A DNA stretch of 63,507 nucleotides, taken from NCBI RefSeq assembly GCF_021026315.1, contig NZ_JAJNCX010000019.1, positions 1 to 63,507 on the forward strand, written 5' to 3'. Shown in pieces: positions 1 through 63,507 of this stretch. The first letter of the stretch is position 1, and the number at the start of each line of letters is the position of its first letter. Below the pieces are notes generated by a model. The model saw nothing but the letters and a program-made list of their open reading frames with translations, was not told the DNA's origin and ran no database searches. Source of the stretch: Rhizobium sp. C4. Lineage in GTDB: Bacteria; Pseudomonadota; Alphaproteobacteria; Rhizobiales; Rhizobiaceae. A program made the translations under genes and the position numbers.

Positions 1-45
1 CCCCACCAAGGGGGAGATGGAAGCAAGCGGTCGCGTCATCCTCCA

Positions 46-126
46 ATCTCCCCACTTGTGGGGGAGAAAGCGATTTCGATGGCTTAGCCGAAGGCTAAAC
101 ATCAGAAATCGCAAGAGAGGGGGGGC
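46..126. repeat. RIME-like palindromic intergenic repeat
   Basis: A palindromic core of the type CTCCCC-ACTTGTG-GGGGAG is followed by an imperfect hairpin (GCGATTTC ... GAAATCGC) and a G-run. It resembles the dispersed elements at 4190, 9453, 9760, 29238 and 30600 in this window and matches the style of rhizobial intergenic mosaic elements. The window opens inside what looks like another copy (bases 1-20). No gene is supported here. Confidence 0.6.
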
Positions 127-151
127 TTGTCACGTAGCGTCTCCAGCCTCC

Positions 152-289
152 GTCATGCCGGACCTGATCCGGCATCCAGTGCGCGATGTCCATCGCGCGG
201 GAAACTCCATTCACGAAGCACTCCCTTAAATGAGTCCTTTCAGCCCGCAGACGCGGGCTGGCTGGATCCCGGATCAAGTCCGGGATGAC
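152..289. repeat. Pair of GATCCGGxATC-type palindromic repeats
   Basis: Two inverted copies of a palindromic unit, GTCATGCCGGACCTGATCC at 152 and GGATCAAGTCCGGGATGAC ending at 289, flank a hairpin at 241-260 (CAGCCCGC ... GCGGGCTG). The same architecture with a different core occurs at 4059-4163. Repeats of this kind are common between genes in alphaproteobacteria. No coding function is supported. Confidence 0.6.
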
Positions 290-320
290 GGAAACAAGAG
301 GTAAGCGCAAATCAACAAAA

Positions 321-350
321 AACCGCCGGACGATCTCTCATCCGGCGGTT
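321..350 (-). terminator. Rho-independent terminator of acnA
   Basis: A perfect 10-bp stem (AACCGCCGGA 321-330 with TCCGGCGGTT 341-350) has a run of A residues on its left, which reads as a U-tract on the minus strand. It lies about 100 bp downstream of the aconitase stop codon, with a repeat element in between. Confidence 0.8.
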
Positions 351-367
351 CGTATTCGTAAGGTCGT

Positions 368-444
368 CCCCCTCACCAAGCCTGCTTCGCCAATCGCCTA
401 ACGGCTCTTGGAGCAGGCTATCCTCTCCCACAAGGGGAGAGGAC
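368..444. repeat. RIME-like repeat downstream of acnA
   Basis: Contains paired GAGCAGGCT/AGCCTGCTTC arms and a CTCTCCC-ACAA-GGGGAGAG palindrome, the same type of element as elsewhere in the window. It fills the space between the acnA stop and its terminator. No gene is seen in bases 1-449. Confidence 0.55.
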
Positions 445-449
445 AGGCA

Positions 450-3137
450 TCACGCAGCCAACTGGCGCAGCACCGTCTGAAGGATGCCGCCGTTGTTCAT
501 GTAGGTGACTTCGTCGAGCGTATCGATGCGGCAGATGATCGGGATGTCCTTCACCGTGCCGTCGCCATAGGTAACCTTGGCGATCTTCTTTTCGCGCGGC
601 TTGACGTCGGCCAGGCCCTCGATGGTGACGAGTTCGTCGCCCTTGAGGCCAAGTGTTTCCCAGGTCGTGCCGTCCTCGAAGACGAAGGGCACGATGCCCA
701 TGCCGACGAGGTTGGAGCGGTGGATACGCTCGAACGACTGGGCGATCACGGCCTTGACGCCGAGCAGGTTGGTGCCCTTGGCAGCCCAGTCACGCGACGA
801 GCCGTTGCCATATTCGACACCGGCGAAGATGACGAGCGGAACGCCCTCGGCCTTGTACTGCATGGCCGCATCGTAGATCGACATCTCTTCCTTGGACGGA
901 TAGTGGATGGTGTAGCCACCTTCCTTGCCGTTCGGGCCGAGCATGTGGTTGCGGATGCGGATATTGGCGAACGTGCCGCGCATCATGACCTCATGGTTGC
1001 CGCGACGCGTGCCGTACTGGTTGAAGTCGGCAACGGCCACGCCATGACCCGTGAGGTAGGCACCAGCCGGCGAAGCCGCCTTGATGGAGCCGGCCGGCGA
1101 GATATGGTCGGTGGTGATCTTGTCGCCGAAGAGACCCAGAACGCGGGCGCCCTTGATGTCGGAAATGCCGCCGAGCTTCATGCCCATGCCGACGAAGTAA
1201 GGCGGGTTCTGGACATAGGTCGAGTTGTCGTCCCAGGCATAGGTCTGCCCGGTCGGCGCCTGAACGGCCTGCCAGTTGGCGTCGCCCTTGAACACATCCG
1301 CATACTTGGCCGCGTAGATTTCGCGGGTCACGTATTTCATGATGTATTCCTGGATTTCCTTCGTCGAAGGCCAGATGTCCTTCAGGTAAACCGGGCCATC
1401 CTTGCCTTCGCCGATCGGCTCCTTGGTGAGGTCCTTCTGGACCGAACCAGCCAGAGCATAGGCGACGACGAGCGGCGGCGAAGCAAGGTAGTTCGCCTGC
1501 ACGTCGGGCGACACGCGGCCTTCGAAGTTGCGGTTGCCGGAAAGAACGCCGGCGGCAATCAGGCCCTTGTCGTTGATCGTCTTGGAGATCGGCGCCGGCA
1601 GCGGGCCGGAATTGCCGATGCAGGTCGTGCAGCCGAAGCCGACGAGGTTGAAGCCCAGCGCATCGAGATCCTTCTGGAGGCCCGAATTGTTGAGGTATTC
1701 AGCAACAACCTGAGACCCAGGGGCCAGCGAGGTCTTCACCCACGGCTTCGTCTTCAGGCCCTTGGCGACCGCGTTGCGGGCGAGCAGGCCGGCGGCGATC
1801 AGCACGGACGGGTTGGACGTGTTGGTGCAGGACGTGATGGCGGCAATCGCCACGTCGCCATGGCCGAGATCGTAATCCGTGCCTTCAACCGCGTAACGGT
1901 TGGAAAGCTGGCCGGGCTTCTTGTAGTCGTTTTCGAGCGCGGCAGCGAAGTTCGGCGCGATCGTTTCGAGCGGCAGGCGGCCTTCCGGACGCTTCGGGCC
2001 GGCCATGGAGGGCACGACGTCGCCGAGATCAAGCTCAAGAGTGTCGGTGAAGACGAGGTCGGAACCGTCGCCAACGCGCCACATGTCCTGCGCCTTGGAA
2101 TAGGCTTCGACGAGCGCGATACGGTCGGTGTCGCGGCCGGACATGGTCAGGTAGTTGATGGTTTCGCCGTCAACCGGGAAGAAGCCGCAGGTCGCGCCAT
2201 ATTCCGGACCCATGTTGCCGATCGTCGCACGGTCGGCGAGCGACATGGCGTCGAGGCCGGGGCCGAAGAATTCAACGAACTTGGAGACAACGCCCTTCTT
2301 GCGCAGCATCTGCACGACGGTGAGCACGAGGTCGGTCGCGGTCACGCCTTCCTTGAGCTTGCCGGTCAGCTTGAAGCCGATGACTTCCGGCAGCAGCATG
2401 GAAACCGGCTGGCCGAGCATGGCAGCTTCAGCTTCGATACCACCAACGCCCCAGCCGAGAACGCCGAGACCGTTGATCATGGTGGTGTGGCTGTCCGTGC
2501 CGACGCAGGTGTCGGGATAGGCGATGGTTTCGCCGTCTTCTTCCTTGGTCCAGACCGTCTGGCCGAGATATTCAAGGTTCACCTGGTGACAGATGCCGGT
2601 GCCGGGCGGAACGACGCGGAAGTTCTTGAACGCCTGCTGGCCCCACTTGAGGAACTTGTAGCGCTCTTCGTTGCGCTCATATTCCAGTTCCACGTTGCGG
2701 GCGAAAGCGCGCGCCGTGCCGAATTCGTCGACGATGACCGAGTGGTCAATGACCAGGTCGACGGGAACGAGCGGGTTGATCTTTTCCGGATCGCCACCGA
2801 GCGCCTTGATGCCATCACGCATGGCGGCAAGGTCGACGACGGCGGGAACGCCGGTGAAGTCCTGCATGAGAACGCGGGCCGGGCGATAGGCGATTTCAGC
2901 CTCGACCTTGCCCTTGTTGACGAGCCAGGCGGCGCAGGCTTCGATATCGGCCTTGGTGACGGAGCGGCCGTCTTCGTTGCGCAGCAGGTTTTCCAGAACC
3001 ACCTTCATCGAATAGGGCAGCTTGGAAATGCCGGCGAGACCGTTCTTCTCGGCGGTGGGAAGGCTGTAATAGACATAGTCCTTGCCGTTGACGGTAAGCG
3101 TCGAGCGGCATTTGAAACTGTCAATAGATGTAGCCAC
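450..3137 (-). CDS. acnA: Aconitate hydratase A
   Basis: TCA-cycle enzyme that isomerises citrate to isocitrate through cis-aconitate in the cytosol. The 895-residue product has the size of bacterial AcnA/IRP1-type aconitases. The three [4Fe-4S] ligands are visible: Cys437 in SCTNTSNP, and Cys503 and Cys506 in [11 protein letters not shown]. The swivel domain carries the substrate motif [14 protein letters not shown] chose the GTG at 3137, which gives an N-terminus [12 protein letters not shown] that aligns with the usual MSKSLDSFKCRS of rhizobial aconitases; an upstream in-frame ATG at 3260 would add 41 atypical residues. The gene stands alone, divergent from ccmA, and ends at the 321-350 terminator. 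Confidence 0.97.
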
Positions 3138-3415
3138 GGATAGAACCCCGTTTCGTCTGTTCGCCAAATTTGACGTGCGGACGCCCGAGCGCTTGAAATT
3201 CGCGCAAATGGGATGCGGGTACGGCCATTTCCGCTGTCCGCACGAGAATATCTTCCTCAAGAATTCACGTTCGGCGCAAGGATAATGATCACGCCGGCCG
3301 CTGGCGTGTTGCGGGCGTTATAGATGTTTTCTAAAGAAGGTTCCAGACCTGCAAAGGTCCAAGCGTGTAATTTTTTTGCAGTGCGGTGAAGCACTTGCAG
3401 TTGGGGCGGTGGGAT

Positions 3416-4042
3416 ATGCGGTTCGAGGCGCAGGCGCTTTCGGCAAGGCGGGGCGAAGACCTCCTTTTCCGCGACATTTCCTTCACGTTGCAAGACGGCG
3501 AGGCGTTGGTCGTGACGGGTCCGAACGGCTCGGGCAAGTCGACGCTTCTGCGCGTGCTCGCCGGTCTTTTGCCGCAGGAGGAGGGCACGGTGCGATTCGC
3601 CGACGGCGCGGAAGACCGCCCCGCCCGCGAGGCCTGCCACTATCTCGGCCACCGCAACGCCATGAAACGCGAACTGACGGTGGAGGAAAATCTCTCCTTC
3701 TGGGCCGCCTTCATGACCAAGGAGGGCGCCGCTCCCGGCATGCATATCGACGAGGCCGCCGAATCGGTCGGCCTCTCCGGCCTCACCCACCTCCCCTTCG
3801 GCTACCTCTCCGCCGGCCAGCAACGCCGCATGGCGTTTGCCAAACTCCTCGTGGCCAAGCGCCCAGTGTGGATTTTGGACGAGCCGACGGCCGCGCTGGA
3901 TGTGAAGGCGGATGCGATGTTTGCCGGATTGTGCCAGACCCATCTGGCCGAAGGCGGCATGCTGATCGCGGCAACGCATCAACCGCTGGGGATCGATAAC
4001 GTGAAGGCGCTGGTGATGAAGGGGTTTGAGTATGGGGAATAG
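3416..4042 (+). CDS. ccmA: Heme ABC exporter ATP-binding protein CcmA
   Basis: ATPase of the CcmABCD complex that delivers heme for cytochrome c maturation (System I). The 208-residue protein shows Walker A GPNGSGKST, signature LSAGQQRR and Walker B WILDEPTAALD. I chose the ATG at 3416 (MRFEAQALSARRGED), as in rhizobial homologues, with the purine-rich GGTGGG just upstream; an ATG at 3386 would add 10 residues. It is followed by ccmB after an unusually long gap (225 bp) filled by two repeat elements, so the ccm transcript carries folded RNA between the two reading frames. In rhizobia these genes are also called cycV, cycW, cycZ, cycX and cycY. Confidence 0.95.
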   Translation: MRFEAQALSARRGEDLLFRDISFTLQDGEALVVTGPNGSGKSTLLRVLAGLLPQEEGTVRFADGAEDRPAREACHYLGHRNAMKRELTVEENLSFWAAFMTKEGAAPGMHIDEAAESVGLSGLTHLPFGYLSAGQQRRMAFAKLLVAKRPVWILDEPTAALDVKADAMFAGLCQTHLAEGGMLIAATHQPLGIDNVKALVMKGFEYGE

Positions 4043-4058
4043 GCTCCAGATAAGACCG

Positions 4059-4163
4059 TCATCCTCGGGCCTGTCCCGAGGATCTGACCACATCATCACA
4101 CACGCGGGGATGCCGAAACACGCGGCCCTCACAGCAGATCCTCGGGACAAGCCCGAGGATGAC
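4059..4163. repeat. Inverted pair of palindromic repeats inside the ccm operon
   Basis: GTCATCCTCGGGCCTGTCCC at 4059 and its inverted counterpart GGGACAAGCCCGAGGATGAC ending at 4163 face each other across about 50 bp. Each unit is itself palindromic (CCTCGGG ... CCCGAGG). The architecture is the same as at 152-289 but the core sequence differs. It lies between ccmA and ccmB. Confidence 0.65.
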
Positions 4164-4189
4164 GCAGGCAGGCACGGCGGCGCCACAGC

Positions 4190-4252
4190 CAATCTCCCCC
4201 CTTGCGGGGGAGATGCCCGGCAGGGCAGAGGGGGGTGCCCCACCCACAACTA
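4190..4252 (+). repeat. RIME-like element between ccmA and ccmB
   Basis: Shows the full element: CTCCCC-CCTTGCG-GGGGAG, then ATGCCCGGCAGGGCAGAG, then a G-run and TGCCCCACC. The same sequence family is found in coding DNA at 9453, 9760 and 30600. It ends 15 bp before the ccmB start, so it may influence ccmB translation or transcript stability. Confidence 0.7.
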
Positions 4253-4267
4253 CGCGAGCCCCCGCCC

Positions 4268-4927
4268 ATGATGGCCCTCCTCCTCCGCGATCTCCGCCTC
4301 TCCATCCGCGCCGGCGGCGGCGCCATGATCGGCGTGCTCTTCTTCATGGCCGTCGTCGCCGTAATCCCCTTTGGCGTCGGGCCGGATTTGAACCTCCTGT
4401 CCCGCATCGGCCCGCCCATCCTCTGGATCGGCGCGCTGCTCGCCTCCCTTCTAGGCCTCGACCGGCTGTTTCAGGCCGATCGCGAGGACGGGTCGCTGGA
4501 TCTCATGCTGATGCAGGAAACGCCGCTGGTGCTGACGGTCTTCGTCAAATGTCTGGCGCATTGGCTGTCGCACAGCCTGCCGCTTGTCATCGCCTCGCCG
4601 CTCCTGGCGCTCTTCATGAACATGGATGCGCTGTCGGTCGGCGCCACCGCGCTGACGCTGCTGGTCGGCACGCCGGCGATCACCTTCATCGGCGCGGCCG
4701 GGGCGGCGGTCGCCGTCTCGCTGCCGCGCGGCGGGCTGCTGGTCTCGATCCTCGTCCTGCCGCTGACCATCCCGGTGCTGATCTTCGGCGCGGGCGCGGC
4801 CTATGCGGCGACGCAGGACCCCTCGCCCTTCCTGCCGCCCTTCCTCTATCTCATCGCGCTCACCCTGATCTTCGCCGTGATCGGGCCGCTGGCCGCAGCA
4901 CTGGCGCTTCGGGCCTCTTCCGACTGA
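4268..4927 (+). CDS. ccmB: Heme exporter membrane protein CcmB
   Basis: Membrane subunit of the CcmABCD heme-handling ABC complex. The 219-residue product begins MMALLLRDLRLSIRAGGG and has about six hydrophobic segments, for example around IGVLFFMAVVAVIPFGV and the C-terminal LIALTLIFAVIGPLAAALAL. The cytoplasmic GLDRLFQADREDGSLDLM stretch is typical of CcmB. Two consecutive ATG codons (4268 and 4271) are possible starts. Upstream in-frame sequence is repeat-derived and is not part of the protein. It is co-directional with ccmA and ccmC; a gap of about 64 bp precedes ccmC. Confidence 0.94.
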   Translation: MMALLLRDLRLSIRAGGGAMIGVLFFMAVVAVIPFGVGPDLNLLSRIGPPILWIGALLASLLGLDRLFQADREDGSLDLMLMQETPLVLTVFVKCLAHWLSHSLPLVIASPLLALFMNMDALSVGATALTLLVGTPAITFIGAAGAAVAVSLPRGGLLVSILVLPLTIPVLIFGAGAAYAATQDPSPFLPPFLYLIALTLIFAVIGPLAAALALRASSD

Positions 4928-4991
4928 TCAAAACTTCTTGAGTTGACCAAGATCAATTGCAGCTTGCCGGGCCAGACGGTAAAAGGGCGCC

Positions 4992-5759
4992 ATGACAGAT
5001 CAGAGCCTCGCCATCACCAGGTTTTCCGACCTCGCCAACCCGGCCAAGTTCATTGCGCTGGCAGGAAAGCTCATTCCCTGGCTGGCGGGCGTGACCGCGC
5101 TCCTCTTCGCCGTCGGCCTGTGGCTCTGTTTCACCACCGAGAGCGACTACCAGCAGGGCGAAACCGTCCGCATCATGTATATCCATGTGCCGGCCGCGTG
5201 GCTCTCGATGATGTGCTACACGATCATGGCGGTCTCCGCCGTCGGCACGCTGGTCTGGCGCCATCCGCTGGCCGACGTTTCGGCCCGCGTCGCGGCACCG
5301 CTCGGCGCTGCCTTCACCTTTGTCGCCCTCGTCACCGGCTCGCTCTGGGGCAAGCCGATGTGGGGCACATGGTGGGTCTGGGATGCGCGGCTCACCTCCG
5401 TCTTCATCCTCTTTCTCATGTATCTCGGCCTGATCGCCTTCAACCGCGCCATGGACGACCCGTCGCGCGCAGCCCGTGTTTCGGCCGTCATGATCCTGAT
5501 CGGCTTCGTCAATATCCCGATCATCAAGTTCTCGGTCGACTGGTTCAACACGCTGCACCAGCCGGCCTCCGTCGTGCGCATGGGGGGCCCTGCCATCGAC
5601 AGCGAATTCCTGCGCCCGCTTCTCGTCATGGCCATTGCCTTCACCATGCTCTTCTTCACGCTGCATATGATGGCGATGCGCACCGAGATCTGGCGCCGCC
5701 GCGTCGCCGCCATGCGCCGCATCGCTGCCCGTTCGGCAGCAGCCGGTCAGGAGGGCTAA
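4992..5759 (+). CDS. ccmC: Heme-handling protein CcmC
   Basis: Integral membrane protein that, with CcmD, loads heme onto the chaperone CcmE at the periplasmic face. The 255-residue protein contains the tryptophan-rich heme-handling motif WGKPMWGTWWVWDARLTS and periplasmic histidines (MYIHVPAAW; NTLHQPAS), all hallmarks of CcmC, within six predicted membrane segments. It is followed four bases later by ccmD and is part of the ccmABCDG run. CcmE, CcmF and CcmH are not in this window and must lie elsewhere. Confidence 0.96.
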   Translation: MTDQSLAITRFSDLANPAKFIALAGKLIPWLAGVTALLFAVGLWLCFTTESDYQQGETVRIMYIHVPAAWLSMMCYTIMAVSAVGTLVWRHPLADVSARVAAPLGAAFTFVALVTGSLWGKPMWGTWWVWDARLTSVFILFLMYLGLIAFNRAMDDPSRAARVSAVMILIGFVNIPIIKFSVDWFNTLHQPASVVRMGGPAIDSEFLRPLLVMAIAFTMLFFTLHMMAMRTEIWRRRVAAMRRIAARSAAAGQEG

Positions 5760-5763
5760 GCTC

Positions 5764-5970
5764 ATGGAACTCGCCCATAACGAAGGCTATGTGCTGGCAT
5801 CCTACGCGATCACGGCTGTCGCCATGGTCATCATCATCGGCTGGGTCTACATCGACAGCCGCAGCCGGCAGCGCGAATTGAAACGGCTGGACGAGGCCGG
5901 CATACGCCGCCGCTCGGCACGGACCGCCGCGGCAGACCAGACGGTCACAGGAAAGACAAGCGACGCATGA
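5764..5970 (+). CDS. ccmD: Heme exporter protein CcmD
   Basis: Small single-span membrane subunit of the CcmABCD complex. The 68-residue protein starts MELAHNEGYVLASYAITA, has one hydrophobic helix (about residues 10-29, ending GWVYID) and a basic cytoplasmic tail (SRSRQRELKRLDEAGIRRR), the standard CcmD layout. Rhizobial CcmD proteins are of similar length, with variable tails. Its stop overlaps the ccmG start (ATGA), so the two are probably translationally coupled. The assignment rests on position and topology more than on sequence conservation, which is low in this family. Confidence 0.88.
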   Translation: MELAHNEGYVLASYAITAVAMVIIIGWVYIDSRSRQRELKRLDEAGIRRRSARTAAADQTVTGKTSDA

Positions 5971-6563
5971 CAGACCAGAACACGGAAGAGCCCGTCCGCC
6001 CGAAGCTCTCGCGCCTCGGCGTCATCATCGCCTTCCTGCCCATCGTCACCTTTCTGGCACTGGCCGGCATCTTCTGGAAGCAGCTGACCGCCGGCGGCAA
6101 TCCGGCGACACTCCCCTCCGCCCTGATCGGCCGTCAGGCCCCGTCGCTGAACCTCAATGCGCTCGAAGGCTCCAAGCGCCCGGCGCTGATCGATGCCGCC
6201 GTGAAGGGCAAGCTGACGCTCGTCAACGTCTGGGCCTCGTGGTGCATTCCCTGCCGCGACGAGGCGCCGGAAATCATGGCGATCTCCAAGGACCCGCGCA
6301 TCAACGTCGTCGGCATCAACTACAAGGACAAGACCGACAACGCGCTTGCCTTCCTCGGCGATTTCGGCAACCCCTTCGCCGCCATCGGCACAGACCCGAA
6401 CGGCGCTGCGGCCATAGATTGGGGCGTCTACGGCATCCCGGAAAGCTATCTGGTCGATGCGAATGGCAAGATCGTCTTCAAGAGGGTCGGCCCGTTTGAT
6501 CCGGCCAGCATCGAGAAAGAGCTGATGCCGGCGGTCGAGAAGGCGCTGGCGGGTAAGAGTTAG
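5967..6563 (+). CDS. ccmG: Periplasmic thiol:disulfide oxidoreductase CcmG/DsbE
   Basis: Membrane-anchored thioredoxin-like reductant that keeps the apocytochrome c heme-binding cysteines reduced. The 198-residue protein has an N-terminal anchor (about residues 15-35, IIAFLPIVTFLALAGIFW), then a thioredoxin fold with the active-site motif WASWCIPCRDEAP and the cis-Pro region YGIPESYLVD. It overlaps ccmD by four bases and ends the ccm run. No clear terminator follows; after about 100 bp the composition changes at the DUF3800 gene. Confidence 0.95.
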   Translation: MTDQNTEEPVRPKLSRLGVIIAFLPIVTFLALAGIFWKQLTAGGNPATLPSALIGRQAPSLNLNALEGSKRPALIDAAVKGKLTLVNVWASWCIPCRDEAPEIMAISKDPRINVVGINYKDKTDNALAFLGDFGNPFAAIGTDPNGAAAIDWGVYGIPESYLVDANGKIVFKRVGPFDPASIEKELMPAVEKALAGKS

Positions 6564-6667
6564 GTCAGAATGCCCCCCAATTAGGCGGCCAAGACATTAC
6601 GCCACTACTTCCGGTAGATGAGACTTGTGTTTATAAGCGTAAGCGTCAACAATTGATCTGGCCGCTT

Positions 6668-7489
6668 ATGCCCACAACGCTGAATCTTTACCTTGATGAC
6701 TCCGGGACACGACATCCGACACGCGACCCCGGAAAGAGGGCTGACCATGGATACGATTGGTTCGCATTGGGCGGCATACTTGTTCGCAGCGACGAAGAAG
6801 AAGTAGCCAGAAACGATCACCGCGACTTCTGCAAGAAATGGGACGTCAAGGCACCACTTCATTCATCAGAAATCAGATCTCAGAATCGCAATTTCGACTG
6901 GCTACGGCAGTTGGATGCGGGAGAGAAAACGCAGTTTTATGAGGATCTCTACGATCTTATGCGCAGAGCGCCGGTCATAGGCATTGCATGCACAATTGAC
7001 CGGCCAGGCTACAATGCCCGCTATTTGGAAATGTATCAGAAGCGCCCATGGCAGCTTTGCAAGACTGCATTCACCGTTGTTGTCGAACGGGCCGTAAAAT
7101 TTGCGAGAAGCAAGGACTTGAAGCTTCGGGTGCATCCGGAACGATGCAACAAGCCTGAAGACAGTTTGCTGAAAGCTTACTACGATGAACTCAAGACTTC
7201 CGGAATGCCATTTGCAAAAGATAGCTCCGGAAAATATGCGCCACTGACAAGCGTTGAGTTGAGCGCATCCCTTTACGAATTTCAGCTGAAATACAAGACA
7301 TCGCCTATGGCTCAGCTAGCTGACCTCTTTCTATGGCCCATTTGCATGGGCGGTTATCATGCGAGCAATCGTCCTTATAAGCGGCTGATGGAAGACGGAA
7401 AACTAATTGAATGTCACATCGAAAAAGACGACTGGCCTATGTTGGCATCGAAATATAGCTGCTTTGAACAGGTTCATCGGAAGCCATAA
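6668..7489 (+). CDS. DUF3800 domain protein
   Basis: A 273-residue protein of the DUF3800 family, recognised by the N-terminal LYLDDSGT motif (two acidic residues in an RNase H-like strand), the FALGGILV strand and later charged positions (LHSSEIRS; QLADLFLWPI). DUF3800 members are often found in mobile or defence-associated settings, but no biochemical role is assigned here. I use ATG 6668; a TTG at 6653 would add five residues. The gene is visibly richer in A+T than its neighbours and has no operon partner, which suggests horizontal acquisition between the ccm operon and the septation gene. Confidence 0.75.
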   Translation: MPTTLNLYLDDSGTRHPTRDPGKRADHGYDWFALGGILVRSDEEEVARNDHRDFCKKWDVKAPLHSSEIRSQNRNFDWLRQLDAGEKTQFYEDLYDLMRRAPVIGIACTIDRPGYNARYLEMYQKRPWQLCKTAFTVVVERAVKFARSKDLKLRVHPERCNKPEDSLLKAYYDELKTSGMPFAKDSSGKYAPLTSVELSASLYEFQLKYKTSPMAQLADLFLWPICMGGYHASNRPYKRLMEDGKLIECHIEKDDWPMLASKYSCFEQVHRKP

Positions 7490-7497
7490 AGACGCAA

Positions 7498-7526
7498 AAA
7501 GCTCCTGACGTTTCCGCCGGAGCTTT
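7498..7526 (-). terminator. Hairpin between the DUF3800 gene and septation gene
   Basis: AAAGCTCC (7498-7505) pairs with GGAGCTTT (7519-7526). A-residues to its left read as a short U-tract on the minus strand, so it could end transcripts from the septation protein gene, whose stop lies about 125 bp away; it may also act for the DUF3800 gene. The rest of 7527-7650 shows nothing I can assign. Confidence 0.5.
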
Positions 7527-7650
7527 ATGGCGACCGCAAAGGCGATCTCGTGGGTCAGACCCAAAACCACCATAGCCAAAACCCCTAAAGGTTGCAATAA
7601 GAAATACAGTTTTCGCTTGACAAAAAGTCCATACGGAGTCCGTCGAAGAT

Positions 7651-8310
7651 TCACGAATCTCTTTTCGTCTCCCCCTCATCCTCCAGCGAATGCTTCATGA
7701 TGAGCGGCATTTGCGACATGGTGAAGAGGATGGTGATGGGCATCGTGCCCCAGACCTTGAAGGTGATCCAGGCGTCGTCGGAGAAATTGCGCCAGACGAC
7801 TTCATTCAGCACAGCGAGAAACAGGAAGAACAGGCCCCAGCGGAAGGTGAGCTTGCGCCAGCCCTCGTCATCCAGCCGGAAGGCCGCGTTGAAGACATAG
7901 CCGAGCAGCGACTTGCCGAAGAAGAGCCCGCCCAAGAGCACCGCGCCAAAGAGCGCATTGATGATCGTCGGCTTCATCTTGATGAAAAGCTCGTTCTGCA
8001 AATAGATGCCGAGCCCGCCGAAGACGAGCACCACCGCGCCCGACACGAAGGGCATGAGCGGCAGATGCTTCACCACGATCTTGGACACGATGAGCGAGAG
8101 AACCGTCGCGACCATGAAGAAGGCGGTGGCCACGAACAGCGGACCGCCGAGCTTTTCCAGCACCGGGAAATGCTTCACCAGCCATTCGCCGCGCAGATTG
8201 GCGAAGAAGAAGACAAGGATCGGCCCGAGTTCCAGCGCCAGTTTCAGGCCGACATTCTCGCGCGGTACGGCGATGGCGGCAGATTTCGGGTTCAGGCTTT
8301 CGTCAGTCAT
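7651..8310 (-). CDS. yciB: Inner membrane septation protein A (YciB/IspZ family)
   Basis: Polytopic membrane protein of the YciB/IspZ family, linked in other bacteria to septation and envelope integrity. The 219-residue product shows the family core: [13 protein letters not shown] near the N-terminus, about five hydrophobic segments, and the C-terminal sequence ending [13 protein letters not shown]. Its start lies 26 bp downstream of the ftsY stop, so ftsY and this gene are likely co-transcribed, an arrangement commonly seen in Rhizobiales. The molecular activity of the family is not firmly known. Confidence 0.9.
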
Positions 8311-8336
8311 TGACGATGATCCTTCGTGTAAATGGT

Positions 8337-9923
8337 TCAGGCAATGCCTGCGATGGCGCTGGCGAAATCCTTCGCCTCGAAGGGTTCGAGATCGTCGATC
8401 CCCTCGCCCACGCCGATGAAATAGACCGGCAGCTTGTGCTTGGCGGCAATGGCCACCAGAATGCCGCCGCGCGCCGTGCCGTCGAGCTTGGTCATGACGA
8501 GGCCTGAAACGCCCGCGACATTGCGGAAGATTTCCACCTGTTGCAGGGCGTTCTGCCCGGTCGTCGCATCCAGTGTCTGCAGGACCGTATGCGGCGCATC
8601 CGGATCGAGCTTGCCGAGAACGCGCACGATCTTCTCAAGCTCGGCCATCAGCTCCGTCTTGTTCTGCAAGCGCCCGGCCGTGTCGATGATCAGCACGTCG
8701 GACTTCTTTTCTATGGCTTTTTTATAGGCGTCATAGGCAAGACCGGCCGCGTCTGCGCCGAGTTGCGTGCCGATGAATTCGGAACCGGTGCGCCCGGCCC
8801 AGATCTTCAGCTGCTCGATGGCCGCCGCGCGGAACGTATCGCCGGCCGCGAGCATCACCTTCAGCCCCGCGCCGGAGAGCTTGGCGGCGAGCTTGCCGAT
8901 CGTCGTCGTCTTGCCCGTGCCATTGACGCCAACGACGAGAATGACATGCGGCTTGTGATTGAGGTCGAGTTCAAGCGGCTTGGCAACGGGCGCCAGAACC
9001 TTCTCGATTTCGCCCGCCATGATGCGGCTCACATCCTCGCCGGTCACGTCGCGGCCATAGCGCTCGGCAGACAGGGCGCCCGTGACGCGCATCGCCGTTT
9101 CGACGCCCAGATCGGCGCGGATGAGCAACTCTTCCAGCTCCTCAAGCGTATCGTCATCCAGCTTGCGCTTGGTGAAGAGCGAAGAAATCTGCTGGGTGAG
9201 CTGCGAGGACGTGCGGAAAAGGCCAGCCTTCAGCCGCTGGAACCAGGATTGCTTGACCTGCGGTGCGGGTGCGGCAGGCTCAACCTTGCGGTCAGACGCA
9301 GAGGCGAAGCCCTTGGGAAGGGCTGGCACGGGAGCCACCGCGTCTTCCACACTAACAGACGTTTCGGGCTCCGCGAGGCGATGATGCGGCGACGGTTCAG
9401 CGAGGGGTGCGGTTTCGGACGGCGCTTCATCAGAAACGGCTTCGTCCGGAGCATCCCCCTCTGTCGGCTGCGCCGACATCTCCCCCTCAAGGGGGGAGAG
9501 GGGCGTCGGGGCTTCGGGCTCGGGTTCCGGCACGCCGGCATCCCAGTCGGCCAGGGCCTCGGCCTGTTCGTGATCGACATCGGTGACGTGGACCGGCTCC
9601 GGCGAAGGCGCGTGCTCGGCGGCAAATTCTTGCGCCGTTTCGTCCGAAACGCCCGCTGCGGGCTCCGGGTCAGGCAGACCGGCGTCCCATTCGGTACGCT
9701 CAATGGCCTCTTCCTTGGTGAGATCGACGTCATGGGCCTCGGCGGGGGCGTCGGCGGTTGGGGCACCCCCCTCTGTCGGCTTTGCCGACATCTCCCCCTC
9801 AAGGGGGGAGATTGGCTGAACGGCGGGCGCAGCGGCCTGCGTCTCGACAACCTCGGAGGGCTTGGTCGCCTCGTCGTCCTTCTTGCCGAAGGAGAAGACT
9901 TTCTTGATGAAACCGAGCGCCAT
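8337..9923 (-). CDS. ftsY: Signal recognition particle receptor FtsY
   Basis: SRP receptor GTPase that docks ribosome-nascent-chain-Ffh complexes at the membrane. The 528-residue protein has a long acidic A region (about residues 1-230) followed by the NG domain: G1 [27 protein letters not shown]3 DTAGRLQ and G4 [11 protein letters not shown] place the start at 9923 ([15 protein letters not shown]), whose amphipathic basic N-terminus is typical; an ATG at 9968 would add 15 residues overlapping the mtaB end. Unusually, the A region contains two in-frame copies of the palindromic repeat (about residues 37-55 and 140-157), each giving a peptide with [13 protein letters not shown]. They lie in the poorly conserved linker and should not harm the GTPase. 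Confidence 0.96.
9453..9504 (-). repeat. RIME-like element inside ftsY (copy 2)
   Basis: The DNA carries the palindrome CTCCCC-CTCAAG-GGGGGAG plus the GTCGGCTGCGCCGAC hairpin of the dispersed element. Read in the ftsY frame it encodes [18 protein letters not shown] (about residues 140-157), nearly identical to copy 1. Confidence 0.75.
9760..9814 (-). repeat. RIME-like element inside ftsY (copy 1)
   Basis: Same element as at 9453 (GTCGGCTTTGCCGAC hairpin, then CTCCCC-CTCAAG-GGGGGAG), in the same orientation and the same frame. It encodes [18 protein letters not shown] at about residues 37-55 of FtsY. Confidence 0.75.
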
Positions 9924-9939
9924 TTCTCGTCCGTCTCGT

Positions 9940-11241
9940 TCAGGCCGCGCTGGCGGCGATTGCGTCATGCGTCAGATGCTTGCCGTCGTGACCGGAAATC
10001 CTGATCTCGGCAAAGGTTCCGGGGTCAAGTTCAGGCGTCCGCACACTCGTGAAGTTTTCCGTATGCGCCATGCCGCCGCGTTCGGCAAGTACGATCTGGC
10101 GCGTGCCGGTCATGGCAGCAAGATGGGCCTGCGCCAGGCCTTCGCCAACCTCGCGAAGGCGGGCGGCACGGGCCTTGACGAGCCCGCGATCCAGCTGCGG
10201 CATCCGCGCGGCAGGCGTGCCCTCGCGCGGGCTGAAGGGGAAGACATGCAGATGCGCAATGCCGATCTCCTGCGCCAGCCGCAAGGAATTTTCGAAGGCC
10301 TCCTCCGTCTCGGTCGGAAAGCCGGCAATGATATCCGCCCCGAAGGCCATGTCGGGCCGAAGCCTCCGCGCCTCGGCGCAAAAGGCCAGCGCATCGGCGC
10401 GGGCGTGCCGCCGCTTCATCCGCTTCAGGATCAGGTCGTCACCATGCTGAAGCGACAGATGCAGATGCGGCATGAAGCGCGGCTCGTCCGCAATCAGGTC
10501 CATCAGATGTCGGTCGGCCTCGATGGAATCGATGGAGGAAAGCCTGAGCCGGCGGATCTCCGGCACCTGCTTGAGGATCGTCTTGGCCAGCAAGCCCAGC
10601 GTCGGCGCGCCCGGCAGATCGGCCCCATAGGAGGTCGCGTCCACGCCGGTCAGCACCACTTCGGCATAGCCGGACGCCGCAAGCTCGCGCACCTGATCCA
10701 CCACCGCGCCCATCGGCACGGAACGCGAATTGCCGCGACCATAGGGAATGATGCAGAAGGTGCAGCGATGGTCGCAGCCGTTCTGCACCTGCACGAAGGC
10801 GCGCACATGACCGTCGATCAGCCGCACCATTTGCGGCGCGGTCTCGGTCACGCTCATGATGTCGTTGACGCGGGCCTTTTCCGCAGCTGAAACGCCGAAA
10901 TCCGGCAGCGATCGGTAAGCCTCGGCTTTCAGTTTGTCGTCATTGCCGATCACCGCATCCACTTCCGGCATGGCGGCGAAATCATGGGCGGCAACCTGTG
11001 CGGCGCAGCCGGTGACGACGATGCGGGTGGACGGGTTTTCGCGCCGCGCGCGGCGGATCGCCTGGCGGGCCTGGCGCACGGCCTCAGCCGTCACGGCGCA
11101 GGTATTGACGAGAATGGCGTCGGTGAGGCCGGCTTCAGCCGCCTGCGCCTTCATGACTTCGGATTCGTAGGTATTGAGACGGCAGCCGAAGGTGATGACC
11201 TCGACGCCCGTCGAAGCGACTGTCGAATCCGGGCCGCTCAA
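9940..11241 (-). CDS. mtaB: tRNA (N6-threonylcarbamoyladenosine(37)-C2)-methylthiotransferase MtaB
   Basis: Radical-SAM enzyme that converts t6A37 to ms2t6A37 in ANN-decoding tRNAs. It has the N-terminal UPF0004 domain with three cluster cysteines ([25 protein letters not shown]), then the radical SAM motif CDHRCTFC (CxxxCxxC) and a C-terminal TRAM-like region. The start is uncertain: a TTG at 11241 overlaps the dapF stop (TTGA) and has GAGGCGG upstream, giving 433 residues; an ATG at 11268 lies inside dapF and would add nine residues. I prefer the TTG because it is the tighter coupling. The dapF-mtaB-ftsY order on minus suggests an operon. Confidence 0.93.
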
Positions 11242-12131
11242 ACCGCAACCGCCTCGTCGGCCTGCCATTCGCCCGTTGCCGGATCAACCGTGCCGGACCA
11301 TTCCCAGGTGGCCGGGCCGGTCATGACGACGTGATTGTCGAGCCGCCATTCGAGCTCGAGCGAGCCAGGCGGAATGGAACTCGCAACATTGATCGTCACC
11401 TTGCGGCCCGTGCGGCCCGTGCGCGCACCACTGACGGCCGCCGAACAGGCAGCCGACCCGCAGGCGAGCGTCAGACCCGCGCCGCGTTCCCAGGTCCGCG
11501 TCGTCATCGAGGTCGGCGATGTGACCTGCGCGATGGTGATGTTGCAGCGCTCGGGGAAGATCGGGTGATTTTCCAGAAGCGGGCCGAACTTTTCCAGATC
11601 GTAGGACCAGACATCGTTGTCGACCCAGAAGATCGCATGCGGATTGCCCATCGACATGACGGAGGGCGAATGCAGCACCGGATTGTCGATCGGCCCGATC
11701 TGCAGCTCGATGCGGCTCGTGTCGTGAAACTCTTCAGCGAGCGGAATACGGTCCCAGTCGAAGACCGGCTCGCCCATGTCGACCGAGATCAGCCCGTTCT
11801 CATGCTCCTGAGCATTGAGAATGCCGGCAATCGTCTGGAAGGTGAAGGCATGCTTGCCGGTCTCGGCGGCCAGCGCCTGCACCACGCAGCGCGTGCCATT
11901 GCCACAGGCCTGCGCTCTGGTGCCATCGCAATTGAGAATGTCGATATAGGCGTCCGTGCCATCCAGCTTCGGATCGTAGACCGCCATGATCTGATCGAAC
12001 TTGGTCGCCGGATCGGCAGCGAGCGCGATCGCCGCCTGCGGCGTCACCTTGTCCCTGCGGCCGCGCATGTCGATGACAAGGATCTTGTTGCCAAGCCCGT
12101 TCATCTTCGCAAAGGGGGCGCGTTCAGACAT
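11238..12131 (-). CDS. dapF: Diaminopimelate epimerase
   Basis: Converts LL-diaminopimelate to meso-diaminopimelate, the direct precursor of lysine and the peptidoglycan cross-linking residue. The 297-residue protein has the two-fold pseudo-symmetric DapF layout with both catalytic cysteines visible, one in ACGNGTRC and one in [10 protein letters not shown], and the N-terminal [12 protein letters not shown] motif. It is PLP-independent by family. It overlaps the following mtaB by a few bases. No terminator is seen between dapF and mtaB, so they are probably co-transcribed. Confidence 0.97.
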
Positions 12132-12219
12132 GATATCGCTTTCTTTTCGGCCGTAACGGCATTGCTCATTTCCTGCCTATATGGCCGAAAAAGCGGGGAA
12201 TTTCCAGAGGTCCAGCCTA

Positions 12220-13227
12220 TCACACCTGCGGCACATCGAAAACGGCGCCCGGCTGGAGCGCCGGAAAGCGTTCCGGCGAGATACCGGCGGCATGCAGGGC
12301 CGCATGCAGCTCCCGTTCGGGATGATAGATATTCTCGTTGGTGAGCTGGAAGGTGAACCAGTGATGCCCGGCCGCATAGGCGGCGTTGCAAAGCCTCATC
12401 CCCTCAACCGCCTCTTCCGGGTTCTGGTGCTGCGCCTTCATGAACCAGCGCGGCTCGTAGGCCCCGATCGGCAGTATGGCGAGGCGGAAGCGCCCGTATT
12501 TCTCGCCCGCCGCGCGGTAATTCACGCCATCATGAAAGCCGGTATCGCCGATGTGATAGATCAGTCCGCCCGGCGTCTCGATGACGAAGGCCGCCCAGAG
12601 CGCGAAACGGCGGTCATTGACGCCGCGCGCCGACCAGTGATGCGCGGGCTCGCAATGAAAGACGAGACCGTGGCCGAAATCGAAACGGTCGCCCCAGTCC
12701 ATGACTTCAAACCTTGCATGCGGGATCGCGCGACGGATGATCGTGTCATTGCCAAGCGGCGTGACGATCAGCGGGTTATGGATGCGCACCAGACGTTTCA
12801 GCGTCGCGATATCGAGATGGTCGTAGTGATTATGCGAAACGATGACGACATCGATCGGCGGCAGGTCCTCGAAGCGGATGCCCGGATCGTTTGCCCGGCG
12901 CGGCCCTGCGAAGCTGAAGGGACTGACGCGTTCCGACCAGACCGGATCGGTGAGGATGGAAAAGCCGTTCGTCTGGATCAGCATGGACGCATGGCCGACC
13001 ATCGTCACGCGGAGCCTGTTTCCCGCAATGCGTGCCAGAGGCTTCGCCTGCGGGAACGGCGAGGCAACCGCAGGTGGCCACGGCTGGGGCTTCTCACGAA
13101 ACCGCCATTGCAACACCTTGGAAAAACCGCCTGGCTCGACACCATCGGGATTGAAGAACCGCTTTCCATCGAAATGATCGGACACGGGGCCTTTGTAATA
13201 GGGATTTCCAGTTGCCTTGAATGTCAT
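12220..13227 (-). CDS. Metallo-beta-lactamase-fold hydrolase (NAPE-PLD/UlaG-like)
   Basis: Predicted metal-dependent hydrolase of the MBL superfamily. The zinc-binding signature HNHYDHLD is clear (about one third into the protein), preceded by VGHASMLIQTNGFSILTDPV, the strand pair typical of the YtnP/NAPE-PLD-like lactonase and phosphodiesterase group, and followed by further metal ligands (EPAHHWS; HIGDTGFHDG). I use ATG 13227 (MTFKATGNPYYKGP), giving 335 residues; upstream in-frame codons look non-coding. The substrate cannot be read from the sequence. It lies 88 bp upstream of dapF on the same strand, but a functional link is not evident. Confidence 0.85.
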   Translation of the reverse strand: MTFKATGNPYYKGPVSDHFDGKRFFNPDGVEPGGFSKVLQWRFREKPQPWPPAVASPFPQAKPLARIAGNRLRVTMVGHASMLIQTNGFSILTDPVWSERVSPFSFAGPRRANDPGIRFEDLPPIDVVIVSHNHYDHLDIATLKRLVRIHNPLIVTPLGNDTIIRRAIPHARFEVMDWGDRFDFGHGLVFHCEPAHHWSARGVNDRRFALWAAFVIETPGGLIYHIGDTGFHDGVNYRAAGEKYGRFRLAILPIGAYEPRWFMKAQHQNPEEAVEGMRLCNAAYAAGHHWFTFQLTNENIYHPERELHAALHAAGISPERFPALQPGAVFDVPQV

Positions 13228-13415
13228 ACTGCAGTCTTGCCTATCGTTCGACGCACATCCGCATAACGCAATGGGGGGCCTGTTGGTTGCGTGCAGTCCC
13301 TTCCGCCTCCCTAAGCCCACAACTTAAGGATTAAACCCCTGCTTTATAAGGGGAATCAGAAAATCTTAAGCTCTTGATGCGATGAATCCGCTCTCAATGT
13401 AGCGAGTGTATTTAT

Positions 13416-15527
13416 ATGCTGGATGTAATTTTATGCATTGCGGTAGAGCATGATCTCAAACTGGTCGTGCTTGCCGCCATCATTTGCATACTCGGCAGCT
13501 GGCTCTCGTTCCGTCTTTTCGATCGCGGGCTCAGGGATCGCGGTCTGATCACGCTGGGATGGAATTTCCTGGCGGCCACCGCGGCCGGCTCCTCCGTCTG
13601 GTCAACGCATTTCATCGCCATACTCGCCTTCAAGACCGGCGCGCCGGTTAGCTTCGATCCCGTGCTGACAATCGTCTCGCTGCTGATCGCCATCGGCAGC
13701 ATTTTTGTCGGCATGGCCGCCACAAGCCTGCCGATCCCTTTTAGCGCGGCGGCGGGCGGCACGCTTGTAGGTCTCGGCATCGCCGCCATGCACTACGCTG
13801 GCATGAACGCCTATCACATAGAAGGTCTGGTCAACTGGAGCCGGACATTCGTCATCGCCTCCGTGATCGTCAGCATCGCCGCCTCGATCCTGGCACTGGA
13901 ACTGATGAAGCGAGAGCGCACGACGGCACGGCCTGAAAAGGCCGCAGGCATATTCGCGCTTGGCATCATCGGACTGCACTTCACCGGCATGGCCGCCATG
14001 ACGGTTACGCCGCTTGTCCTTCGCGGAATGAGCGTGGAACAGGGCTCGTATCTCGCCATGGCCATGGCGATTGCCCTCGCCTGTCTGGTCATCGCCGGCA
14101 CCGGTCTCACATCCTTTGTCATCGACCATCGCATGCGCAGCGATTCCGATCGCAAACTGTGTCGGATGGCGCTCTACGACAGTCTGACCGGGCTGCCCAA
14201 TCGGCCGAACTTCACCGACAAGCTTCTGGCCGCCATCGATCACAGCAACAGGACCGGCGAAGGCTTCGCCTGCATCGGGATGGATCTCGACCGCTTCAAG
14301 GAGATCAACGACCTGCGGGGCCACGCAGCCGGCGACGCCGTGCTGGGAGAGGTCGGCGAGCGCCTGGCGTCGCTCAAGTCCGATCGACTGTTTGTTGCCC
14401 GGCTTGGCGGCGACGAATTTGCCGTGATCTGCCGCTGCATGAATGACAAGCTCGTCTTCGAAGACATGATGCAGATCAAGAATGCGCTTGTCCGCCCGAT
14501 CACGCTTGGCGACGGAACGGAAGTCAGCATCGGCGTGAGCCTCGGCGCGGCCTTCTATCCCGCCGATGCGCCGGACGCGCAGGAACTGGTGAGCCGCGCG
14601 GATCTTGCCATGTATCGCGCCAAGGCAAGCCCGATCACGTCGATCTGCTTCTATGATTCCTGCATGGATGAAGTCGTGCGCCAGCGCAAGGCGCTCGCGG
14701 CCGATCTGAAAAACGCGCTGGCCAATGGCGAACTCGAATTGTTCTATCAGGTGCAGAATGCGGTCGACACCGAAGAGGTCATCGGCTTCGAGGTCCTGCT
14801 GCGCTGGCGCCATCCGGTCCGCGGCATGGTTTCTCCCGTCGATTTCATTCCGATCGCCGAAGAAAGCGGCCTGATCATGGATATCGGCCGATGGGTCCTG
14901 CAGACCGCCTGCGAACAGGCCTCCAGATGGCCGAACGACCTGCGCATCGCCGTGAACCTCTCGCCCATCCAGCTCAGCGACCCCAAGCTGCCCGCCATGG
15001 TCCGCATGGTGCTGGAAGAGACGGGACTGGCACCAAACCGGTTGGAGCTGGAACTGACGGAATCGTCGATCATCGAGAACCGCGAGCGCACATTGTCGCT
15101 TCTCCTGCAGGTCAAGGCGCTCGGCGTGACGATCGCGCTCGACGACTTCGGCACGGGTTATTCATCGCTCGAAACCCTGAGAACATTCCCCTTCAACAAG
15201 ATCAAGCTCGATCGTTCCTTCATGAACCAGATCGAGGAAAGCCCGCAGGCGCGCGCCATCATCCGCGCCGTGCTCGCCATCGGCAAGAGCATGGATGTTC
15301 CGGTGCTGGCCGAAGGTGTCGAGACCCGCAGCCAGCTGGAAATCCTGCGTCAGGAAGGATGCGACGCGATGCAGGGCTATCTGCTCGGCAGGCCGGTGCC
15401 GCATGACGATATCGTCGCAAGCTTCGGTTCCGGCGATGAGGTCGGCGGACGCCGCGTCGCAACGTTGCGCGCAATCATCAAGACAACCGCCGAACCGCAG
15501 GTCCGCCACGCCTCGCTGGCCAGCTGA
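13416..15527 (+). CDS. MHYT-GGDEF-EAL cyclic-di-GMP regulatory membrane protein
   Basis: A 703-residue membrane sensor with domains for both synthesis and breakdown of cyclic-di-GMP. Residues 1-230 form a seven-helix MHYT domain with repeated H/M motifs (STHFIAILAF, AMHYAGMNAY, LHFTGMAAM) thought to bind a metal or gas ligand. A GGDEF domain follows with an intact active site (RLGGDEFAVIC), then an EAL domain with EVLLRW in place of EALLRW and an intact DDFGTGYSSL loop. EVL is a tolerated variant in many phosphodiesterases, so both activities may be present. The gene is monocistronic, with no second start or close partner. Confidence 0.93.
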   Translation: MLDVILCIAVEHDLKLVVLAAIICILGSWLSFRLFDRGLRDRGLITLGWNFLAATAAGSSVWSTHFIAILAFKTGAPVSFDPVLTIVSLLIAIGSIFVGMAATSLPIPFSAAAGGTLVGLGIAAMHYAGMNAYHIEGLVNWSRTFVIASVIVSIAASILALELMKRERTTARPEKAAGIFALGIIGLHFTGMAAMTVTPLVLRGMSVEQGSYLAMAMAIALACLVIAGTGLTSFVIDHRMRSDSDRKLCRMALYDSLTGLPNRPNFTDKLLAAIDHSNRTGEGFACIGMDLDRFKEINDLRGHAAGDAVLGEVGERLASLKSDRLFVARLGGDEFAVICRCMNDKLVFEDMMQIKNALVRPITLGDGTEVSIGVSLGAAFYPADAPDAQELVSRADLAMYRAKASPITSICFYDSCMDEVVRQRKALAADLKNALANGELELFYQVQNAVDTEEVIGFEVLLRWRHPVRGMVSPVDFIPIAEESGLIMDIGRWVLQTACEQASRWPNDLRIAVNLSPIQLSDPKLPAMVRMVLEETGLAPNRLELELTESSIIENRERTLSLLLQVKALGVTIALDDFGTGYSSLETLRTFPFNKIKLDRSFMNQIEESPQARAIIRAVLAIGKSMDVPVLAEGVETRSQLEILRQEGCDAMQGYLLGRPVPHDDIVASFGSGDEVGGRRVATLRAIIKTTAEPQVRHASLAS

Positions 15528-15532
15528 ACCGA

Positions 15533-15970
15533 TCAGGCAGCCGCAATATCCGTCTGCGAGAAATCCGCCCCGGTGAAGAGAAGCGGCACATCCGCGCGTT
15601 TGGCCGAGGCATAGGAAAAGCAGTCGCCGAAATTCAGCCGCGCCGGATGCCCTGTCCCGCGCCCATAGCGACGCGCGGCATCAAGCGCAAGCTTGTGAAG
15701 CCCGGCCTCAAGCGGCATTTCGACGGCGTCGACTTCGGCAAAGAAGGCCTCCACCCGGCGCTCAACTGCGTCAAAGATGTCCGGCGGGGTCGGCTGGTGA
15801 TCACCGAAACGAGATATCGTCACTTTCTTCGCGATGCTGACAACCGCCTCGTAAACGACGAGCGATGTGTAGAAGACCGGCCTTTCGGCTTTCGCCAGCA
15901 CAGCAGCCAGCCTGGATGCATCGGGTTCATCCGTCAGGACGGCCACGACTGCGGACGCGTCCAGGAACAT
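15533..15970 (-). CDS. vapC: VapC family toxin (PIN-domain ribonuclease)
   Basis: Toxin of a type II toxin-antitoxin pair, a PIN-fold RNase. The 145-residue protein starts MFLDASAVVAVLTDE, carrying the first conserved Asp, with a conserved Glu in SLVVYEAVVSI and the distal acidic site NFGDCFSYASAK; it ends at GADFSQTDI, the typical C-terminal strand. I use ATG 15970, which overlaps the antitoxin stop by one base (TGATG), the usual translational coupling. Four more residues are possible upstream. It is convergent with the MHYT gene, whose stop is only 5 bp away. Confidence 0.92.
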   Translation of the reverse strand: MFLDASAVVAVLTDEPDASRLAAVLAKAERPVFYTSLVVYEAVVSIAKKVTISRFGDHQPTPPDIFDAVERRVEAFFAEVDAVEMPLEAGLHKLALDAARRYGRGTGHPARLNFGDCFSYASAKRADVPLLFTGADFSQTDIAAA

Positions 15971-16215
15971 CAGACCTCCCACCCCTCATCCATGAAGGCC
16001 TTTTCGTCAAACTCGGCCTTGTGCGGACCCATCATGGCCTTGATCGAATCCTGGATCGGCCTGATGCGCTCCGCAAGGCTCAGCGGCTCGGGCGCCGCAG
16101 CCAAGGCCTTCTCCAGCGCCACACGCACGGCTTCCGTCTTCGTCTTCGCACCCATGCGATGCTGCAATTCGGTGGCGAGCGCATCGACGCTCGGATCGCG
16201 GATATAGAGGGACAT
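15970..16215 (-). CDS. vapB: VapB family antitoxin (PSK/Rv0623-type)
   Basis: Antitoxin and probable autorepressor partner of VapC. The 81-residue protein begins MSLYIRDPSVDALATELQ, a ribbon-helix-helix-like N-terminus of the PSK transcription factor family, followed by GAKTKTEAVRVALEKAL and a C-terminal toxin-binding part ending DEKAFMDEGWEV. Start ATG 16215. The promoter and two GAATATTC operator halves lie directly upstream (see the regulatory entry), consistent with self-repression by the VapBC complex. Gene order antitoxin-toxin with a one-base overlap is standard. Confidence 0.92.
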   Translation of the reverse strand: MSLYIRDPSVDALATELQHRMGAKTKTEAVRVALEKALAAAPEPLSLAERIRPIQDSIKAMMGPHKAEFDEKAFMDEGWEV

Positions 16216-16236
16216 GGACGCAGCCTTGAGACTGAT

Positions 16237-16277
16237 GAATATTCCTCGAATATAGTTGGAATATTCAATCCGGACAA
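16237..16277 (-). promoter_or_regulatory. vapBC promoter with two palindromic operator sites
   Basis: On the minus strand, a -35 TTGTCC (16272-16277) and a -10 TATATT (16249-16254) are separated by exactly 17 bp. Two identical 8-bp palindromes GAATATTC lie at 16259-16266, in the spacer, and at 16237-16244, just downstream of the -10, with centres 22 bp apart (two helical turns). This is the expected layout for cooperative binding by a dimeric RHH antitoxin. Confidence 0.7.
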
Positions 16278-16515
16278 TGGCGGGCCGACACCGAAACCCC
16301 GGCAACGCCCGCCAAGCCTTGACTTTCCGCCACCTTTGCTGTTAAAGCCCCGCAAAATCCGTCTCAAGGCAAGCTTGAGCCACTGACCGGGACTTCGATC
16401 CCGGAGGTCAACATCCGGCAGCGCTGTGCGCCCCCGGATGCCAAACTGCTTTGGGCTTGCATTTAAGTTGGACAATACCGACGTTTCGGACACCCGAAAC
16501 GAAAAGGACGAAACG

Positions 16516-18081
16516 ATGTTTGAAAACCTCCAGGAACGTCTTGGCTCCATTCTGAATGGGCTGACCGGACGTGGCGCGCTTTCGGAGACGGACGTTTCCG
16601 CAGCGCTGCGCGAGGTGCGCCGTGCGCTTCTGGAAGCAGACGTGGCGCTCGAAGTCGTTCGCGCCTTTACCGATCGCGTCCGCGAAAAGGCCGTTGGCGC
16701 GGAAATCCTGAAGTCGATCAAGCCCGGCCAGATGGTCGTCAAGATCGTCCATGACGAACTGGTCGACATGCTGGGCACGGACGGCGAAGGCATCAGCCTT
16801 AACGCCGCCGCCCCGGTCGTCATCATGATGGTCGGTCTCCAGGGCTCGGGCAAGACCACGACCTCGGCCAAGATCGCCAAGCGGCTGACGACGCGCGAGC
16901 GCAAGAAGGTCCTGATGGCCTCGCTCGACACGCGCCGCCCGGCAGCACAGGAACAGCTGCGCCAGCTCGGCGTCCAGACGGGCGTCGACACGCTGCCGAT
17001 CATTGAAGGCCAGTCGCCGGTCGATATCGCCGCCCGCGCCGTACAGGCTGCCAAGCTCGGCGGCCATGACGTCGTCATCCTCGACACCGCCGGCCGTACC
17101 CACATCGACGAGCCGTTGATGGTGGAAATGGCCGACATCAAGAAGAAGTCGGCCCCGCATGAAATCCTGCTGGTCGCCGATGCGCTGACCGGTCAGGACG
17201 CCGTCAACCTCGCCCGCAATTTCGATGAGCGCGTCGGCATTACCGGCCTCGTGCTGACCCGCATGGACGGCGATGGCCGTGGTGGTGCAGCGCTTTCGAT
17301 GCGCGCCGTCACCGGCAAGCCGGTCAAGCTGATCGGCGTCGGCGAAAAAATGGATGAACTCGACGAGTTCCATCCCCGCCGTATCGCCGACCGAATCTTG
17401 GGCATGGGCGACATCGTCTCGCTGGTCGAGCGCGCCGCCGAAAACATCGACGCCGAAAAGGCCGCCGCCATGGCTGCCCGCATGGCCAAGGGCAAGTTCG
17501 ACCTGAACGACATGGCCGACCAGATCCGCCAGATGGAAAAGCTCGGCGGCATGGGCGGCATCATGGGGATGATGCCCGGCATGTCCGGCATGAAGGACAA
17601 GATGGCCGCAGCCGGCCTGAATGACAATATTTTCAAGCGCCAGCTCGCCATCATCTCCTCGATGACCAAGGCCGAGCGCGCCAACCCCGATATCCTCAAG
17701 CATAGCCGCAAGAAGCGCATTGCGGCCGGCTCCGGCACGGACGCCTCCGACATCAACAAGCTCCTGAGAATGCACCGCCAGATGGCCGACATGATGAAAA
17801 TGATGGGCGGCAAGAAGGGCGGCATGATGAAGCAGATGATGGGCGGGCTGGCCAACAAGATGGGTCTGGGCGGCATGATGGGCGGCGGCATGCCCGACCT
17901 CTCCAGCATGGACCCCAAGCAGCTGGAAGCACTGGCCAAGCAGGCGGAAGCCTCGGGCCTCACCAAGGGCATGGGCGGTCTTCCGGGCGGATTGCCGAGC
18001 GGTCTTCCCGGTCTCGGCGGCGCGAAATTGCCGGGTCTCGGCGGGCTTCCGGGCCTGCCCGGGCTGCCGAAGAAGAAGTAA
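16516..18081 (+). CDS. ffh: Signal recognition particle protein Ffh
   Basis: SRP54 homologue that binds signal sequences and 4.5S RNA and delivers nascent membrane proteins to FtsY, also encoded in this window. The 521-residue protein has an N domain (MFENLQERLGSILNGL), a GTPase G domain (GLQGSGKTTTSAKIA, DTRRPAAQEQL, DTAGRTHID, TRMDGDGRGGAALS) and a methionine-rich M domain (MGMMPGMSGM and the RNA-binding SRKKRIAAGSGT). The tail is Gly/Leu/Pro-rich (GLPSGLPGLGG). Start ATG 16516; upstream codons are not conserved. It is followed by a chorismate mutase gene after 12 bp and probably shares its transcript. The 4.5S RNA gene is not in the window. Confidence 0.97.
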   Translation: MFENLQERLGSILNGLTGRGALSETDVSAALREVRRALLEADVALEVVRAFTDRVREKAVGAEILKSIKPGQMVVKIVHDELVDMLGTDGEGISLNAAAPVVIMMVGLQGSGKTTTSAKIAKRLTTRERKKVLMASLDTRRPAAQEQLRQLGVQTGVDTLPIIEGQSPVDIAARAVQAAKLGGHDVVILDTAGRTHIDEPLMVEMADIKKKSAPHEILLVADALTGQDAVNLARNFDERVGITGLVLTRMDGDGRGGAALSMRAVTGKPVKLIGVGEKMDELDEFHPRRIADRILGMGDIVSLVERAAENIDAEKAAAMAARMAKGKFDLNDMADQIRQMEKLGGMGGIMGMMPGMSGMKDKMAAAGLNDNIFKRQLAIISSMTKAERANPDILKHSRKKRIAAGSGTDASDINKLLRMHRQMADMMKMMGGKKGGMMKQMMGGLANKMGLGGMMGGGMPDLSSMDPKQLEALAKQAEASGLTKGMGGLPGGLPSGLPGLGGAKLPGLGGLPGLPGLPKKK

Positions 18082-18093
18082 GGAGAGCGTTTC

Positions 18094-18399
18094 GTGATCG
18101 ATCCCGAAATCAAGTCCAGGCTCGCCGGCTATCGCCAGTCGATCGACAATATCGACGCAGCCCTTGTCCACATGCTCGCCGAGCGCTTCCGCTGCACCAA
18201 GGAAGTCGGCGTCTTGAAGGCCACGCATGAATTGCCGCCGTCTGATCCGGCGCGCGAGGAATACCAGATCGAACGTCTTCGCCGTCTGGCGAAGGAAGCC
18301 AATCTGGACCCGGATTTCGCCGAGAAGTTCCTGAACTTCATCATCAAGGAAGTCATCCGGCATCATGAAGCCATCGCTGCCGAACACAACGGCAAGTGA
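18094..18399 (+). CDS. Chorismate mutase (AroQ class)
   Basis: Small all-helical enzyme that rearranges chorismate to prephenate for phenylalanine and tyrosine synthesis. The 101-residue protein contains the AroQ fold pattern: the first long helix with YRQSIDNIDAALVHMLAERF (Arg and Asp positions of the active site), TKEVGVLKA in the second helix and a C-terminal helix ending KEVIRHHEAIA. It starts at GTG 18094 with AAGGAGAG upstream. It sits between ffh and rpsP, a conserved rhizobial arrangement with no known functional logic. A role in aromatic synthesis is inferred from the family only. Confidence 0.92.
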   Translation: MIDPEIKSRLAGYRQSIDNIDAALVHMLAERFRCTKEVGVLKATHELPPSDPAREEYQIERLRRLAKEANLDPDFAEKFLNFIIKEVIRHHEAIAAEHNGK

Positions 18400-18496
18400 A
18401 GGCGAAAATAAAGAAATAACCGGCACTTAGCCGACAACGAACTGAACCAAAATCGCCGCCTCAAAGCGGCACATCAATGCCTGAAGGAGAATTAAA

Positions 18497-18853
18497 ATGG
18501 CACTGAAGATTCGTCTCGCCCGCGGTGGCTCCAAGAAGCGTCCGTACTACCACATCGTCATTGCTGACGCTCGCTCGCCGCGCGACGGCCGTTTCCTGGA
18601 GAAGGTCGGTTCCTGGAACCCGATGCTCGCCAAGGACGCCGAAGGCCGCATCGTCATCGACAATGCACGCGTTCAGCATTGGCTCGACAACGGCGCGCAG
18701 CCGACCGACCGCGTTCTGCGCTTCCTGAACGAAGCTGGCATTGCCAAGCGCGAAGCCCGCAACAACCCGGAAAAGGCAAAGCCGGGCAAGAAGGCCGTCG
18801 AGCGCGCCAAGGAAAAGGAAGCCAAGGCCGCTGAAGCCGCTGCTGCGGAATAA
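18497..18853 (+). CDS. rpsP: 30S ribosomal protein S16
   Basis: Small-subunit ribosomal protein needed for 30S assembly. The first 80 residues are highly conserved ([54 protein letters not shown]). A C-terminal tail of about 35 residues is rich in Lys, Ala and Glu ([20 protein letters not shown]), a common extension in alphaproteobacteria. A good Shine-Dalgarno (AAGGAG) precedes ATG 18497. In many bacteria rpsP-rimM-trmD-rplS form one operon; here rimM is displaced by about 620 bp containing an opposite-strand small gene and hairpins, and rplS is displaced further. Confidence 0.98.
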
Positions 18854-18868
18854 AGCGTCTAATAAAAA

Positions 18869-18896
18869 ACCAACCGATGCGGAAGCGTCGGTTGGT
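18869..18896 (-). terminator. Terminator of the small HTH-like gene
   Basis: ACCAACCGA (18869-18877) pairs with TCGGTTGGT (18888-18896), extended inside by a few pairs around a GGAA loop. Six A residues at 18864-18869 give a U-tract on the minus strand only, so this is a minus-strand terminator for the gene at 18927, although it could also form in the rpsP transcript. Confidence 0.75.
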
Positions 18897-18926
18897 CAAT
18901 TGCTGAGGATCGAGTTGCTTAGTACG

Positions 18927-19166
18927 TCAGTTCAAAGTGCTCATGAGCTGAACTGCGACCGCCTTCGATCCCTCATGCTTCTCACCGCGAAAAACCTCTC
19001 CAAGACGATGAGTATTCGTCCCGAGGTGTTGTGCAATGATGTTGTACTTTATGCGTTGAAGACGCATAATTTGCGCCGTCACAGCCTCATCAAAAGTCAG
19101 AGATTTCCGTTCAACAACGACAGGGTTGATTTCAACACCTGTAATTGGATGCAGCATGCTAGCCAT
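18927..19166 (-). CDS. Small HTH-like protein of unknown function
   Basis: A 79-residue protein (start MASMLHPITGVEINPVV). Its second half, IMRLQRIKYNIIAQHLGTNTHRLGEVFRGE, has the pattern of a short helix-turn-helix seen in many small alphaproteobacterial proteins (an alternating helix, then LGTN/GVN, then R-x-x-E-V). It is judged real because GGGAG is placed seven bases before ATG 19166 and a minus-strand terminator follows at 18869-18896. It is inserted, in opposite orientation, between rpsP and rimM. Target and role are unknown; a phage-derived or regulatory origin is possible. Confidence 0.6.
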   Translation of the reverse strand: MASMLHPITGVEINPVVVERKSLTFDEAVTAQIMRLQRIKYNIIAQHLGTNTHRLGEVFRGEKHEGSKAVAVQLMSTLN

Positions 19167-19184
19167 AGTCGGCTCCCATAAAGG

Positions 19185-19303
19185 GCCGATACGGTCTTGA
19201 CGTATTCGGCATCATGAATCATGGTGCCTGGGTGATAACACGCAGCCCGTATCGGCTGTTTCGCTTATGCCGACACGTCTGAACCACGTGTCGGCATTAA
19301 TTT
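19185..19303. other. Structured intergenic region with terminator-like hairpin
   Basis: A perfect 10-bp inverted repeat, GCCGATACGG (19185-19194) and CCGTATCGGC (19247-19256), encloses about 50 nt. It is followed by a perfect 11-bp hairpin, ATGCCGACACG (19267-19277) with CGTGTCGGCAT (19287-19297), then TAATTTTTAG, which reads as a plus-strand terminator. It could be a small plus-strand RNA, or the structured 5' region of the minus-strand HTH gene. The rest of 19304-19477, before rimM, shows only a lone DnaA-box-like TTATCCACA at 19364. Confidence 0.45.
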
Positions 19304-19477
19304 TTAGTTCGAGTCCGATGTTGGAGTCCCGCTAGTTTTCTCCTAACGTAGGGTAAGATAGCGTTATCCACAGATTTTACCCGGCTCCGCGCGTTTTTTA
19401 TTGAAAACGGTCGGTCATTTTCGCAGCGAGGCGCTGTCTTCTCGACATCAGACGTCTAGTACTGGCGAATCATAGCA

Positions 19478-20092
19478 ATGAAAAAACTCAAAAACCCCGT
19501 TCTCATGGCAACCATCGGCGCGGCACAGGGCCTGCGTGGCGAGGTGCGCGCCAAGACCTATACGACCGAGCCGACGGCGCTTGGCGATTACGGCAACCTG
19601 CATGCCGCTGACGGGCGCGTGTTCGAGATCCTCGACATTCGCGAGATGAAGGACATGGCCGTCGTCCGCTTCAAGGGCGTCAACGACCGCAATGCCGCCG
19701 AAGCACTGCGCGGGCTGGACCTGTTCATCGAACGCGACAACCTGCCCGCCGACCTGCTGGAAGACGACGAGTTCTTCTATGCCGATCTCGAAGGGCTGGA
19801 AGCCTTTGACGCGACTGGCAAGAGCTATGGGATCGTCAGCGGCATTTTCGATTTCGGCGCTGGCGACCTGCTGGAGCTGAAGGCCCCGGCCAAGCGCCCG
19901 CTGCTCATCCCCTTCTCCGAAGCTGCCGTGCTGGAAATCGACCTTGAAGAAGGCCGCATTCTGGTCGACCCGATCGCTGCCGGTCTCGTCGATGATGGCG
20001 AGAAGGACGGCGAAGACGGACCGGGCAGCCGCAAGCGCAGCCCGCCGAAAGGCAATGGCCCGAAGAAAGGCAACGGAGACGCGGAAACGTGA
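19478..20092 (+). CDS. rimM: Ribosome maturation factor RimM
   Basis: Assembly factor for the 30S subunit that binds S19 and acts on the 16S 3' major domain. The 204-residue product has the N-terminal RimM domain ([22 protein letters not shown]) and a PRC-barrel C-terminal domain ([43 protein letters not shown]). A Pro/Lys/Gly-rich tail of about 30 residues ([17 protein letters not shown]) extends beyond the usual end. ATG 19478 has only a weak Shine-Dalgarno; an alternative Met at 19505 would remove nine residues. The stop overlaps the GTG of trmD (GTGA). Confidence 0.96.
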
Positions 20093-20787
20093 CCTTCCGC
20101 GCCACCATCCTCACGCTTTATCCGGAAATGTTTCCGGGCTTTCTCGGCCAGTCCCTGTCCGGCAAGGCGCTGGAGCGCGGCGCATGGGCGATCGAGCCCG
20201 TCCAGATCCGCGATTTCGCCACCGACAAGCACCGTTCGGTCGATGACACGCCATCGGGCGGCGGGGCCGGCATGGTGCTGCGCGCCGATATTCTGGCGAA
20301 AGCCATCGATTCCGTGAGTGTTTCTGGCGGCGACGACGAGCGCCCGCGCCTTCTCATGAGCCCGCGTGGGCGACCGCTGACGCAAAGCCGTGTCCGCGAA
20401 CTGGCCGAAGGTCCCGGCGCGGTGATTGTCTGCGGCCGTTTCGAAGGCGTCGACCAGCGCGTCATCGACGCCCGCAATCTCGAGGAAGTGTCGATCGGCG
20501 ACTATATCCTTTCCGGCGGCGAACCGGCGGCGATGATCCTGCTCGACGCTATCATCCGCGTTCTGCCGGGCGTCATGGGCAATGAACAGTCGGGCGTGCA
20601 TGAAAGCTTCGAAAGCGGGCTGCTCGAGCACCCGCATTACACCCGCCCGCCCGTCTTCGAGGGCCGCGAAATCCCGGACGTCCTCACCTCCGGCAATCAC
20701 GCCAAGATCGAGAAATGGCGGCACGAACAGGCGCTGAAGCTGACCGCCGAGCGCCGGCCGGATCTCCTTCAAGCCTTGAAGAAATAA
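20089..20787 (+). CDS. trmD: tRNA (guanine37-N1)-methyltransferase
   Basis: SPOUT-family methyltransferase that makes m1G37 in tRNAs with G at position 36, preventing frameshifting. The 232-residue protein shows the family signature in order: [19 protein letters not shown], the DD[12 protein letters not shown] loop, [12 protein letters not shown], and the trefoil-knot region [14 protein letters not shown] and [13 protein letters not shown]. It starts with GTG 20089, overlapping the rimM stop. Its 3' end overlaps the convergent TauE/SafE gene by 19 bp. Confidence 0.97.
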
Positions 20788-21515
20788 TATCCCGCCAGAA
20801 ACAACCCGACCGCGATCACCGCGTAGCGCAGGAAAGCCTGCGGCACGCGCTTGGCCAGCCAGACGCCATAATAGCCGCCGATGGCAGCGCCGGGCAGCAT
20901 GATGATGCCATGCAGCCACGAGATGGCGCCGCCCGCCGTGAAGACGACGATGGCGACGGCGGCGATCACGATGGAGAGAAAATTCTTGATGGCATTGAGC
21001 CGATGATAGTCGCCGCCGGTCGCAAGACCGAGCGAGGCGAGCATCATGATGCCCATGCCGGCCCCGAAGAACCCGCCATAGATCGACACGATGAATTGCG
21101 TGACGATGCCGGTCGGTGAATTCGGCGGATGCTCCTTCTCCACCTTGGGCCGCAGTTTCGGCCCGGCCGCAAAGAGGGCGGTCGCGGCAATCAACAGCCA
21201 CGGCACCAGCCGCCTGAAGGAGGGATTGTCCAGCGACAGCAGCAGAAGCGCGCCACCCAGCGACCCGACAAGCGAGATCGCCGACAGGATCAGGATCGGC
21301 CTCCATTCGCGGGCGATTTCCTTGCGATAGGCGAGCGCTGACGTGATGTAGCCCGGAAACTGCACGATGGACGAGGTGGCATTCGCCGCAATCGGCGGCA
21401 CGCCGAACAGCGTCATCGCGCCGAAGGTGAGAAAGGTTCCGCCACCGGCCACGGCATTGATCGCGCCGGACAGAAGCCCGGCCACGAAAAGCAGAATTGC
21501 AGACAGGATCGTCAT
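20769..21515 (-). CDS. TauE/SafE family sulfite/sulfonate exporter
   Basis: Predicted inner-membrane exporter of sulfite or small organosulfur anions (TauE/SafE family, formerly DUF81). The 248-residue protein has about eight hydrophobic helices and the two family repeats, with [20 protein letters not shown] near the N-terminus and a related [12 protein letters not shown] in the second half. Start ATG 21515 with a strong GGGGGGAG ribosome-binding site; an upstream in-frame ATG at 21554 would add 13 unlikely residues. It lies directly downstream of the NCS1 transporter gene on the same strand, separated by a strong hairpin. Confidence 0.9.
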
Positions 21516-21557
21516 GTCTCCCCCCAAATCCTCTCCTTCAAGGCCTCTCCCCAAGGC

Positions 21558-21589
21558 CTAGCCCCCGGACCTCTCCGGCCGGGGGCTAG
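21558..21589 (-). terminator. Strong intercistronic hairpin after the NCS1 gene
   Basis: CTAGCCCCCGG (21558-21568) pairs perfectly with CCGGGGGCTAG (21579-21589). It lies between the NCS1 stop and the TauE/SafE start. There is no U-tract, so it may stabilise or attenuate the transcript rather than terminate it. Confidence 0.45.
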
Positions 21590-21618
21590 CATGGATCGGA
21601 GGACGGTGCCAAGCGGGA

Positions 21619-23064
21619 TTACGCCCGGCGCGCCTGCGGACGGATGTTGGCGAGAACCATGTAGCAAAGCCCGCCAACGGCGACGCCAAAGAACCAGCCA
21701 TAGGTGCCCCACCAGGCGGGAAGCACCGTGGTGAAGGTCGGCAGGATCGAGGAGAAGACGGCCCCGACGACAAAGGCGATCAGCGCATTGACGTTCCAGC
21801 CGCCCTCGAAGCGGAATTCGCCATTCTCGTGATAGAGCGCTTCGACATCCACCTCGCCCTTCCGGATGAGATAGTAGTCCACCATCATGATCCCGAAGAC
21901 CGGCCCCATGGTCGAGCCGATGAAGTTGACGAAATGGGCCGCCCCCGTTTCCCACGGCGCAAACGGATAGAGCACGAGCGCAATGAAGGCCGCGATATAA
22001 CCGCCGCGCTTGAAGTTGATCTGGCGCGGGAAGACATTGGCAAAGTCGAAGGCCGGCGAGACGAAGTTTGCCACCACGTTGATACCGAGCGTGGCAACCG
22101 CAAAGGTCAGCGCGGCCAGTACCGCCAGGAACCAGCTGTCAAACTTGGCCGAGATCGCATCGGGATGCAGCAGCACCTCGCCATAGACCGTATAGGCCGC
22201 CGTCGTCGTGACGCCGGCAACGAGGCAGAAGGCGAGCAGGTTGACCGGCAGGCCCCAGAGATTGCCCTTGCGCAACGTTGCCTGATCCGGCGCAAACCGC
22301 GAAAAGTCGCAGAAATTGAGATAAAGCGCTGCGAAATAGGTGATCCAGGTCGCGGCAACCGCAGCAAGGGCTGCAAACGAGCCAGGAGCGCCGGAAACGC
22401 CCGCATCCTTGGTGGCAGTCAGCAGAACATCCTGCGGAATATTGCCGCCGAAGGAGAAGGTGCCGGCCTTGACGATGAGATAGATCGCCAGCAGCAGCAT
22501 CATGATCCAGACCGCAGGCCCGGCCCAGTCCTGGAACTTGCGCACTGTCTCCATGCCGCGCTGGATGATGAGCAGCTGCAGCGCCCAGATGATCACGTAG
22601 CAGATCACTTCCAGCGTCGAATGGCCGAGCATGTGGCTCGACTGGTGGAAGGCAAGCAGGCTTTCATTGCGGATGAGCAGCGCGACGATCGCGCCCGAAG
22701 CGGCGGACGTCTGCGCGCCATACCAGAAGCAGGCGACGATGGCCCGCACCAGCGCCGGCAGGTTCGCCCCGAACGTACCGAAGGAGGCGCGCGCCAGAAC
22801 CGGGAAAGGCACGCCGGTCTTCACGCCCGCATTGCCGACAAGACTCATCAGCACGAAGATGACCAGCGAACCGATGCCGATCGCAATGACGAAATTGATG
22901 AAACTGCCGCAGAGCAGGAAAAGGCTCGCGGCCAGATAATAGCCCCAGAGGCTGTGAACGTCGGAGGTCCAGACGTTGAAGATGGAAAATGCGCCCCAGT
23001 TGCGCGTTTCGGCGGGCGCCAGATCCTCGTTGTAAAGCGAGGGTGACGGATTGTTGACAGACAT
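21619..23064 (-). CDS. NCS1 family nucleobase:cation symporter
   Basis: Twelve-helix secondary transporter of the nucleobase:cation symporter-1 family (purines, pyrimidines, hydantoins or allantoin). The 481-residue protein shows the family start SLYNEDLAPAETRNWGAFSIFNVWTSD (positions about 9-35) and GVPFPVLARASFGTFGAN, the substrate-site loop, plus TWITYFAALYLNFCDFSRFA. The N-D-L-A-P pattern fits uracil/allantoin-type members, but the exact substrate cannot be decided. A 15-bp palindrome lies about 50 bp upstream and could be its operator. Whether it is co-transcribed with the TauE/SafE gene is unclear because of the hairpin between them. Confidence 0.9.
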   Translation of the reverse strand: MSVNNPSPSLYNEDLAPAETRNWGAFSIFNVWTSDVHSLWGYYLAASLFLLCGSFINFVIAIGIGSLVIFVLMSLVGNAGVKTGVPFPVLARASFGTFGANLPALVRAIVACFWYGAQTSAASGAIVALLIRNESLLAFHQSSHMLGHSTLEVICYVIIWALQLLIIQRGMETVRKFQDWAGPAVWIMMLLLAIYLIVKAGTFSFGGNIPQDVLLTATKDAGVSGAPGSFAALAAVAATWITYFAALYLNFCDFSRFAPDQATLRKGNLWGLPVNLLAFCLVAGVTTTAAYTVYGEVLLHPDAISAKFDSWFLAVLAALTFAVATLGINVVANFVSPAFDFANVFPRQINFKRGGYIAAFIALVLYPFAPWETGAAHFVNFIGSTMGPVFGIMMVDYYLIRKGEVDVEALYHENGEFRFEGGWNVNALIAFVVGAVFSSILPTFTTVLPAWWGTYGWFFGVAVGGLCYMVLANIRPQARRA

Positions 23065-23114
23065 GCTACTCCCCTTTGACAGAAGGCCGCCCTCCCCGGC
23101 AGCCTGGATACTCG

Positions 23115-23129
23115 GCCTAAATTTTAGGC
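23115..23129. promoter_or_regulatory. 15-bp palindrome upstream of the NCS1 gene
   Basis: GCCTAAA-T-TTTAGGC, perfect 7-bp arms around one base, 51 bp upstream of the NCS1 ATG. Its size and position suit a dimeric repressor operator. No cognate regulator gene is adjacent, so this is an inference from symmetry. Confidence 0.4.
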
Positions 23130-23201
23130 AAATGCGAATTAATTCCTCTTTCCGGTGAAATGCAAGGCTTGCCTTACCTTTAACTCACAGCATAGAAGGG
23201 G

Positions 23202-23230
23202 GTGACAAAGCCGGCGCGCTGGTGTATACG
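23202..23230 (+). promoter_or_regulatory. Candidate rplS promoter and leader
   Basis: GTGACA (23202-23207), 17 bp, then TATACG (23225-23230) resembles a housekeeping promoter. The following leader of about 160 nt up to rplS includes a GACCTAGGTC palindrome and a GCCTC-TTCAT-GAGGC hairpin near 23308. No known L19 leader motif was recognised. Confidence 0.4.
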
Positions 23231-23395
23231 CCCGCCCGGAACTGATGGGCTGGACCTAGGTCTAAAGCCGCAACCGTTACCAATAAAGAACTGGCGAACC
23301 CGCTACCGCCTCTTCATGAGGCGCATTCCCGAGGCTTTGGCCGAAGAATGACGTGAGCGCTCTGGCTGTTTCAGAAGAAAGCAAGGTTGAAGACA

Positions 23396-23929
23396 ATGAA
23401 CATCATCGAACAGCTTGAGGCCGAACAGGCCGCCAAGATCGCCGCCAAGCGCACGCTTCCCGAATTCTCGCCGGGCGACACCGTCCGCGTCAACGTCCGC
23501 GTTGTCGAAGGCAACCGTACCCGCGTTCAGGCCTATGAAGGCGTTTGCATCGCCCGCAAGGGTGCAGGCATCAACGAAAGCTTCACGGTTCGCAAGATCT
23601 CCTACGGCGAAGGCGTCGAGCGCGTATTCCCGGTTTACTCTCCGCTGGTCGAAGGCGTTGAGATCGTTCGCCGCGGTAAGGTCCGTCGCGCCAAGCTCTA
23701 CTACCTGCGCGACCTGCGCGGCAAGGCTGCCCGTATCATTGAAAACACCGGCACGCGCGCCCGCAAGCTGAACGACAGCGAGCGTCAGGCTCTGGCTGAA
23801 GAAAAGGCACGCATCGAGGCCGAGAAGGTCGCTGCTGCCCAGGCTCTGGCTGCTGAAAAGGCCGCCGCTGAGGCTGCCGAAGCTGCTGCTGCCGCTGAAA
23901 AGGCTGCTGCAGAAGCCGCCGCTGAATAA
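23396..23929 (+). CDS. rplS: 50S ribosomal protein L19
   Basis: Large-subunit protein at the subunit interface. Residues 1 to about 120 are conserved ([71 protein letters not shown]). A C-terminal tail of about 55 residues is almost pure Ala, Glu and Lys and is probably a long charged helix; such tails are typical of rhizobial L19. The true start is ATG 23396; a TTG nine bases upstream is in frame but unlikely. A strong terminator follows at 23959. Confidence 0.98.
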
Positions 23930-23958
23930 GCCGCTTCGCCTGTTGCATTTTAAGGAAG

Positions 23959-23990
23959 GCCGCCGGTATGATCCGGCGGCTTTCTTTTTT
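23959..23990 (+). terminator. Rho-independent terminator of rplS
   Basis: GCCGCCGG (23959-23966), loop TATGAT, CCGGCGGC (23973-23980), then TTTCTTTTTT. A textbook intrinsic terminator 30 bp after the rplS stop; it separates rplS from the glycosyltransferase gene. Confidence 0.93.
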
Positions 23991-24026
23991 GCAGAATCAA
24001 GGCACGACCGGGGACAGCCGCTGCTG

Positions 24027-25046
24027 ATGCATGGGATATCGGAAGAAGTTGTCGCTGCCGTCAGGCGGCTGAACTATTACGCGACCGGCGTCGTGCGCGA
24101 ACTCGTGCCCCGTTCTCTCTTCCGTTTCGAGCATGATGCGATTTTCCGCGAGCTGGAAGATACAGGCGCCCTGCCCGCCCTTCTTGAGCGGGTGAACTAC
24201 TATAACGGCCTCGTGCCCGGCCGCCACGCACTCCCCTCGACCCGCATCGATTCCATCGACCGGTCCAGAAGCCGCTATTTCATCGATCTCGCAGAGCATC
24301 TGCGCTTCTTTCCGGCGCATCTGAGGATCGACAGCCTTTTTGGCGACATCACGCATGTCCCGCCCGTGCCGAGTGTGCTGAAAAGCCGCCCGATCGATGG
24401 CGACAACGCCAACTCTGTCCTGCTCAATCTCGACAAGTTCCGGCATTTCCGGCTGTTCGACGACCCGGTGCCGTTTTCGAAGAAGACGCCCAGGGCGGTC
24501 TGGCGCGGCAGCATGAACAATCCGCTGCGCGCAAACCTCGTCTCCGGCCACGCCAACAGTCCGTTCTGCGATGTCGGCCATGTCAGCCGCAACTTCACGG
24601 AAGTCCCGCCCAGGGACGTGCTGTCACCGGTGCAGCAGTTTCAATATCGCTACATCATCTCGGTGGAAGGCTGCGATGTCGCCACGAACCTGAAATGGGT
24701 GATGGCCTCCGGCAGCGTCTGCATCATGCCGCGCCCGCGCTTCGAGACCTGGTTCATGGAAGGCCGGCTGATCCCCGACCATCACTATGTCGAGGTGCGC
24801 GACGACTTCTCCGATCTCGAGGAAAAGATCGAAGCGCTGGAAGCCGATCCGATGCGCGCCCGCGAGATCGTCGCAAACGCCAACCGGCATATCGGCATGT
24901 TCCTGCAGCGCAGAAACGAGAAGCTGACCTCGCTTCTCGTCCTGCAGAAATATTTCGAGGCGACGGGGCAGCTGCCGCCTTCGGCCTTCACCGAAGGCTT
25001 TTTCAGCGTGGCCGACGCAGAGCCCCGCATGCTGATGACGGCCTGA
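24027..25046 (+). CDS. GT90 (CAP10/LpsA-type) glycosyltransferase
   Basis: Predicted glycosyltransferase of the CAP10/GT90 family, members of which modify lipopolysaccharide or capsule. The 339-residue protein has the family core in its second half: KKTPRAVWRGSMNNPLR, then a sugar-nucleotide-binding region YRYIISVEGCDVATNLKWVM, followed by GSVCIMPRP and a C-terminal helical part (LEADPMRAREIVANANRHI). I start at ATG 24027; an earlier in-frame TTG at 23943 lies inside the rplS terminator and is rejected. It is probably a single gene; the acceptor is unknown. Confidence 0.82.
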   Translation: MHGISEEVVAAVRRLNYYATGVVRELVPRSLFRFEHDAIFRELEDTGALPALLERVNYYNGLVPGRHALPSTRIDSIDRSRSRYFIDLAEHLRFFPAHLRIDSLFGDITHVPPVPSVLKSRPIDGDNANSVLLNLDKFRHFRLFDDPVPFSKKTPRAVWRGSMNNPLRANLVSGHANSPFCDVGHVSRNFTEVPPRDVLSPVQQFQYRYIISVEGCDVATNLKWVMASGSVCIMPRPRFETWFMEGRLIPDHHYVEVRDDFSDLEEKIEALEADPMRAREIVANANRHIGMFLQRRNEKLTSLLVLQKYFEATGQLPPSAFTEGFFSVADAEPRMLMTA

Positions 25047-25058
25047 GCCGACGCTCCC

Positions 25059-25565
25059 TCACTGCTTGACCGCAGCGTCCCAATGCTCGTCCGCCTTGCC
25101 GTCAACGATGCGCCAGGTGTCGTACCACGTCGTCGTATAGGTCTTTGACGGATCCTTCGGGTCCTTTTCGGTGCGCACCGTCGCCACCGTCACCAGATCG
25201 CCCTCGGCGCTGACGAAAACCACCGGCGCGCCCATCTTTTCCGGCACCGGCTTCGGCTGAACCTTCACCACCTTGGTGAAGAAGGTCACGACGCTCTCCC
25301 GGCCTGACGGCACGTTCGGGTTATGCTGGATATAGCGCTCGGTCAGATACTTGTCGGCCTCACCCCACTGGTTGGCCTCCAGCAGATCCTTGAAGATGTG
25401 GTAGACGACCTGCTTGTTGGCGTTGAGCACCGGGTCCTTGGCGGTGAAGAGCGCGTCCTTGTCCTTGGCAGCAACCACGGCCTCCTGCGCGGAGGCACCG
25501 TTGACGCCGGCTGTCGCCGCCAGAAGTGCGAGCGCAAGGGTTGCTGCAGCGGTTTTCAGTTTCAT
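25059..25565 (-). CDS. Secreted NTF2-like (SnoaL) family protein
   Basis: A 168-residue protein with a clear cleavable signal peptide (MKLKTAAATLALALLAATAG, then ASA-Q as the likely cut site) followed by an NTF2/SnoaL-like fold: VYHIFKDLLEANQWGEADKYL, YIQHNPNVPSGRESVVTFF and later strands around VFVSAEGDLVTV and TTTWYDTWRIVDGKADEHWD. Proteins of this type bind small hydrophobic ligands or act as isomerase-like enzymes, but no catalytic role can be assigned. Start ATG 25565. It is convergent with the GT90 gene and divergent from the amino-acid ABC genes. Confidence 0.82.
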   Translation of the reverse strand: MKLKTAAATLALALLAATAGVNGASAQEAVVAAKDKDALFTAKDPVLNANKQVVYHIFKDLLEANQWGEADKYLTERYIQHNPNVPSGRESVVTFFTKVVKVQPKPVPEKMGAPVVFVSAEGDLVTVATVRTEKDPKDPSKTYTTTWYDTWRIVDGKADEHWDAAVKQ

Positions 25566-25748
25566 GACCGTTCCTTCTCGTGATTGCGGTTCGCTTCGGC
25601 AGAGAACTAGGCGTTCTGGCGCGCCGGCGAAAGAAGGCACTTCACAGGCAGATAGGCACCCAAAGGGAACCTTTGGCGTCCGCCTTCTCCTTGCAATGCC
25701 TGAAGATTCTGTGACAGTGTGGCCCGCCACAAAAGACAGGAGTTACCC

Positions 25749-26549
25749 ATGATTTCCAGACGCGCAGTGCTCGTGCTTGCCGCCCTTGCCGCAACAGCGC
25801 CGCTGGCCGCAAAGGCCGCTGACGCTCTGCCGGACCTGAAGGGTCGCAAGGTGGTCGTCGTGACGGAAAACGCCTACCCGCCGCTGCAGTTTGTCGACCC
25901 CAAGTCCGGCAAACAGATCGGCTGGGAATATGACGCGATGAACGAGATCGCCAAGCGCCTCAACTTCAAGGTCGAGTACCAGAACACCAGCTGGGACGCG
26001 ATGATCCAGTCCGTCTCCGACAAGCAGTACGACATCGGCATGACCGGCATCACCATCAAGGACGAGCGCAAGGAAAAGGTCGATTTCTCCGACCCCTACA
26101 TGCGCTCCGAACAGTTCATGCTGGTGCGCGGCGACGAGAAGCGCTTCACCGACGCCAAGAGCTTCGCGGCCGACACGAAGCTGCTGGTCGGCGCACAGCC
26201 CGGCACGACGCCCTTCTACACCGCCGTCTACAGCGTTCTCGATGGTGACGAGAAGAACCCGCGTATCAAGCTCTTCGAGACCTTCGGCGCCACCGTTCAG
26301 GCCCTGAAGGCCGGCGACGTCGACACGGTTCTGACGGACGGCACGGCCGGCAAGGGCTATGTGGACGCCTCCAATGGCGGCCTGAAGCTCGTCGGCGGCC
26401 CGCTCGGCACCGAGGATTTCGGCTTCATCTTCCCGAAGGGCTCCGATCTCGTGAAGCCGGTCAATGCGGCCATTGCGGCGCTGAAGGCTGACGGCACGCT
26501 CGACGCGCTGAACAAGAAATGGTTCCTCGACTACAAGATGGGTCAGTAA
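25749..26549 (+). CDS. Amino-acid ABC transporter substrate-binding protein
   Basis: Periplasmic binding protein of solute-binding family 3 (polar amino acids). The 266-residue precursor has a signal peptide ([19 protein letters not shown], cut near AKA-AD), then the family core: [55 protein letters not shown] and the GAQPGTT hinge. Start ATG 25749 is preceded by AGGAG. Its permease follows 45 bp downstream. Ligand specificity cannot be read. Confidence 0.93.
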
Positions 26550-26594
26550 GACCCATGGCGAAGTCACGCGCTTGACCTGGATGTTCACGCCACA

Positions 26595-27419
26595 ATGAAC
26601 CTCCAGGCTCAAAACAGCTCAGACGGCGAGGCGCAAGGGTTTCCCTGGTGGCTCGCCGTTCTTGCGGTAATCGCGGTTGCGATCGGGATCGCCATTGCGG
26701 CCAACAATATCTATGCGCAGGTCTTTGAAACGGTCATCCATGGCCTCTGGGTGACGATTGGCGTGACGCTGACGGCCTTCGTGCTGGCCTCCGCACTCGG
26801 GCTTGGCATAGCACTGATGGGCCTTTCAGGCTCCACCTTCGCGCAGCAGACGGCACGCTTCTACACCGAGATCATTCGCGGCGTGCCGATCCTGGTGCTC
26901 CTCTTCTACATCGCCTTTGTCGGCGCGCCGGCTCTCACCGAAGCGATCAATTTTCTCGCCACGCCGCTCATCAGGACGGGCGTGATGGAGCCACTTCTGG
27001 TGCGCGACATCTCGCTCATGTGGCGGGCGATCCTGGCGCTCACCATCGGCTATTCCGCCTTTATCAGCGAGGTCTTCCGCGCCGGCATCCAGTCGGTCGA
27101 CAAGGGCCAGATCGAGGCGGCGAAGTCGCTCGGCCTGTCGCGCTTCCAGCGTTTCCGCCTCGTCGTCCTGCCGCAGGCGATCCGCGTCATTCTGCCACCG
27201 CTCGGCAACGACTTTGTGGCCATGGTGAAGGACTCCTCGCTCGTCTCGGTGCTCGGCGTGCAGGACATCACCCAGCTCGGCAAGGTCTATGCCTCTGGCT
27301 CGTTCCGCTTTTTCGAGACCTATTCGATTGTCGCTTACGTCTATCTGATCCTGACCGTCGGCCTGTCGCTCGGGCTCCGCCGCCTTGAAAAGCGGCTGCG
27401 GCGCAACCAGATGCGATGA
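26595..27419 (+). CDS. Amino-acid ABC transporter permease
   Basis: Membrane subunit of the HisMQ/GlnP type. The 274-residue protein begins with a soluble stretch (MNLQAQNSSDGEAQG), then about five or six helices, with TEIIRGVPILVLLFYI near the middle and the ATPase-contacting EAA loop IEAAKSLGLSRFQRFRLVVL before the last helices. It pairs with the binding protein upstream. No ATP-binding subunit follows: the next gene is leuC, so the transporter must use an ATPase encoded elsewhere, as shared ATPases do in some polar amino-acid systems. Confidence 0.93.
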   Translation: MNLQAQNSSDGEAQGFPWWLAVLAVIAVAIGIAIAANNIYAQVFETVIHGLWVTIGVTLTAFVLASALGLGIALMGLSGSTFAQQTARFYTEIIRGVPILVLLFYIAFVGAPALTEAINFLATPLIRTGVMEPLLVRDISLMWRAILALTIGYSAFISEVFRAGIQSVDKGQIEAAKSLGLSRFQRFRLVVLPQAIRVILPPLGNDFVAMVKDSSLVSVLGVQDITQLGKVYASGSFRFFETYSIVAYVYLILTVGLSLGLRRLEKRLRRNQMR

Positions 27420-27484
27420 AGATCAAGAAGATTGCCGAGCTTTCGAAAAATTGATATGAGCCCAGACATGACCATACCGACGGC

Positions 27485-27550
27485 AAAAAGCGGGATTTTC
27501 GAGCATGTCTTCGTGCTTCAGGACAGGAAGCGTCTTCCTGCCCGCTTTTT
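27485..27550. other. Closed multi-branch RNA-like fold between the ABC permease gene and leuC
   Basis: AAAAAGCGGG (27485-27494) pairs perfectly with CCCGCTTTTT (27541-27550). Inside lie two smaller hairpins (AGGAAG-CGT-CTTCCT; GAGCA ... TGCTT), giving a three-way-junction-like shape. It may be a bidirectional terminator for the ABC genes or a leader element of leuC. A short ATG-started frame of 44 codons (27456-27590) crosses it. The rest of 27420-27658 holds nothing else I can assign. Confidence 0.4.
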
Positions 27551-27658
27551 CGCGGCGATCTCCGGCGCGCTCAACACCCGCCTATCGTGATCCGTCGCGG
27601 CCCTTACGGCCGGCCTTGCTATCAAACCAAAATTCTCCAAGATTCGGGATGAAACATC

Positions 27659-29068
27659 ATGAGCGCACCGCGTACACTCTATGACAAGATCTGGGACGAT
27701 CATCTGGTCAGCCAGGCAGATGACGGCACCTGTCTCCTCTATATCGACCGCCACCTCGTCCACGAAGTGACGAGCCCGCAGGCGTTCGAAGGCCTGCGCA
27801 TGGCCAACCGCAAGGTCCACGCGCCTGAAAAGACGCTCGCCGTCGTCGACCACAACGTGCCGACCTCGCCCGATCGCCATCTCGGCATCAAGAACGAGGA
27901 AAGCCGTATTCAGGTCGAAGCGCTCGCCAAGAACGCTGCCGACTTCAACGTCGAGTACTATTCCGAGAACGACAAGCGTCAGGGCATCGTTCACATCGTC
28001 GGCCCCGAACAGGGCTTCACGCTGCCGGGCATGACGATCGTCTGCGGCGACAGCCACACCTCCACGCATGGCGCTTTCGGCGCGCTGGCGCATGGCATCG
28101 GCACGTCTGAAGTGGAACATGTTCTGGCGACGCAAACGCTGATCCAGAAGAAGGCCAAGAACATGCTGGTGCGCGTGGACGGCAAGCTGCCGGAAGGCGT
28201 CACCGCCAAGGATATCGTGCTGGCCATCATCGGCGAAATCGGCACCGCCGGCGGCACCGGCCACGTCATCGAATTCGCCGGCGAAGCGATCCGCGCGCTT
28301 TCGATGGAAGGTCGCATGACAGTCTGCAACATGACGATCGAAGGCGGCGCCCGCGCCGGCCTCATCGCCCCGGACGAAAAGACCTTCGAATATATCAAGG
28401 GCAAGCCGCGCGCGCCGAAGGGCGAAGCGCTGGAACAGGCCATCGCATACTGGAAGACGCTGCACACGGACGAAGGCGCGCATTACGACAAGGTCGTCGT
28501 TCTCGATGCCGCCGCCCTGCCGCCGATCGTCTCCTGGGGCTCCTCGCCGGAAGACGTTGTTTCCGTCGAAGGCACCGTTCCGAACCCGGACGACATCCAT
28601 GACGAAAACAAGCGCACCTCGAAGTGGCGCGCGCTGGACTACATGGGCCTGAAGCCCGGCATGAAGATCACCGATATCGCCATCGACCGCGTCTTCATCG
28701 GCTCCTGCACCAATGGCCGCATCGAAGACCTGCGCGCTGTTGCCAAGGTCGTCGAAGGCAAGAAGGTTGCCGGCACCGTCAACGCCATGATCGTTCCGGG
28801 CTCCGGCCTCGTGAAGGAACAGGCCGAAGCCGAAGGCCTCGACAAGATCTTCAAGGAAGCCGGCTTCGACTGGCGCGAGCCGGGCTGCTCCATGTGCCTT
28901 GCCATGAACGACGACCGCCTGAAGCCGGGCGAGCGCTGCGCCTCGACCTCGAACCGCAACTTCGAAGGCCGCCAGGGCTTCAAGGGCCGCACCCACCTCG
29001 TGTCGCCCGCCATGGCAGCGGCAGCAGCCATTGCCGGCCACTTCGTCGACATCCGCGACTTCAAGTAA
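27659..29068 (+). CDS. leuC: 3-isopropylmalate dehydratase large subunit
   Basis: Aconitase-family subunit that, with LeuD, isomerises 2-isopropylmalate to 3-isopropylmalate in leucine synthesis. The 469-residue protein carries the cluster cysteines in [11 protein letters not shown] and [12 protein letters not shown], the N-terminal [12 protein letters not shown] and the substrate loop [14 protein letters not shown]. leuD is not in this window. It ends at a strong terminator and is followed by repeats, so it is transcribed alone at its 3' side. A leucine-degradation operon lies just downstream on the opposite strand. Confidence 0.97.
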
Positions 29069-29093
29069 GCCAAGGCTGACGGAAAATTGGAAA

Positions 29094-29121
29094 GGCGTCC
29101 GCTCCGGCGGGCGCCTTTTTT
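29094..29121 (+). terminator. Rho-independent terminator of leuC
   Basis: GGCGTCCGC (29094-29102) pairs with GCGGGCGCC (29107-29115), nine pairs with one G-U, then six Ts. It is 26 bp after the leuC stop. Confidence 0.9.
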
Positions 29122-29150
29122 GTTGGGCGCCCGCTTAGCATATAGAAAAG

Positions 29151-29280
29151 ACCCCTCCCAACCCTCCCCACAAGGGGGAGGGCTTAATCCAGCCGCACCC
29201 TCATCGCGAAAGATTGCCGGTACAGGCGCGTCTTGCCGTCTCCCCCCTTGTGGGGGAGATGCCGGCAGGCAGAGGGGGTC
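29151..29280. repeat. Two RIME-like elements between leuC and the HMG-CoA lyase gene
   Basis: A short CCCTCCC-ACAAG-GGGAGGG palindrome near 29151-29182 and a fuller element at 29238-29280 (CTCCCC-CCTTGTG-GGGGAG, then ATGCCGGCAGGCAGAG and a G-run). They fill the gap between two convergent genes; a further G-rich stretch runs to about 29310. No gene is seen in 29122-29321. Confidence 0.6.
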
Positions 29281-29321
29281 TTCGCTTCCCCTGCCACAAA
29301 AGGGTGAGGGAGCGCAGTCGC

Positions 29322-30197
29322 CTACCCCGAAACATCACCCCACAGCCGCGCAATCCGCCCCATCATGAACGCCTCTGCGATGGCCAGCTTCTCCCGGTCG
29401 ATCCCGGTATCGAACCCCTTGGCCTGCAACAGATCGACCAGCGCGCCGGTCGCCACATTGCCCTTCGCGCCCGGCGCATAGGGACATCCGCCAAGCCCGC
29501 CGACAGCGCTGTCAAAGGTCCTGAGACCCAGCCCCAGGCTCGCCTCGACATTGGCAAGCGCCCGGTTGCCCGTATCATGATAATGCCCGGCCAGACGCTC
29601 CGCCGGCACCGTCTGCAGCACCGCCTCAAGCATCGCCGTGATCGTCTCCGGCACGCCTGCGCCAATCGTATCGCCGAGCGACACTTCGTGGCAGCCCGCA
29701 GCCATCAGCCGCTCGGCCACCGCCCGCACGGCCGCCGGCGTAATCGGCCCCTCATAGGGGCAGGCGACCACGCAGGAGACATAGCCGCGCACCGGCAGCC
29801 CCGCCGCCTGCGCCGCCTCGAGAACCGGCGCGAAACGCCCGAAGCTCTCCTCGATCGAGCAATTGATATTCTTCTGGCTGAACGTCTCGGAGGCCGAGGC
29901 GAAGATCGCGACCTCATCGGCACCGGCGGCCAGAGCCGCCTCGAAACCCTTCATGTTGGGTGTCAGCACGCCATAGGTCACGCCCGGACGCCGCTTGATG
30001 CCGGCCATGACCTCCGACGCATCGGCCATTTGCGGCACCCATTTCGGCGACACGAAACTCGTCGCCTCGATCTTGCGGAATCCGGCTTCGGACAGCAGAT
30101 CGACCAGCGCGATCTTGTCGGCGGTCGGCACGATCTCCTTCTCGTTCTGCAAACCGTCGCGCGGACCGACTTCGTAAATGGTGACGAATTCAGCCAT
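29322..30197 (-). CDS. mvaB: Hydroxymethylglutaryl-CoA lyase
   Basis: Cleaves HMG-CoA to acetoacetate and acetyl-CoA, the last step of leucine/isovalerate breakdown. The 291-residue TIM-barrel protein has the N-terminal VGPRDGLQNEKEIVPT (catalytic Arg-Asp pair), the middle SLGDTIGAG strand, the metal-binding HYHDTGNRALAN motif and the signature GLGGCPYAPGAKGN with the active-site Cys. Start ATG 30197 overlaps the mccA stop by a few bases, so it is coupled to mccA. It ends the operon; no 3-methylglutaconyl-CoA hydratase gene follows. Confidence 0.95.
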   Translation of the reverse strand: MAEFVTIYEVGPRDGLQNEKEIVPTADKIALVDLLSEAGFRKIEATSFVSPKWVPQMADASEVMAGIKRRPGVTYGVLTPNMKGFEAALAAGADEVAIFASASETFSQKNINCSIEESFGRFAPVLEAAQAAGLPVRGYVSCVVACPYEGPITPAAVRAVAERLMAAGCHEVSLGDTIGAGVPETITAMLEAVLQTVPAERLAGHYHDTGNRALANVEASLGLGLRTFDSAVGGLGGCPYAPGAKGNVATGALVDLLQAKGFDTGIDREKLAIAEAFMMGRIARLWGDVSG

Positions 30198-32313
30198 CGG
30201 CGGCATCCTTGAGCTTGACGAGAACCGCCCCGCCTTCCGCCTGCCCACCCTCGGCGACGAGCACCGCATCCACCACCGCATCACGCGGCGCCTTCAGCGT
30301 ATGCTCCATCTTCATCGCCTCCATGACCAGCAACCGGTCCCCGGCCTTGACCACATCGCCAGCCTTGACCTCAACCAGACGCACAACGCCGGTCATCGGC
30401 GCAAGAATATCGCCCGACCCGCCATGCGCCGCATTCGCGCCGGAGAGCGGATCGGGATGGAGGAAGACAAAGGTTTCGCCGTTGAGGAGAACGGACACGG
30501 ACTTGCCGACGCGTGTGGGTGTGATGACCACGCGGGCGGCGAGATGAGCCGAGGTGCCGTCATGTCCGGTGCGGGCGGTGATGATGAGGGCGGTGGCTGT
30601 GGCACCCCCCTCTGCCCTGCCGGGCATCTCCCCCTCAAGGGGGGAGATTGGCCGAGCGGCACCCCCTTGCTCCCGCTCTCCCCCCTTGAGGGGGAGATGT
30701 CGCGAAGCGACAGAGGGGGGTGCCCCAACCGAAACACCCGAAATCCGAAACTCCGCAGCACCGCCAACCAGCCGATACCCCGCCTCTTCGGATACGACAC
30801 GCCGCTCGATCTGCTCGCCATCCGCCAGCAAGACAATCCGCCGCGACGCCTCGCCCCAATGCCGGAATCCGGCATGGGAGGCTTGCGGATCAATCTCCAG
30901 CGCCGCCAGCGCTGCGACCAGGAGAGCCTCTTCCGAAATCTCCGGCTTACGCAAAAGAGCATCCAGATCGCGCTCGATCAGCCCTGTATCCATGCGCCCG
31001 GCGCGGAATGTGGCATCCACGGAGAGTGCCCGCAGAAAATCGCGGTTGGTCGCAAGCCCGGCAATATGCGTTTCGCCAAGCGCCGAACCCAACCGGTCGA
31101 GCGCTGCATCGCGCGTTGCCCCATGGGCAATCACCTTCGCAATCATCGGATCGTAGAAGGGCGACACGGCATCGCCGCCGATCACGCCGCCGTCGATGCG
31201 AACACCTTCGCCCGCACCAAAACCGAGATGTTCGATGCGGCCCGCCTGCGGCAGGAAGCCGCCCGCCGGGTCTTCCGCATAAAGCCGCGCCTCGACGGCA
31301 TGGCCATGGATATGGATCTGCTCCTGCGAGACCGGCAAAGCCTCGCCGCTTGCGACACGCAATTGCCACTCGACCAGATCGAAGCCGGTGATCGCCTCCG
31401 TCACAGGATGCTCGACCTGAAGCCGCGTGTTCATTTCCATGAACCAGAACCCGTCCGGCCGGAGCGACCCAGACCCATCGGCAATGAACTCGATCGTGCC
31501 CGCGCCCCTGTAGTTCACGGCCTCCGCCGCCTTGACGGCAGCACCCGTCATCGCCGCGCGCACCGCCTCGCTCATCCCGGGGGCCGGCGCTTCCTCGATC
31601 ACCTTCTGGTGCCGACGTTGCAGCGAGCAATCGCGCTCGAAGAGATGGACGATATGGCCATGGGCGTCGCCGAACACCTGCACTTCGATATGGCGCGGCG
31701 AGAGGATATATTTCTCGATCAGCACCTTGTCGTCGCCGAAGGAGGACTTGGCCTCGCGCCGGCAGCTTTCCAGCGCGGCTGCGAAATCCTGGCGCTGGTC
31801 AACGCGCCGCATCCCCTTGCCGCCACCGCCGGCAGACGCCTTGATGAGCACCGGATAACCGATCCGGTCGGCTTCGCCAGCCAGAAAGCCCGCATCCTGA
31901 TTGTCGCCGTGATAGCCCGGAACGACAGGAACGCCGGCCTTTTCCATCAGCCGCTTGGCCGCATCTTTCAGCCCCATGGCGCGGATCGAAGCCGCCGACG
32001 GGCCGATGAAGACAAGGCCGGCCTTCTCGACAGCATCGACGAAATCCGGGTTTTCCGAGAGGAACCCATAGCCCGGATGAATCGCTTCAGCGCCGGTTGC
32101 CAGCGCCGCAGCGATAATCTTTTCGCCGGATAAATAACTTTCCCGCGCTGGCGACGGGCCGATATGCACGGCCTCATCGGCAAGCTTGCGATGCTGCGCC
32201 TCGGCATCCGCATCGGAATAGACGGCAACCGTGCGGACGCCAAGGCGTCTGGCGGTCCGGATGATGCGGCAGGCGATTTCGCCGCGATTGGCGATCAGGA
32301 TCTTCGAAAACAC
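30190..32313 (-). CDS. mccA: Methylcrotonyl-CoA carboxylase biotin-containing alpha subunit
   Basis: Carboxylates its biotin with bicarbonate and ATP for conversion of 3-methylcrotonyl-CoA to 3-methylglutaconyl-CoA. Domains in order: biotin carboxylase (KILIANRGEIACRI at the start, ATP-grasp ASAGGGGKGMR, EMNTRLQVEHPVTE), a connecting region, and a C-terminal biotinyl domain with the lysine in VMEAMKMEHTL. It starts at GTG 32313. At 707 residues it is longer than usual for this family; about 42 extra residues (about 529-571) are encoded by an inverted pair of palindromic repeats inserted in the linker before the biotinyl domain. The gene lies between mccB and the lyase on the same strand. Confidence 0.95.
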   Translation of the reverse strand: MFSKILIANRGEIACRIIRTARRLGVRTVAVYSDADAEAQHRKLADEAVHIGPSPARESYLSGEKIIAAALATGAEAIHPGYGFLSENPDFVDAVEKAGLVFIGPSAASIRAMGLKDAAKRLMEKAGVPVVPGYHGDNQDAGFLAGEADRIGYPVLIKASAGGGGKGMRRVDQRQDFAAALESCRREAKSSFGDDKVLIEKYILSPRHIEVQVFGDAHGHIVHLFERDCSLQRRHQKVIEEAPAPGMSEAVRAAMTGAAVKAAEAVNYRGAGTIEFIADGSGSLRPDGFWFMEMNTRLQVEHPVTEAITGFDLVEWQLRVASGEALPVSQEQIHIHGHAVEARLYAEDPAGGFLPQAGRIEHLGFGAGEGVRIDGGVIGGDAVSPFYDPMIAKVIAHGATRDAALDRLGSALGETHIAGLATNRDFLRALSVDATFRAGRMDTGLIERDLDALLRKPEISEEALLVAALAALEIDPQASHAGFRHWGEASRRIVLLADGEQIERRVVSEEAGYRLVGGAAEFRISGVSVGAPPSVASRHLPLKGGEREQGGAARPISPLEGEMPGRAEGGATATALIITARTGHDGTSAHLAARVVITPTRVGKSVSVLLNGETFVFLHPDPLSGANAAHGGSGDILAPMTGVVRLVEVKAGDVVKAGDRLLVMEAMKMEHTLKAPRDAVVDAVLVAEGGQAEGGAVLVKLKDAADG
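30600..30725 (-). repeat. Inverted pair of RIME-like elements inside mccA
   Basis: Two copies in opposite orientation: 30600-30650 (CCTGCCGGGC hairpin, CTCCCC-CTCAAG-GGGGGAG) and 30676-30725 (CTCCCCCCTTGAGGGGGAG, TCGCGAAGCGA hairpin, G-run). Translated in the mccA frame they give [10 protein letters not shown] and [15 protein letters not shown], the second matching the FtsY insert peptides. Confidence 0.75.
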
Positions 32314-32324
32314 TAGTATTCTCC

Positions 32325-33923
32325 TTACATCCTGAACAGGCCGAATTTGGTATCTTCCACCGGCGCATTGAGCGCCGCGCGCAGCGACAGCGCCACCACG
32401 TCGCGGGTCTTTTCCGGATCGATGATGCCATCATCCCAGAGCCGGGCGGAGGCATAGAGCGGCGCGGACTGCCGCTCGAACTGTTCGAGCGTCGGGCGCT
32501 TGAACGCGGCCTCTTCGTCAGCCGACCAGCTGCCGCCCTTCGCCTCGATGCCGGCACGGCGAACACTTGCCAAAACGCCGGCCGCCTGCGGCCCGCCCAT
32601 GACGGAAATGCGCGCATTGGGCCACATCCAGAGGAAACGCGGTCCGTAAGCGCGACCGCACATTCCGTAATTGCCGGCGCCATAGGAACCGCCGATAATG
32701 ACCGTGACCTTCGGCACGGCAGCCGTGGAGACCGCCGTCACCAGCTTCGCCCCATCCTTGGCAATGCCGCCGGCCTCATATTTCGAGCCGACCATGAAAC
32801 CGGTGATGTTTTGCAGGAAGAGCAGCGGGATCTTCCGCTGGCAGCACAATTCGATGAAATGCGCGCCCTTCTGCGAGCTTTCGGAGAAGAGAACACCATT
32901 ATTGGCGATGATGCCCACCGGCACGCCATCAATATGGGCAAAGCCGGTGACGAGCGTCGTGCCATAGCGCGGCTTGAACTCATCGAAATCGGAGCCATCG
33001 ACGATGCGGGCGATCACTTCGCGCACATCATAAGGCGTCTTCGCATCCGCCGGCACGAGAGCGGGAATGTCGGACGCCGGATGGAGCGGCGCGCGCGCGG
33101 GCAGCACCGCGATATTCGGCTGCGTCGCGGGGCCGAGATGCTTGACGATCTGCCGGGCAAGCGCCAGCGCGTGATCGTCATTGTCAGCGAGATAATCGGC
33201 AACGCCGGAAAGCCGCGTATGCGTATCGCCACCGCCGAGCGTTTCCGCATCGATCACCTCACCCGTCGCCTCTTTCACCAGCGGCGGGCCGGCAAGGAAG
33301 ATGGTGCCCTGCTCCTTCACAATGACCGTCTGGTCGCACATGGCCGGCACATAGGCGCCGCCCGCCGTACACGAGCCCATGACGACCGCGATCTGCGCAA
33401 TGCCGGCCGCACTCATGCGCGCCTGATTGTAGAAGATGCGGCCGAAATGATCCTTATCCGGAAAAACCTCGTCCTGGTTCGGCAGGTTCGCGCCACCCGA
33501 GTCGACGAGATAGAGGCAGGGCAAACGGTTCTCGGCAGCGATCTCCTGCGCGCGCAGATGCTTCTTCACCGTCAGCGGATAGTAAGTCCCGCCTTTCACA
33601 GTGGCGTCGTTGCAAACGATCATGCAATCGCGGCCCATGACCTGCCCAATGCCGGCAATAACGCCGCCGGACGGAATCTCGTCCTCATAGAGACCGCTTG
33701 CGGCGAAGAGCCCGATTTCCAGAAAGGGCGCGCCGGGATCGATGAGGCCGGCAACGCGATCGCGCGGCAACAGCTTGCCGCGCTTGACATGGCGATCCCG
33801 TGCCGCCTGCGGCCCACCGGCCATGATACGCCGGGCCTCGGCCTCGATTGCGTCGCGCTGCGACAGCATCGCCGCGCGATTGGCCTCGGCTTCAGGGGGG
33901 AGAGGCGTTCCGATGATCGTCAT
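32325..33923 (-). CDS. mccB: Methylcrotonyl-CoA carboxylase beta (carboxyltransferase) subunit
   Basis: Transfers the carboxyl group from biotin to 3-methylcrotonyl-CoA. The 532-residue protein has the two crotonase-fold carboxyltransferase halves: the first with [20 protein letters not shown] and [15 protein letters not shown], the second with [20 protein letters not shown] and [16 protein letters not shown], the last being characteristic of MCC beta subunits. Start ATG 33923. It sits between ivd (18 bp upstream) and mccA (11 bp downstream) in one operon. Confidence 0.96.
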
Positions 33924-33941
33924 ATCTTGCTCCTTGAAGCC

Positions 33942-35105
33942 TCAGCGCATCGCGCTCATCAGCTCGCGGCCGATGAGCATGCGGCGGATTTCCGATGTGC
34001 CGGCGCCAATTTCCATCAGCTTCGCATCACGGAAGATGCGGCTCACCGCGCTGTCATTGAGGAAACCGGCCCCGCCCATGGCCTGGACGGCCTGATGCGC
34101 CACTTGCATGGCCGCCTCCGATGCATAGAGCACGCAGGCCGCCGCATCCTGCCGGGTGATCTGGCCGCGATCGCAGGCAGAGGCTGCGGCATAGACATAG
34201 GCGCGCGCCGAGTTCATCGCGGTGTACATGTCGGCGATCTTGCCCTGCATGAGCTGGAAATCGCCGATCGACTGGCCGAACTGCTTGCGCTCGACCATAT
34301 AGGGCATGACCTCATCCAGGCAGGCCGCCATGATGCCGAGCCCGATGCCGGAAAGCACCACGCGCTCGAAGTCGAGGCCGGACATCAGCACGCGGGCGCC
34401 CTTGCCCTCTTCGCCCAGCACATTCTCGAACGGCACTTCGACATTGTCGAAGATCAGTTCGCCCGTGTTGGAACCACGCATGCCGAGCTTGTCGAAATGC
34501 ACAGAGGTGGAAAATCCCTTCATCGTCTTCTCGATGATCAAGGCCGTGACACCCTTGGAACCGGCCTCCGGGTCCGTCTTGGCGTAAACGACCAGCGTGT
34601 CGGCATCCGGTCCGTTGGTGATCCAGTATTTCGAACCGTTCAGCACATAGCGGTCATTGCGCTTTTCCGCGCGCAGCTTCATCGAGATCACGTCGGAGCC
34701 GGCACTCGTCTCCGACATGGCAAGCGCACCGATATGTTCGCCGGAAACGAGCTTCGGCAGATACTTGCGCTTCTGCTCGACATTGCCGTTCAGCTTGATC
34801 TGGTTGACGCAGAGATTGGAATGCGCGCCATAGGACAGCGATACGGATGCGGACGCACGCGCCACTTCCTCCACCACGATCGTATGGGCCAGATAGCCCA
34901 TGTCGACCCCGCCGAATTCCTCCGGTACGGTGACGCCAAGAAAGCCGAGCGCACCCATTTCCGGCCAAAGTTCATTCGGGAAAGCATTCGCGCGGTCAAT
35001 CTCGGCAGCACGCGGCTTCAGCTTTTCCTGCGCCCAGCGATGCGCCACCTCCTGCAACGCATCGATCTCTTCGCCCAGCCCAAACCGCATCGTATGATGG
35101 AACAT
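33942..35105 (-). CDS. ivd: Isovaleryl-CoA dehydrogenase
   Basis: FAD-dependent acyl-CoA dehydrogenase that makes 3-methylcrotonyl-CoA from isovaleryl-CoA and passes electrons to ETF. The 387-residue protein shows the family motifs [38 protein letters not shown] and the C-terminal [20 protein letters not shown]. The [24 protein letters not shown] region fits the isovaleryl-specific subgroup. Start ATG 35105 ([17 protein letters not shown]); an upstream in-frame ATG at 35141 adds 12 unlikely residues. It is the first structural gene of the leucine/isovalerate operon, just downstream of a TetR regulator. Confidence 0.95.
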
Positions 35106-35178
35106 GTCTTCCTCCCTTTGAACCATGTCGCGCCGGACCATGCAGCAGTCCGCGATGGCGACATGCGAAATTCCGGTT

Positions 35179-35766
35179 TCAAATCACGCTTTTCAGCACC
35201 ATGTCTTCGTAGATATCTTCGATCTTCTCGCGGCTGAGGCGCCCCCCGGTGCGATACCAGGTGTTGACGCCGGTCAGCATGGCAAGGATCGCCATGGCGG
35301 CGACATGCGGCTCCTCAAGCCGGAAATCGCCCGCCTCAGCCCCTTTGGCGAGGATGGATTTCAATTCGTTTTCATAAAGCTTGCGCAGCGCCTCAACGGC
35401 CGCAAAGCCTTCGGGCTCCAGCGCGCGCAACTCCATATAGGAGATGAAGACGGCGTCAGCCCGGCTGATATGGTGGCGGATATGGAAGCGGGCAAAGCGC
35501 GTGAGCGCCGCACGTGGCGTCTCGCCATCCTGCCACTCCAGAGCATAGGCCGCCAGCAGCTCCTCCATATGCTCCTTCATGAGCGTGACGAGGATCTGCT
35601 GCTTGGTGGGGAAATATTGATAGAGCGCGCTCGCCTGAACGCCAACGGCAGACGCAATCTGGCGCATGGAGACGGCATCATAGCCATGCCGCGCGAAGAG
35701 CTTCAGGCTCTCCTGCCTGATCACCCGCGCCGTCGTCTCGCCATTCGCACCCGCCTGCCGCGCCAT
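35179..35766 (-). CDS. TetR family transcriptional regulator
   Basis: A 195-residue regulator with an N-terminal TetR HTH ([41 protein letters not shown], about residues 18-57) and a helical ligand domain. It lies 73 bp upstream of ivd on the same strand and is probably the acyl-CoA-responsive regulator of the leucine/isovalerate genes, although rhizobial clusters differ in regulator type. Start ATG 35766. The AT-rich region upstream (about 35785-35805) probably holds its promoter. Confidence 0.88.
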
Positions 35767-35860
35767 CTTCCCTCTCGAAAGAAATGAACATTCGTTAAAT
35801 TAATGGCGCGAGTTGGTCGCTGAGTCAAGAGGTGGAAATCTGGCGGGCGCCCGGACAAAA

Positions 35861-35889
35861 AAACCGCCGGGCTCATCACCCGGCGGTTT
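35861..35889 (-). terminator. Rho-independent terminator of dnaJ
   Basis: An 11-bp perfect stem (AAACCGCCGGG 35861-35871 with CCCGGCGGTTT 35879-35889) is preceded on the plus strand by an A-run from 35857, giving a U-tract on the minus strand. It is 26 bp after the dnaJ stop. Confidence 0.93.
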
Positions 35890-35914
35890 GCATATACTGG
35901 CCAACAATGCGGCC

Positions 35915-37057
35915 TTATTCGAAGAATTCCTTCATCCGGGCGAAGAAGCCCGAGGACTCCGGGTTGTTTTCCTTCGACGAGATCTGGTCGAATTCCTGCA
36001 GCAGTTCGCGCTGGCGCTTGGTCAGCTTCTGCGGGGTTTCGATCATGATCTGGATGTAGAGATCACCGGTCTGGTTGGACCGCATGATCGGCATGCCCTT
36101 GCCCTTGAGGCGGAACTGCTTGCCGGTCTGCGTGCCTTCCGGGATCGTCACCCGCGATTTCGTACCATCGAGCGTCGTCACGTCGAACTTGCCGCCGAGC
36201 GCTGCCGTCGTCATCGAGACGGGAACGGAGCAGTAAAGATCCGCGCCCTCGCGCTGGAAGAACTGATGCGGCTTCACCGACATGAAGATATAGAGATCGC
36301 CCGCCGGTCCGCCACGCAGGCCAGCCTCGCCCTCGCCCGTCAGGCGAATGCGCGTGCCGTCCTCGATGCCCGCCGGGATGTTGACCGAGAGCGACCGCTC
36401 TTCCTGGATCCGGCCATGACCATGGCACTTGGTGCAGGGATCGGTGATCGTCTGGCCACGACCCTGGCAGGTCGGGCAGGTGCGTTCGATCGAGAAGAAG
36501 CCTTGCGCCGCGCGCACGCGCCCCGCGCCCTGACAGGTCGGACACGTTGTCGGCTTGGTGCCGGGCTTGGCGCCCGAACCGCTGCAGACATCGCAGGAAA
36601 TCGTGGTCGGAACCCGGATCTGCGCCGTCTTGCCGGAGTAAGCTTCCTCGAGCGTGATCTCCATATTGTAGCGAAGGTCGGCACCGCGTTCGCGACCGCC
36701 GGACGGACGGCGGCCACGGCCACCACCCATCATTTCGCCGAAGATATCCTCGAAAATGTCCGAGAAGCCGCCCTGGCCAAAGCCCTGGCCGCCGCCGCCC
36801 CCGAAGGGACCGCCGCCACCCATGCCGCCCTGTTCGAAGGCTGCATGCCCGAAACGATCATAGGCTGCCCGCTTCTGCGGGTCCTTGAGCATTTCATAGG
36901 CCTCGTTGATTTCCTTGAACTTCTTCTCGGCTTCCTTGTCATCCGGATTCTTGTCCGGATGATATTTCATTGCCATCTTGCGAAAGGCGCTTTTCAGCTC
37001 CTTTTCGTCGGCCGTCTTGGAGACGCCGAGCAATTCGTAAAAATCCGCCTTTGCCAT
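35915..37057 (-). CDS. dnaJ: Chaperone protein DnaJ
   Basis: Hsp40 co-chaperone that stimulates DnaK ATP hydrolysis and delivers substrates. The 380-residue protein has the J-domain with the HPD motif ([11 protein letters not shown]), a G/F-rich linker ([14 protein letters not shown]), four CxxCxGxG zinc repeats ([32 protein letters not shown]) and the C-terminal substrate-binding barrels. Start ATG 37057. It follows dnaK with a 74-bp intergenic region carrying a long hairpin, and ends at a strong terminator. Confidence 0.98.
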
Positions 37058-37084
37058 CGTCAGTCAGCTCCGCTTCCCGAGTGT

Positions 37085-37124
37085 CCGGCCGGGATCAGGT
37101 CTTTGTCAGACCCGATCCGGCCGG
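37085..37124 (-). other. Intercistronic hairpin between dnaK and dnaJ
   Basis: CCGGCCGG (37085-37092) and GATC/GGTCT segments pair with AGACC, GATC and CCGGCCGG up to 37124, forming a nearly continuous imperfect stem of about 16 pairs with a five-base loop. There is no U-tract, so it more likely tunes dnaJ expression or mRNA decay than terminates. Confidence 0.55.
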
Positions 37125-37131
37125 TTTGGCA

Positions 37132-39039
37132 TCAGGCCGACTTTTTCTTGTCGTCGTCGACTTCTTCATATTCGGCGTCGACAACCTTGTCGTCGGCAGA
37201 AGCACCGTGTGCGGCGCCTTCCGAAGCCTGGCTCTGTTCATACATGGCCTGACCGAGCTTCATGGAAACTTCCATGAGCGTCTGCGTGCGGGCCTGCAGT
37301 TCAGCCAGATCCGGCTCTGCCTTTTCGACAGCTTCCTTCAGGCTGGCGATGGCGTCGGCAATCGCGGTGCGATCGGCTTCCGTGACCTTGTCGCCATAGT
37401 CCTTCAGCGACTTTTCCGAGGAGTGAATCAGGCTTTCGGCCTGGTTCTTGGCTTCCACGGTTTCGCGGCGCTTCTTGTCGGCGTCGGCATTGGCCTCGGC
37501 GTCCTTGACCATCTTCTCGATCTCGGCGTCGGAGAGACCCCCGGAAGCCTGGATGCGGATCTGGTGCTCCTTGCCGGTGCCCTTGTCCTTGGCCGAAACC
37601 TGCACGATGCCGTTGGCGTCGATGTCGAACGTGACTTCGATCTGCGGCACGCCGCGCGGTGCCGGCGGAATGCCGACGAGGTCGAACTGACCGAGGAGCT
37701 TGTTGTCCTGAGCCATTTCGCGCTCGCCCTGCGATACGCGGATCGTCACGGCGTTCTGGTTGTCTTCGGCCGTCGAGAAGGTCTGCGACTTCTTCGTCGG
37801 GATCGTCGTGTTGCGGTCGATCAGGCGGGTGAAGACGCCACCGAGCGTTTCGATGCCGAGCGACAGCGGGGTCACGTCGAGCAGCAGAACGTCCTTGACG
37901 TCGCCCTGCAGAACGCCGGCCTGGATGGCGGCGCCCATGGCGACAACTTCATCCGGGTTCACGCCCTTGTGCGGCTCCTTGCCGAACAGCTGCTTGACGA
38001 CTTCCTGAACCTTCGGCATGCGGCTCATGCCGCCGACGAGAACGACTTCATCGATCTCGGCAGCCGTGACGCCGGCATCCTTGAGGGCTGCCTTGCAGGG
38101 CGCCACCGTGCGCTGGACGAGATCATCGACAAGAGCTTCGAACTTGGCGCGCGTCAGCTTCAGCGTCAGGTGCTTCGGGCCGGAAGCATCCGCCGTGATG
38201 AACGGCAGGTTGATTTCGGTCTGCTGCGAGGACGACAGTTCGATCTTGGCCTTTTCGGCAGCTTCCTTGAGGCGCTGCAGAGCCAGCTTGTCCTTCTTCA
38301 GGTCGATGCCGTTGTCCTTCTTGAACTCGTCGGCAAGATATTCGACGAGACGCATGTCGAAGTCTTCACCGCCGAGGAAGGTGTCGCCATTGGTCGACTT
38401 CACTTCGAAGACGCCATCGCCGATTTCCAGAACCGAGATATCGAACGTACCGCCGCCAAGGTCGTAGACGGCAATGGTCTTGCCTTCGCGCTTGTCGAGG
38501 CCGTAGGCGAGTGCCGCAGCGGTCGGCTCGTTGATGATGCGGAGCACCTCAAGACCGGCGATCTTGCCGGCATCCTTGGTGGCCTGACGCTGGGCGTCGT
38601 TGAAGTAGGCCGGAACGGTGATGACGGCCTTTTCGACCTTCTCGCCGAGATAGGCTTCCGCGGTTTCCTTCATCTTCTGAAGAACCATGGCAGAGATCTG
38701 CGACGGGGAATAATCCGTGCCGCCAGCCTTCACCCAGGCGTCGCCATTGCTGCCGCGAACGATCTCGTAGGGAACGAGGCCCTTGTCCTTTTCAACCAGC
38801 TTGTCGTCGAAACGACGGCCGATCAGGCGCTTGACGGCGAAAAGCGTATTTTCGGGGTTGGTGACAGCCTGACGCTTGGCCGGCTGGCCGACAAGGCGCT
38901 CGCCGTCATCGTTGAAGGCAACCATGGAAGGCGTCGTGCGTGCGCCTTCGGCATTCTCGATGACGCGCGCGTCCTTGCCATCCATGACGGAAACGCAGGA
39001 GTTCGTGGTTCCGAGGTCGATACCAATTACTTTAGCCAT
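37132..39039 (-). CDS. dnaK: Chaperone protein DnaK
   Basis: Hsp70 chaperone. The 635-residue protein has the nucleotide-binding domain ([62 protein letters not shown] within it), the linker [16 protein letters not shown], a beta substrate domain and a helical lid ending with an acidic tail ([12 protein letters not shown]). Start ATG 39039; an upstream in-frame ATG adds 15 residues. A promoter-like pair is seen about 110 bp upstream (39149-39177). dnaJ follows on the same strand. Confidence 0.98.
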
Positions 39040-39148
39040 GTTCATTCTCTCCTTGAAGCAAGCTGCCGGGACCCGGTCAGGCATTCCTTGGCAGCCCCTA
39101 ACGGGATTACACTTGTCTATCGCAGCGGAAGCTACGGTGATGCGGGGT

Positions 39149-39177
39149 ATATAAGGAGCGATTTTTCGCTCTGCAAG
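39149..39177 (-). promoter_or_regulatory. Candidate dnaK promoter
   Basis: On the minus strand CTTGCA (39172-39177), 17 bp, then TTATAT (39149-39154). The CTTG -35 core is shared by the alphaproteobacterial heat-shock sigma factor RpoH; the -10 is compatible with RpoH or the housekeeping factor. It lies about 110 bp upstream of the dnaK start. Confidence 0.5.
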
Positions 39178-39260
39178 GCGGATTTGCCCTGCAAACCTAC
39201 AGATTTGCGGTGATTTTGCATGCGAGCCTTGTGCAGGGATGGCGCGCGCAAGGCCCCGTT

Positions 39261-41645
39261 TCAGTTGCCGTTGATGATGTCGAGCAGGGTCTTCGGTCGA
39301 CCGCCCTGCGGCCGGTTGTTCTGCGCGCCGACATCACCCGGCGGAACGGGTCCTTCCAGCGTGCCGCCGGGAATGTCGCCGGGCGGAACCGGACCTTCCA
39401 GAACCGAGCCATCCGGGCGCTGCCGGACATTGGCCTGCGACCTGTCGATGGCGGCAGGCGGCACCGGCGCGGGCGGCGTGTTGGCGACCGGCGGGGGCTG
39501 GTTGGCGGGCTGGGCCTGCGCCGGCATCCGGCGCTCAGGCTTCGATGGCGTTCCGTTGAGGAAATCCGAGATGATGTCGGTCAGCGTCCGGCCACGTTCC
39601 GGCACGTCGCGCGAGGCCATCGGAATATTCGACTTCGGCGGCTGCGACGGCGCGATGGGACCACCCAAGGTGCCGAAGAGCGGCCCCGGCGTCTTGCCCT
39701 TCTCGGCCAGCACCATGAACTGATGCCAGCTTTCGGCCGGAAGTCCACCGCCGGTCACCTTCTTCATCGGCGTGCCGTCGTCATTGCCGAACCACACGCC
39801 GGTCGTCATGTCCGAGGTGAAGCCCACAAACAGCGCGTCGCGCGAGGACTGCGTCGTCCCGGTCTTGCCGGCCACTTCCCAGCCGGACAGCCGTGCTGCT
39901 CGACCCGTGCCCTCGTTGGCGACGCGCATCAGCATGCCGTTCATCATCGCGACGATATTCGGCTCCAGAACGCGCGGCGGGGCGTCATAGGTGTTCTCGT
40001 AGAGCACCTTGCCCTTGGCCGTGGTGATCCGGCGCACGACATGCGGCGTCGCCTTGTAGCCGCCATTCATGAACGGAGCGTAGGAGGCCGTCAGGTCCAT
40101 CAGCGTCACTTCGGACGTGCCGAGCGCGATGGAGGCATTCGGCTGCAGATCAGCCTCGATGCCCATGCGATGGGCAACCTTGATGACCTGCTGCGGGCCG
40201 GCCTCCATGACGAGCTGCGCGGCGATCGTGTTCAGCGAATGCGCCAGCGCATAGGAGAGCGTGACCGGGCCGTTATATTTCTTCTCGTAGTTTTCCGGCG
40301 TCCAGTCGCCGATGCGCACCGGCGCGTCGTTGCGTACCGAATCCGGCGTCGCGCCCTGTTCGAGCGCTGCGGCATAGACGAAGGGCTTGAAGGCGGAGCC
40401 CGGCTGACGCAGCGCCTTGTAGGCGCGGTCATACTGGCTCTCGGCATAATCCTTTCCGCCGACCAGCGCCCGGATCGCCCCGGTTCCGTCAATGGCTACC
40501 AGCGCACCCTGGCTGACATTCAGCCGCTTGCCTTCCTTGGTGATGGCATTGCGGATGACGTCGCCCGCTTCGGTTTCCAGCGCCGGATCGATGGTCGTGT
40601 CGACGATCAGGTCTTCCTTCACGTCGCCGACCATGTCGTGCAGCTTGTCCATCACCATATCGGCGACATATTGCCCGGCACTCGAAAGATACGGCCGCGC
40701 CGGGTCCGGTGTCTGGGCAAGCGCGCTCTGGACCTGCTTTTCGTTGATATAGCCGGCGTCCCGCATCGCGCCGAGCACGACTTCGGCACGCGCCTTGGCA
40801 GCTGCCGGGTCCTTCGCAGGCGAAAGCCGCGAGGGCGCTTTCAGCAACCCGGCAATGGTTGCCGCTTCCATCAGGTTCAGGTCGCGCGCCGATTTATTGT
40901 AATACCGCCGCGCCGCCGCCTCCACGCCATAGGCATTCGCGCCGAAATAGACGCGATTGAGATACATGGCGAGGATTTCGTCCTTGGTGAACTTGTGCTC
41001 CAGCCAGATGGCGAGCAGCACTTCCTGCACCTTGCGCTCCATGGTGCGCTCGGGCGTCAGGAAGAGGTTCTTGGCAAGCTGCTGCGTCAGCGTCGAGCCG
41101 CCCTGCACGGTATGGCCGCTGACGAGGTTGGTCACCACGGCGCGCGCCAGACCGATGGGGTCGAAGCCGAAATGGTAGTAGAAGCGCCGGTCTTCGATCG
41201 AGATCACGGCCTGCGGCAGATAGGGCGACATGCTGTCGAGGCTGAGCGCCTCGCCGCCGGTCGAGCCGCGATTGGCGATGATCGACCCATCGGCGGCCAC
41301 GATCTTGATATTCGGCGGCCGGTCGGGAATAGCCCAGGAAGTGGCATTCGGCATCTGCGCGCCGAAATAGAGGAAGAGGCCGGCAATGGCGATCGCGCCC
41401 CAGATGGCCAGCACGATGCCCCAGTAGATCAGCGACCGGATGAGCCCGAACAGCCCGCCACTGGAACGCTTGCGCGACCGCTTGGCCGAAGCTTTCGATC
41501 CGCCCTCCCCGCGCCTTGAACCGCCACTGCGAGAATTGCTGCGCGAACCGCGCGACGGGCCACCGACGCGATCGCTCTCGCTCGCGTTCAATCCACCGTC
41601 GAACGAAGGTTCGATGCGCCTGTCATTCTCGTCGTGTCTTGCCAT
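39261..41645 (-). CDS. mrcA: Class A penicillin-binding protein 1A
   Basis: Bifunctional peptidoglycan glycosyltransferase/transpeptidase at the inner membrane. The 794-residue protein has a basic, Ser/Gly-rich cytoplasmic N-terminus, one membrane helix (about residues 70-95), a GT51 domain ([48 protein letters not shown]) and a transpeptidase domain with SAFK (SxxK), HSLNT (SxN) and GKTGTT (KTG). The C-terminal about 100 residues are Pro/Gly-rich and contain a duplicated LEGPVPPGD. Start ATG 41645. It is upstream of dnaK on the same strand but has its own context. The choice between mrcA and other class A names is by overall similarity. Confidence 0.93.
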
Positions 41646-41762
41646 TCCGCCGGGTTATGTCCTTGAGGGGCCTAAAGGGACCTGTGTCGCCCTGAACTCT
41701 AAATGTGGCGGTTTAAGGGGGCGTTAAACATTCCGGCGCGACGCCGCAATCTGCAACGAAAA

Positions 41763-41783
41763 GGGCCGGCCCGAGGCCAGCCC
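41763..41783 (-). terminator. Terminator of the M20 dipeptidase gene
   Basis: GGGCCGGCC (41763-41771) pairs with GGCCAGCCC (41775-41783), nine pairs with one G-U, with AAAA to its left giving UUUU on the minus strand. It lies 40 bp after the dipeptidase stop. Confidence 0.7.
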
Positions 41784-41822
41784 CTGTCGAAAACACGTCT
41801 CAAACGGCGAAACTTGCGGGTT

Positions 41823-43211
41823 TCAGGCCGCAAGCGCATCCATGATGCGGATCCAGGAGCGGATGCCCTTGCGATAGGATTCGAGATTGTACTTCTCGTT
41901 CGGCGAGTGGATGCGGTCGTCCGCCAGCGCAAAGCCTGCGAGCAGCGACTGCATGCCCAGCATGGACTGGAAATCGCCGACGATCGGGATCGACCCGCCC
42001 ATGCCGATCATCAGCGCCGGCTTCGGCCATTCCTGCGACAGCGCCTCGCGCGCCTTGTTGAGCAGCGGCGAATCGTAAGGCAGCTGGATCGCCGGTGAAC
42101 CGCCATGCTCGTGGAACTCGACCGAGCAATCGGCCGGGACGCGCGACTTCACATAGGCGCGGAAGCTCTCGCGGATCTTTGCAGGCACCTGCTTGCCGAC
42201 GAGGCGGAACGAAACCTTCGCCGAGGCCTGCGCCGCAATCACCGTCTTGAAGCCGCCACCGGTATAGCCGCCGATGATCCCGTTGACTTCCGCCGTCGGC
42301 CGCGCCCAGGTGAGCTCCAGGATCGAGCGACCCTTTTCGCCCGACGGGATCGAGAGACCGATCGCACCGAGGAAATCCTCGCCCGTGCGGCCAAGCTCGT
42401 CCCACTTCGCCTTGATGTCGTCCGGCGTTTCCTCAACACCGTCATAGAAGCCCGGCAGCGTCACGGCGCCGGTCTCGTCATGCAGGCCGGCCAGAATGTC
42501 CGAAAGAATGTGGATCGGGTTGGCAGCAGCGCCACCGTAATAGCCCGAATGCAGATCGCGGCTGGCTGCCTTGACGACGATTTCCTCGCCGACGAGACCG
42601 CGAAGGCCGGCAGAGATGGCCGGTGTCTCGGCGTCCCACATGGACGTATCGCAGACAAGCGCGAAATCCGCCTTCAGCTCGGCCTTGTTGGCTTCGAGGA
42701 AGGGTTTCAGCGACGGGGAACCGGATTCTTCCTCGCCTTCGAACAGGATGGTCACCCGGACAGGCAGCGCACCGTTGATGTCCTTGTAGGCGCGCACGGC
42801 CTCCACGAAGGTGAGCAGCTGGCCCTTGTCGTCGGACGTGCCGCGACCGGTGATGATCTTGCGGCCCGAGGCGTCTTCCTTGATCGAGGGCTCGAACGGA
42901 TCTGTCTCCCAGAGCTCGATCGGATCAACCGGCTGAACGTCATAGTGACCATAGAAGAGCACATGCGGGCTGTCGGCCTTGGCGCCGGCATGATGCGCCA
43001 CGACCATCGGATGGCCGGCCGTATCGCGCACCGAGGCTTCGAAACCGAGACCGGTCAGCACCGAGACGAGATAGTCCGCGGCCTTGCGGCATTCGTCCTT
43101 GAAGGCGGGATCGGTCGAGATCGACTTGATGCGGACGAGTTCGAAAAGCCGCTCGAGGCTTGAGGGCAGGTTTTCATCCGCGCGGGACAGCACGTTGTCG
43201 ATTTGAGCCAT
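41823..43211 (-). CDS. M20 family metallo-dipeptidase
   Basis: Cytosolic zinc peptidase of the M20 family (ArgE/DapE/CPG2 relatives; dipeptidase subgroup). The 462-residue protein has the first metal ligand in LFYGHYDVQPVDP, the bridging acidic residues in GRGTSDDKGQ and the catalytic Glu pair in LFEGEEESGSPS; the lid dimerisation domain lies in the middle (DLHSGYYGGAAANPIH). The C-terminal His ligand is in the last third. The substrate is probably a dipeptide or N-acyl amino acid. Start ATG 43211. It lies 58 bp downstream of a MarR-type regulator on the same strand. Confidence 0.92.
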   Translation of the reverse strand: MAQIDNVLSRADENLPSSLERLFELVRIKSISTDPAFKDECRKAADYLVSVLTGLGFEASVRDTAGHPMVVAHHAGAKADSPHVLFYGHYDVQPVDPIELWETDPFEPSIKEDASGRKIITGRGTSDDKGQLLTFVEAVRAYKDINGALPVRVTILFEGEEESGSPSLKPFLEANKAELKADFALVCDTSMWDAETPAISAGLRGLVGEEIVVKAASRDLHSGYYGGAAANPIHILSDILAGLHDETGAVTLPGFYDGVEETPDDIKAKWDELGRTGEDFLGAIGLSIPSGEKGRSILELTWARPTAEVNGIIGGYTGGGFKTVIAAQASAKVSFRLVGKQVPAKIRESFRAYVKSRVPADCSVEFHEHGGSPAIQLPYDSPLLNKAREALSQEWPKPALMIGMGGSIPIVGDFQSMLGMQSLLAGFALADDRIHSPNEKYNLESYRKGIRSWIRIMDALAA

Positions 43212-43269
43212 GATGGATATCCGAAGTTATTGGGCAGGTGAGTTGGACGCGACCTTAGCCGACAATGGC

Positions 43270-43758
43270 TCAGACAGGAATCTGTTTTCTTTCCGAAATC
43301 GGACCGGGCAGCGTCTGCGGGTCTTCCTCCAGCTTGCGGGCGTTTTCGACCAGCCAGCGCATGTATTCCAGCACAAGCTCCCGCTCGAAACGCCGGAAAC
43401 CGGAAAACATCGCATCCTCGGCCGCCCGCGCCGCCTGCTCCGCCTCCTCCTGCATCGCCCTGGCACGATCGGTCAGGAACAGCAATTGCGCCCGCTTGTC
43501 GCTCGGGTGCGGCCGCCGCTCGACCAGCCCGTCGCGCTCCATGCGGGTCAGCGTGTTGGCCATGGTCGCCTGTTCGATGTCGAGCCGGTCGACGAGCTGG
43601 CGCTGTGTCAGCCCATCCTCCGCCCACAGGGCAACGAGGATCGGATACTGGCCGGGAGAAAAGCCAAGGCTCGCCGCCCGCTCCTGAAACGACCGGGCAA
43701 AGCCGCGCGCCAGCAGGCTCGAAAGATAGGTCGCGGAACTGGTGAGGTCGAAGGCCAT
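43270..43758 (-). CDS. MarR family transcriptional regulator
   Basis: A 162-residue winged-helix regulator. The MarR core is clear: FSPGQYPILVALWAEDGLTQRQLVDRLDIEQATMANTLTRMERDGLVERR (about residues 35-85), then the wing with HPSDKRAQLLFLTDRAR, and a C-terminal dimerisation helix. Start ATG 43758; a TTG at 43794 would add 12 residues. It probably senses a small aromatic or oxidant signal, but the target is unknown; the M20 dipeptidase gene directly downstream may be in the same transcript. The long hairpin-rich region upstream is treated separately. Confidence 0.9.
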   Translation of the reverse strand: MAFDLTSSATYLSSLLARGFARSFQERAASLGFSPGQYPILVALWAEDGLTQRQLVDRLDIEQATMANTLTRMERDGLVERRPHPSDKRAQLLFLTDRARAMQEEAEQAARAAEDAMFSGFRRFERELVLEYMRWLVENARKLEEDPQTLPGPISERKQIPV

Positions 43759-43849
43759 GCCCGAATTGATAGACGAGGCAGCGATTCGCGGCAATCAGAA
43801 CCAAAGCAGGCTATGCAACTTGAGGGGCGGCTAAATCATGCGGGGAAGC

Positions 43850-44007
43850 CTGAAAACGCAAAAGCCGCCATGGCCTGGAGGGGGACGCCATGGCGGCTTG
43901 CGATTTGGGGACAAAGACCCGGAGAGGGGGGATGAGGTCTTTGTCCACGTCTGACAAAGGCGGGGGACAGGCCGTTTGTCAGACAGCGGCGTGATCAATC
44001 GCCGACA
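43850..44007 (-). ncRNA. Candidate small RNA 2 (C-rich-loop hairpins, alpha-r14-like)
   Basis: On the minus strand three hairpins follow each other. C: GTCTGACAAA/TTTGTCAGAC (43949-43958 with 43975-43984), loop CUGUCCCCC. B: 43910-43919 with 43936-43945, loop UCAUCCCCCCUCUCCG. A: a perfect 13-bp stem, 43862-43874 with 43887-43899, loop GUCCCCCUCCAG, followed by UUUUGCGUUUUC, so A is an intrinsic terminator. Upstream, CTTGAA-N17-CCATTT (44014-44042) resembles a heat-shock-type promoter. The C-rich loops could pair with Shine-Dalgarno sequences, as in the rhizobial alpha-r14 and Rhodobacter CcsR RNAs. The ends are estimated. Confidence 0.55.
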
Positions 44008-44013
44008 GGTCCA

Positions 44014-44042
44014 AAATGGCCGTCAGAATGTGGCTTTTCAAG
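44014..44042 (-). promoter_or_regulatory. Candidate promoter of small RNA 2
   Basis: On the minus strand CTTGAA (44037-44042), exactly 17 bp, then CCATTT (44014-44019), giving a start near 44007. CTTG at -35 with a C-rich start to the -10 is the pattern of RpoH-type promoters in alphaproteobacteria. A GGATTAC/GTAATCC hairpin at 44050-44069 lies just upstream. Confidence 0.45.
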
Positions 44043-44127
44043 GTCGCGGGGATTACAAATTGGTAATCCGGAGGTGACCGGAAGGTGCCCTGCCCCCTGC
44101 GCCGTGCAACTCACAAGCCATTGATCA

Positions 44128-44286
44128 TGAAAAGAAATTGGCCGCAACGGAGGGGGCTTTTCCGTTGCGGCCGGGTATGTGGCGCGGCTTCATGGGGCGA
44201 TGACGCCGCGATTGGCGCGAACAATTAAGGGGGACGGTTTCGCGCCGTATGGGCCGCAGGCGGCGGCCTCTGAAAATGAAGGTGCT
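44128..44286 (-). ncRNA. Candidate small RNA 1 (C-rich-loop hairpins, alpha-r14-like)
   Basis: On the minus strand: a GGCCGC/GCGGCC hairpin (44252-44268); hairpin F (GGCGCGAA 44214-44221 with TTCGCGCC 44239-44246), loop ACCGUCCCCCUUAAUUG; and hairpin E, a perfect 12-bp stem (44140-44151 with 44161-44172), loop AAAGCCCCC running into UCC, then AAUUUCUUUUC, a terminator. The promoter-like CTGAAA-N17-CCATTT (44293-44321) is weaker than that of small RNA 2 but shares its -10 and spacing. Two related units in tandem suggest a duplicated small RNA gene. The ends are estimated. Confidence 0.5.
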
Positions 44287-44317
44287 GCCCGAAAATGGCG
44301 ATTTGATGATCCCGTTT

Positions 44318-44893
44318 TCAGTTCGGGCAGGTTCTCAGCTGTGCCGCATAGCGATAGGCGATCTTGGTGAAGCGCTGCGCGCCATTGAGCGCCTCGGCAT
44401 TGCCGACATAGCTCTGCCGCGCATAGCCCTGCTGCCCGGAATGATAGGCGAGATAGAGATTGTAGGGATCGTTGAGTGCGATCCTGTTCGTCTCGTAGCT
44501 CTTGCGGTGGAACCAGCCGGCAAAGTCGACCGCATCGGCAAAGCTGGTGCGCCGCGCCGTCAGGCGGCCGGTTTCGGCCACGTAATGCGACCAGGTGCCG
44601 TCGAGCGCCTGCGAATAGCCATAGGCGGTCGACGGGCGCGACCACGGAATGAAGCCGAGCAGCTTCCTGCGCGGCGGGCGGGCGGTGGAGCGGAAACCGG
44701 ATTCGGTGTAGATCGTGGCAAGCAGGATCGGCGCCGGGACACCCCAGCGGGCCTCCGCCTTTCTGGTCGCATCGCGCCAGTTGTTGAAGAAGCCGTCGTT
44801 CTCGTCAAAGAGCGCGCAGGCATTCGTCGTATGCCGCGGCACGCTCGCGCAGCCTGCCAGAACCAGCAGACATGCCAGAAACACCCAACGCAT
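44318..44893 (-). CDS. Lytic transglycosylase SLT-domain lipoprotein
   Basis: Predicted outer-membrane or periplasmic lipoprotein that cleaves peptidoglycan. The 191-residue precursor has a lipobox LVLAGC (signal peptide MRWVFLACLLVLAG, lipidated Cys16), then an SLT/lysozyme-like fold: the catalytic Glu in ATIYTESGFRS, AYGYSQALDGTWSHYV, and the later DPYNLYLAYHSGQQGYAR with the G-x-x-x-Y pattern. Start ATG 44893, which fits the signal peptide; an upstream start at 44977 would hide it. Its 3' end overlaps the proposed promoter of small RNA 1. Confidence 0.9.
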   Translation of the reverse strand: MRWVFLACLLVLAGCASVPRHTTNACALFDENDGFFNNWRDATRKAEARWGVPAPILLATIYTESGFRSTARPPRRKLLGFIPWSRPSTAYGYSQALDGTWSHYVAETGRLTARRTSFADAVDFAGWFHRKSYETNRIALNDPYNLYLAYHSGQQGYARQSYVGNAEALNGAQRFTKIAYRYAAQLRTCPN

Positions 44894-45097
44894 CGTCACT
44901 ACTCCATACAAACATGCCGACGACACACGGGACGGAAACAACCCGCAACGGCATGGACTGAACGCCTGGTCCGCCACGAAAGACGCATGGCGGCGATCGG
45001 ACCTCAGACCATTTATAAATCGTGAAGATTAACGTTCGGTTTTTAGGCAATTCGCACTTCTCGCGAGGTGCGCAGGTTTGGCCTCGCAAGATTGGCT

Positions 45098-45127
45098 TTG
45101 ACAGGCGGCGGCAAGATGAGTAAGGGA
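45098..45127 (+). promoter_or_regulatory. Weak candidate promoter of the FYDLN gene
   Basis: TTGACA at 45098-45103 is a perfect -35, but the hexamer 17 bp later (TAAGGG) is a poor -10. It lies about 75 bp before the GTG start at 45204. The remainder of 44894-45203 shows no gene or strong hairpin. Confidence 0.3.
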
Positions 45128-45203
45128 CCGGCTTGATTTTATTTCGTCTCAACCGCCAGTCTGGCATGACCGGACACGAGATGGCGAAACACGAGGTTTA
45201 ACC

Positions 45204-45596
45204 GTGGCGAAAGCAGAACTTGGCACGAAACGTGTCGACCCGGATACGGGCCGCAAATTCTATGACCTGAACCGCGACCCGATCGTCTCGCCCTACACGG
45301 GCAAGTCCTATCCGCTCTCCTTCTTCGAAGAGACGAAGGTCAGCGCGCTGATGGAAAAGGAAGAAGAGGAAGACGTCGCAGAGGTCGATACCGAGAACAC
45401 GGAAATCGAGCTCGTCTCTCTCGAGGACGCCGATGACGAAGCAGCAGGCGCGACCGAAGACCTGCCGGATCTGGGCGACGACGACGTCGAACTCGACGAC
45501 GATGACGACGACACCTTCCTCGAAGCCGATGAAGATGACGAAGACGACGACATGTCGGGCATCATCAGCGTCAACAGCGACGAAGACGAAGTCTGA
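45204..45596 (+). CDS. FYDLN acid domain protein (TIGR02300 family)
   Basis: A 130-residue protein with a conserved N-terminus (MAKAELGTKRVDPDTGRKFYD, then LNRDPIVSPYTGKSYPLSFF) and a very acidic C-terminal half dominated by Asp and Glu (for example VELDDDDDDTFLEADEDDED). The family is widespread in alphaproteobacteria, usually in one copy; the paired cysteines found in some members (CP-TG-KFYDLN) are replaced here by DPDTG. The function is unknown. It starts at GTG 45204. It is located just before tRNA-Ala and is transcribed in the same direction. Confidence 0.9.
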   Translation: MAKAELGTKRVDPDTGRKFYDLNRDPIVSPYTGKSYPLSFFEETKVSALMEKEEEEDVAEVDTENTEIELVSLEDADDEAAGATEDLPDLGDDDVELDDDDDDTFLEADEDDEDDDMSGIISVNSDEDEV

Positions 45597-45770
45597 TTTG
45601 CAAGAATTTCGCCCCGCAGGACGCTGATGTTCGCGGGGCGGAGACAAGGCCAGAAGAAAAAATTCCGGCCTTTCGAATTTGGGGCTTGCCAACGCGAATT
45701 TGCAGCGTTATCAAGCCGCCACCTTCCGGGACCCCAATCCCGGGCTCGCAGCCGAAAGGCTCGCAAGGAT

Positions 45771-45846
<76 letters not shown>

Positions 45847-45921
45847 AACCTTCTCCGGACCATGAACACGATATTGACCGCGCAACGTGTCAGGCGTGTT
45901 AAATGAGCGCGCTGCGCACGC

Positions 45922-46023
45922 TCACTCCACAGCGACAACTGACAAAAGGTCGACGGCCACCATCGATGCCGCCACAAGCGCCAGGATGCCGTAGGTCGTC
46001 CATTTCACGAAAGTCTTGTTCAC
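45922..46023 (-). CDS. Tiny hydrophobic membrane protein (33 residues)
   Basis: Starts at GTG 46023 with GGAGAG six bases upstream and ends at TGA 45922-45924. The product, MNKTFVKWTTYGILALVAAS then MVAVDLLSVVAVE, has a short basic start and a single hydrophobic helix of about 20 residues, the layout of small bitopic membrane proteins. Too short for most gene finders. Support is the ribosome-binding site and topology; conservation is untested. It lies between tRNA-Ala and the TadG-like gene. Confidence 0.45.
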   Translation of the reverse strand: MNKTFVKWTTYGILALVAASMVAVDLLSVVAVE

Positions 46024-46117
46024 GCCGTCTCTCCATGCGGGTTTCCGATGGAGGGTAAACTGGTGGCGTCATGTGGGGATTTCAAGACGGAACGCGCCGC
46101 CAATCGATGCCTTCGGA

Positions 46118-47329
46118 TCAGTTGGTCATGCGCGTCGTCTGATTCGCCACCTTGCCGCCGATATCGCTGAAGGCCCTGATGAGGCTGGGCATATCGGACG
46201 CCTTGTAGGCGTTCGAGGCATCGCCTGAGCAGGACTTCAGCAACGCCTCTCCGTTCGGCGGCGCCATGTAGGCGACCGTGAAGATGATGACGCCTGCGCT
46301 ACGCGCGGCGGTGCAGGTCGCCAGCGTTTTGCTGTCGAGTGCAGGATTCCAGTTGCCGCTGTTGCCGGTGTTTTCGCCGTCCGTCATGAGAACGATGAAC
46401 TTCTTGAACTGCTTGTTGCCCTTGGAGGTCTGCGTGCTCGCCTCTGTCGCGGCGTTCAGCGCGGAGTTGGCCGTGCTCATGCCGCCGGTCATGTCGGTGC
46501 CGCCGGTCGGATTGGCCGGCAGTGCTGTCACATAGTCGCGAGAAGACTTCGTGCCCCAGGCCAGGTTGGAAGGCGTCTGCGTCTGGTCATTGAACGAGAC
46601 GACGCCGGTGCGGACGAGAGAATTGGTCGTATCGACCGACTCGATCGAGTCCATCTGATCGAACAGGGCTGCCGCCGCCGTCTTCAGCGACGACATCTTG
46701 TTGATGTAGCAAGGCTTGCCGTAGGACTGGTAGGGCCAGTTGTCTTCGAAATACTGCCAGCAGCCATTGGGCTGGCTTGTATCCTGGGTGTTGGTCGGCC
46801 ATGACATGGAACCCGACCGGTCGACCACCAGATAAAGCGACAGCGCTGTCGCCGTCTGCGCCTGGCTCGTCGCCGTGCTGCTTCCACCCACCGTGCGGTT
46901 GCCGGCGGAATGAAACGCGGAGAAGGCCAGCATCTGCGACGTGAACTTGCCGGTCACCTTGACGGTGTAGTCCTTCTTGTTGCCACTGCCCTGGCTCGTG
47001 ACCGTAGCAACCAGCGAAGCCTTCAGTTCCTTCACCTGCGCATCCGAAAGCGTCGACGAAATCTGGCCGGAGGCAATGCGCATGGCGAAATTCTGCGCCT
47101 GCGACGTCGTGATGTCGCCATTGGTCAGCGCCGAGGCTGTCGCAAGCGATGCTGCGTCCAGCGACTCGGAAAGCTTCGACTTGTCCGAAAGAAGCTTGGA
47201 GATATCGAGGCTGACGGCAACAGCCCCCAGAATCACGGGTATCAGAATCGCGGAAAGGATCCCGAAATTGCCTTGCTTGTTGCCCGCCAAACGGCCGGCC
47301 ATCGACTTCAAAGAGCCATGAATGCGCAT
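46118..47329 (-). CDS. TadG-like protein with VWA domain
   Basis: A 403-residue protein with an N-terminal TadE/TadG-type membrane segment (NKQGNFGILSAILIPVILGAVAVSLDISK, about residues 17-45) followed by a von Willebrand factor A domain with a complete MIDAS: LVVDRSGSMSW, TGGTDMTGGM and IVLMTDGENTGNSGN. Such proteins belong to the Tad/Flp pilus and related surface systems, where they are thought to act at the envelope. No tad/cpa cluster is nearby, so this is an orphan copy. Start ATG 47329. Confidence 0.88.
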   Translation of the reverse strand: MRIHGSLKSMAGRLAGNKQGNFGILSAILIPVILGAVAVSLDISKLLSDKSKLSESLDAASLATASALTNGDITTSQAQNFAMRIASGQISSTLSDAQVKELKASLVATVTSQGSGNKKDYTVKVTGKFTSQMLAFSAFHSAGNRTVGGSSTATSQAQTATALSLYLVVDRSGSMSWPTNTQDTSQPNGCWQYFEDNWPYQSYGKPCYINKMSSLKTAAAALFDQMDSIESVDTTNSLVRTGVVSFNDQTQTPSNLAWGTKSSRDYVTALPANPTGGTDMTGGMSTANSALNAATEASTQTSKGNKQFKKFIVLMTDGENTGNSGNWNPALDSKTLATCTAARSAGVIIFTVAYMAPPNGEALLKSCSGDASNAYKASDMPSLIRAFSDIGGKVANQTTRMTN

Positions 47330-47550
47330 GACGAGTTCAACTTCCGTGCTGACAGATGGCTTTTTATAGATGTGAGGGGATTAACATCCTCCTTCCACGA
47401 TCCGAAAAATTTGAATGATGGTCCGATTTTCGACAAAACTCGGATTCGGCTTAAACGTTTATCAACGAAGTCTGAAATAGCCCGGCTCAAGCCTCACGGA
47501 AGCTCAGACACCTATGTTGCAGACAGACGGGCCGCAGCTGGGAGGGCTTC

Positions 47551-48198
47551 ATGGGTTTCGCCGATATCCTGAACTATGCGGGCATCGCCGTTTTCGCGGC
47601 GACCGGCGCCCTGTCGGCATCGCGAAAGCAGATGGACATCATCGGCTTCCTGTTTCTGGCTATTGTCACGGCGGTCGGCGGCGGAACGCTCAGGGACCTG
47701 ATCCTCGGCAACGTGCCGGTCTTCTGGGTCGTCAATCCGATCTACATCATGGTCTGCACGGGCGTCGCCGTGCTGCTGTTCTTTACCGCGCATCTGCTGG
47801 AATCGCGCTATGTCTGGCTGCTCTGGCTCGACGCGATCGGACTGGCGGCCTATTGCGTGATCGGCGCGCAGAAGGGACTGGAAGCGTCAGGCTCGCCGAC
47901 CGTCGCCATCGTCACCGGCGTGCTCACCGCCGCCTTCGGCGGCATCCTGCGCGACCTGCTGACGGGAGAACCCTCCGTCCTCCTCCGGCCCGAGATCTAT
48001 GTGACGGCAGCCCTTGCCGGCGCCGGCGCCTATACGGCCCTTGTCCAGCTTGATCTGTCGCATGCGCTGTCGGCGGCCATCGCCGCGCTGGTCGCCTTCA
48101 TCATCCGTGGCGGCGCGCTGAAATTCGGCTGGCGCCTTACCGGCTACCGCCAGCGACCCGGGCGCCATCCGGACGAAATTCCGTCCATGCGCCGATAA
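47551..48198 (+). CDS. TRIC/UPF0126 family membrane channel protein
   Basis: Seven-helix membrane protein of the trimeric intracellular cation channel (TRIC; UPF0126/YicG) family. The 215-residue protein has the internal repeat with the conserved glycine motif in both halves: AVGGGTLRDLILGNVPV and AFGGILRDLLTGEPSVL. Prokaryotic members conduct monovalent cations in vitro; the physiological role is unclear, with glycine transport proposed for some. Start ATG 47551 has GGGAGG just upstream. Single gene; 47330-47550 upstream contains AT-rich sequence but no other clear feature. Confidence 0.9.
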   Translation: MGFADILNYAGIAVFAATGALSASRKQMDIIGFLFLAIVTAVGGGTLRDLILGNVPVFWVVNPIYIMVCTGVAVLLFFTAHLLESRYVWLLWLDAIGLAAYCVIGAQKGLEASGSPTVAIVTGVLTAAFGGILRDLLTGEPSVLLRPEIYVTAALAGAGAYTALVQLDLSHALSAAIAALVAFIIRGGALKFGWRLTGYRQRPGRHPDEIPSMRR

Positions 48199-48301
48199 GT
48201 CCGGCCACGGCTATTGAGCCTTGCTAAAAGCAGGCTTCAGATTTTCGGATCAATGAGGAAAAGATTGAGGCGAGGTCCAGCAAGCGAACCGCTTCAGCAG
48301 A

Positions 48302-48724
48302 TCAGCGCGTCGCCTTGCGGCGCAGACGGATGACCACGTCGACATGGGCGATTTCCATGCCTTCCGGCGGCTCCGGCAGGTTGCTGATCTCGAGATTGCT
48401 CACCGGAATATCGACGACTTCGCTGTCGCCTTCGACATAGAAGTGATGATGGTCGGAGACATTCGTGTCGAAATAGGTCTTGGCGCTCTCGATGGCGAGC
48501 ACGCGCAGCAGGCCGGCTTCGGTGAACTGGTGCAGCGTGTTGTAGACGGTCGCCAGAGACACCGGCACGCCCGCAAAGGTCGCCTCTTCATGCAGCTCTT
48601 CGGCCGTCAGATGGCGGTCGCCCTTGGCGAACAGCAAATCCGCAAGCGCAATCCGCTGCCGCGTCGGCCGCAAGCCGGAGTGGCGCAGCCTGCTTTCGGT
48701 ATCAGGAAGCATCGAAGGGTTCAT
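48302..48724 (-). CDS. irr: Iron response regulator Irr (Fur family)
   Basis: Fur-superfamily regulator that in rhizobia represses heme and iron-using genes under iron limitation and is controlled by heme. The 140-residue protein has the winged helix (LRPTRQRIALADLLFAKGDRHLTAEELHEEA; VSLATVYNTLHQFTEAGLLRV) and the Irr-type metal/heme region SDHHHFYVEGDSEVVDIP in place of Fur Cys motifs. Start ATG 48724. It is divergent from fabA across 425 bp, a rhizobial arrangement. No iron control element was recognised by eye in that gap. Confidence 0.93.
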   Translation of the reverse strand: MNPSMLPDTESRLRHSGLRPTRQRIALADLLFAKGDRHLTAEELHEEATFAGVPVSLATVYNTLHQFTEAGLLRVLAIESAKTYFDTNVSDHHHFYVEGDSEVVDIPVSNLEISNLPEPPEGMEIAHVDVVIRLRRKATR

Positions 48725-49149
48725 GCGTCTCAAGCCGTCTTGCTACATCGGTATAAAAGTGGACGAATTCACTACTGTTTATCATATATCGCGCCGCCGA
48801 CGCCGTTGCAACCGCTTCATGTCAGCCGAAGGCCGCAAAAACCTGTCGTTAAGCGCATCAACACGAAAACAGTACTGGCTGCAGGCTTGCAACTCGACTA
48901 AGAAACCGCACAATGAAGCTGGTATCGTGGCCGGCAAGGGCGAAAGCCCGATTGGGGGAATTGCAAGGTCCAGCGCCAAGCGCCATATGAGGCAGCGCGC
49001 GCCGTATCCGGGCCTTGGGAGTTTCCCCCGCGTAGATTTTTTTGCTAGAGGCTTCCGGAGCGATATCCTCCTGAGCCTTATGCAAGGTGGGCAATGTCGC
49101 GGCTGAACCAAGAACGCGGTTCGCAGACGGAATTAGGGACCTGCATTTG
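48725..49149. other. irr-fabA divergent intergenic region
   Basis: 425 bp without a supported gene. It must hold the promoters of irr and of fabA. An AT-rich stretch at about 48765-48790 (TTTATCATATAT) is the best candidate for the irr promoter. No palindrome resembling a known iron or fatty-acid operator was recognised, and I see no small gene with a good ribosome-binding site. Confidence 0.4.
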
Positions 49150-49665
49150 ATGACCTCCAGGAAGTCCAGTTTTACATACGAAGAGATTTTGACCTGCTCG
49201 CACGGGCAGATGTTCGGCCCGGGCAATGCGCAATTGCCGCTGCCGCCGATGCTGATGCTGCACAGGATCACCGAAATCTCCGAAACAGGCGGTCCGAACG
49301 ACAAGGGTTTCGCGCGTGCGGAATTCGACATCACGCCCGATCTCTGGTTCTTCCCCTGCCATTTCGAAGGCGATCCGGTGATGCCGGGCTGCCTCGGCCT
49401 CGATGCGCTCTGGCAGCTCACGGGCTTCTATCTCGGCTGGCTCGGCGAGCCCGGCAAGGGCCGCGCCATCTCCACCGGCGAGGTGAAGTTCACCGGCCAG
49501 ATCACGCCTGAGACGAAGCTGGTCGAATTCGGCATCGACTTCAAGCGCGTCATGCGCGGCCGCCTCGTGCTCGGCATTGCCGATGGCTGGGTGAAGGCCG
49601 ACGGTGTCGAGGTCTTCAAGGCCGCTGACCTTCGTGTGGGGCTTTTCAAGGAAAAGGCAGCCTGA
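49150..49665 (+). CDS. fabA: 3-hydroxydecanoyl-ACP dehydratase/isomerase
   Basis: Dehydrates 3-hydroxydecanoyl-ACP and isomerises trans-2- to cis-3-decenoyl-ACP, the entry point of anaerobic unsaturated fatty acid synthesis. The 171-residue hot-dog-fold protein has the catalytic His in [15 protein letters not shown] and the Asp in [16 protein letters not shown]. Start ATG 49150 ([16 protein letters not shown]). fabB and fabI follow in the same direction, so one operon probably supplies dehydration, condensation and reduction for unsaturated lipids. Confidence 0.98.
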
Positions 49666-49804
49666 CGCCCCGTCAGATGCTGAATTGGGCCGCATTTGGG
49701 CGGCAGTCAATCTCGCGCGCGGCAAAGCGTCGTGCCGAAGACACGAGGGAGGAAAGGCCAGATCACGGCCTTTCATGCTTCCGGTTAGAAGAAGGTAAGG
49801 ATAC

Positions 49805-51037
49805 ATGAGACGGGTCGTCATCACGGGTCTCGGAATTGTTTCGTCGATCGGCAACAATGCTGACGAGGTCACGCAGTCGCTGAAGGATGCCCGTTCCGGC
49901 ATCAGCGCATCGCCGGACTTCGCTGAACACGGCTTCCGCTGCCAGGTCTGGGGCCGCCCGACGCTGGGCGCCGAACAGCTGGCCGAGATGGTCGACCGTC
50001 GCGCCATGCGCTTCCTGTCGCAGGGCGGTGCCTGGAACCATGTCGCCATGAAGCAGGCGATTGCCGATGCCGGCCTCGTCGAAGGCGACTATGCCGAAAA
50101 CGAGCGTGTCGGCATCATCATGGGCTCCGGCGGCCCCTCGACCCGCCAGGTCGTGGAAGCAGCCGACATCACCCGCGCCAACAAGAGCCCGAAGCGCATC
50201 GGCCCGTTTGCCGTGCCGAAGGCCATGTCCTCGACCGCATCTGCCACGCTTGCCACCTGGTTCAAGATCCACGGCGTCAACTATTCGATCTCGTCTGCCT
50301 GCTCGACCTCGGCGCATTGCATCGGCAATGCCGCAGAGATGATCCAGTGGGGCAAGCAGGACATGATGTTCGCCGGCGGCCACGAAGACCTCGACTGGAC
50401 CATGTCGAACCTCTTCGATGCCATGGGCGCCATGTCCTCCAAGTATAACGACACGCCCGCAACCGCATCGCGCGCCTATGACGCCTCGCGTGACGGCTTC
50501 GTGATTGCCGGCGGCGCCGGCGTTCTGGTTCTCGAAGAACTCGAACACGCCAAGGCCCGCGGCGCCAGGATCTACGCCGAAATCACCGGCTATGGCGCCA
50601 CCTCCGACGGCTACGACATGGTCGCTCCCTCGGGCGAAGGCGCAATGCGCTGCATGCGCCAGGCGCTGAAGACCGTGCAGGGCGAAGTCGACTACATCAA
50701 CACCCACGGCACCTCGACGCCGGTTGGCGACAGCAAGGAAATCGGCGCGATCCGCGAAGTTTTCGGCGACCGCATTCCGCACATCCAGTCGACCAAGTCG
50801 CTGACGGGCCATTCGCTCGGCGCTGCCGGCGTGCAGGAATCCATCTACGGCCTCCTGATGATGCAGAACCGCTTCATCGGCGAAAGCGCCCACATCACCG
50901 AGCTGGACCCGGAATTCGATGGCGTTCCGATCGTGCGGAAGCGCATCGACGATGCGAAGATCGACACCGTCCTTTCGAACTCCTTCGGCTTCGGCGGAAC
51001 CAATGCCACGCTGGTCTTCCAGCGCTACAACGGATAA
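49805..51037 (+). CDS. fabB: 3-oxoacyl-ACP synthase I
   Basis: Condensing enzyme that elongates acyl-ACPs, including the cis-3-decenoyl intermediate from FabA. The 410-residue thiolase-fold protein has the catalytic Cys in [12 protein letters not shown] and the two histidines in [11 protein letters not shown] and [12 protein letters not shown], with the C-terminal [13 protein letters not shown]. Start ATG 49805 is preceded by a purine-rich AAGAAGGTAAGGA. The fabI start is 5 bp after its stop. Confidence 0.98.
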
Positions 51038-51042
51038 TTTCC

Positions 51043-51849
51043 ATGACGGGTTTCATGCAGGGTAAACGCGGCCTCATCATGGGGGTTGCCAACAATCATT
51101 CCATCGCCTGGGGCATTTCCAAGGCGCTTCATGCGCAGGGCGCGGAACTCGCCTTCACCTTTCAGGGCGAGGCGCTGGGCAAGCGCGTGAAGCCGCTAGC
51201 CGCCGAAGTCAATTCCGACATCGTGCTGCCCTGCGACGTCGAGGACATCGCCTCTGTAGATGCGGTCTTCGCGGCCCTGAAGGAGCGCTGGGGCACGATC
51301 GACTTCGTCGTGCATGCCATCGGCTTCTCCGACAAGAACGAGCTGAAGGGCCTCTATGCCGACACCACGCGCGAGAATTTCGTGCGCACCATGGTGATCT
51401 CCTGCTTCTCGTTCACGGAAATCGCCAAGCGCGCCGCATCGATGATGAACCCGGGCGGCTCGATCCTGACGCTGACCTATAACGGCTCGCAGCGCGTGAT
51501 CCCGAACTACAATGTGATGGGTGTTGCCAAGGCAGCGCTTGAGGCCTCGATGCGCTATCTCGCCGCCGATTACGGCCCGCGCGACATCCGCGTCAACGCG
51601 ATCTCGGCAGGCCCGGTGCGTACGCTCGCAGGCGCCGGCATTTCGGACGCACGCGCCATGTATTCCTGGAACCAGAAGAACGCGCCGCTGCGCCGTACGG
51701 CCTCGATCGAGGACATCGGCGGCTCGGCGCTTTATCTGCTGAGCGACCTGTCGCGCGGCGTCACCGGCGAAGTGCATTATGTCGATGCCGGCTACAACAT
51801 CACCTCCATGCCGGTGCTCGACCAGCTGATGAAGTCCGACCAGGACTGA
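51043..51849 (+). CDS. fabI: Enoyl-ACP reductase [NADH]
   Basis: NAD(P)H-dependent reductase for the last step of each elongation cycle. The 268-residue SDR protein has the cofactor motif MGVANNHSIAWGISKAL, the catalytic Tyr-x6-Lys in PNYNVMGVAKAALEAS, and the FabI C-terminal region LRRTASIEDIGGSALYLLSD. It is the third gene of the fab operon and is followed by a terminator at 51879. Many rhizobia carry two fabI copies; only one is visible here. Confidence 0.97.
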   Translation: MTGFMQGKRGLIMGVANNHSIAWGISKALHAQGAELAFTFQGEALGKRVKPLAAEVNSDIVLPCDVEDIASVDAVFAALKERWGTIDFVVHAIGFSDKNELKGLYADTTRENFVRTMVISCFSFTEIAKRAASMMNPGGSILTLTYNGSQRVIPNYNVMGVAKAALEASMRYLAADYGPRDIRVNAISAGPVRTLAGAGISDARAMYSWNQKNAPLRRTASIEDIGGSALYLLSDLSRGVTGEVHYVDAGYNITSMPVLDQLMKSDQD

Positions 51850-51878
51850 TCGCTGCAACGCATTGCTGAAAAGAGTGA

Positions 51879-51909
51879 GGCCCGGTCGTTGGGAGCGACC
51901 GGGCCTTTT
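51879..51909 (+). terminator. Rho-independent terminator of the fab operon
   Basis: GGCCCGGTCG (51879-51888) and CGACCGGGCC (51896-51905) form a perfect 10-bp stem with a 7-base loop, followed by TTTT. It is 30 bp after the fabI stop. Confidence 0.88.
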
Positions 51910-52021
51910 CCGTGGGATGGGTCCGCCATCGGCGCGATGGCAATCAGGTCAACGCAGCAATGGCATCAAGACGACCGACAGCCGATACGCAGAAACTTCA
52001 AGCGCCGCTTTCATCCCCGGA

Positions 52022-52270
52022 TTAATCGTTGCAGTCGATCACCTTCATCGAATCCGCCACGCAGACGGCATGCATGCGGTTTTGTGCGCCGAGCTTGCGC
52101 TCAGCACAGAAAAGCAGGGTCTCGACCTCCTGCGTCGCCAAGGCAAGCTTGCGGGCGATCGATTCCACGCCATGACCGGCCCCTGTGAGGGCAAGACACC
52201 TCAGTTCCGACCGGGTCAAGGTTTCGACAAGCGAAACGCTTTCGCCGACCATGCGCGCAGGAATGGTCAC
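52022..52270 (-). CDS. Orphan LuxR-type helix-turn-helix protein
   Basis: An 82-residue protein consisting of little more than a LuxR/FixJ-type DNA-binding domain: TLTRSELRCLALTGAGHGVESIARKLALATQEVETLLFCAERKLGA (about residues 18-63), with a short C-terminal tail. There is no receiver or autoinducer domain. I choose GTG 52270 because GGAGA lies seven bases upstream; a TTG at 52282 would add four residues. It stands alone between the fab operon and an AraC-type gene. Its regulatory target is unknown. Confidence 0.8.
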   Translation of the reverse strand: MTIPARMVGESVSLVETLTRSELRCLALTGAGHGVESIARKLALATQEVETLLFCAERKLGAQNRMHAVCVADSMKVIDCND

Positions 52271-52431
52271 AATAGTCTCCAAAAGACGGTTTCAAAGCGC
52301 TTTAGAAAGCGCGAAAAAATTATGCGCTCGATCCGAGCTGGACCCGCGCATCTCATGAGCGAATATATAAACCGGATTTATCAATCTGTCTTTGACAGAC
52401 CGTGCCAATCGCTTGACATTTGCGCACAATC

Positions 52432-53496
52432 TTATGAACGGGAGGCGCTGTCTTTGACTTTCGTCAAATCTGGACCACGACTGGTGCTTCGGTACTCACG
52501 CGGTGTCGTTCCGAACCAGCGATGGAAGGAGCGGGTAAAGACGCTGGGGGCGGAATAGCCGAGCCTGTAGGACACTTCGGTCGCGCTGAGCGCCGTCTGG
52601 GTCATCAGATGTTCCGCAAGCCGCCGCCGCAGGCCGTCGCGCAGTTCGTTCAGCGTCGTGTCGAGCTCGGCAAGACGACGCTGCAGCGTTCGTTCGGACA
52701 CGCCGAAAAAGCTCGCTGCCGAGGCGAGCGTGATTTCGTCTTCCGACATCCGGGACAGGATGAAGCGCTCCATCTCCTCGCGGAAATCCGCTTCCTCGGT
52801 CAATTCAGGGCGAAGTTGCCGGCATTGCAGGTCCATCAGCTCGAAAAGCTTCGGATCTGCATTTGGATTGGTCAGGGACAGAAGTCCGGAGGGAACCCAC
52901 ATGCTGTTGATGCGACAGTCGAATGTCAGGTGGCTTGCGATGTTTTCGCGATAGAACCGCAGATCGGAGGGCGGCTTGCGCTCCAGCTCGACCTCGATTG
53001 CGGCAGTCCTGGCCCCGAACAGATGGCGGATATGGCGCATGACCAGCGTGATGCCGAGATCGACAAACTGGTCGCGTTTCACGATGACGGGTGCGAATGT
53101 CCAGCGATAGACGAGGTAATTCTCCTCGACCTCCAGCCGCCCGTAGCTGGTCTGGGCGCTGTATTGCATGTGTTCGGCCTGGAAGCGCAGGAAATGCTCA
53201 AGCGTCGGTGCAGCCATCAATCCGTAACCGAAGGGACCCGTCGAGCCGGCCTTGTATTGCAGGCCGAACTTCAGCCCAAAAGCCTCGTCCTTCGTCGCAT
53301 CGGCGCAATATTCCAGAAGCGCACAGAAGCGCCCGAGGCTCACCCGTTCGACCATCGAGCTGAAGAGTGTCGGTTCGATCCCGATCCGCCGGCATTCCGG
53401 CCGAATATCGAGGCCATACCCTTGCGCAAACTCCACCAGCCCCGCGCCCATTCCGGACACGATGCTATAGCGATCTGAAAATGCGTCCCCCGGCAT
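52432..53496 (-). CDS. AraC family transcriptional regulator
   Basis: A 354-residue regulator with an N-terminal Arabinose_bd-like ligand domain (FAQGYGLDIRPECRRIG; FGYGLMAAPTLEHFLRF) and a C-terminal double HTH (ITLASAASFFGVSERTLQRRLAELDTTLNELRDGLRRRLAEHLM; SATEVSYRLGYSAPSVFTRSFHRWFGTTPREYR). This architecture matches the AraC_N/OruR group, often involved in catabolism or quorum-related traits. Start ATG 53496 with TGGGG upstream; an ATG at 53544 would add 16 residues. No target operon is adjacent. Confidence 0.9.
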   Translation of the reverse strand: MPGDAFSDRYSIVSGMGAGLVEFAQGYGLDIRPECRRIGIEPTLFSSMVERVSLGRFCALLEYCADATKDEAFGLKFGLQYKAGSTGPFGYGLMAAPTLEHFLRFQAEHMQYSAQTSYGRLEVEENYLVYRWTFAPVIVKRDQFVDLGITLVMRHIRHLFGARTAAIEVELERKPPSDLRFYRENIASHLTFDCRINSMWVPSGLLSLTNPNADPKLFELMDLQCRQLRPELTEEADFREEMERFILSRMSEDEITLASAASFFGVSERTLQRRLAELDTTLNELRDGLRRRLAEHLMTQTALSATEVSYRLGYSAPSVFTRSFHRWFGTTPREYRSTSRGPDLTKVKDSASRS

Positions 53497-53646
53497 GGCA
53501 GCCCCAGATGTAAAATAAGCGGCGTCTAATGTTAAGACGCACATATATCTTAGAAAGTCTAGGTGTCATGCTTTCCAAAGCGCTTGCGAGCGCCAGCGGC
53601 CCGGCAGATGCGGGCTGAAGGGATCAGAAAAGCGTGGCAGATGGGC

Positions 53647-54663
53647 TTATTTGCGCGCCCAAAGGACCTTGTAGCGCGCGTTGCGGCAGGTCTCGCCATG
53701 CGCCTTGAAGAGGGTCGCCAGCGTGTCCTCGTAAGGAAGGCCGCGATTGGCCACCATCAGCAGGTTGCCGCCGATCTTGAGGATATCCGCGGCCCGCTTG
53801 ACGAAGGCGCGACCAAGGGCCGGGTCTGCGGCATGGCCCTCATGGAAGGGTGGGTTCATGATGACGAAGTCATACTTCGCCTTGATCTCCTCGCCTGCCA
53901 CGTCATGCCAGTTGGCATGCGAGGCAAGACCGGGATGTTCGGCGGCCAGATTGCCCTTGGCCATCTGCAGGGCCGCGTAGTCGGCCTCGTAGAGGTCGAG
54001 CGACTTGAGACGCGGCGAGGCATCGGCCAGCATGACCGAAAGATAGCCCCAGCCGGCACCGAGATCGGCCGCAGCGCCATCGAGATCGGTGGGCAGGCGG
54101 CCGGCCAGCAGTTCTGAACCCGCATCCACCTCGGAATAGGAGAACACACCGGGCGCCGTGCGGAACCGGCCTTCGATCAGCGACGGTTCAGGCGCCAGCG
54201 TCGCGGCCAGCGCATCGGCATTCTCGGGACGGACGAACCAGACGGCCTGGCCGTGATATTTCGGCATGTGATCGCAGGCAACGCCAAGCTTGGCAACGCG
54301 CTTGCGCAGCGCCTCGATGCCGTCTTCCTTGGCACCTGCAAGGACGATCATCGCGCCCGGCTTCGTGCGCCGCAGCGCCTCTGCCACGCGGGCCTCGTTG
54401 CCGCCCTTGAACTTGTCGCAGAGCACCAGCGCCAGATCGTAATCGCTGCCCTGTGCGTCCGGCGTGGCAGTAGCCCCGCCAGCGACCAGACGATTGTAGA
54501 CAGGACGGAAGCCCTGCACGCAGGCAATCTCGGCTGCAAAACCTTCCGGCAGGCGAAAGCCCGCTTCAGCCCCGAGGAACAATGCCTTCTGCTCCGCGCC
54601 GGGCGCGTCAAGCGTTCCGATGTCGAAGGGATGGAAGAGGGTTTTCAGCGCGTCGCGAGCCAT
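53647..54663 (-). CDS. rsmC: RsmC-type class I SAM methyltransferase
   Basis: Predicted 16S rRNA m2G methyltransferase of the RsmC/RlmG type. The 338-residue protein has a degenerate N-terminal methyltransferase-like half and a catalytic C-terminal half with the SAM-binding loop AADLGAGWGYLSVML and the N6/N2-guanine-type motif IMNPPFHEGHAADP. Start ATG 54663; a TTG at 54684 would add seven residues. It lies just downstream of pnp on the same strand, after the pnp terminator, so it is probably a separate unit. Assignment to RsmC rather than RlmG is by overall pattern. Confidence 0.82.
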   Translation of the reverse strand: MARDALKTLFHPFDIGTLDAPGAEQKALFLGAEAGFRLPEGFAAEIACVQGFRPVYNRLVAGGATATPDAQGSDYDLALVLCDKFKGGNEARVAEALRRTKPGAMIVLAGAKEDGIEALRKRVAKLGVACDHMPKYHGQAVWFVRPENADALAATLAPEPSLIEGRFRTAPGVFSYSEVDAGSELLAGRLPTDLDGAAADLGAGWGYLSVMLADASPRLKSLDLYEADYAALQMAKGNLAAEHPGLASHANWHDVAGEEIKAKYDFVIMNPPFHEGHAADPALGRAFVKRAADILKIGGNLLMVANRGLPYEDTLATLFKAHGETCRNARYKVLWARK

Positions 54664-54692
54664 GGTGGTCAAATCCGTGTTCAAACAAAAAA

Positions 54693-54715
54693 GGCGCGGG
54701 AACTGGTCCCGCGCC
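54693..54715 (-). terminator. Rho-independent terminator of pnp
   Basis: GGCGCGGGA (54693-54701) pairs with TCCCGCGCC (54707-54715); six A residues at 54687-54692 give a U-tract on the minus strand. It is 21 bp after the pnp stop and just ahead of the rsmC start. Confidence 0.9.
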
Positions 54716-54735
54716 CGATCGGGAATGGCAAACGC

Positions 54736-56883
<2,148 letters not shown>

Positions 56884-57139
56884 GTCTTGTCCTTCAATAG
56901 AAGGCGGATCAGCCGGCTACCCCTTCGGGGAACGCGCGCTTTCGCCTTTTGATGCAGCACATCACGGGCAAGACAACAGGAAGCTTTGGTCCGACTGGTG
57001 AGACATTCCCACCAAAAGCATCCGGCAATCCTGCCCCATGACAGGCCAACGGTTAAGTTGCGGCATTCCGGCCCATCCGGACAGCCAGCGCCCACCCCGG
57101 TTGACGGGAAGGGAATTCTTGAAAAACACCGCGCTCTTT

Positions 57140-57210
57140 GTTTTGAGCAATTCGGTTTTGAGCAATTCGGGGCGCGAAACCGGTTCCCACTTTCGGCTCG
57201 AAATTGCTCT
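57140..57210. repeat. Tandem 15-mer and dispersed palindromic repeat in the rpsO-pnp gap
   Basis: GTTTTGAGCAATTCG occurs twice in direct tandem (57140-57154 and 57155-57169). The second copy starts a dispersed element with AGCAATT ... AATTGCT ends and the core AAACCGGTTCCCACTTT, of which another copy is at 63345-63388. This element type is common between genes in rhizobia. Bases 56884-57139 show nothing else I can assign. Confidence 0.65.
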
Positions 57211-57221
57211 AGGCGGTGCGA

Positions 57222-57256
57222 CAAGGCCGGCGAAACCGTGAGGCTCGCCGGCCTTG
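57222..57256 (-). other. Perfect 12-bp stem-loop after rpsO (possible pnp control element)
   Basis: CAAGGCCGGCGA (57222-57233) pairs with TCGCCGGCCTTG (57245-57256), 11-base loop, just downstream of the rpsO stop. There is no U-tract. In enterobacteria a stem-loop between rpsO and pnp is the RNase III site for pnp autoregulation; this element has a comparable position. Confidence 0.55.
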
Positions 57257-57263
57257 CAACATA

Positions 57264-57533
57264 TTAGCGGCGGATGCCCAGCGAACCAATCAGCTTGGTG
57301 TAGCGGGCTTCGTCCTTCTTCTTGAGGTAATCAAGAAGCGAGCGGCGGCTGGAAACCATCGTCAGGAGGCCACGGCGGGAATGGTTATCCTTCTTGTGGT
57401 CCTTGAAATGGTCCGTCAGGTTGTTGATGCGTTCCGTCAGGATGGCAACCTGGACTTCCGGAGAGCCGGTGTCGCCTTCGAACGTTGCATATTCCTTGAT
57501 GAGGGCCGTCTTGCGCTCAGCAGTGATCGACAT
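57264..57533 (-). CDS. rpsO: 30S ribosomal protein S15
   Basis: Primary binder of the 16S central domain. The 89-residue protein is canonical: [62 protein letters not shown] and the C-terminal [12 protein letters not shown]. Start ATG 57533. In other Rhizobiaceae it usually follows truB directly; here a 3.6-kb block of transport genes separates them. Downstream is the stem-loop at 57222 and then pnp. Confidence 0.98.
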
Positions 57534-57705
57534 CGTGTGATCCTTTCATATTAAGGAGTAATCGGACGCCACAAGCCGGGATGTCGTCCAGCTTCGGCCA
57601 TGAGGCTTTCGGGCAATTTGCCCAAAGCTGGCTGCGCTATACAGGAAAGCGCTGCGAAAGGGAAGAGGCGGCTTGGCCGCGCAACCTGCGGGGCCTAGCG
57701 CCCCT

Positions 57706-58941
57706 TTATTCGAGCGGCCTGCGCGCCCGGCCGACCAGCGCGAAGCAGGCCATGCCGAGCAGGCCGAGCGCGGCATTGAGGAAGAGCGAGACCGGAATGC
57801 CGAGCCGCTCCATGCCAAGCGCAAAGACGGCGGGTGCGGCAGCGCTCGCCACCAGCCGCGCCGCAGTCATCCGCCCCGCAATCGCGCCATAGCCTTGCGA
57901 CCCGAAGAGATGAAGCGGCACGGAGCCTTGCGCGATGCTGCCGATGCCGGAACCGAGACCGACGCAGAGTGCGAAGACGACGGCTCCGACAAGATTGCCA
58001 TCGGTGATCGCCAGCAGGATACCGCCCAGCGCGATCAGCGCCGAAGACAGCATGGCAAGCCCGGTGGGCGGCAGGCGCTCGCCGAAGATCATGTTCACAA
58101 GCCGGCTCGCCACCTGCGCCGGACCGAAGAGCGCGCTGACCGTAACCGCGGCGACGCCGAGCCCCAGGGCGCCCAGCATCGGCACCATGTGAATGAGGAT
58201 CGACGAGAGCGAGAAGCCCGAGAGTGCAAAGGCAATGGAAACGACGATCATCGCGCGCCGGCGCTCCTGCGGCGCGAGCACGCCGAGGACGGGCGGATGG
58301 GTCGCGGCGCCGGAAACAGGCTCGGCCTGTCCCGAGCCGCGCCGCGCCAGCAGGAGATGCACGGGCAGGCAGAGGACAAGGTTCAATCCGGCAAAGATCA
58401 GATAGATCTCGCGCCAGGTAAAATGCGCCGCAAGCGTGGTGGTGATCGGCCAGAACACACTCGACGCAAAGCCCGCAATCAGCGTGAGATAGGTGATGTT
58501 GCGCGTCGCATTCTGCGGCGCATGCTCGACCAGCGAGGCAAAGGCCGCCTGATAGGTGACCAGACCGCTGGCCACCTGGATCGCAATGACGGCGGCAATG
58601 AAGAACCACACCGCCGGCGACCAGGCGCAGGCAAGAAGCAGGCCCGCGCACAGCGCCGAGCCCAGCACCATCATGCGCGCCGCGCCAAACCGGTCCATCC
58701 AGCCACCCATGAAGGGTGCCGCCAGCCCGCCGCCCAGAAGGGCTGCCGAGAACGTCCCGAATACCGACTCGCGGCTCAGCCCGACATCCTGCGCCATCCC
58801 CGGCGCCAGAATGCTGAAACTGTAATAGAGCGTCCCGTAGCCGACGATCTGCGTCAGCCCGAGCGCCGCGACGATGGCAAGGGAATGGCGGGCGTGAGGT
58901 CTGGACACGGCAGGGCTCTTCGATGCGGACACGACCGGCAT
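57706..58941 (-). CDS. MFS transporter
   Basis: Twelve-helix major facilitator superfamily protein. The 411-residue product starts with a soluble stretch (MPVVSASKSPAVSRPHARHS), then ALGLTQIVGYGTLYYSFSIL, and shows the loop 2-3 motif GGWMDRFGAARMMVLGS and a second-half counterpart GERLPPTGLAMLSSAL. The substrate is unknown; the LTQIVGYGTLYYSF start recalls transporters of the oxalate/formate antiporter-like or YbfB-like groups. Start ATG 58941. It lies between rpsO and the DUF3311-symporter pair, divergent from the latter. Confidence 0.88.
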   Translation of the reverse strand: MPVVSASKSPAVSRPHARHSLAIVAALGLTQIVGYGTLYYSFSILAPGMAQDVGLSRESVFGTFSAALLGGGLAAPFMGGWMDRFGAARMMVLGSALCAGLLLACAWSPAVWFFIAAVIAIQVASGLVTYQAAFASLVEHAPQNATRNITYLTLIAGFASSVFWPITTTLAAHFTWREIYLIFAGLNLVLCLPVHLLLARRGSGQAEPVSGAATHPPVLGVLAPQERRRAMIVVSIAFALSGFSLSSILIHMVPMLGALGLGVAAVTVSALFGPAQVASRLVNMIFGERLPPTGLAMLSSALIALGGILLAITDGNLVGAVVFALCVGLGSGIGSIAQGSVPLHLFGSQGYGAIAGRMTAARLVASAAAPAVFALGMERLGIPVSLFLNAALGLLGMACFALVGRARRPLE

Positions 58942-59354
58942 CAGACAATTCCGGAGAAGACGCGAAGCAGTTTCTCGTTCGGAACAGAATACCGGCAGAA
59001 GGACAGAATGTTTCAGGCGACTTTCTAACTGATCGAGAACGCTTTAGCGGCAGCACCGACCGCTGTCAGCAGAAATCGGGTCCGCGGGAATAAAGGGTGC
59101 AGAATCAGCCGCCTCCGGCCGAAACCTTTCCAAAGTTTAATGTAACTCGCTTGAAAGAAAGCTAAGGCCGGCTTACTGATAATTTTGCTTTTTGATAAGT
59201 TTTCAGATCATCGAAATGCTATCCGGCCGGGGGGCGGATTGCGGGCCAGGTCACCTCATTGCCTTTGCCCATAGCCCCTCCCCGGCAATCCCATCGCATG
59301 CGCTCCGCCCCAGGACGGAAGACATGCTGTCCCGTTCAACATGGAGGAGAGACC
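58942..59354. other. Intergenic region between the MFS gene and DUF3311 gene
   Basis: 413 bp between divergent genes; it must carry both promoters. An AT-rich stretch near 59175-59205 is the likeliest promoter area. I recognise no sigma-54 motif and no strong palindrome. No gene with a convincing ribosome-binding site is seen. Confidence 0.4.
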
Positions 59355-59531
59355 TTGCGTTACATTCTTCTGCTTATTCCCTGCGTCGCCTCCGTCGCGA
59401 CGTGGCTCTACAACATATCCGAGCCGATGCTTTTCGGCATTCCGTTCTTCTACTGGTTCCTGATGCTGCTCATCCCGGTGTCGTCCATTTTCATCTGGCT
59501 TGCCGCCAGAACCGGTGGAGATGAACTGTGA
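59355..59531 (+). CDS. DUF3311 small membrane protein (symporter partner)
   Basis: A 58-residue protein with two hydrophobic helices (YILLLIPCVASVATWLYN; FFYWFLMLLIPVSSIFIWLA), matching the DUF3311 family, which is almost always encoded immediately before a sodium:solute symporter and is probably its accessory subunit. It starts at TTG 59355 with an excellent GGAGGAGA site six to seven bases upstream; longer in-frame starts upstream are not hydrophobic or conserved. Its stop overlaps the symporter GTG start (GTGA), implying coupled synthesis. Confidence 0.85.
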   Translation: MRYILLLIPCVASVATWLYNISEPMLFGIPFFYWFLMLLIPVSSIFIWLAARTGGDEL

Positions 59532-61054
59532 ACGGGATCAATGTCACGGCAACCGCCGTCTTCATCTTCTTCTTCGCCCTCGTCACCATTCTCGGCTTCG
59601 TCGCCGCGCGCTGGAAGGCGGGCGACCTGAACGAGCTGCATGAATGGGGCCTCGGCGGCCGCCGCTTCGGCTCGTGGATCACCTGGTTCCTGCTCGGCGG
59701 CGACCTTTACACCGCCTATACCGTGATTGCGGTTCCGGCGGTCGTCTATGCAATCGGCGCCTACGGCTTCTTCGCCGTGCCCTACACGATCCTGATCTAT
59801 CCCTTCATCTTCCTGACGATGCCCCGTCTGTGGAATGCGACGCACAAGCGCGGCTATCTGACGGGCGCCGACTTCGTCTATGGCGCCTATGGCAACAAAT
59901 GGCTGGAAGGCATGGTGGCGCTGACCGGCATCATCGCCACCATGCCCTATATCGCGCTGCAGCTCGTCGGGATGGAAAAGGTCATCCAGGCACTCGGCTT
60001 CCCGCATGAGGGCATGGCCGGCCATCTGCCGCTGACCATCGCCTTCCTGATCCTCGCCGTCTACACCTATCGCAGCGGCTTGCGCGCGCCGGCCATGATC
60101 GCCTTCGTCAAGGACATCATGATCTATATCTTCGTGATTGCGGCGGTCATCATCATCCCGGCCAAGCTTGGCGGCTATGGTGCGATCTTCGACAGCGCGC
60201 AGAAGGATTTCTCGGCACAGCTTGCGACCAATCCCAATGTTGCCCGCGGCATCCTGCTCGCGCCCTCGCAGATCTGGCCCTTCGTGACCCTCGCCATCGG
60301 CTCGGCCATGGCGCTGTTCATGTATCCGCATTCGCTGACCGGCGTGCTTTCGGCCTCCGGCCCGAAGGCGATCCGTCACAACGCGATCTCGCTGCCCGCC
60401 TATTCGCTGGTTCTGGCGCTGATCGCCATGCTCGGCTACATGGCGCATGCCGCCGGCATCAAGGTGGACAACCCGCAGGACGCCGTCCCGCAGCTCTTCC
60501 TTGCCATGTTCCCGAGCTGGTTCGTCGGCTTCACCTTTGCAGCGATCGCCATCGGCGCACTGGTGCCGGCAGCCGTCATGTCGATCGGTGCGGCCAACAC
60601 CTTCACCCGCAACCTGTGGCGCCCCTTCATCAATGAGAACATGTCGCCGTCTCAGGAATCGGCTCTCGCGAAGCTCATGTCGCTCGTGGTCAAGATCGGC
60701 GCGCTGATCGTGATCATCTTCCTGCCGACGCAGTTCGCACTCGACCTGCAGCTGCTCGGCGGCGTCTGGATGATCCAGATCTTCCCGGCGATCATCTTCG
60801 GGCTCTACACCCGCTGGTACAAGGGCGGCGCGCTGCTGGCCGGCCTGATCGTCGGTCTGGCGCTCGGCACCTACCTCTCCTATGGACCCGCGTCATGGGT
60901 GCCGGTCTCCAAGGCCTTCCTCGGCATTCCGCTCTATAACGGTCTGACGGCCGTGATCGCCAACGTGATCGTCGCCACCCTGCTCTCCTTCGTCCTGCCG
61001 GCCAACAAGTCGGACGAACTGACGGAAGCAGATTTCCGCGACGCCAGGGCCTGA
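59528..61054 (+). CDS. mctP: Sodium:solute symporter, MctP-like monocarboxylate transporter
   Basis: Thirteen-helix SSS-family transporter. The 508-residue protein has the family start VTILGFVAARWKAGDLNELHEWGLGGRRFG, the sodium-site region AIAIGALVPAAVMSIGAANTFTRN and the C-terminal part of monocarboxylate permeases such as rhizobial MctP (lactate, pyruvate, alanine). It starts at GTG 59528, overlapping the DUF3311 stop. A strong terminator follows. MctP specificity is inferred from the DUF3311 partner and overall resemblance. Confidence 0.88.
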   Translation: MNGINVTATAVFIFFFALVTILGFVAARWKAGDLNELHEWGLGGRRFGSWITWFLLGGDLYTAYTVIAVPAVVYAIGAYGFFAVPYTILIYPFIFLTMPRLWNATHKRGYLTGADFVYGAYGNKWLEGMVALTGIIATMPYIALQLVGMEKVIQALGFPHEGMAGHLPLTIAFLILAVYTYRSGLRAPAMIAFVKDIMIYIFVIAAVIIIPAKLGGYGAIFDSAQKDFSAQLATNPNVARGILLAPSQIWPFVTLAIGSAMALFMYPHSLTGVLSASGPKAIRHNAISLPAYSLVLALIAMLGYMAHAAGIKVDNPQDAVPQLFLAMFPSWFVGFTFAAIAIGALVPAAVMSIGAANTFTRNLWRPFINENMSPSQESALAKLMSLVVKIGALIVIIFLPTQFALDLQLLGGVWMIQIFPAIIFGLYTRWYKGGALLAGLIVGLALGTYLSYGPASWVPVSKAFLGIPLYNGLTAVIANVIVATLLSFVLPANKSDELTEADFRDARA

Positions 61055-61078
61055 CATACTCAGATCCCTGAAACGACA

Positions 61079-61114
61079 GAGGCTGCCGCAAGCGATTGCG
61101 GCAGCCTCTTTTTT
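61079..61114 (+). terminator. Rho-independent terminator of mctP
   Basis: GAGGCTGCCGCAA (61079-61091) and TTGCGGCAGCCTC (61096-61108) form a perfect 13-bp stem with a GCGA loop, followed by TTTTTT. It also separates mctP from the convergent truB. Confidence 0.95.
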
Positions 61115-61140
61115 GTCTCGTATTGCCTGCCGGCTGAGGA

Positions 61141-62073
61141 TCAGCCGAAAACGCGCTTAGGCCGGAACTCGCCCTCTTCCACCGAACCGATGGCCACGAG
61201 CTCGCCCGAAATGGTGGTCGCATAGGCCTCGGGCGTCGGCAGCGGCGCATCGCGGCCGCGCAGGATCACCGCATTGCCGGCCCGCAGGCGACGAACCTGA
61301 TCGTCGCTGACGCGCACCTGCGGCAGGCTTGTGAGGGCCTCGACCGGTGCGATCAGGAAGGCGTCGAGCGCTGCAAACCGCTCATCCGCATCTTCGATCT
61401 CTTCCAGCGCCACCAGCTTTTCCAGCGGCACCAGACGCTCCTCGCCAAAGGGCGCAACCAGCGTGCGGCGGAGACCCGCAATATGGCCATAGCAGCCGAG
61501 ATCGCGGCCCATGTCGCGGGCCAGCGAGCGGACATAGGTCCCCTTGCCGCACTCAACCTCGAAATGCGCCTGATCCGTGTCGGCCTTGAGCAGCGTCAGG
61601 CGGTGGATTTCCACCTCGCGGGCCGGGATATCGACCGTCTCGCCCTCGCGCGCCATGTCATAGGCGCGCTCGCCGGCAATCTTGATCGCCGAAAACTGCG
61701 GCGGAACCTGTTCGATCACGCCGGTATATTTCGGCAGCAGCGCGCGGATGTCTTCCTCGGTCGGACGCTTATCGGAGGTCTGGGTCGGCTCGCCTTCCAG
61801 ATCGTCGGTGTTGCGCTCCTCGCCCCAGGCGACGGTGAATTCATAGATCTTGCGGCCATCCATGACGTAAGGCACGGTCTTGGTGGCGTCACCAAGCGCA
61901 ATCGGCAGCATGCCGGAGGCCAGCGGATCGAGCGTGCCGGCATGGCCGGCCTTCTGCGCCTTGAAGAGCCATTTCACCTTGGAAACGGCTTCCGTGGAGC
62001 CGAAATCGAACGGCTTGTCGAGCACGAGCCAGCCGGAGATCGGGCGACCCTTGGGTTTACGCGGTTTGGACAT
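61141..62073 (-). CDS. truB: tRNA pseudouridine(55) synthase
   Basis: Makes pseudouridine 55 in the T-loop of tRNAs. The 310-residue protein has the catalytic Asp in [18 protein letters not shown], the N-terminal [17 protein letters not shown], the TruB-specific [18 protein letters not shown] and the thumb region [17 protein letters not shown], with a C-terminal PUA-like part ([15 protein letters not shown]). Start ATG 62073. rbfA lies 6 bp upstream on the same strand. Confidence 0.97.
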
Positions 62074-62079
62074 GTCTGC

Positions 62080-62484
62080 TTATTCTTCTGTCTTGTCTTC
62101 ATCGAGATCGCGGGCGACTTCCGGCGAGCGGAGCAATTCGTCGATCTTCTTGTAATTGTCGAAGCTGGTATCGTCGCGGAAGCGCAGCTCGGGCATGTAT
62201 TTCAGCTGGCGAAGCGCCGGGCCAAGGCGGCCACGGATGAACTTGGCATTGCGGTTCAGCGCCGCAACCGTCTCGTCATGATCGGTGGCGCCCAGCGGCG
62301 TCACGAAGGCGGTCGCGACCTTGAGGTCGGACGACATGCGCACTTCCGAGATCGAGATCACGGTCTTCTCGATCAGCGCATCGCGGACATCGCCGCGCTG
62401 AAGCACCTGCGTGATGGCGGCGCGGACCTGCTCGCCGACACGCAGCATGCGCTGCGAGGGAGCCGATGAAGTCGGTTTTTTCAT
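62080..62484 (-). CDS. rbfA: Ribosome-binding factor A
   Basis: KH-fold factor for late 30S assembly and cold adaptation. The 134-residue protein begins [20 protein letters not shown], with IRAAI-type helix ([15 protein letters not shown]), the [17 protein letters not shown] strand pair and [24 protein letters not shown], all typical of RbfA. The C-terminal tail is acidic. infB, the usual upstream partner, is not in the window; a YcxB-like gene lies there instead. Confidence 0.96.
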
Positions 62485-62567
62485 TTTTCTTTCTGTCTGT
62501 ATGTTCTGGCGGCCGCTTTGATGCGGCTAGTTCGGGGTTCGAACCCGGCGGATTTCAAAGAGGCGTC

Positions 62568-63218
62568 TCAATGCCTCGTTTCGCCCGCAAGGTCAAGTGG
62601 CGGAGCTGCGCTCACGGGAGGCGCCTCGCGACCGCCTTTCTTTGCCTGCTTCCACAGATCGACGATCTCGCGGCCGCGCACCTCAAACTCCTTGCGATCC
62701 TTGAAGGCGCGGGCCGGAATGGAAAACAGCGCATCATCGCGGAAGAAGCTGATCGCGGCCTTCTCCAGCTGCACGTCGCGAAAGGCGGGCCAGCTGCAAT
62801 AGGTGAACACGCCGCCCGTGCTCGTCTCCATGCCGCGCTCGTAGATATCGACATCGATCATGACGTTTTCGGCAAGCGAGGCGATCAGACGCTTGCGCCG
62901 CCCCCGCCGCACGATCTCGCGCTGGATGACGGCACCCGCACCGATCGCCAGCATCACGGGAAGCATTTCGAACGCCACGACCTGGATCGTCGGCAGCGTG
63001 TCGATGCCGAAATAGGGGGCCAGCACGAATTGCCGGAAGGCCTCGATGCCGACACCGCAGACCACGCCGAAAATGACAGCGCCAATGAGATAGGGAACGG
63101 GCTTGCGCCGCGATCGCGATTGCAGGAAGAGCCGACCGGCGCGCAGCATCACGTCCGCATGCTCGTTTGGCAGGCGCTTGAAACTCAGTTGCGTGATGCG
63201 TGCGCCAAACGGATTCAT
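62568..63218 (-). CDS. YcxB-like membrane protein of unknown function
   Basis: A 216-residue protein with two membrane helices (KPVPYLIGAVIFGVVCGVG; VVAFEMLPVMLAIGAGAVI, about residues 39-92) followed by a soluble domain with the YcxB pattern: the strand-rich ENVMIDVDIYERGMETSTGG, FTYCSWPAFRDVQLEKAAISFF, DDALFSIPARAFKDRKEFEVR. YcxB-type proteins have no established function. Start ATG 63218. It is 83 bp upstream of rbfA on the same strand, where infB would often be expected, although a larger distance to infB cannot be excluded. Confidence 0.75.
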   Translation of the reverse strand: MNPFGARITQLSFKRLPNEHADVMLRAGRLFLQSRSRRKPVPYLIGAVIFGVVCGVGIEAFRQFVLAPYFGIDTLPTIQVVAFEMLPVMLAIGAGAVIQREIVRRGRRKRLIASLAENVMIDVDIYERGMETSTGGVFTYCSWPAFRDVQLEKAAISFFRDDALFSIPARAFKDRKEFEVRGREIVDLWKQAKKGGREAPPVSAAPPLDLAGETRH

Positions 63219-63344
63219 GTCTTCCTTCCGGTCTTTCGTCAGCCTTTATAGCCTGCTTCGCGTGGCGGCAGAAACGCGATTGCACACTATTGCGTTTCCG
63301 GCGAAAACGGAATCGCCTGAAACGCTCTACCTATTTGTTTTTAT

Positions 63345-63388
63345 GCAATTCCGGACGGAAAACCGGTTCCCACTTTTCCTGCAATTGC
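63345..63388. repeat. Dispersed palindromic repeat near the window end
   Basis: GCAATTCC ... GCAATTGC ends and the core AAACCGGTTCCCACTTTT match the element at 57161-57210. Bases 63389-63507 hold no gene that I can support. Confidence 0.65.
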
Positions 63389-63507
63389 TTGTCTTATGAT
63401 TTTCTGGCTTCTTCGTGAGATAAAGAAGCGCCGGAGAGGACGGCCATCCTTCTCCGGCGATGGGGGATGGATCGTGAAATGCGAGGCCGCCATTCTTGCG
63501 AATGCCG

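Follow-up and report, generated by a model that had tools for sequence, protein, structure and literature searches.

With reference to published work, the systems closest to the locus described here are small RNAs (sRNAs) of Alphaproteobacteria with C-rich loops. In S. meliloti, the RNA named SmelC023, sra03 or smrC7 lies between polA and SMc02851, is listed as a doublet of about 140 and 90 nt (PMC2573895) and has been detected experimentally (PMC2573895, PMC2873474); a review table assigns it RpoD and RpoH1/2 promoters (PMC7143759). Members of the SmelC023 family in Rhizobiaceae are reported with a MarR gene alongside and, with one exception, with polA adjacent, and ReC06 of R. etli is given as a relative (PMC3927594), which is up-regulated by heat shock and displays RpoE-like and RpoH-like promoter motifs (PMC4167512). 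The ar14 sRNAs (RF02344, NfeR1) are described as silencing mRNAs through pairing of their C-rich loops with translation initiation regions (PMC10746234). PmaR of Agrobacterium also has a C-rich loop, whose part in target binding has been demonstrated, and is portrayed in its source as one spoon-like structure that mostly activates its targets, reported there only in Agrobacterium and one Rhizobium strain (PMC6234868). In Rhodobacter sphaeroides, several sRNAs, CcsR1-4, come from one locus under stress sigma factors and are co-transcribed with, and processed from, the ccaF1 transcript (PMC8307010).

In this study, we analysed a window of 63,507 nucleotides (the whole stretch of DNA under consideration) from Rhizobium sp. 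C4, for which an original prediction, made from the sequence alone, had placed two tandem sRNAs with C-rich loops on the minus strand between a MarR gene and an SLT lipoprotein gene. The features are collected in Table 1. At a probability of roughly two in three, we read the locus as two trans-acting sRNA genes, of which unit 1 is ar7 and unit 2 an ar7-like sRNA that is restricted to one clade, has diverged and most likely goes back to an old tandem duplication. It shares its tandem order and C-rich loops with the systems above, the loop being what it has in common with PmaR. CcsR1-4 also carry C-rich loops; differently from them, the units here do not lie beside ccaF1, the immediate neighbours being the SLT-domain gene upstream and the MarR gene downstream.

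Table 1. Features of the tandem sRNA locus, in 5' to 3' order of the minus strand (positions are those of the window)
Feature	Position	Strand	Basis
SLT-domain protein gene, upstream of unit 2	44318..44893	-	PF19489, 217.6 bits
Conserved block GATCATCAAATCGCCATTTTC, putative promoter/operator of unit 2	44291..44311	-	Mean pairwise identity 0.96, 21 columns, 5 genomes
Unit 2, uncatalogued ar7-like sRNA, four hairpins, RNA start inferred	44129..44290	-	Model R1 181.3 bits; Rfam ar7 30.2 bits (below threshold)
Unit 2 5' hairpin, GGCCGC-CGCCU-GCGGCC	44252..44268	-	Identical in 5/5 genomes
Unit 2 hairpin F, loop ACCGUCCCC(C)	44214..44246	-	ACCGUCCCC in 5/5 genomes; 93% of cells paired
Unit 2 hairpin D, GCGGCGUCAU-CGCCCC-AUGAAGCCGC, loop CGCCCC	44184..44209	-	Loop in 5/5 genomes
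Unit 2 terminator-like hairpin E, loop GCCCCCU, tail AAUUUCUUUU	44130..44172	-	Sequence, folding, 5-genome alignment
Dyad GGATTACCAATTTGTAATCC, putative operator, upstream of ar7 -35	44050..44069	-	
ar7 promoter, CTTGAA (44042-44037), N17, CCATTT (44019-44014), RpoH-like	44014..44042	-	Read from sequence
Unit 1, ar7 small RNA (RF02342), three hairpins	43859..44007	-	117.9 bits, gathering score 60, full length
ar7 hairpin 1, loop GUCCCCC	43949..43984	-	GUCCCCCG invariant in 17/17 other ar7 sequences aligned
ar7 hairpin 2, loop CCCCUCUCC	43909..43946	-	Loop invariant in 17/17 aligned
ar7 hairpin 3, intrinsic terminator with U-tail, loop GUCCCCCUCC	43859..43899	-	Single terminator-like site of scan (shuffles mean 1.2)
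MarR-family regulator gene, downstream of unit 1	43270..43758	-	PF01047, 56.9 bits

All five C-run loops that had been predicted, GUCCCCCUCC (hairpin A), UCCCCCCUCUCC (B), GUCCCCC (C), GCCCCCUCC (E) and GUCCCCCUUAA (F), were found on the minus strand as written, and the existence of two tandem structured RNAs is supported by folding as well as by shuffling. The minus-strand folding z-scores were -7.9 for 43859-44007 and -5.8 for 44131-44280, with no shuffle out of 200 matching this stability for either unit, and the minus-strand spacer between them (44008-44130) is unstructured (z -0.6, 49 of 200 shuffles as stable). Counting only hairpins with CCCC in the loop and no fewer than 8 stem pairs, the minus strand of 43850-44290 has five and the plus strand none, against a mean of 0.21 and a maximum of 3 under 300 dinucleotide shuffles. 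Because the plus strands of both units also fold well (z -5.4 for unit 1 and -3.1 for unit 2), folding alone is uninformative on strand, and the assignment rests on the U-tails and the family match. Two hairpins of unit 2, 44268-44252 and 44209-44184, had been overlooked. Hairpins A and E, proposed as terminators, do have U-rich tails on the minus strand only, but a consensus scan of 43500-44600 reports A as its single terminator-like site, which is no excess over the shuffles; hairpin E is not reported by that scan, in which loops were limited to 8. The same scan of 43500-44600 yielded no sigma-70-type promoter. That the hairpins are chance products could be argued from the GC-rich genome, but the shuffle tests, the conservation in five genomes and the Rfam match of unit 1 are all contrary to it, and we regard this explanation as excluded, with a probability that is practically nil.

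Unit 1 is already known, being a full member of the rhizobial sRNA family ar7, which the Rfam scan of the window matched at 44007-43859. We take RF02342 to be the SmelC023/sra03/smrC7/ReC06 family, by name and shared neighbours rather than by a sequence comparison made here. Both loops that are invariant in the ar7 family, GUCCCCCG and CCCCUCUCC, are present in unit 1, and 96% of its alignment columns are invariant in five genomes, with a mean pairwise identity of 0.98. In an alignment of 17 ar7 sequences taken from other genera, pairing is intact in 96.5% of 544 pair cells and both-side changes occur at 23 of the 32 pairs, a number reached by none of 500 shuffles; the stems of unit 1 are therefore conserved by compensatory change, as the original prediction demanded, while unit 2 gains no covariation support from its five sequences. 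This alignment, and the model built on it (R2), comprised 17 of the 24 loci from other genera, leaving out the lowest-scoring ones (L052-L058, 42.9-67.1 bits). The ar7 family exceeded its threshold in 24 of the 61 genomes examined (own, genus, family and order), at one place in each. As in the published SmelC023 family, a MarR gene adjoins unit 1; the adjacency of polA concerns how the genes are arranged rather than the RNA itself, so that the membership of unit 1 rests on its score and loops.

The label given originally, alpha-r14 or CcsR, was mistaken for this reason, since unit 1 belongs to a family that was not named, and the covariance check proposed for alpha-r14 returned RF02342 ar7, while ar14 did not reach its gathering score anywhere in the window; anatomy and strand were right and the family was wrong. 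The ar14 family does have three C-loop hairpins and occurs in tandem in several genomes, its model and that of ar7 cross-match, and the tandem order, at least three hairpins and C-rich loops seen here would suit ar14 or CcsR RNAs. However, ar14 has its own loops, CCUCCUCCC (also PMC10746234), which neither unit carries, and the ar14 model gives just 5.9-14.5 bits on unit 2. With unit 1 matching RF02342, we rejected an ar14 or CcsR identity of the two units as highly improbable. Elsewhere in this same genome (G000), ar14-type matches were noticed at C5:5171, C2:177244, C49:85609 and C34:106538, three of the four over threshold.

The promoter of unit 1 reads CTTGAA-N17-CCATTT and the published RpoH1 motif is CTTGAA-N15-16-CCTATAT (PMC4843759); unit 1 is probably transcribed from a heat-shock (RpoH-type) promoter. 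We also considered 80 named MarR loci (L102-L181, outside the Rfam scan), taken as ar7 because each has GTCCCCCG upstream of MarR. CTTGAA occurs no more than 170 bases upstream of GTCCCCCG in all 80, and the -10 is loosely conserved, as a simple -10 pattern fits just 18 of them. Stress control had been raised in the original prediction; for unit 1 its support comes only from published work on relatives, and for unit 2 it is unsupported.

Upstream of the ar7 -35, the dyad at 44069-44050 follows the pattern RTTAC-N6-GTAAY ([AG]TTAC-N6-GTAA[CT]), which was observed before the ar7 -35 in 69 of the 80 named loci, either 9-11 or 19-20 bases ahead of CTTGAA, about one or two helical turns. These 69 are all the occurrences within the 674,529 bases of the named loci. 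A longer form, RTTACNRATTTGTAAY, searched with no mismatch in ten genomes (the genus and four preselected for known DNA similarity there), was present at ar7 in all ten and at just one further place, in G033; nine genomes thus have a single place and G033 two, and the reversed control pattern gave none. Among 30 ar7 loci, the strict dyad was detected in 19 and a looser TTA-N8-TAA in five more (L047-L050, L057), with neither form in the other six (L046, L053-L056, L058). The neighbouring MarR protein was considered as the binder of the dyad, and this candidate is weakened because the strict dyad persists in ten loci where no MarR homologue lies in the 1.5-kb flank (tblastn, E 1e-4; L031, L037, L039-L044, L051, L052). 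A dyad with a single place in nine of ten genomes gives a handle on a regulator of ar7.

Unit 2 is uncatalogued and so far found in close kin only. No family reached its threshold at unit 2 in the Rfam scan of the window, and we know of no transcript from it. It lies beside ar7 in five of the six genus genomes (G000, G001, G003, G004, G005) and is missing from G002. A model built from these five, R1, which includes the sequence here and whose score in Table 1 is thus self-inclusive, gave strong matches (at least 168 bits) in those five of 394 family genomes and in none of the 389 others under strict filters. With regard to the 80 named MarR loci, two contain unit 2, Rhizobium sp. C1 and 'Rhizobiales bacterium' AFS022961, both within the genus set, to which Rhizobium sp. 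L1K21, a named locus where unit 2 was not found, also belongs.

Conservation in the five genomes was measured as mean pairwise identity with gaps counted as differences. The hairpins of unit 2 reach 0.80, against 0.49 for the spacer 44128-44060, 0.58 for the ar7-MarR spacer, and 0.63 and 0.62 for the third codon positions of the SLT and MarR genes. Given these values, and 0.98 for unit 1, unit 2 is under selection that is less strict than that on ar7. The block at 44311-44291 stands at 0.96, and the supposed 5' leader of unit 2 (44290-44272, 19 bases) at just 0.60. Indels of one or two bases between genomes count against unit 2 as a protein gene. Its pairs are kept, with 97.4% of 190 cells forming, compared with 31-50% in slid controls; both-side changes affect 2 of 38 pairs, all in hairpin D (2 of its 11). 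Shuffled versions reach this number in 51 of 500 cases and the percentage paired in 89 of 500, so that five sequences cannot prove the structure by covariation.

The promoter-like CCATTT with a 17-base spacer stands literally before both units as had been stated, but the -35 of unit 2 is not conserved in an alignment of four loci rows (L004 excluded). This -35, CTGAAA, overlaps the SLT stop codon (44320-44318), and in G003 an insertion splits it from the -10, CTTGAA being there 35 bases before CCATTT. Neither the ar7-type dyad nor CTTGAA at promoter spacing was found at unit 2.

Searched alone against 4227 Rfam families, unit 2 has ar7 as its best family, at E 1e-4 and in register across three hairpins, yet its 30.2 bits at most fail the gathering score of 60, and ar14 is not among the matches listed; the Rfam ar7 model gives 25.2 and 23.2 bits on unit 2 of two other genomes and lists no match for that of the remaining two. 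The model R2, built without the genus, scored the five unit-2 copies at 28.8-34.7 bits, next after the true ar7s, the best other match in 19 kb being 16.3 bits, so the similarity to ar7 exceeds the noise. Conversely, a search with R1 recovers the ar7 place at no less than 17.9 bits in 20 of the 30 ar7 loci and does not list unit 1 of G000, G001 and G005. Unit 2 is not among the ar7 matches of the wider searches, including one of six genomes in which only part of the first-look candidates was scored, which makes genome-wide negatives weak for low scores. As a control, R2 gave 26.0-46.0 bits on ar14 in all 24 loci given, of 32 ar14 loci, and R1 matched 5 of 31 ar14 loci, the best at 31.8 bits. 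Since ar14 scores equally well, scores with the ar7 model point to a kinship of architecture and not to ar7 specifically, and a score near 30 alone does not make unit 2 an ar7 copy. It seems, then, that ar7, ar14 and unit 2 belong together in a broader group of C-loop sRNAs.

In comparison with ar7, unit 2 is alike in the order of its three C-loop hairpins, in the GUCCCC loop of hairpin 1 (five of five genomes, with the fifth C of the ar7 loop GUCCCCC in four) and in its C-rich terminator loop. It differs in having CGCCCC, in all five genomes, in place of the hairpin-2 loop CCCCUCUCC and in an additional hairpin at the 5' end; it lacks the dyad and a CTTGAA at promoter spacing, and it reaches half the threshold score. 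The GUCCCC loop, the terminator loop, the absence of CCUCCUCCC and the same-strand adjacency favour ar7 as the parent. A duplicated locus, as originally proposed, is plausible and still unproven, as ar7 models give unit 2 about 30 bits, short of the threshold of 60, and ar14 does equally well with the ar7 model. In the literature as represented by titles and abstract openings, with most subscription journals outside this scope, no second ar7-like RNA was found.

The main rival concerns the origin of the transcript, and holds that unit 2 is the conserved 3' UTR and terminator of the SLT mRNA, perhaps processed to an sRNA and having no promoter of its own. The SLT stop lies about 30 bases before the inferred start of unit 2, a scan shows no terminator-like site between the two, hairpin E is the first terminator-like hairpin after SLT, and the lack of conservation of the unit 2 -35 would fit as well. 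On the other hand, the 21-base block before unit 2 is far more conserved than the stretch between the stop and the block (0.96 vs 0.35), G003 has an insertion between SLT and the block, and at all ten SLT loci examined in other genera R1 matches do not exceed 13.5 bits, which means that unit 2 is not a general part of SLT mRNAs; in that general form the proposal was rejected, and we consider a 3' UTR origin in this clade unlikely.

A different history is that unit 2 converged on ar7 or descends from another C-loop sRNA, for example ar14, and arrived with a segment of about 37 kb. The gene order lends itself to this, and here the locus departs from the ar7 relatives. Among eight genomes searched, the polA domain lies 2.0-2.7 kb from ar7 in five, namely G002, a genus member that is without unit 2, and G008, G021, G033 and G034 of other genera; it is about 37 kb from ar7, in unchanged relative orientation, in G001 and G003, where the SLT gene and unit 2 thus form part of a segment standing between polA and ar7. 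In G000, polA and ar7 are on different contigs, so that no adjacency was found; the stretches concerned there are 44008-63507 of the window and contig C2. Such an arrival is also in keeping with ar14 equalling unit 2 in score with the ar7 model. Set against this, the ar14 model on unit 2 (R3) is barely above its highest unrelated match of 10.2 bits, the GUCCCC loop is that of ar7 and not CCUCCUCCC of ar14, and unit 2 sits on the same strand directly adjacent to ar7; we hold the arrival to be doubtful, if somewhat less so than the 3' UTR origin. Descent of unit 2 from ar7 by tandem duplication is the reading that we prefer to both.

According to the preferred reading, the minus strand would hold two sRNA genes arranged head to tail. 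Unit 1 would be driven by an RpoH-type promoter under the upstream dyad, with its transcript presumably ending at its own terminator. Unit 2 would be an old tandem duplicate of ar7, since diverged, that keeps the GUCCCC loop and the C-rich terminator loop and differs in the middle loop, the 5' hairpin and the upstream element. Going by what related C-loop sRNAs do, the C-rich loops may pair with G-rich stretches, mainly in translation initiation regions, and this pairing would lower the translation or stability of target mRNAs. To call the loops anti-Shine-Dalgarno-like, as was done at the outset, seems fair, although GUCCCCC would fit GGGGGAC better than plain AGGAGG. The pattern GGGGACGGT close before ATG gave 26 matches in five genomes versus 11 for the reversed pattern; one of the 26 is the other strand of unit 2 itself, and we claim no target from this excess.

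A bolder version, which we put forward tentatively and at somewhat less than even odds, is that unit 2 represents a new sRNA family, born of ar7 tandem duplication in one Rhizobiaceae clade, that lost the RpoH-type promoter and the dyad, had one seed loop changed and came under its own constraint. If so, an sRNA would have been caught in the process of splitting into two copies with GUCCCC targets in common, one driven by stress and the other driven differently. The Rhizobiaceae commonly have C-loop sRNAs, ar14 exceeding its threshold in 37 of 61 genomes of the order and frequently having multiple copies; the origin of new ones is, to our knowledge, poorly documented. The six genomes of this genus, of which five have the second gene and one does not, offer a direct test of how such regulators arise.

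Beyond the five strong matches, R1 produced weak ones of 24.7-34.9 bits in nine further family genomes. Five of the weak matches were scanned with Rfam, four being ar7 and one, in G168, not; those in G276, G322, G285, G388 and G393 fell outside the scan. The G168 match (L067:1501-1606, minus strand) scored 31.4 bits with R1, and its likeness is clearest in the 5' hairpin. Other weak R1 matches of 16-25 bits were noticed on the minus strand at L168:7617-7758, L159:6342-6483, L154:8004-8147 and L131:7344-7485, kilobases beyond MarR in other Rhizobium, and these are possibly further C-loop sRNAs. Elsewhere in the window, the plus strand harbors a tRNA gene at 45771-45843 (63 bits) and a match to the Rfam family RF01793 'ffh sRNA' at 16397-16448 (59.1 bits, threshold 35).
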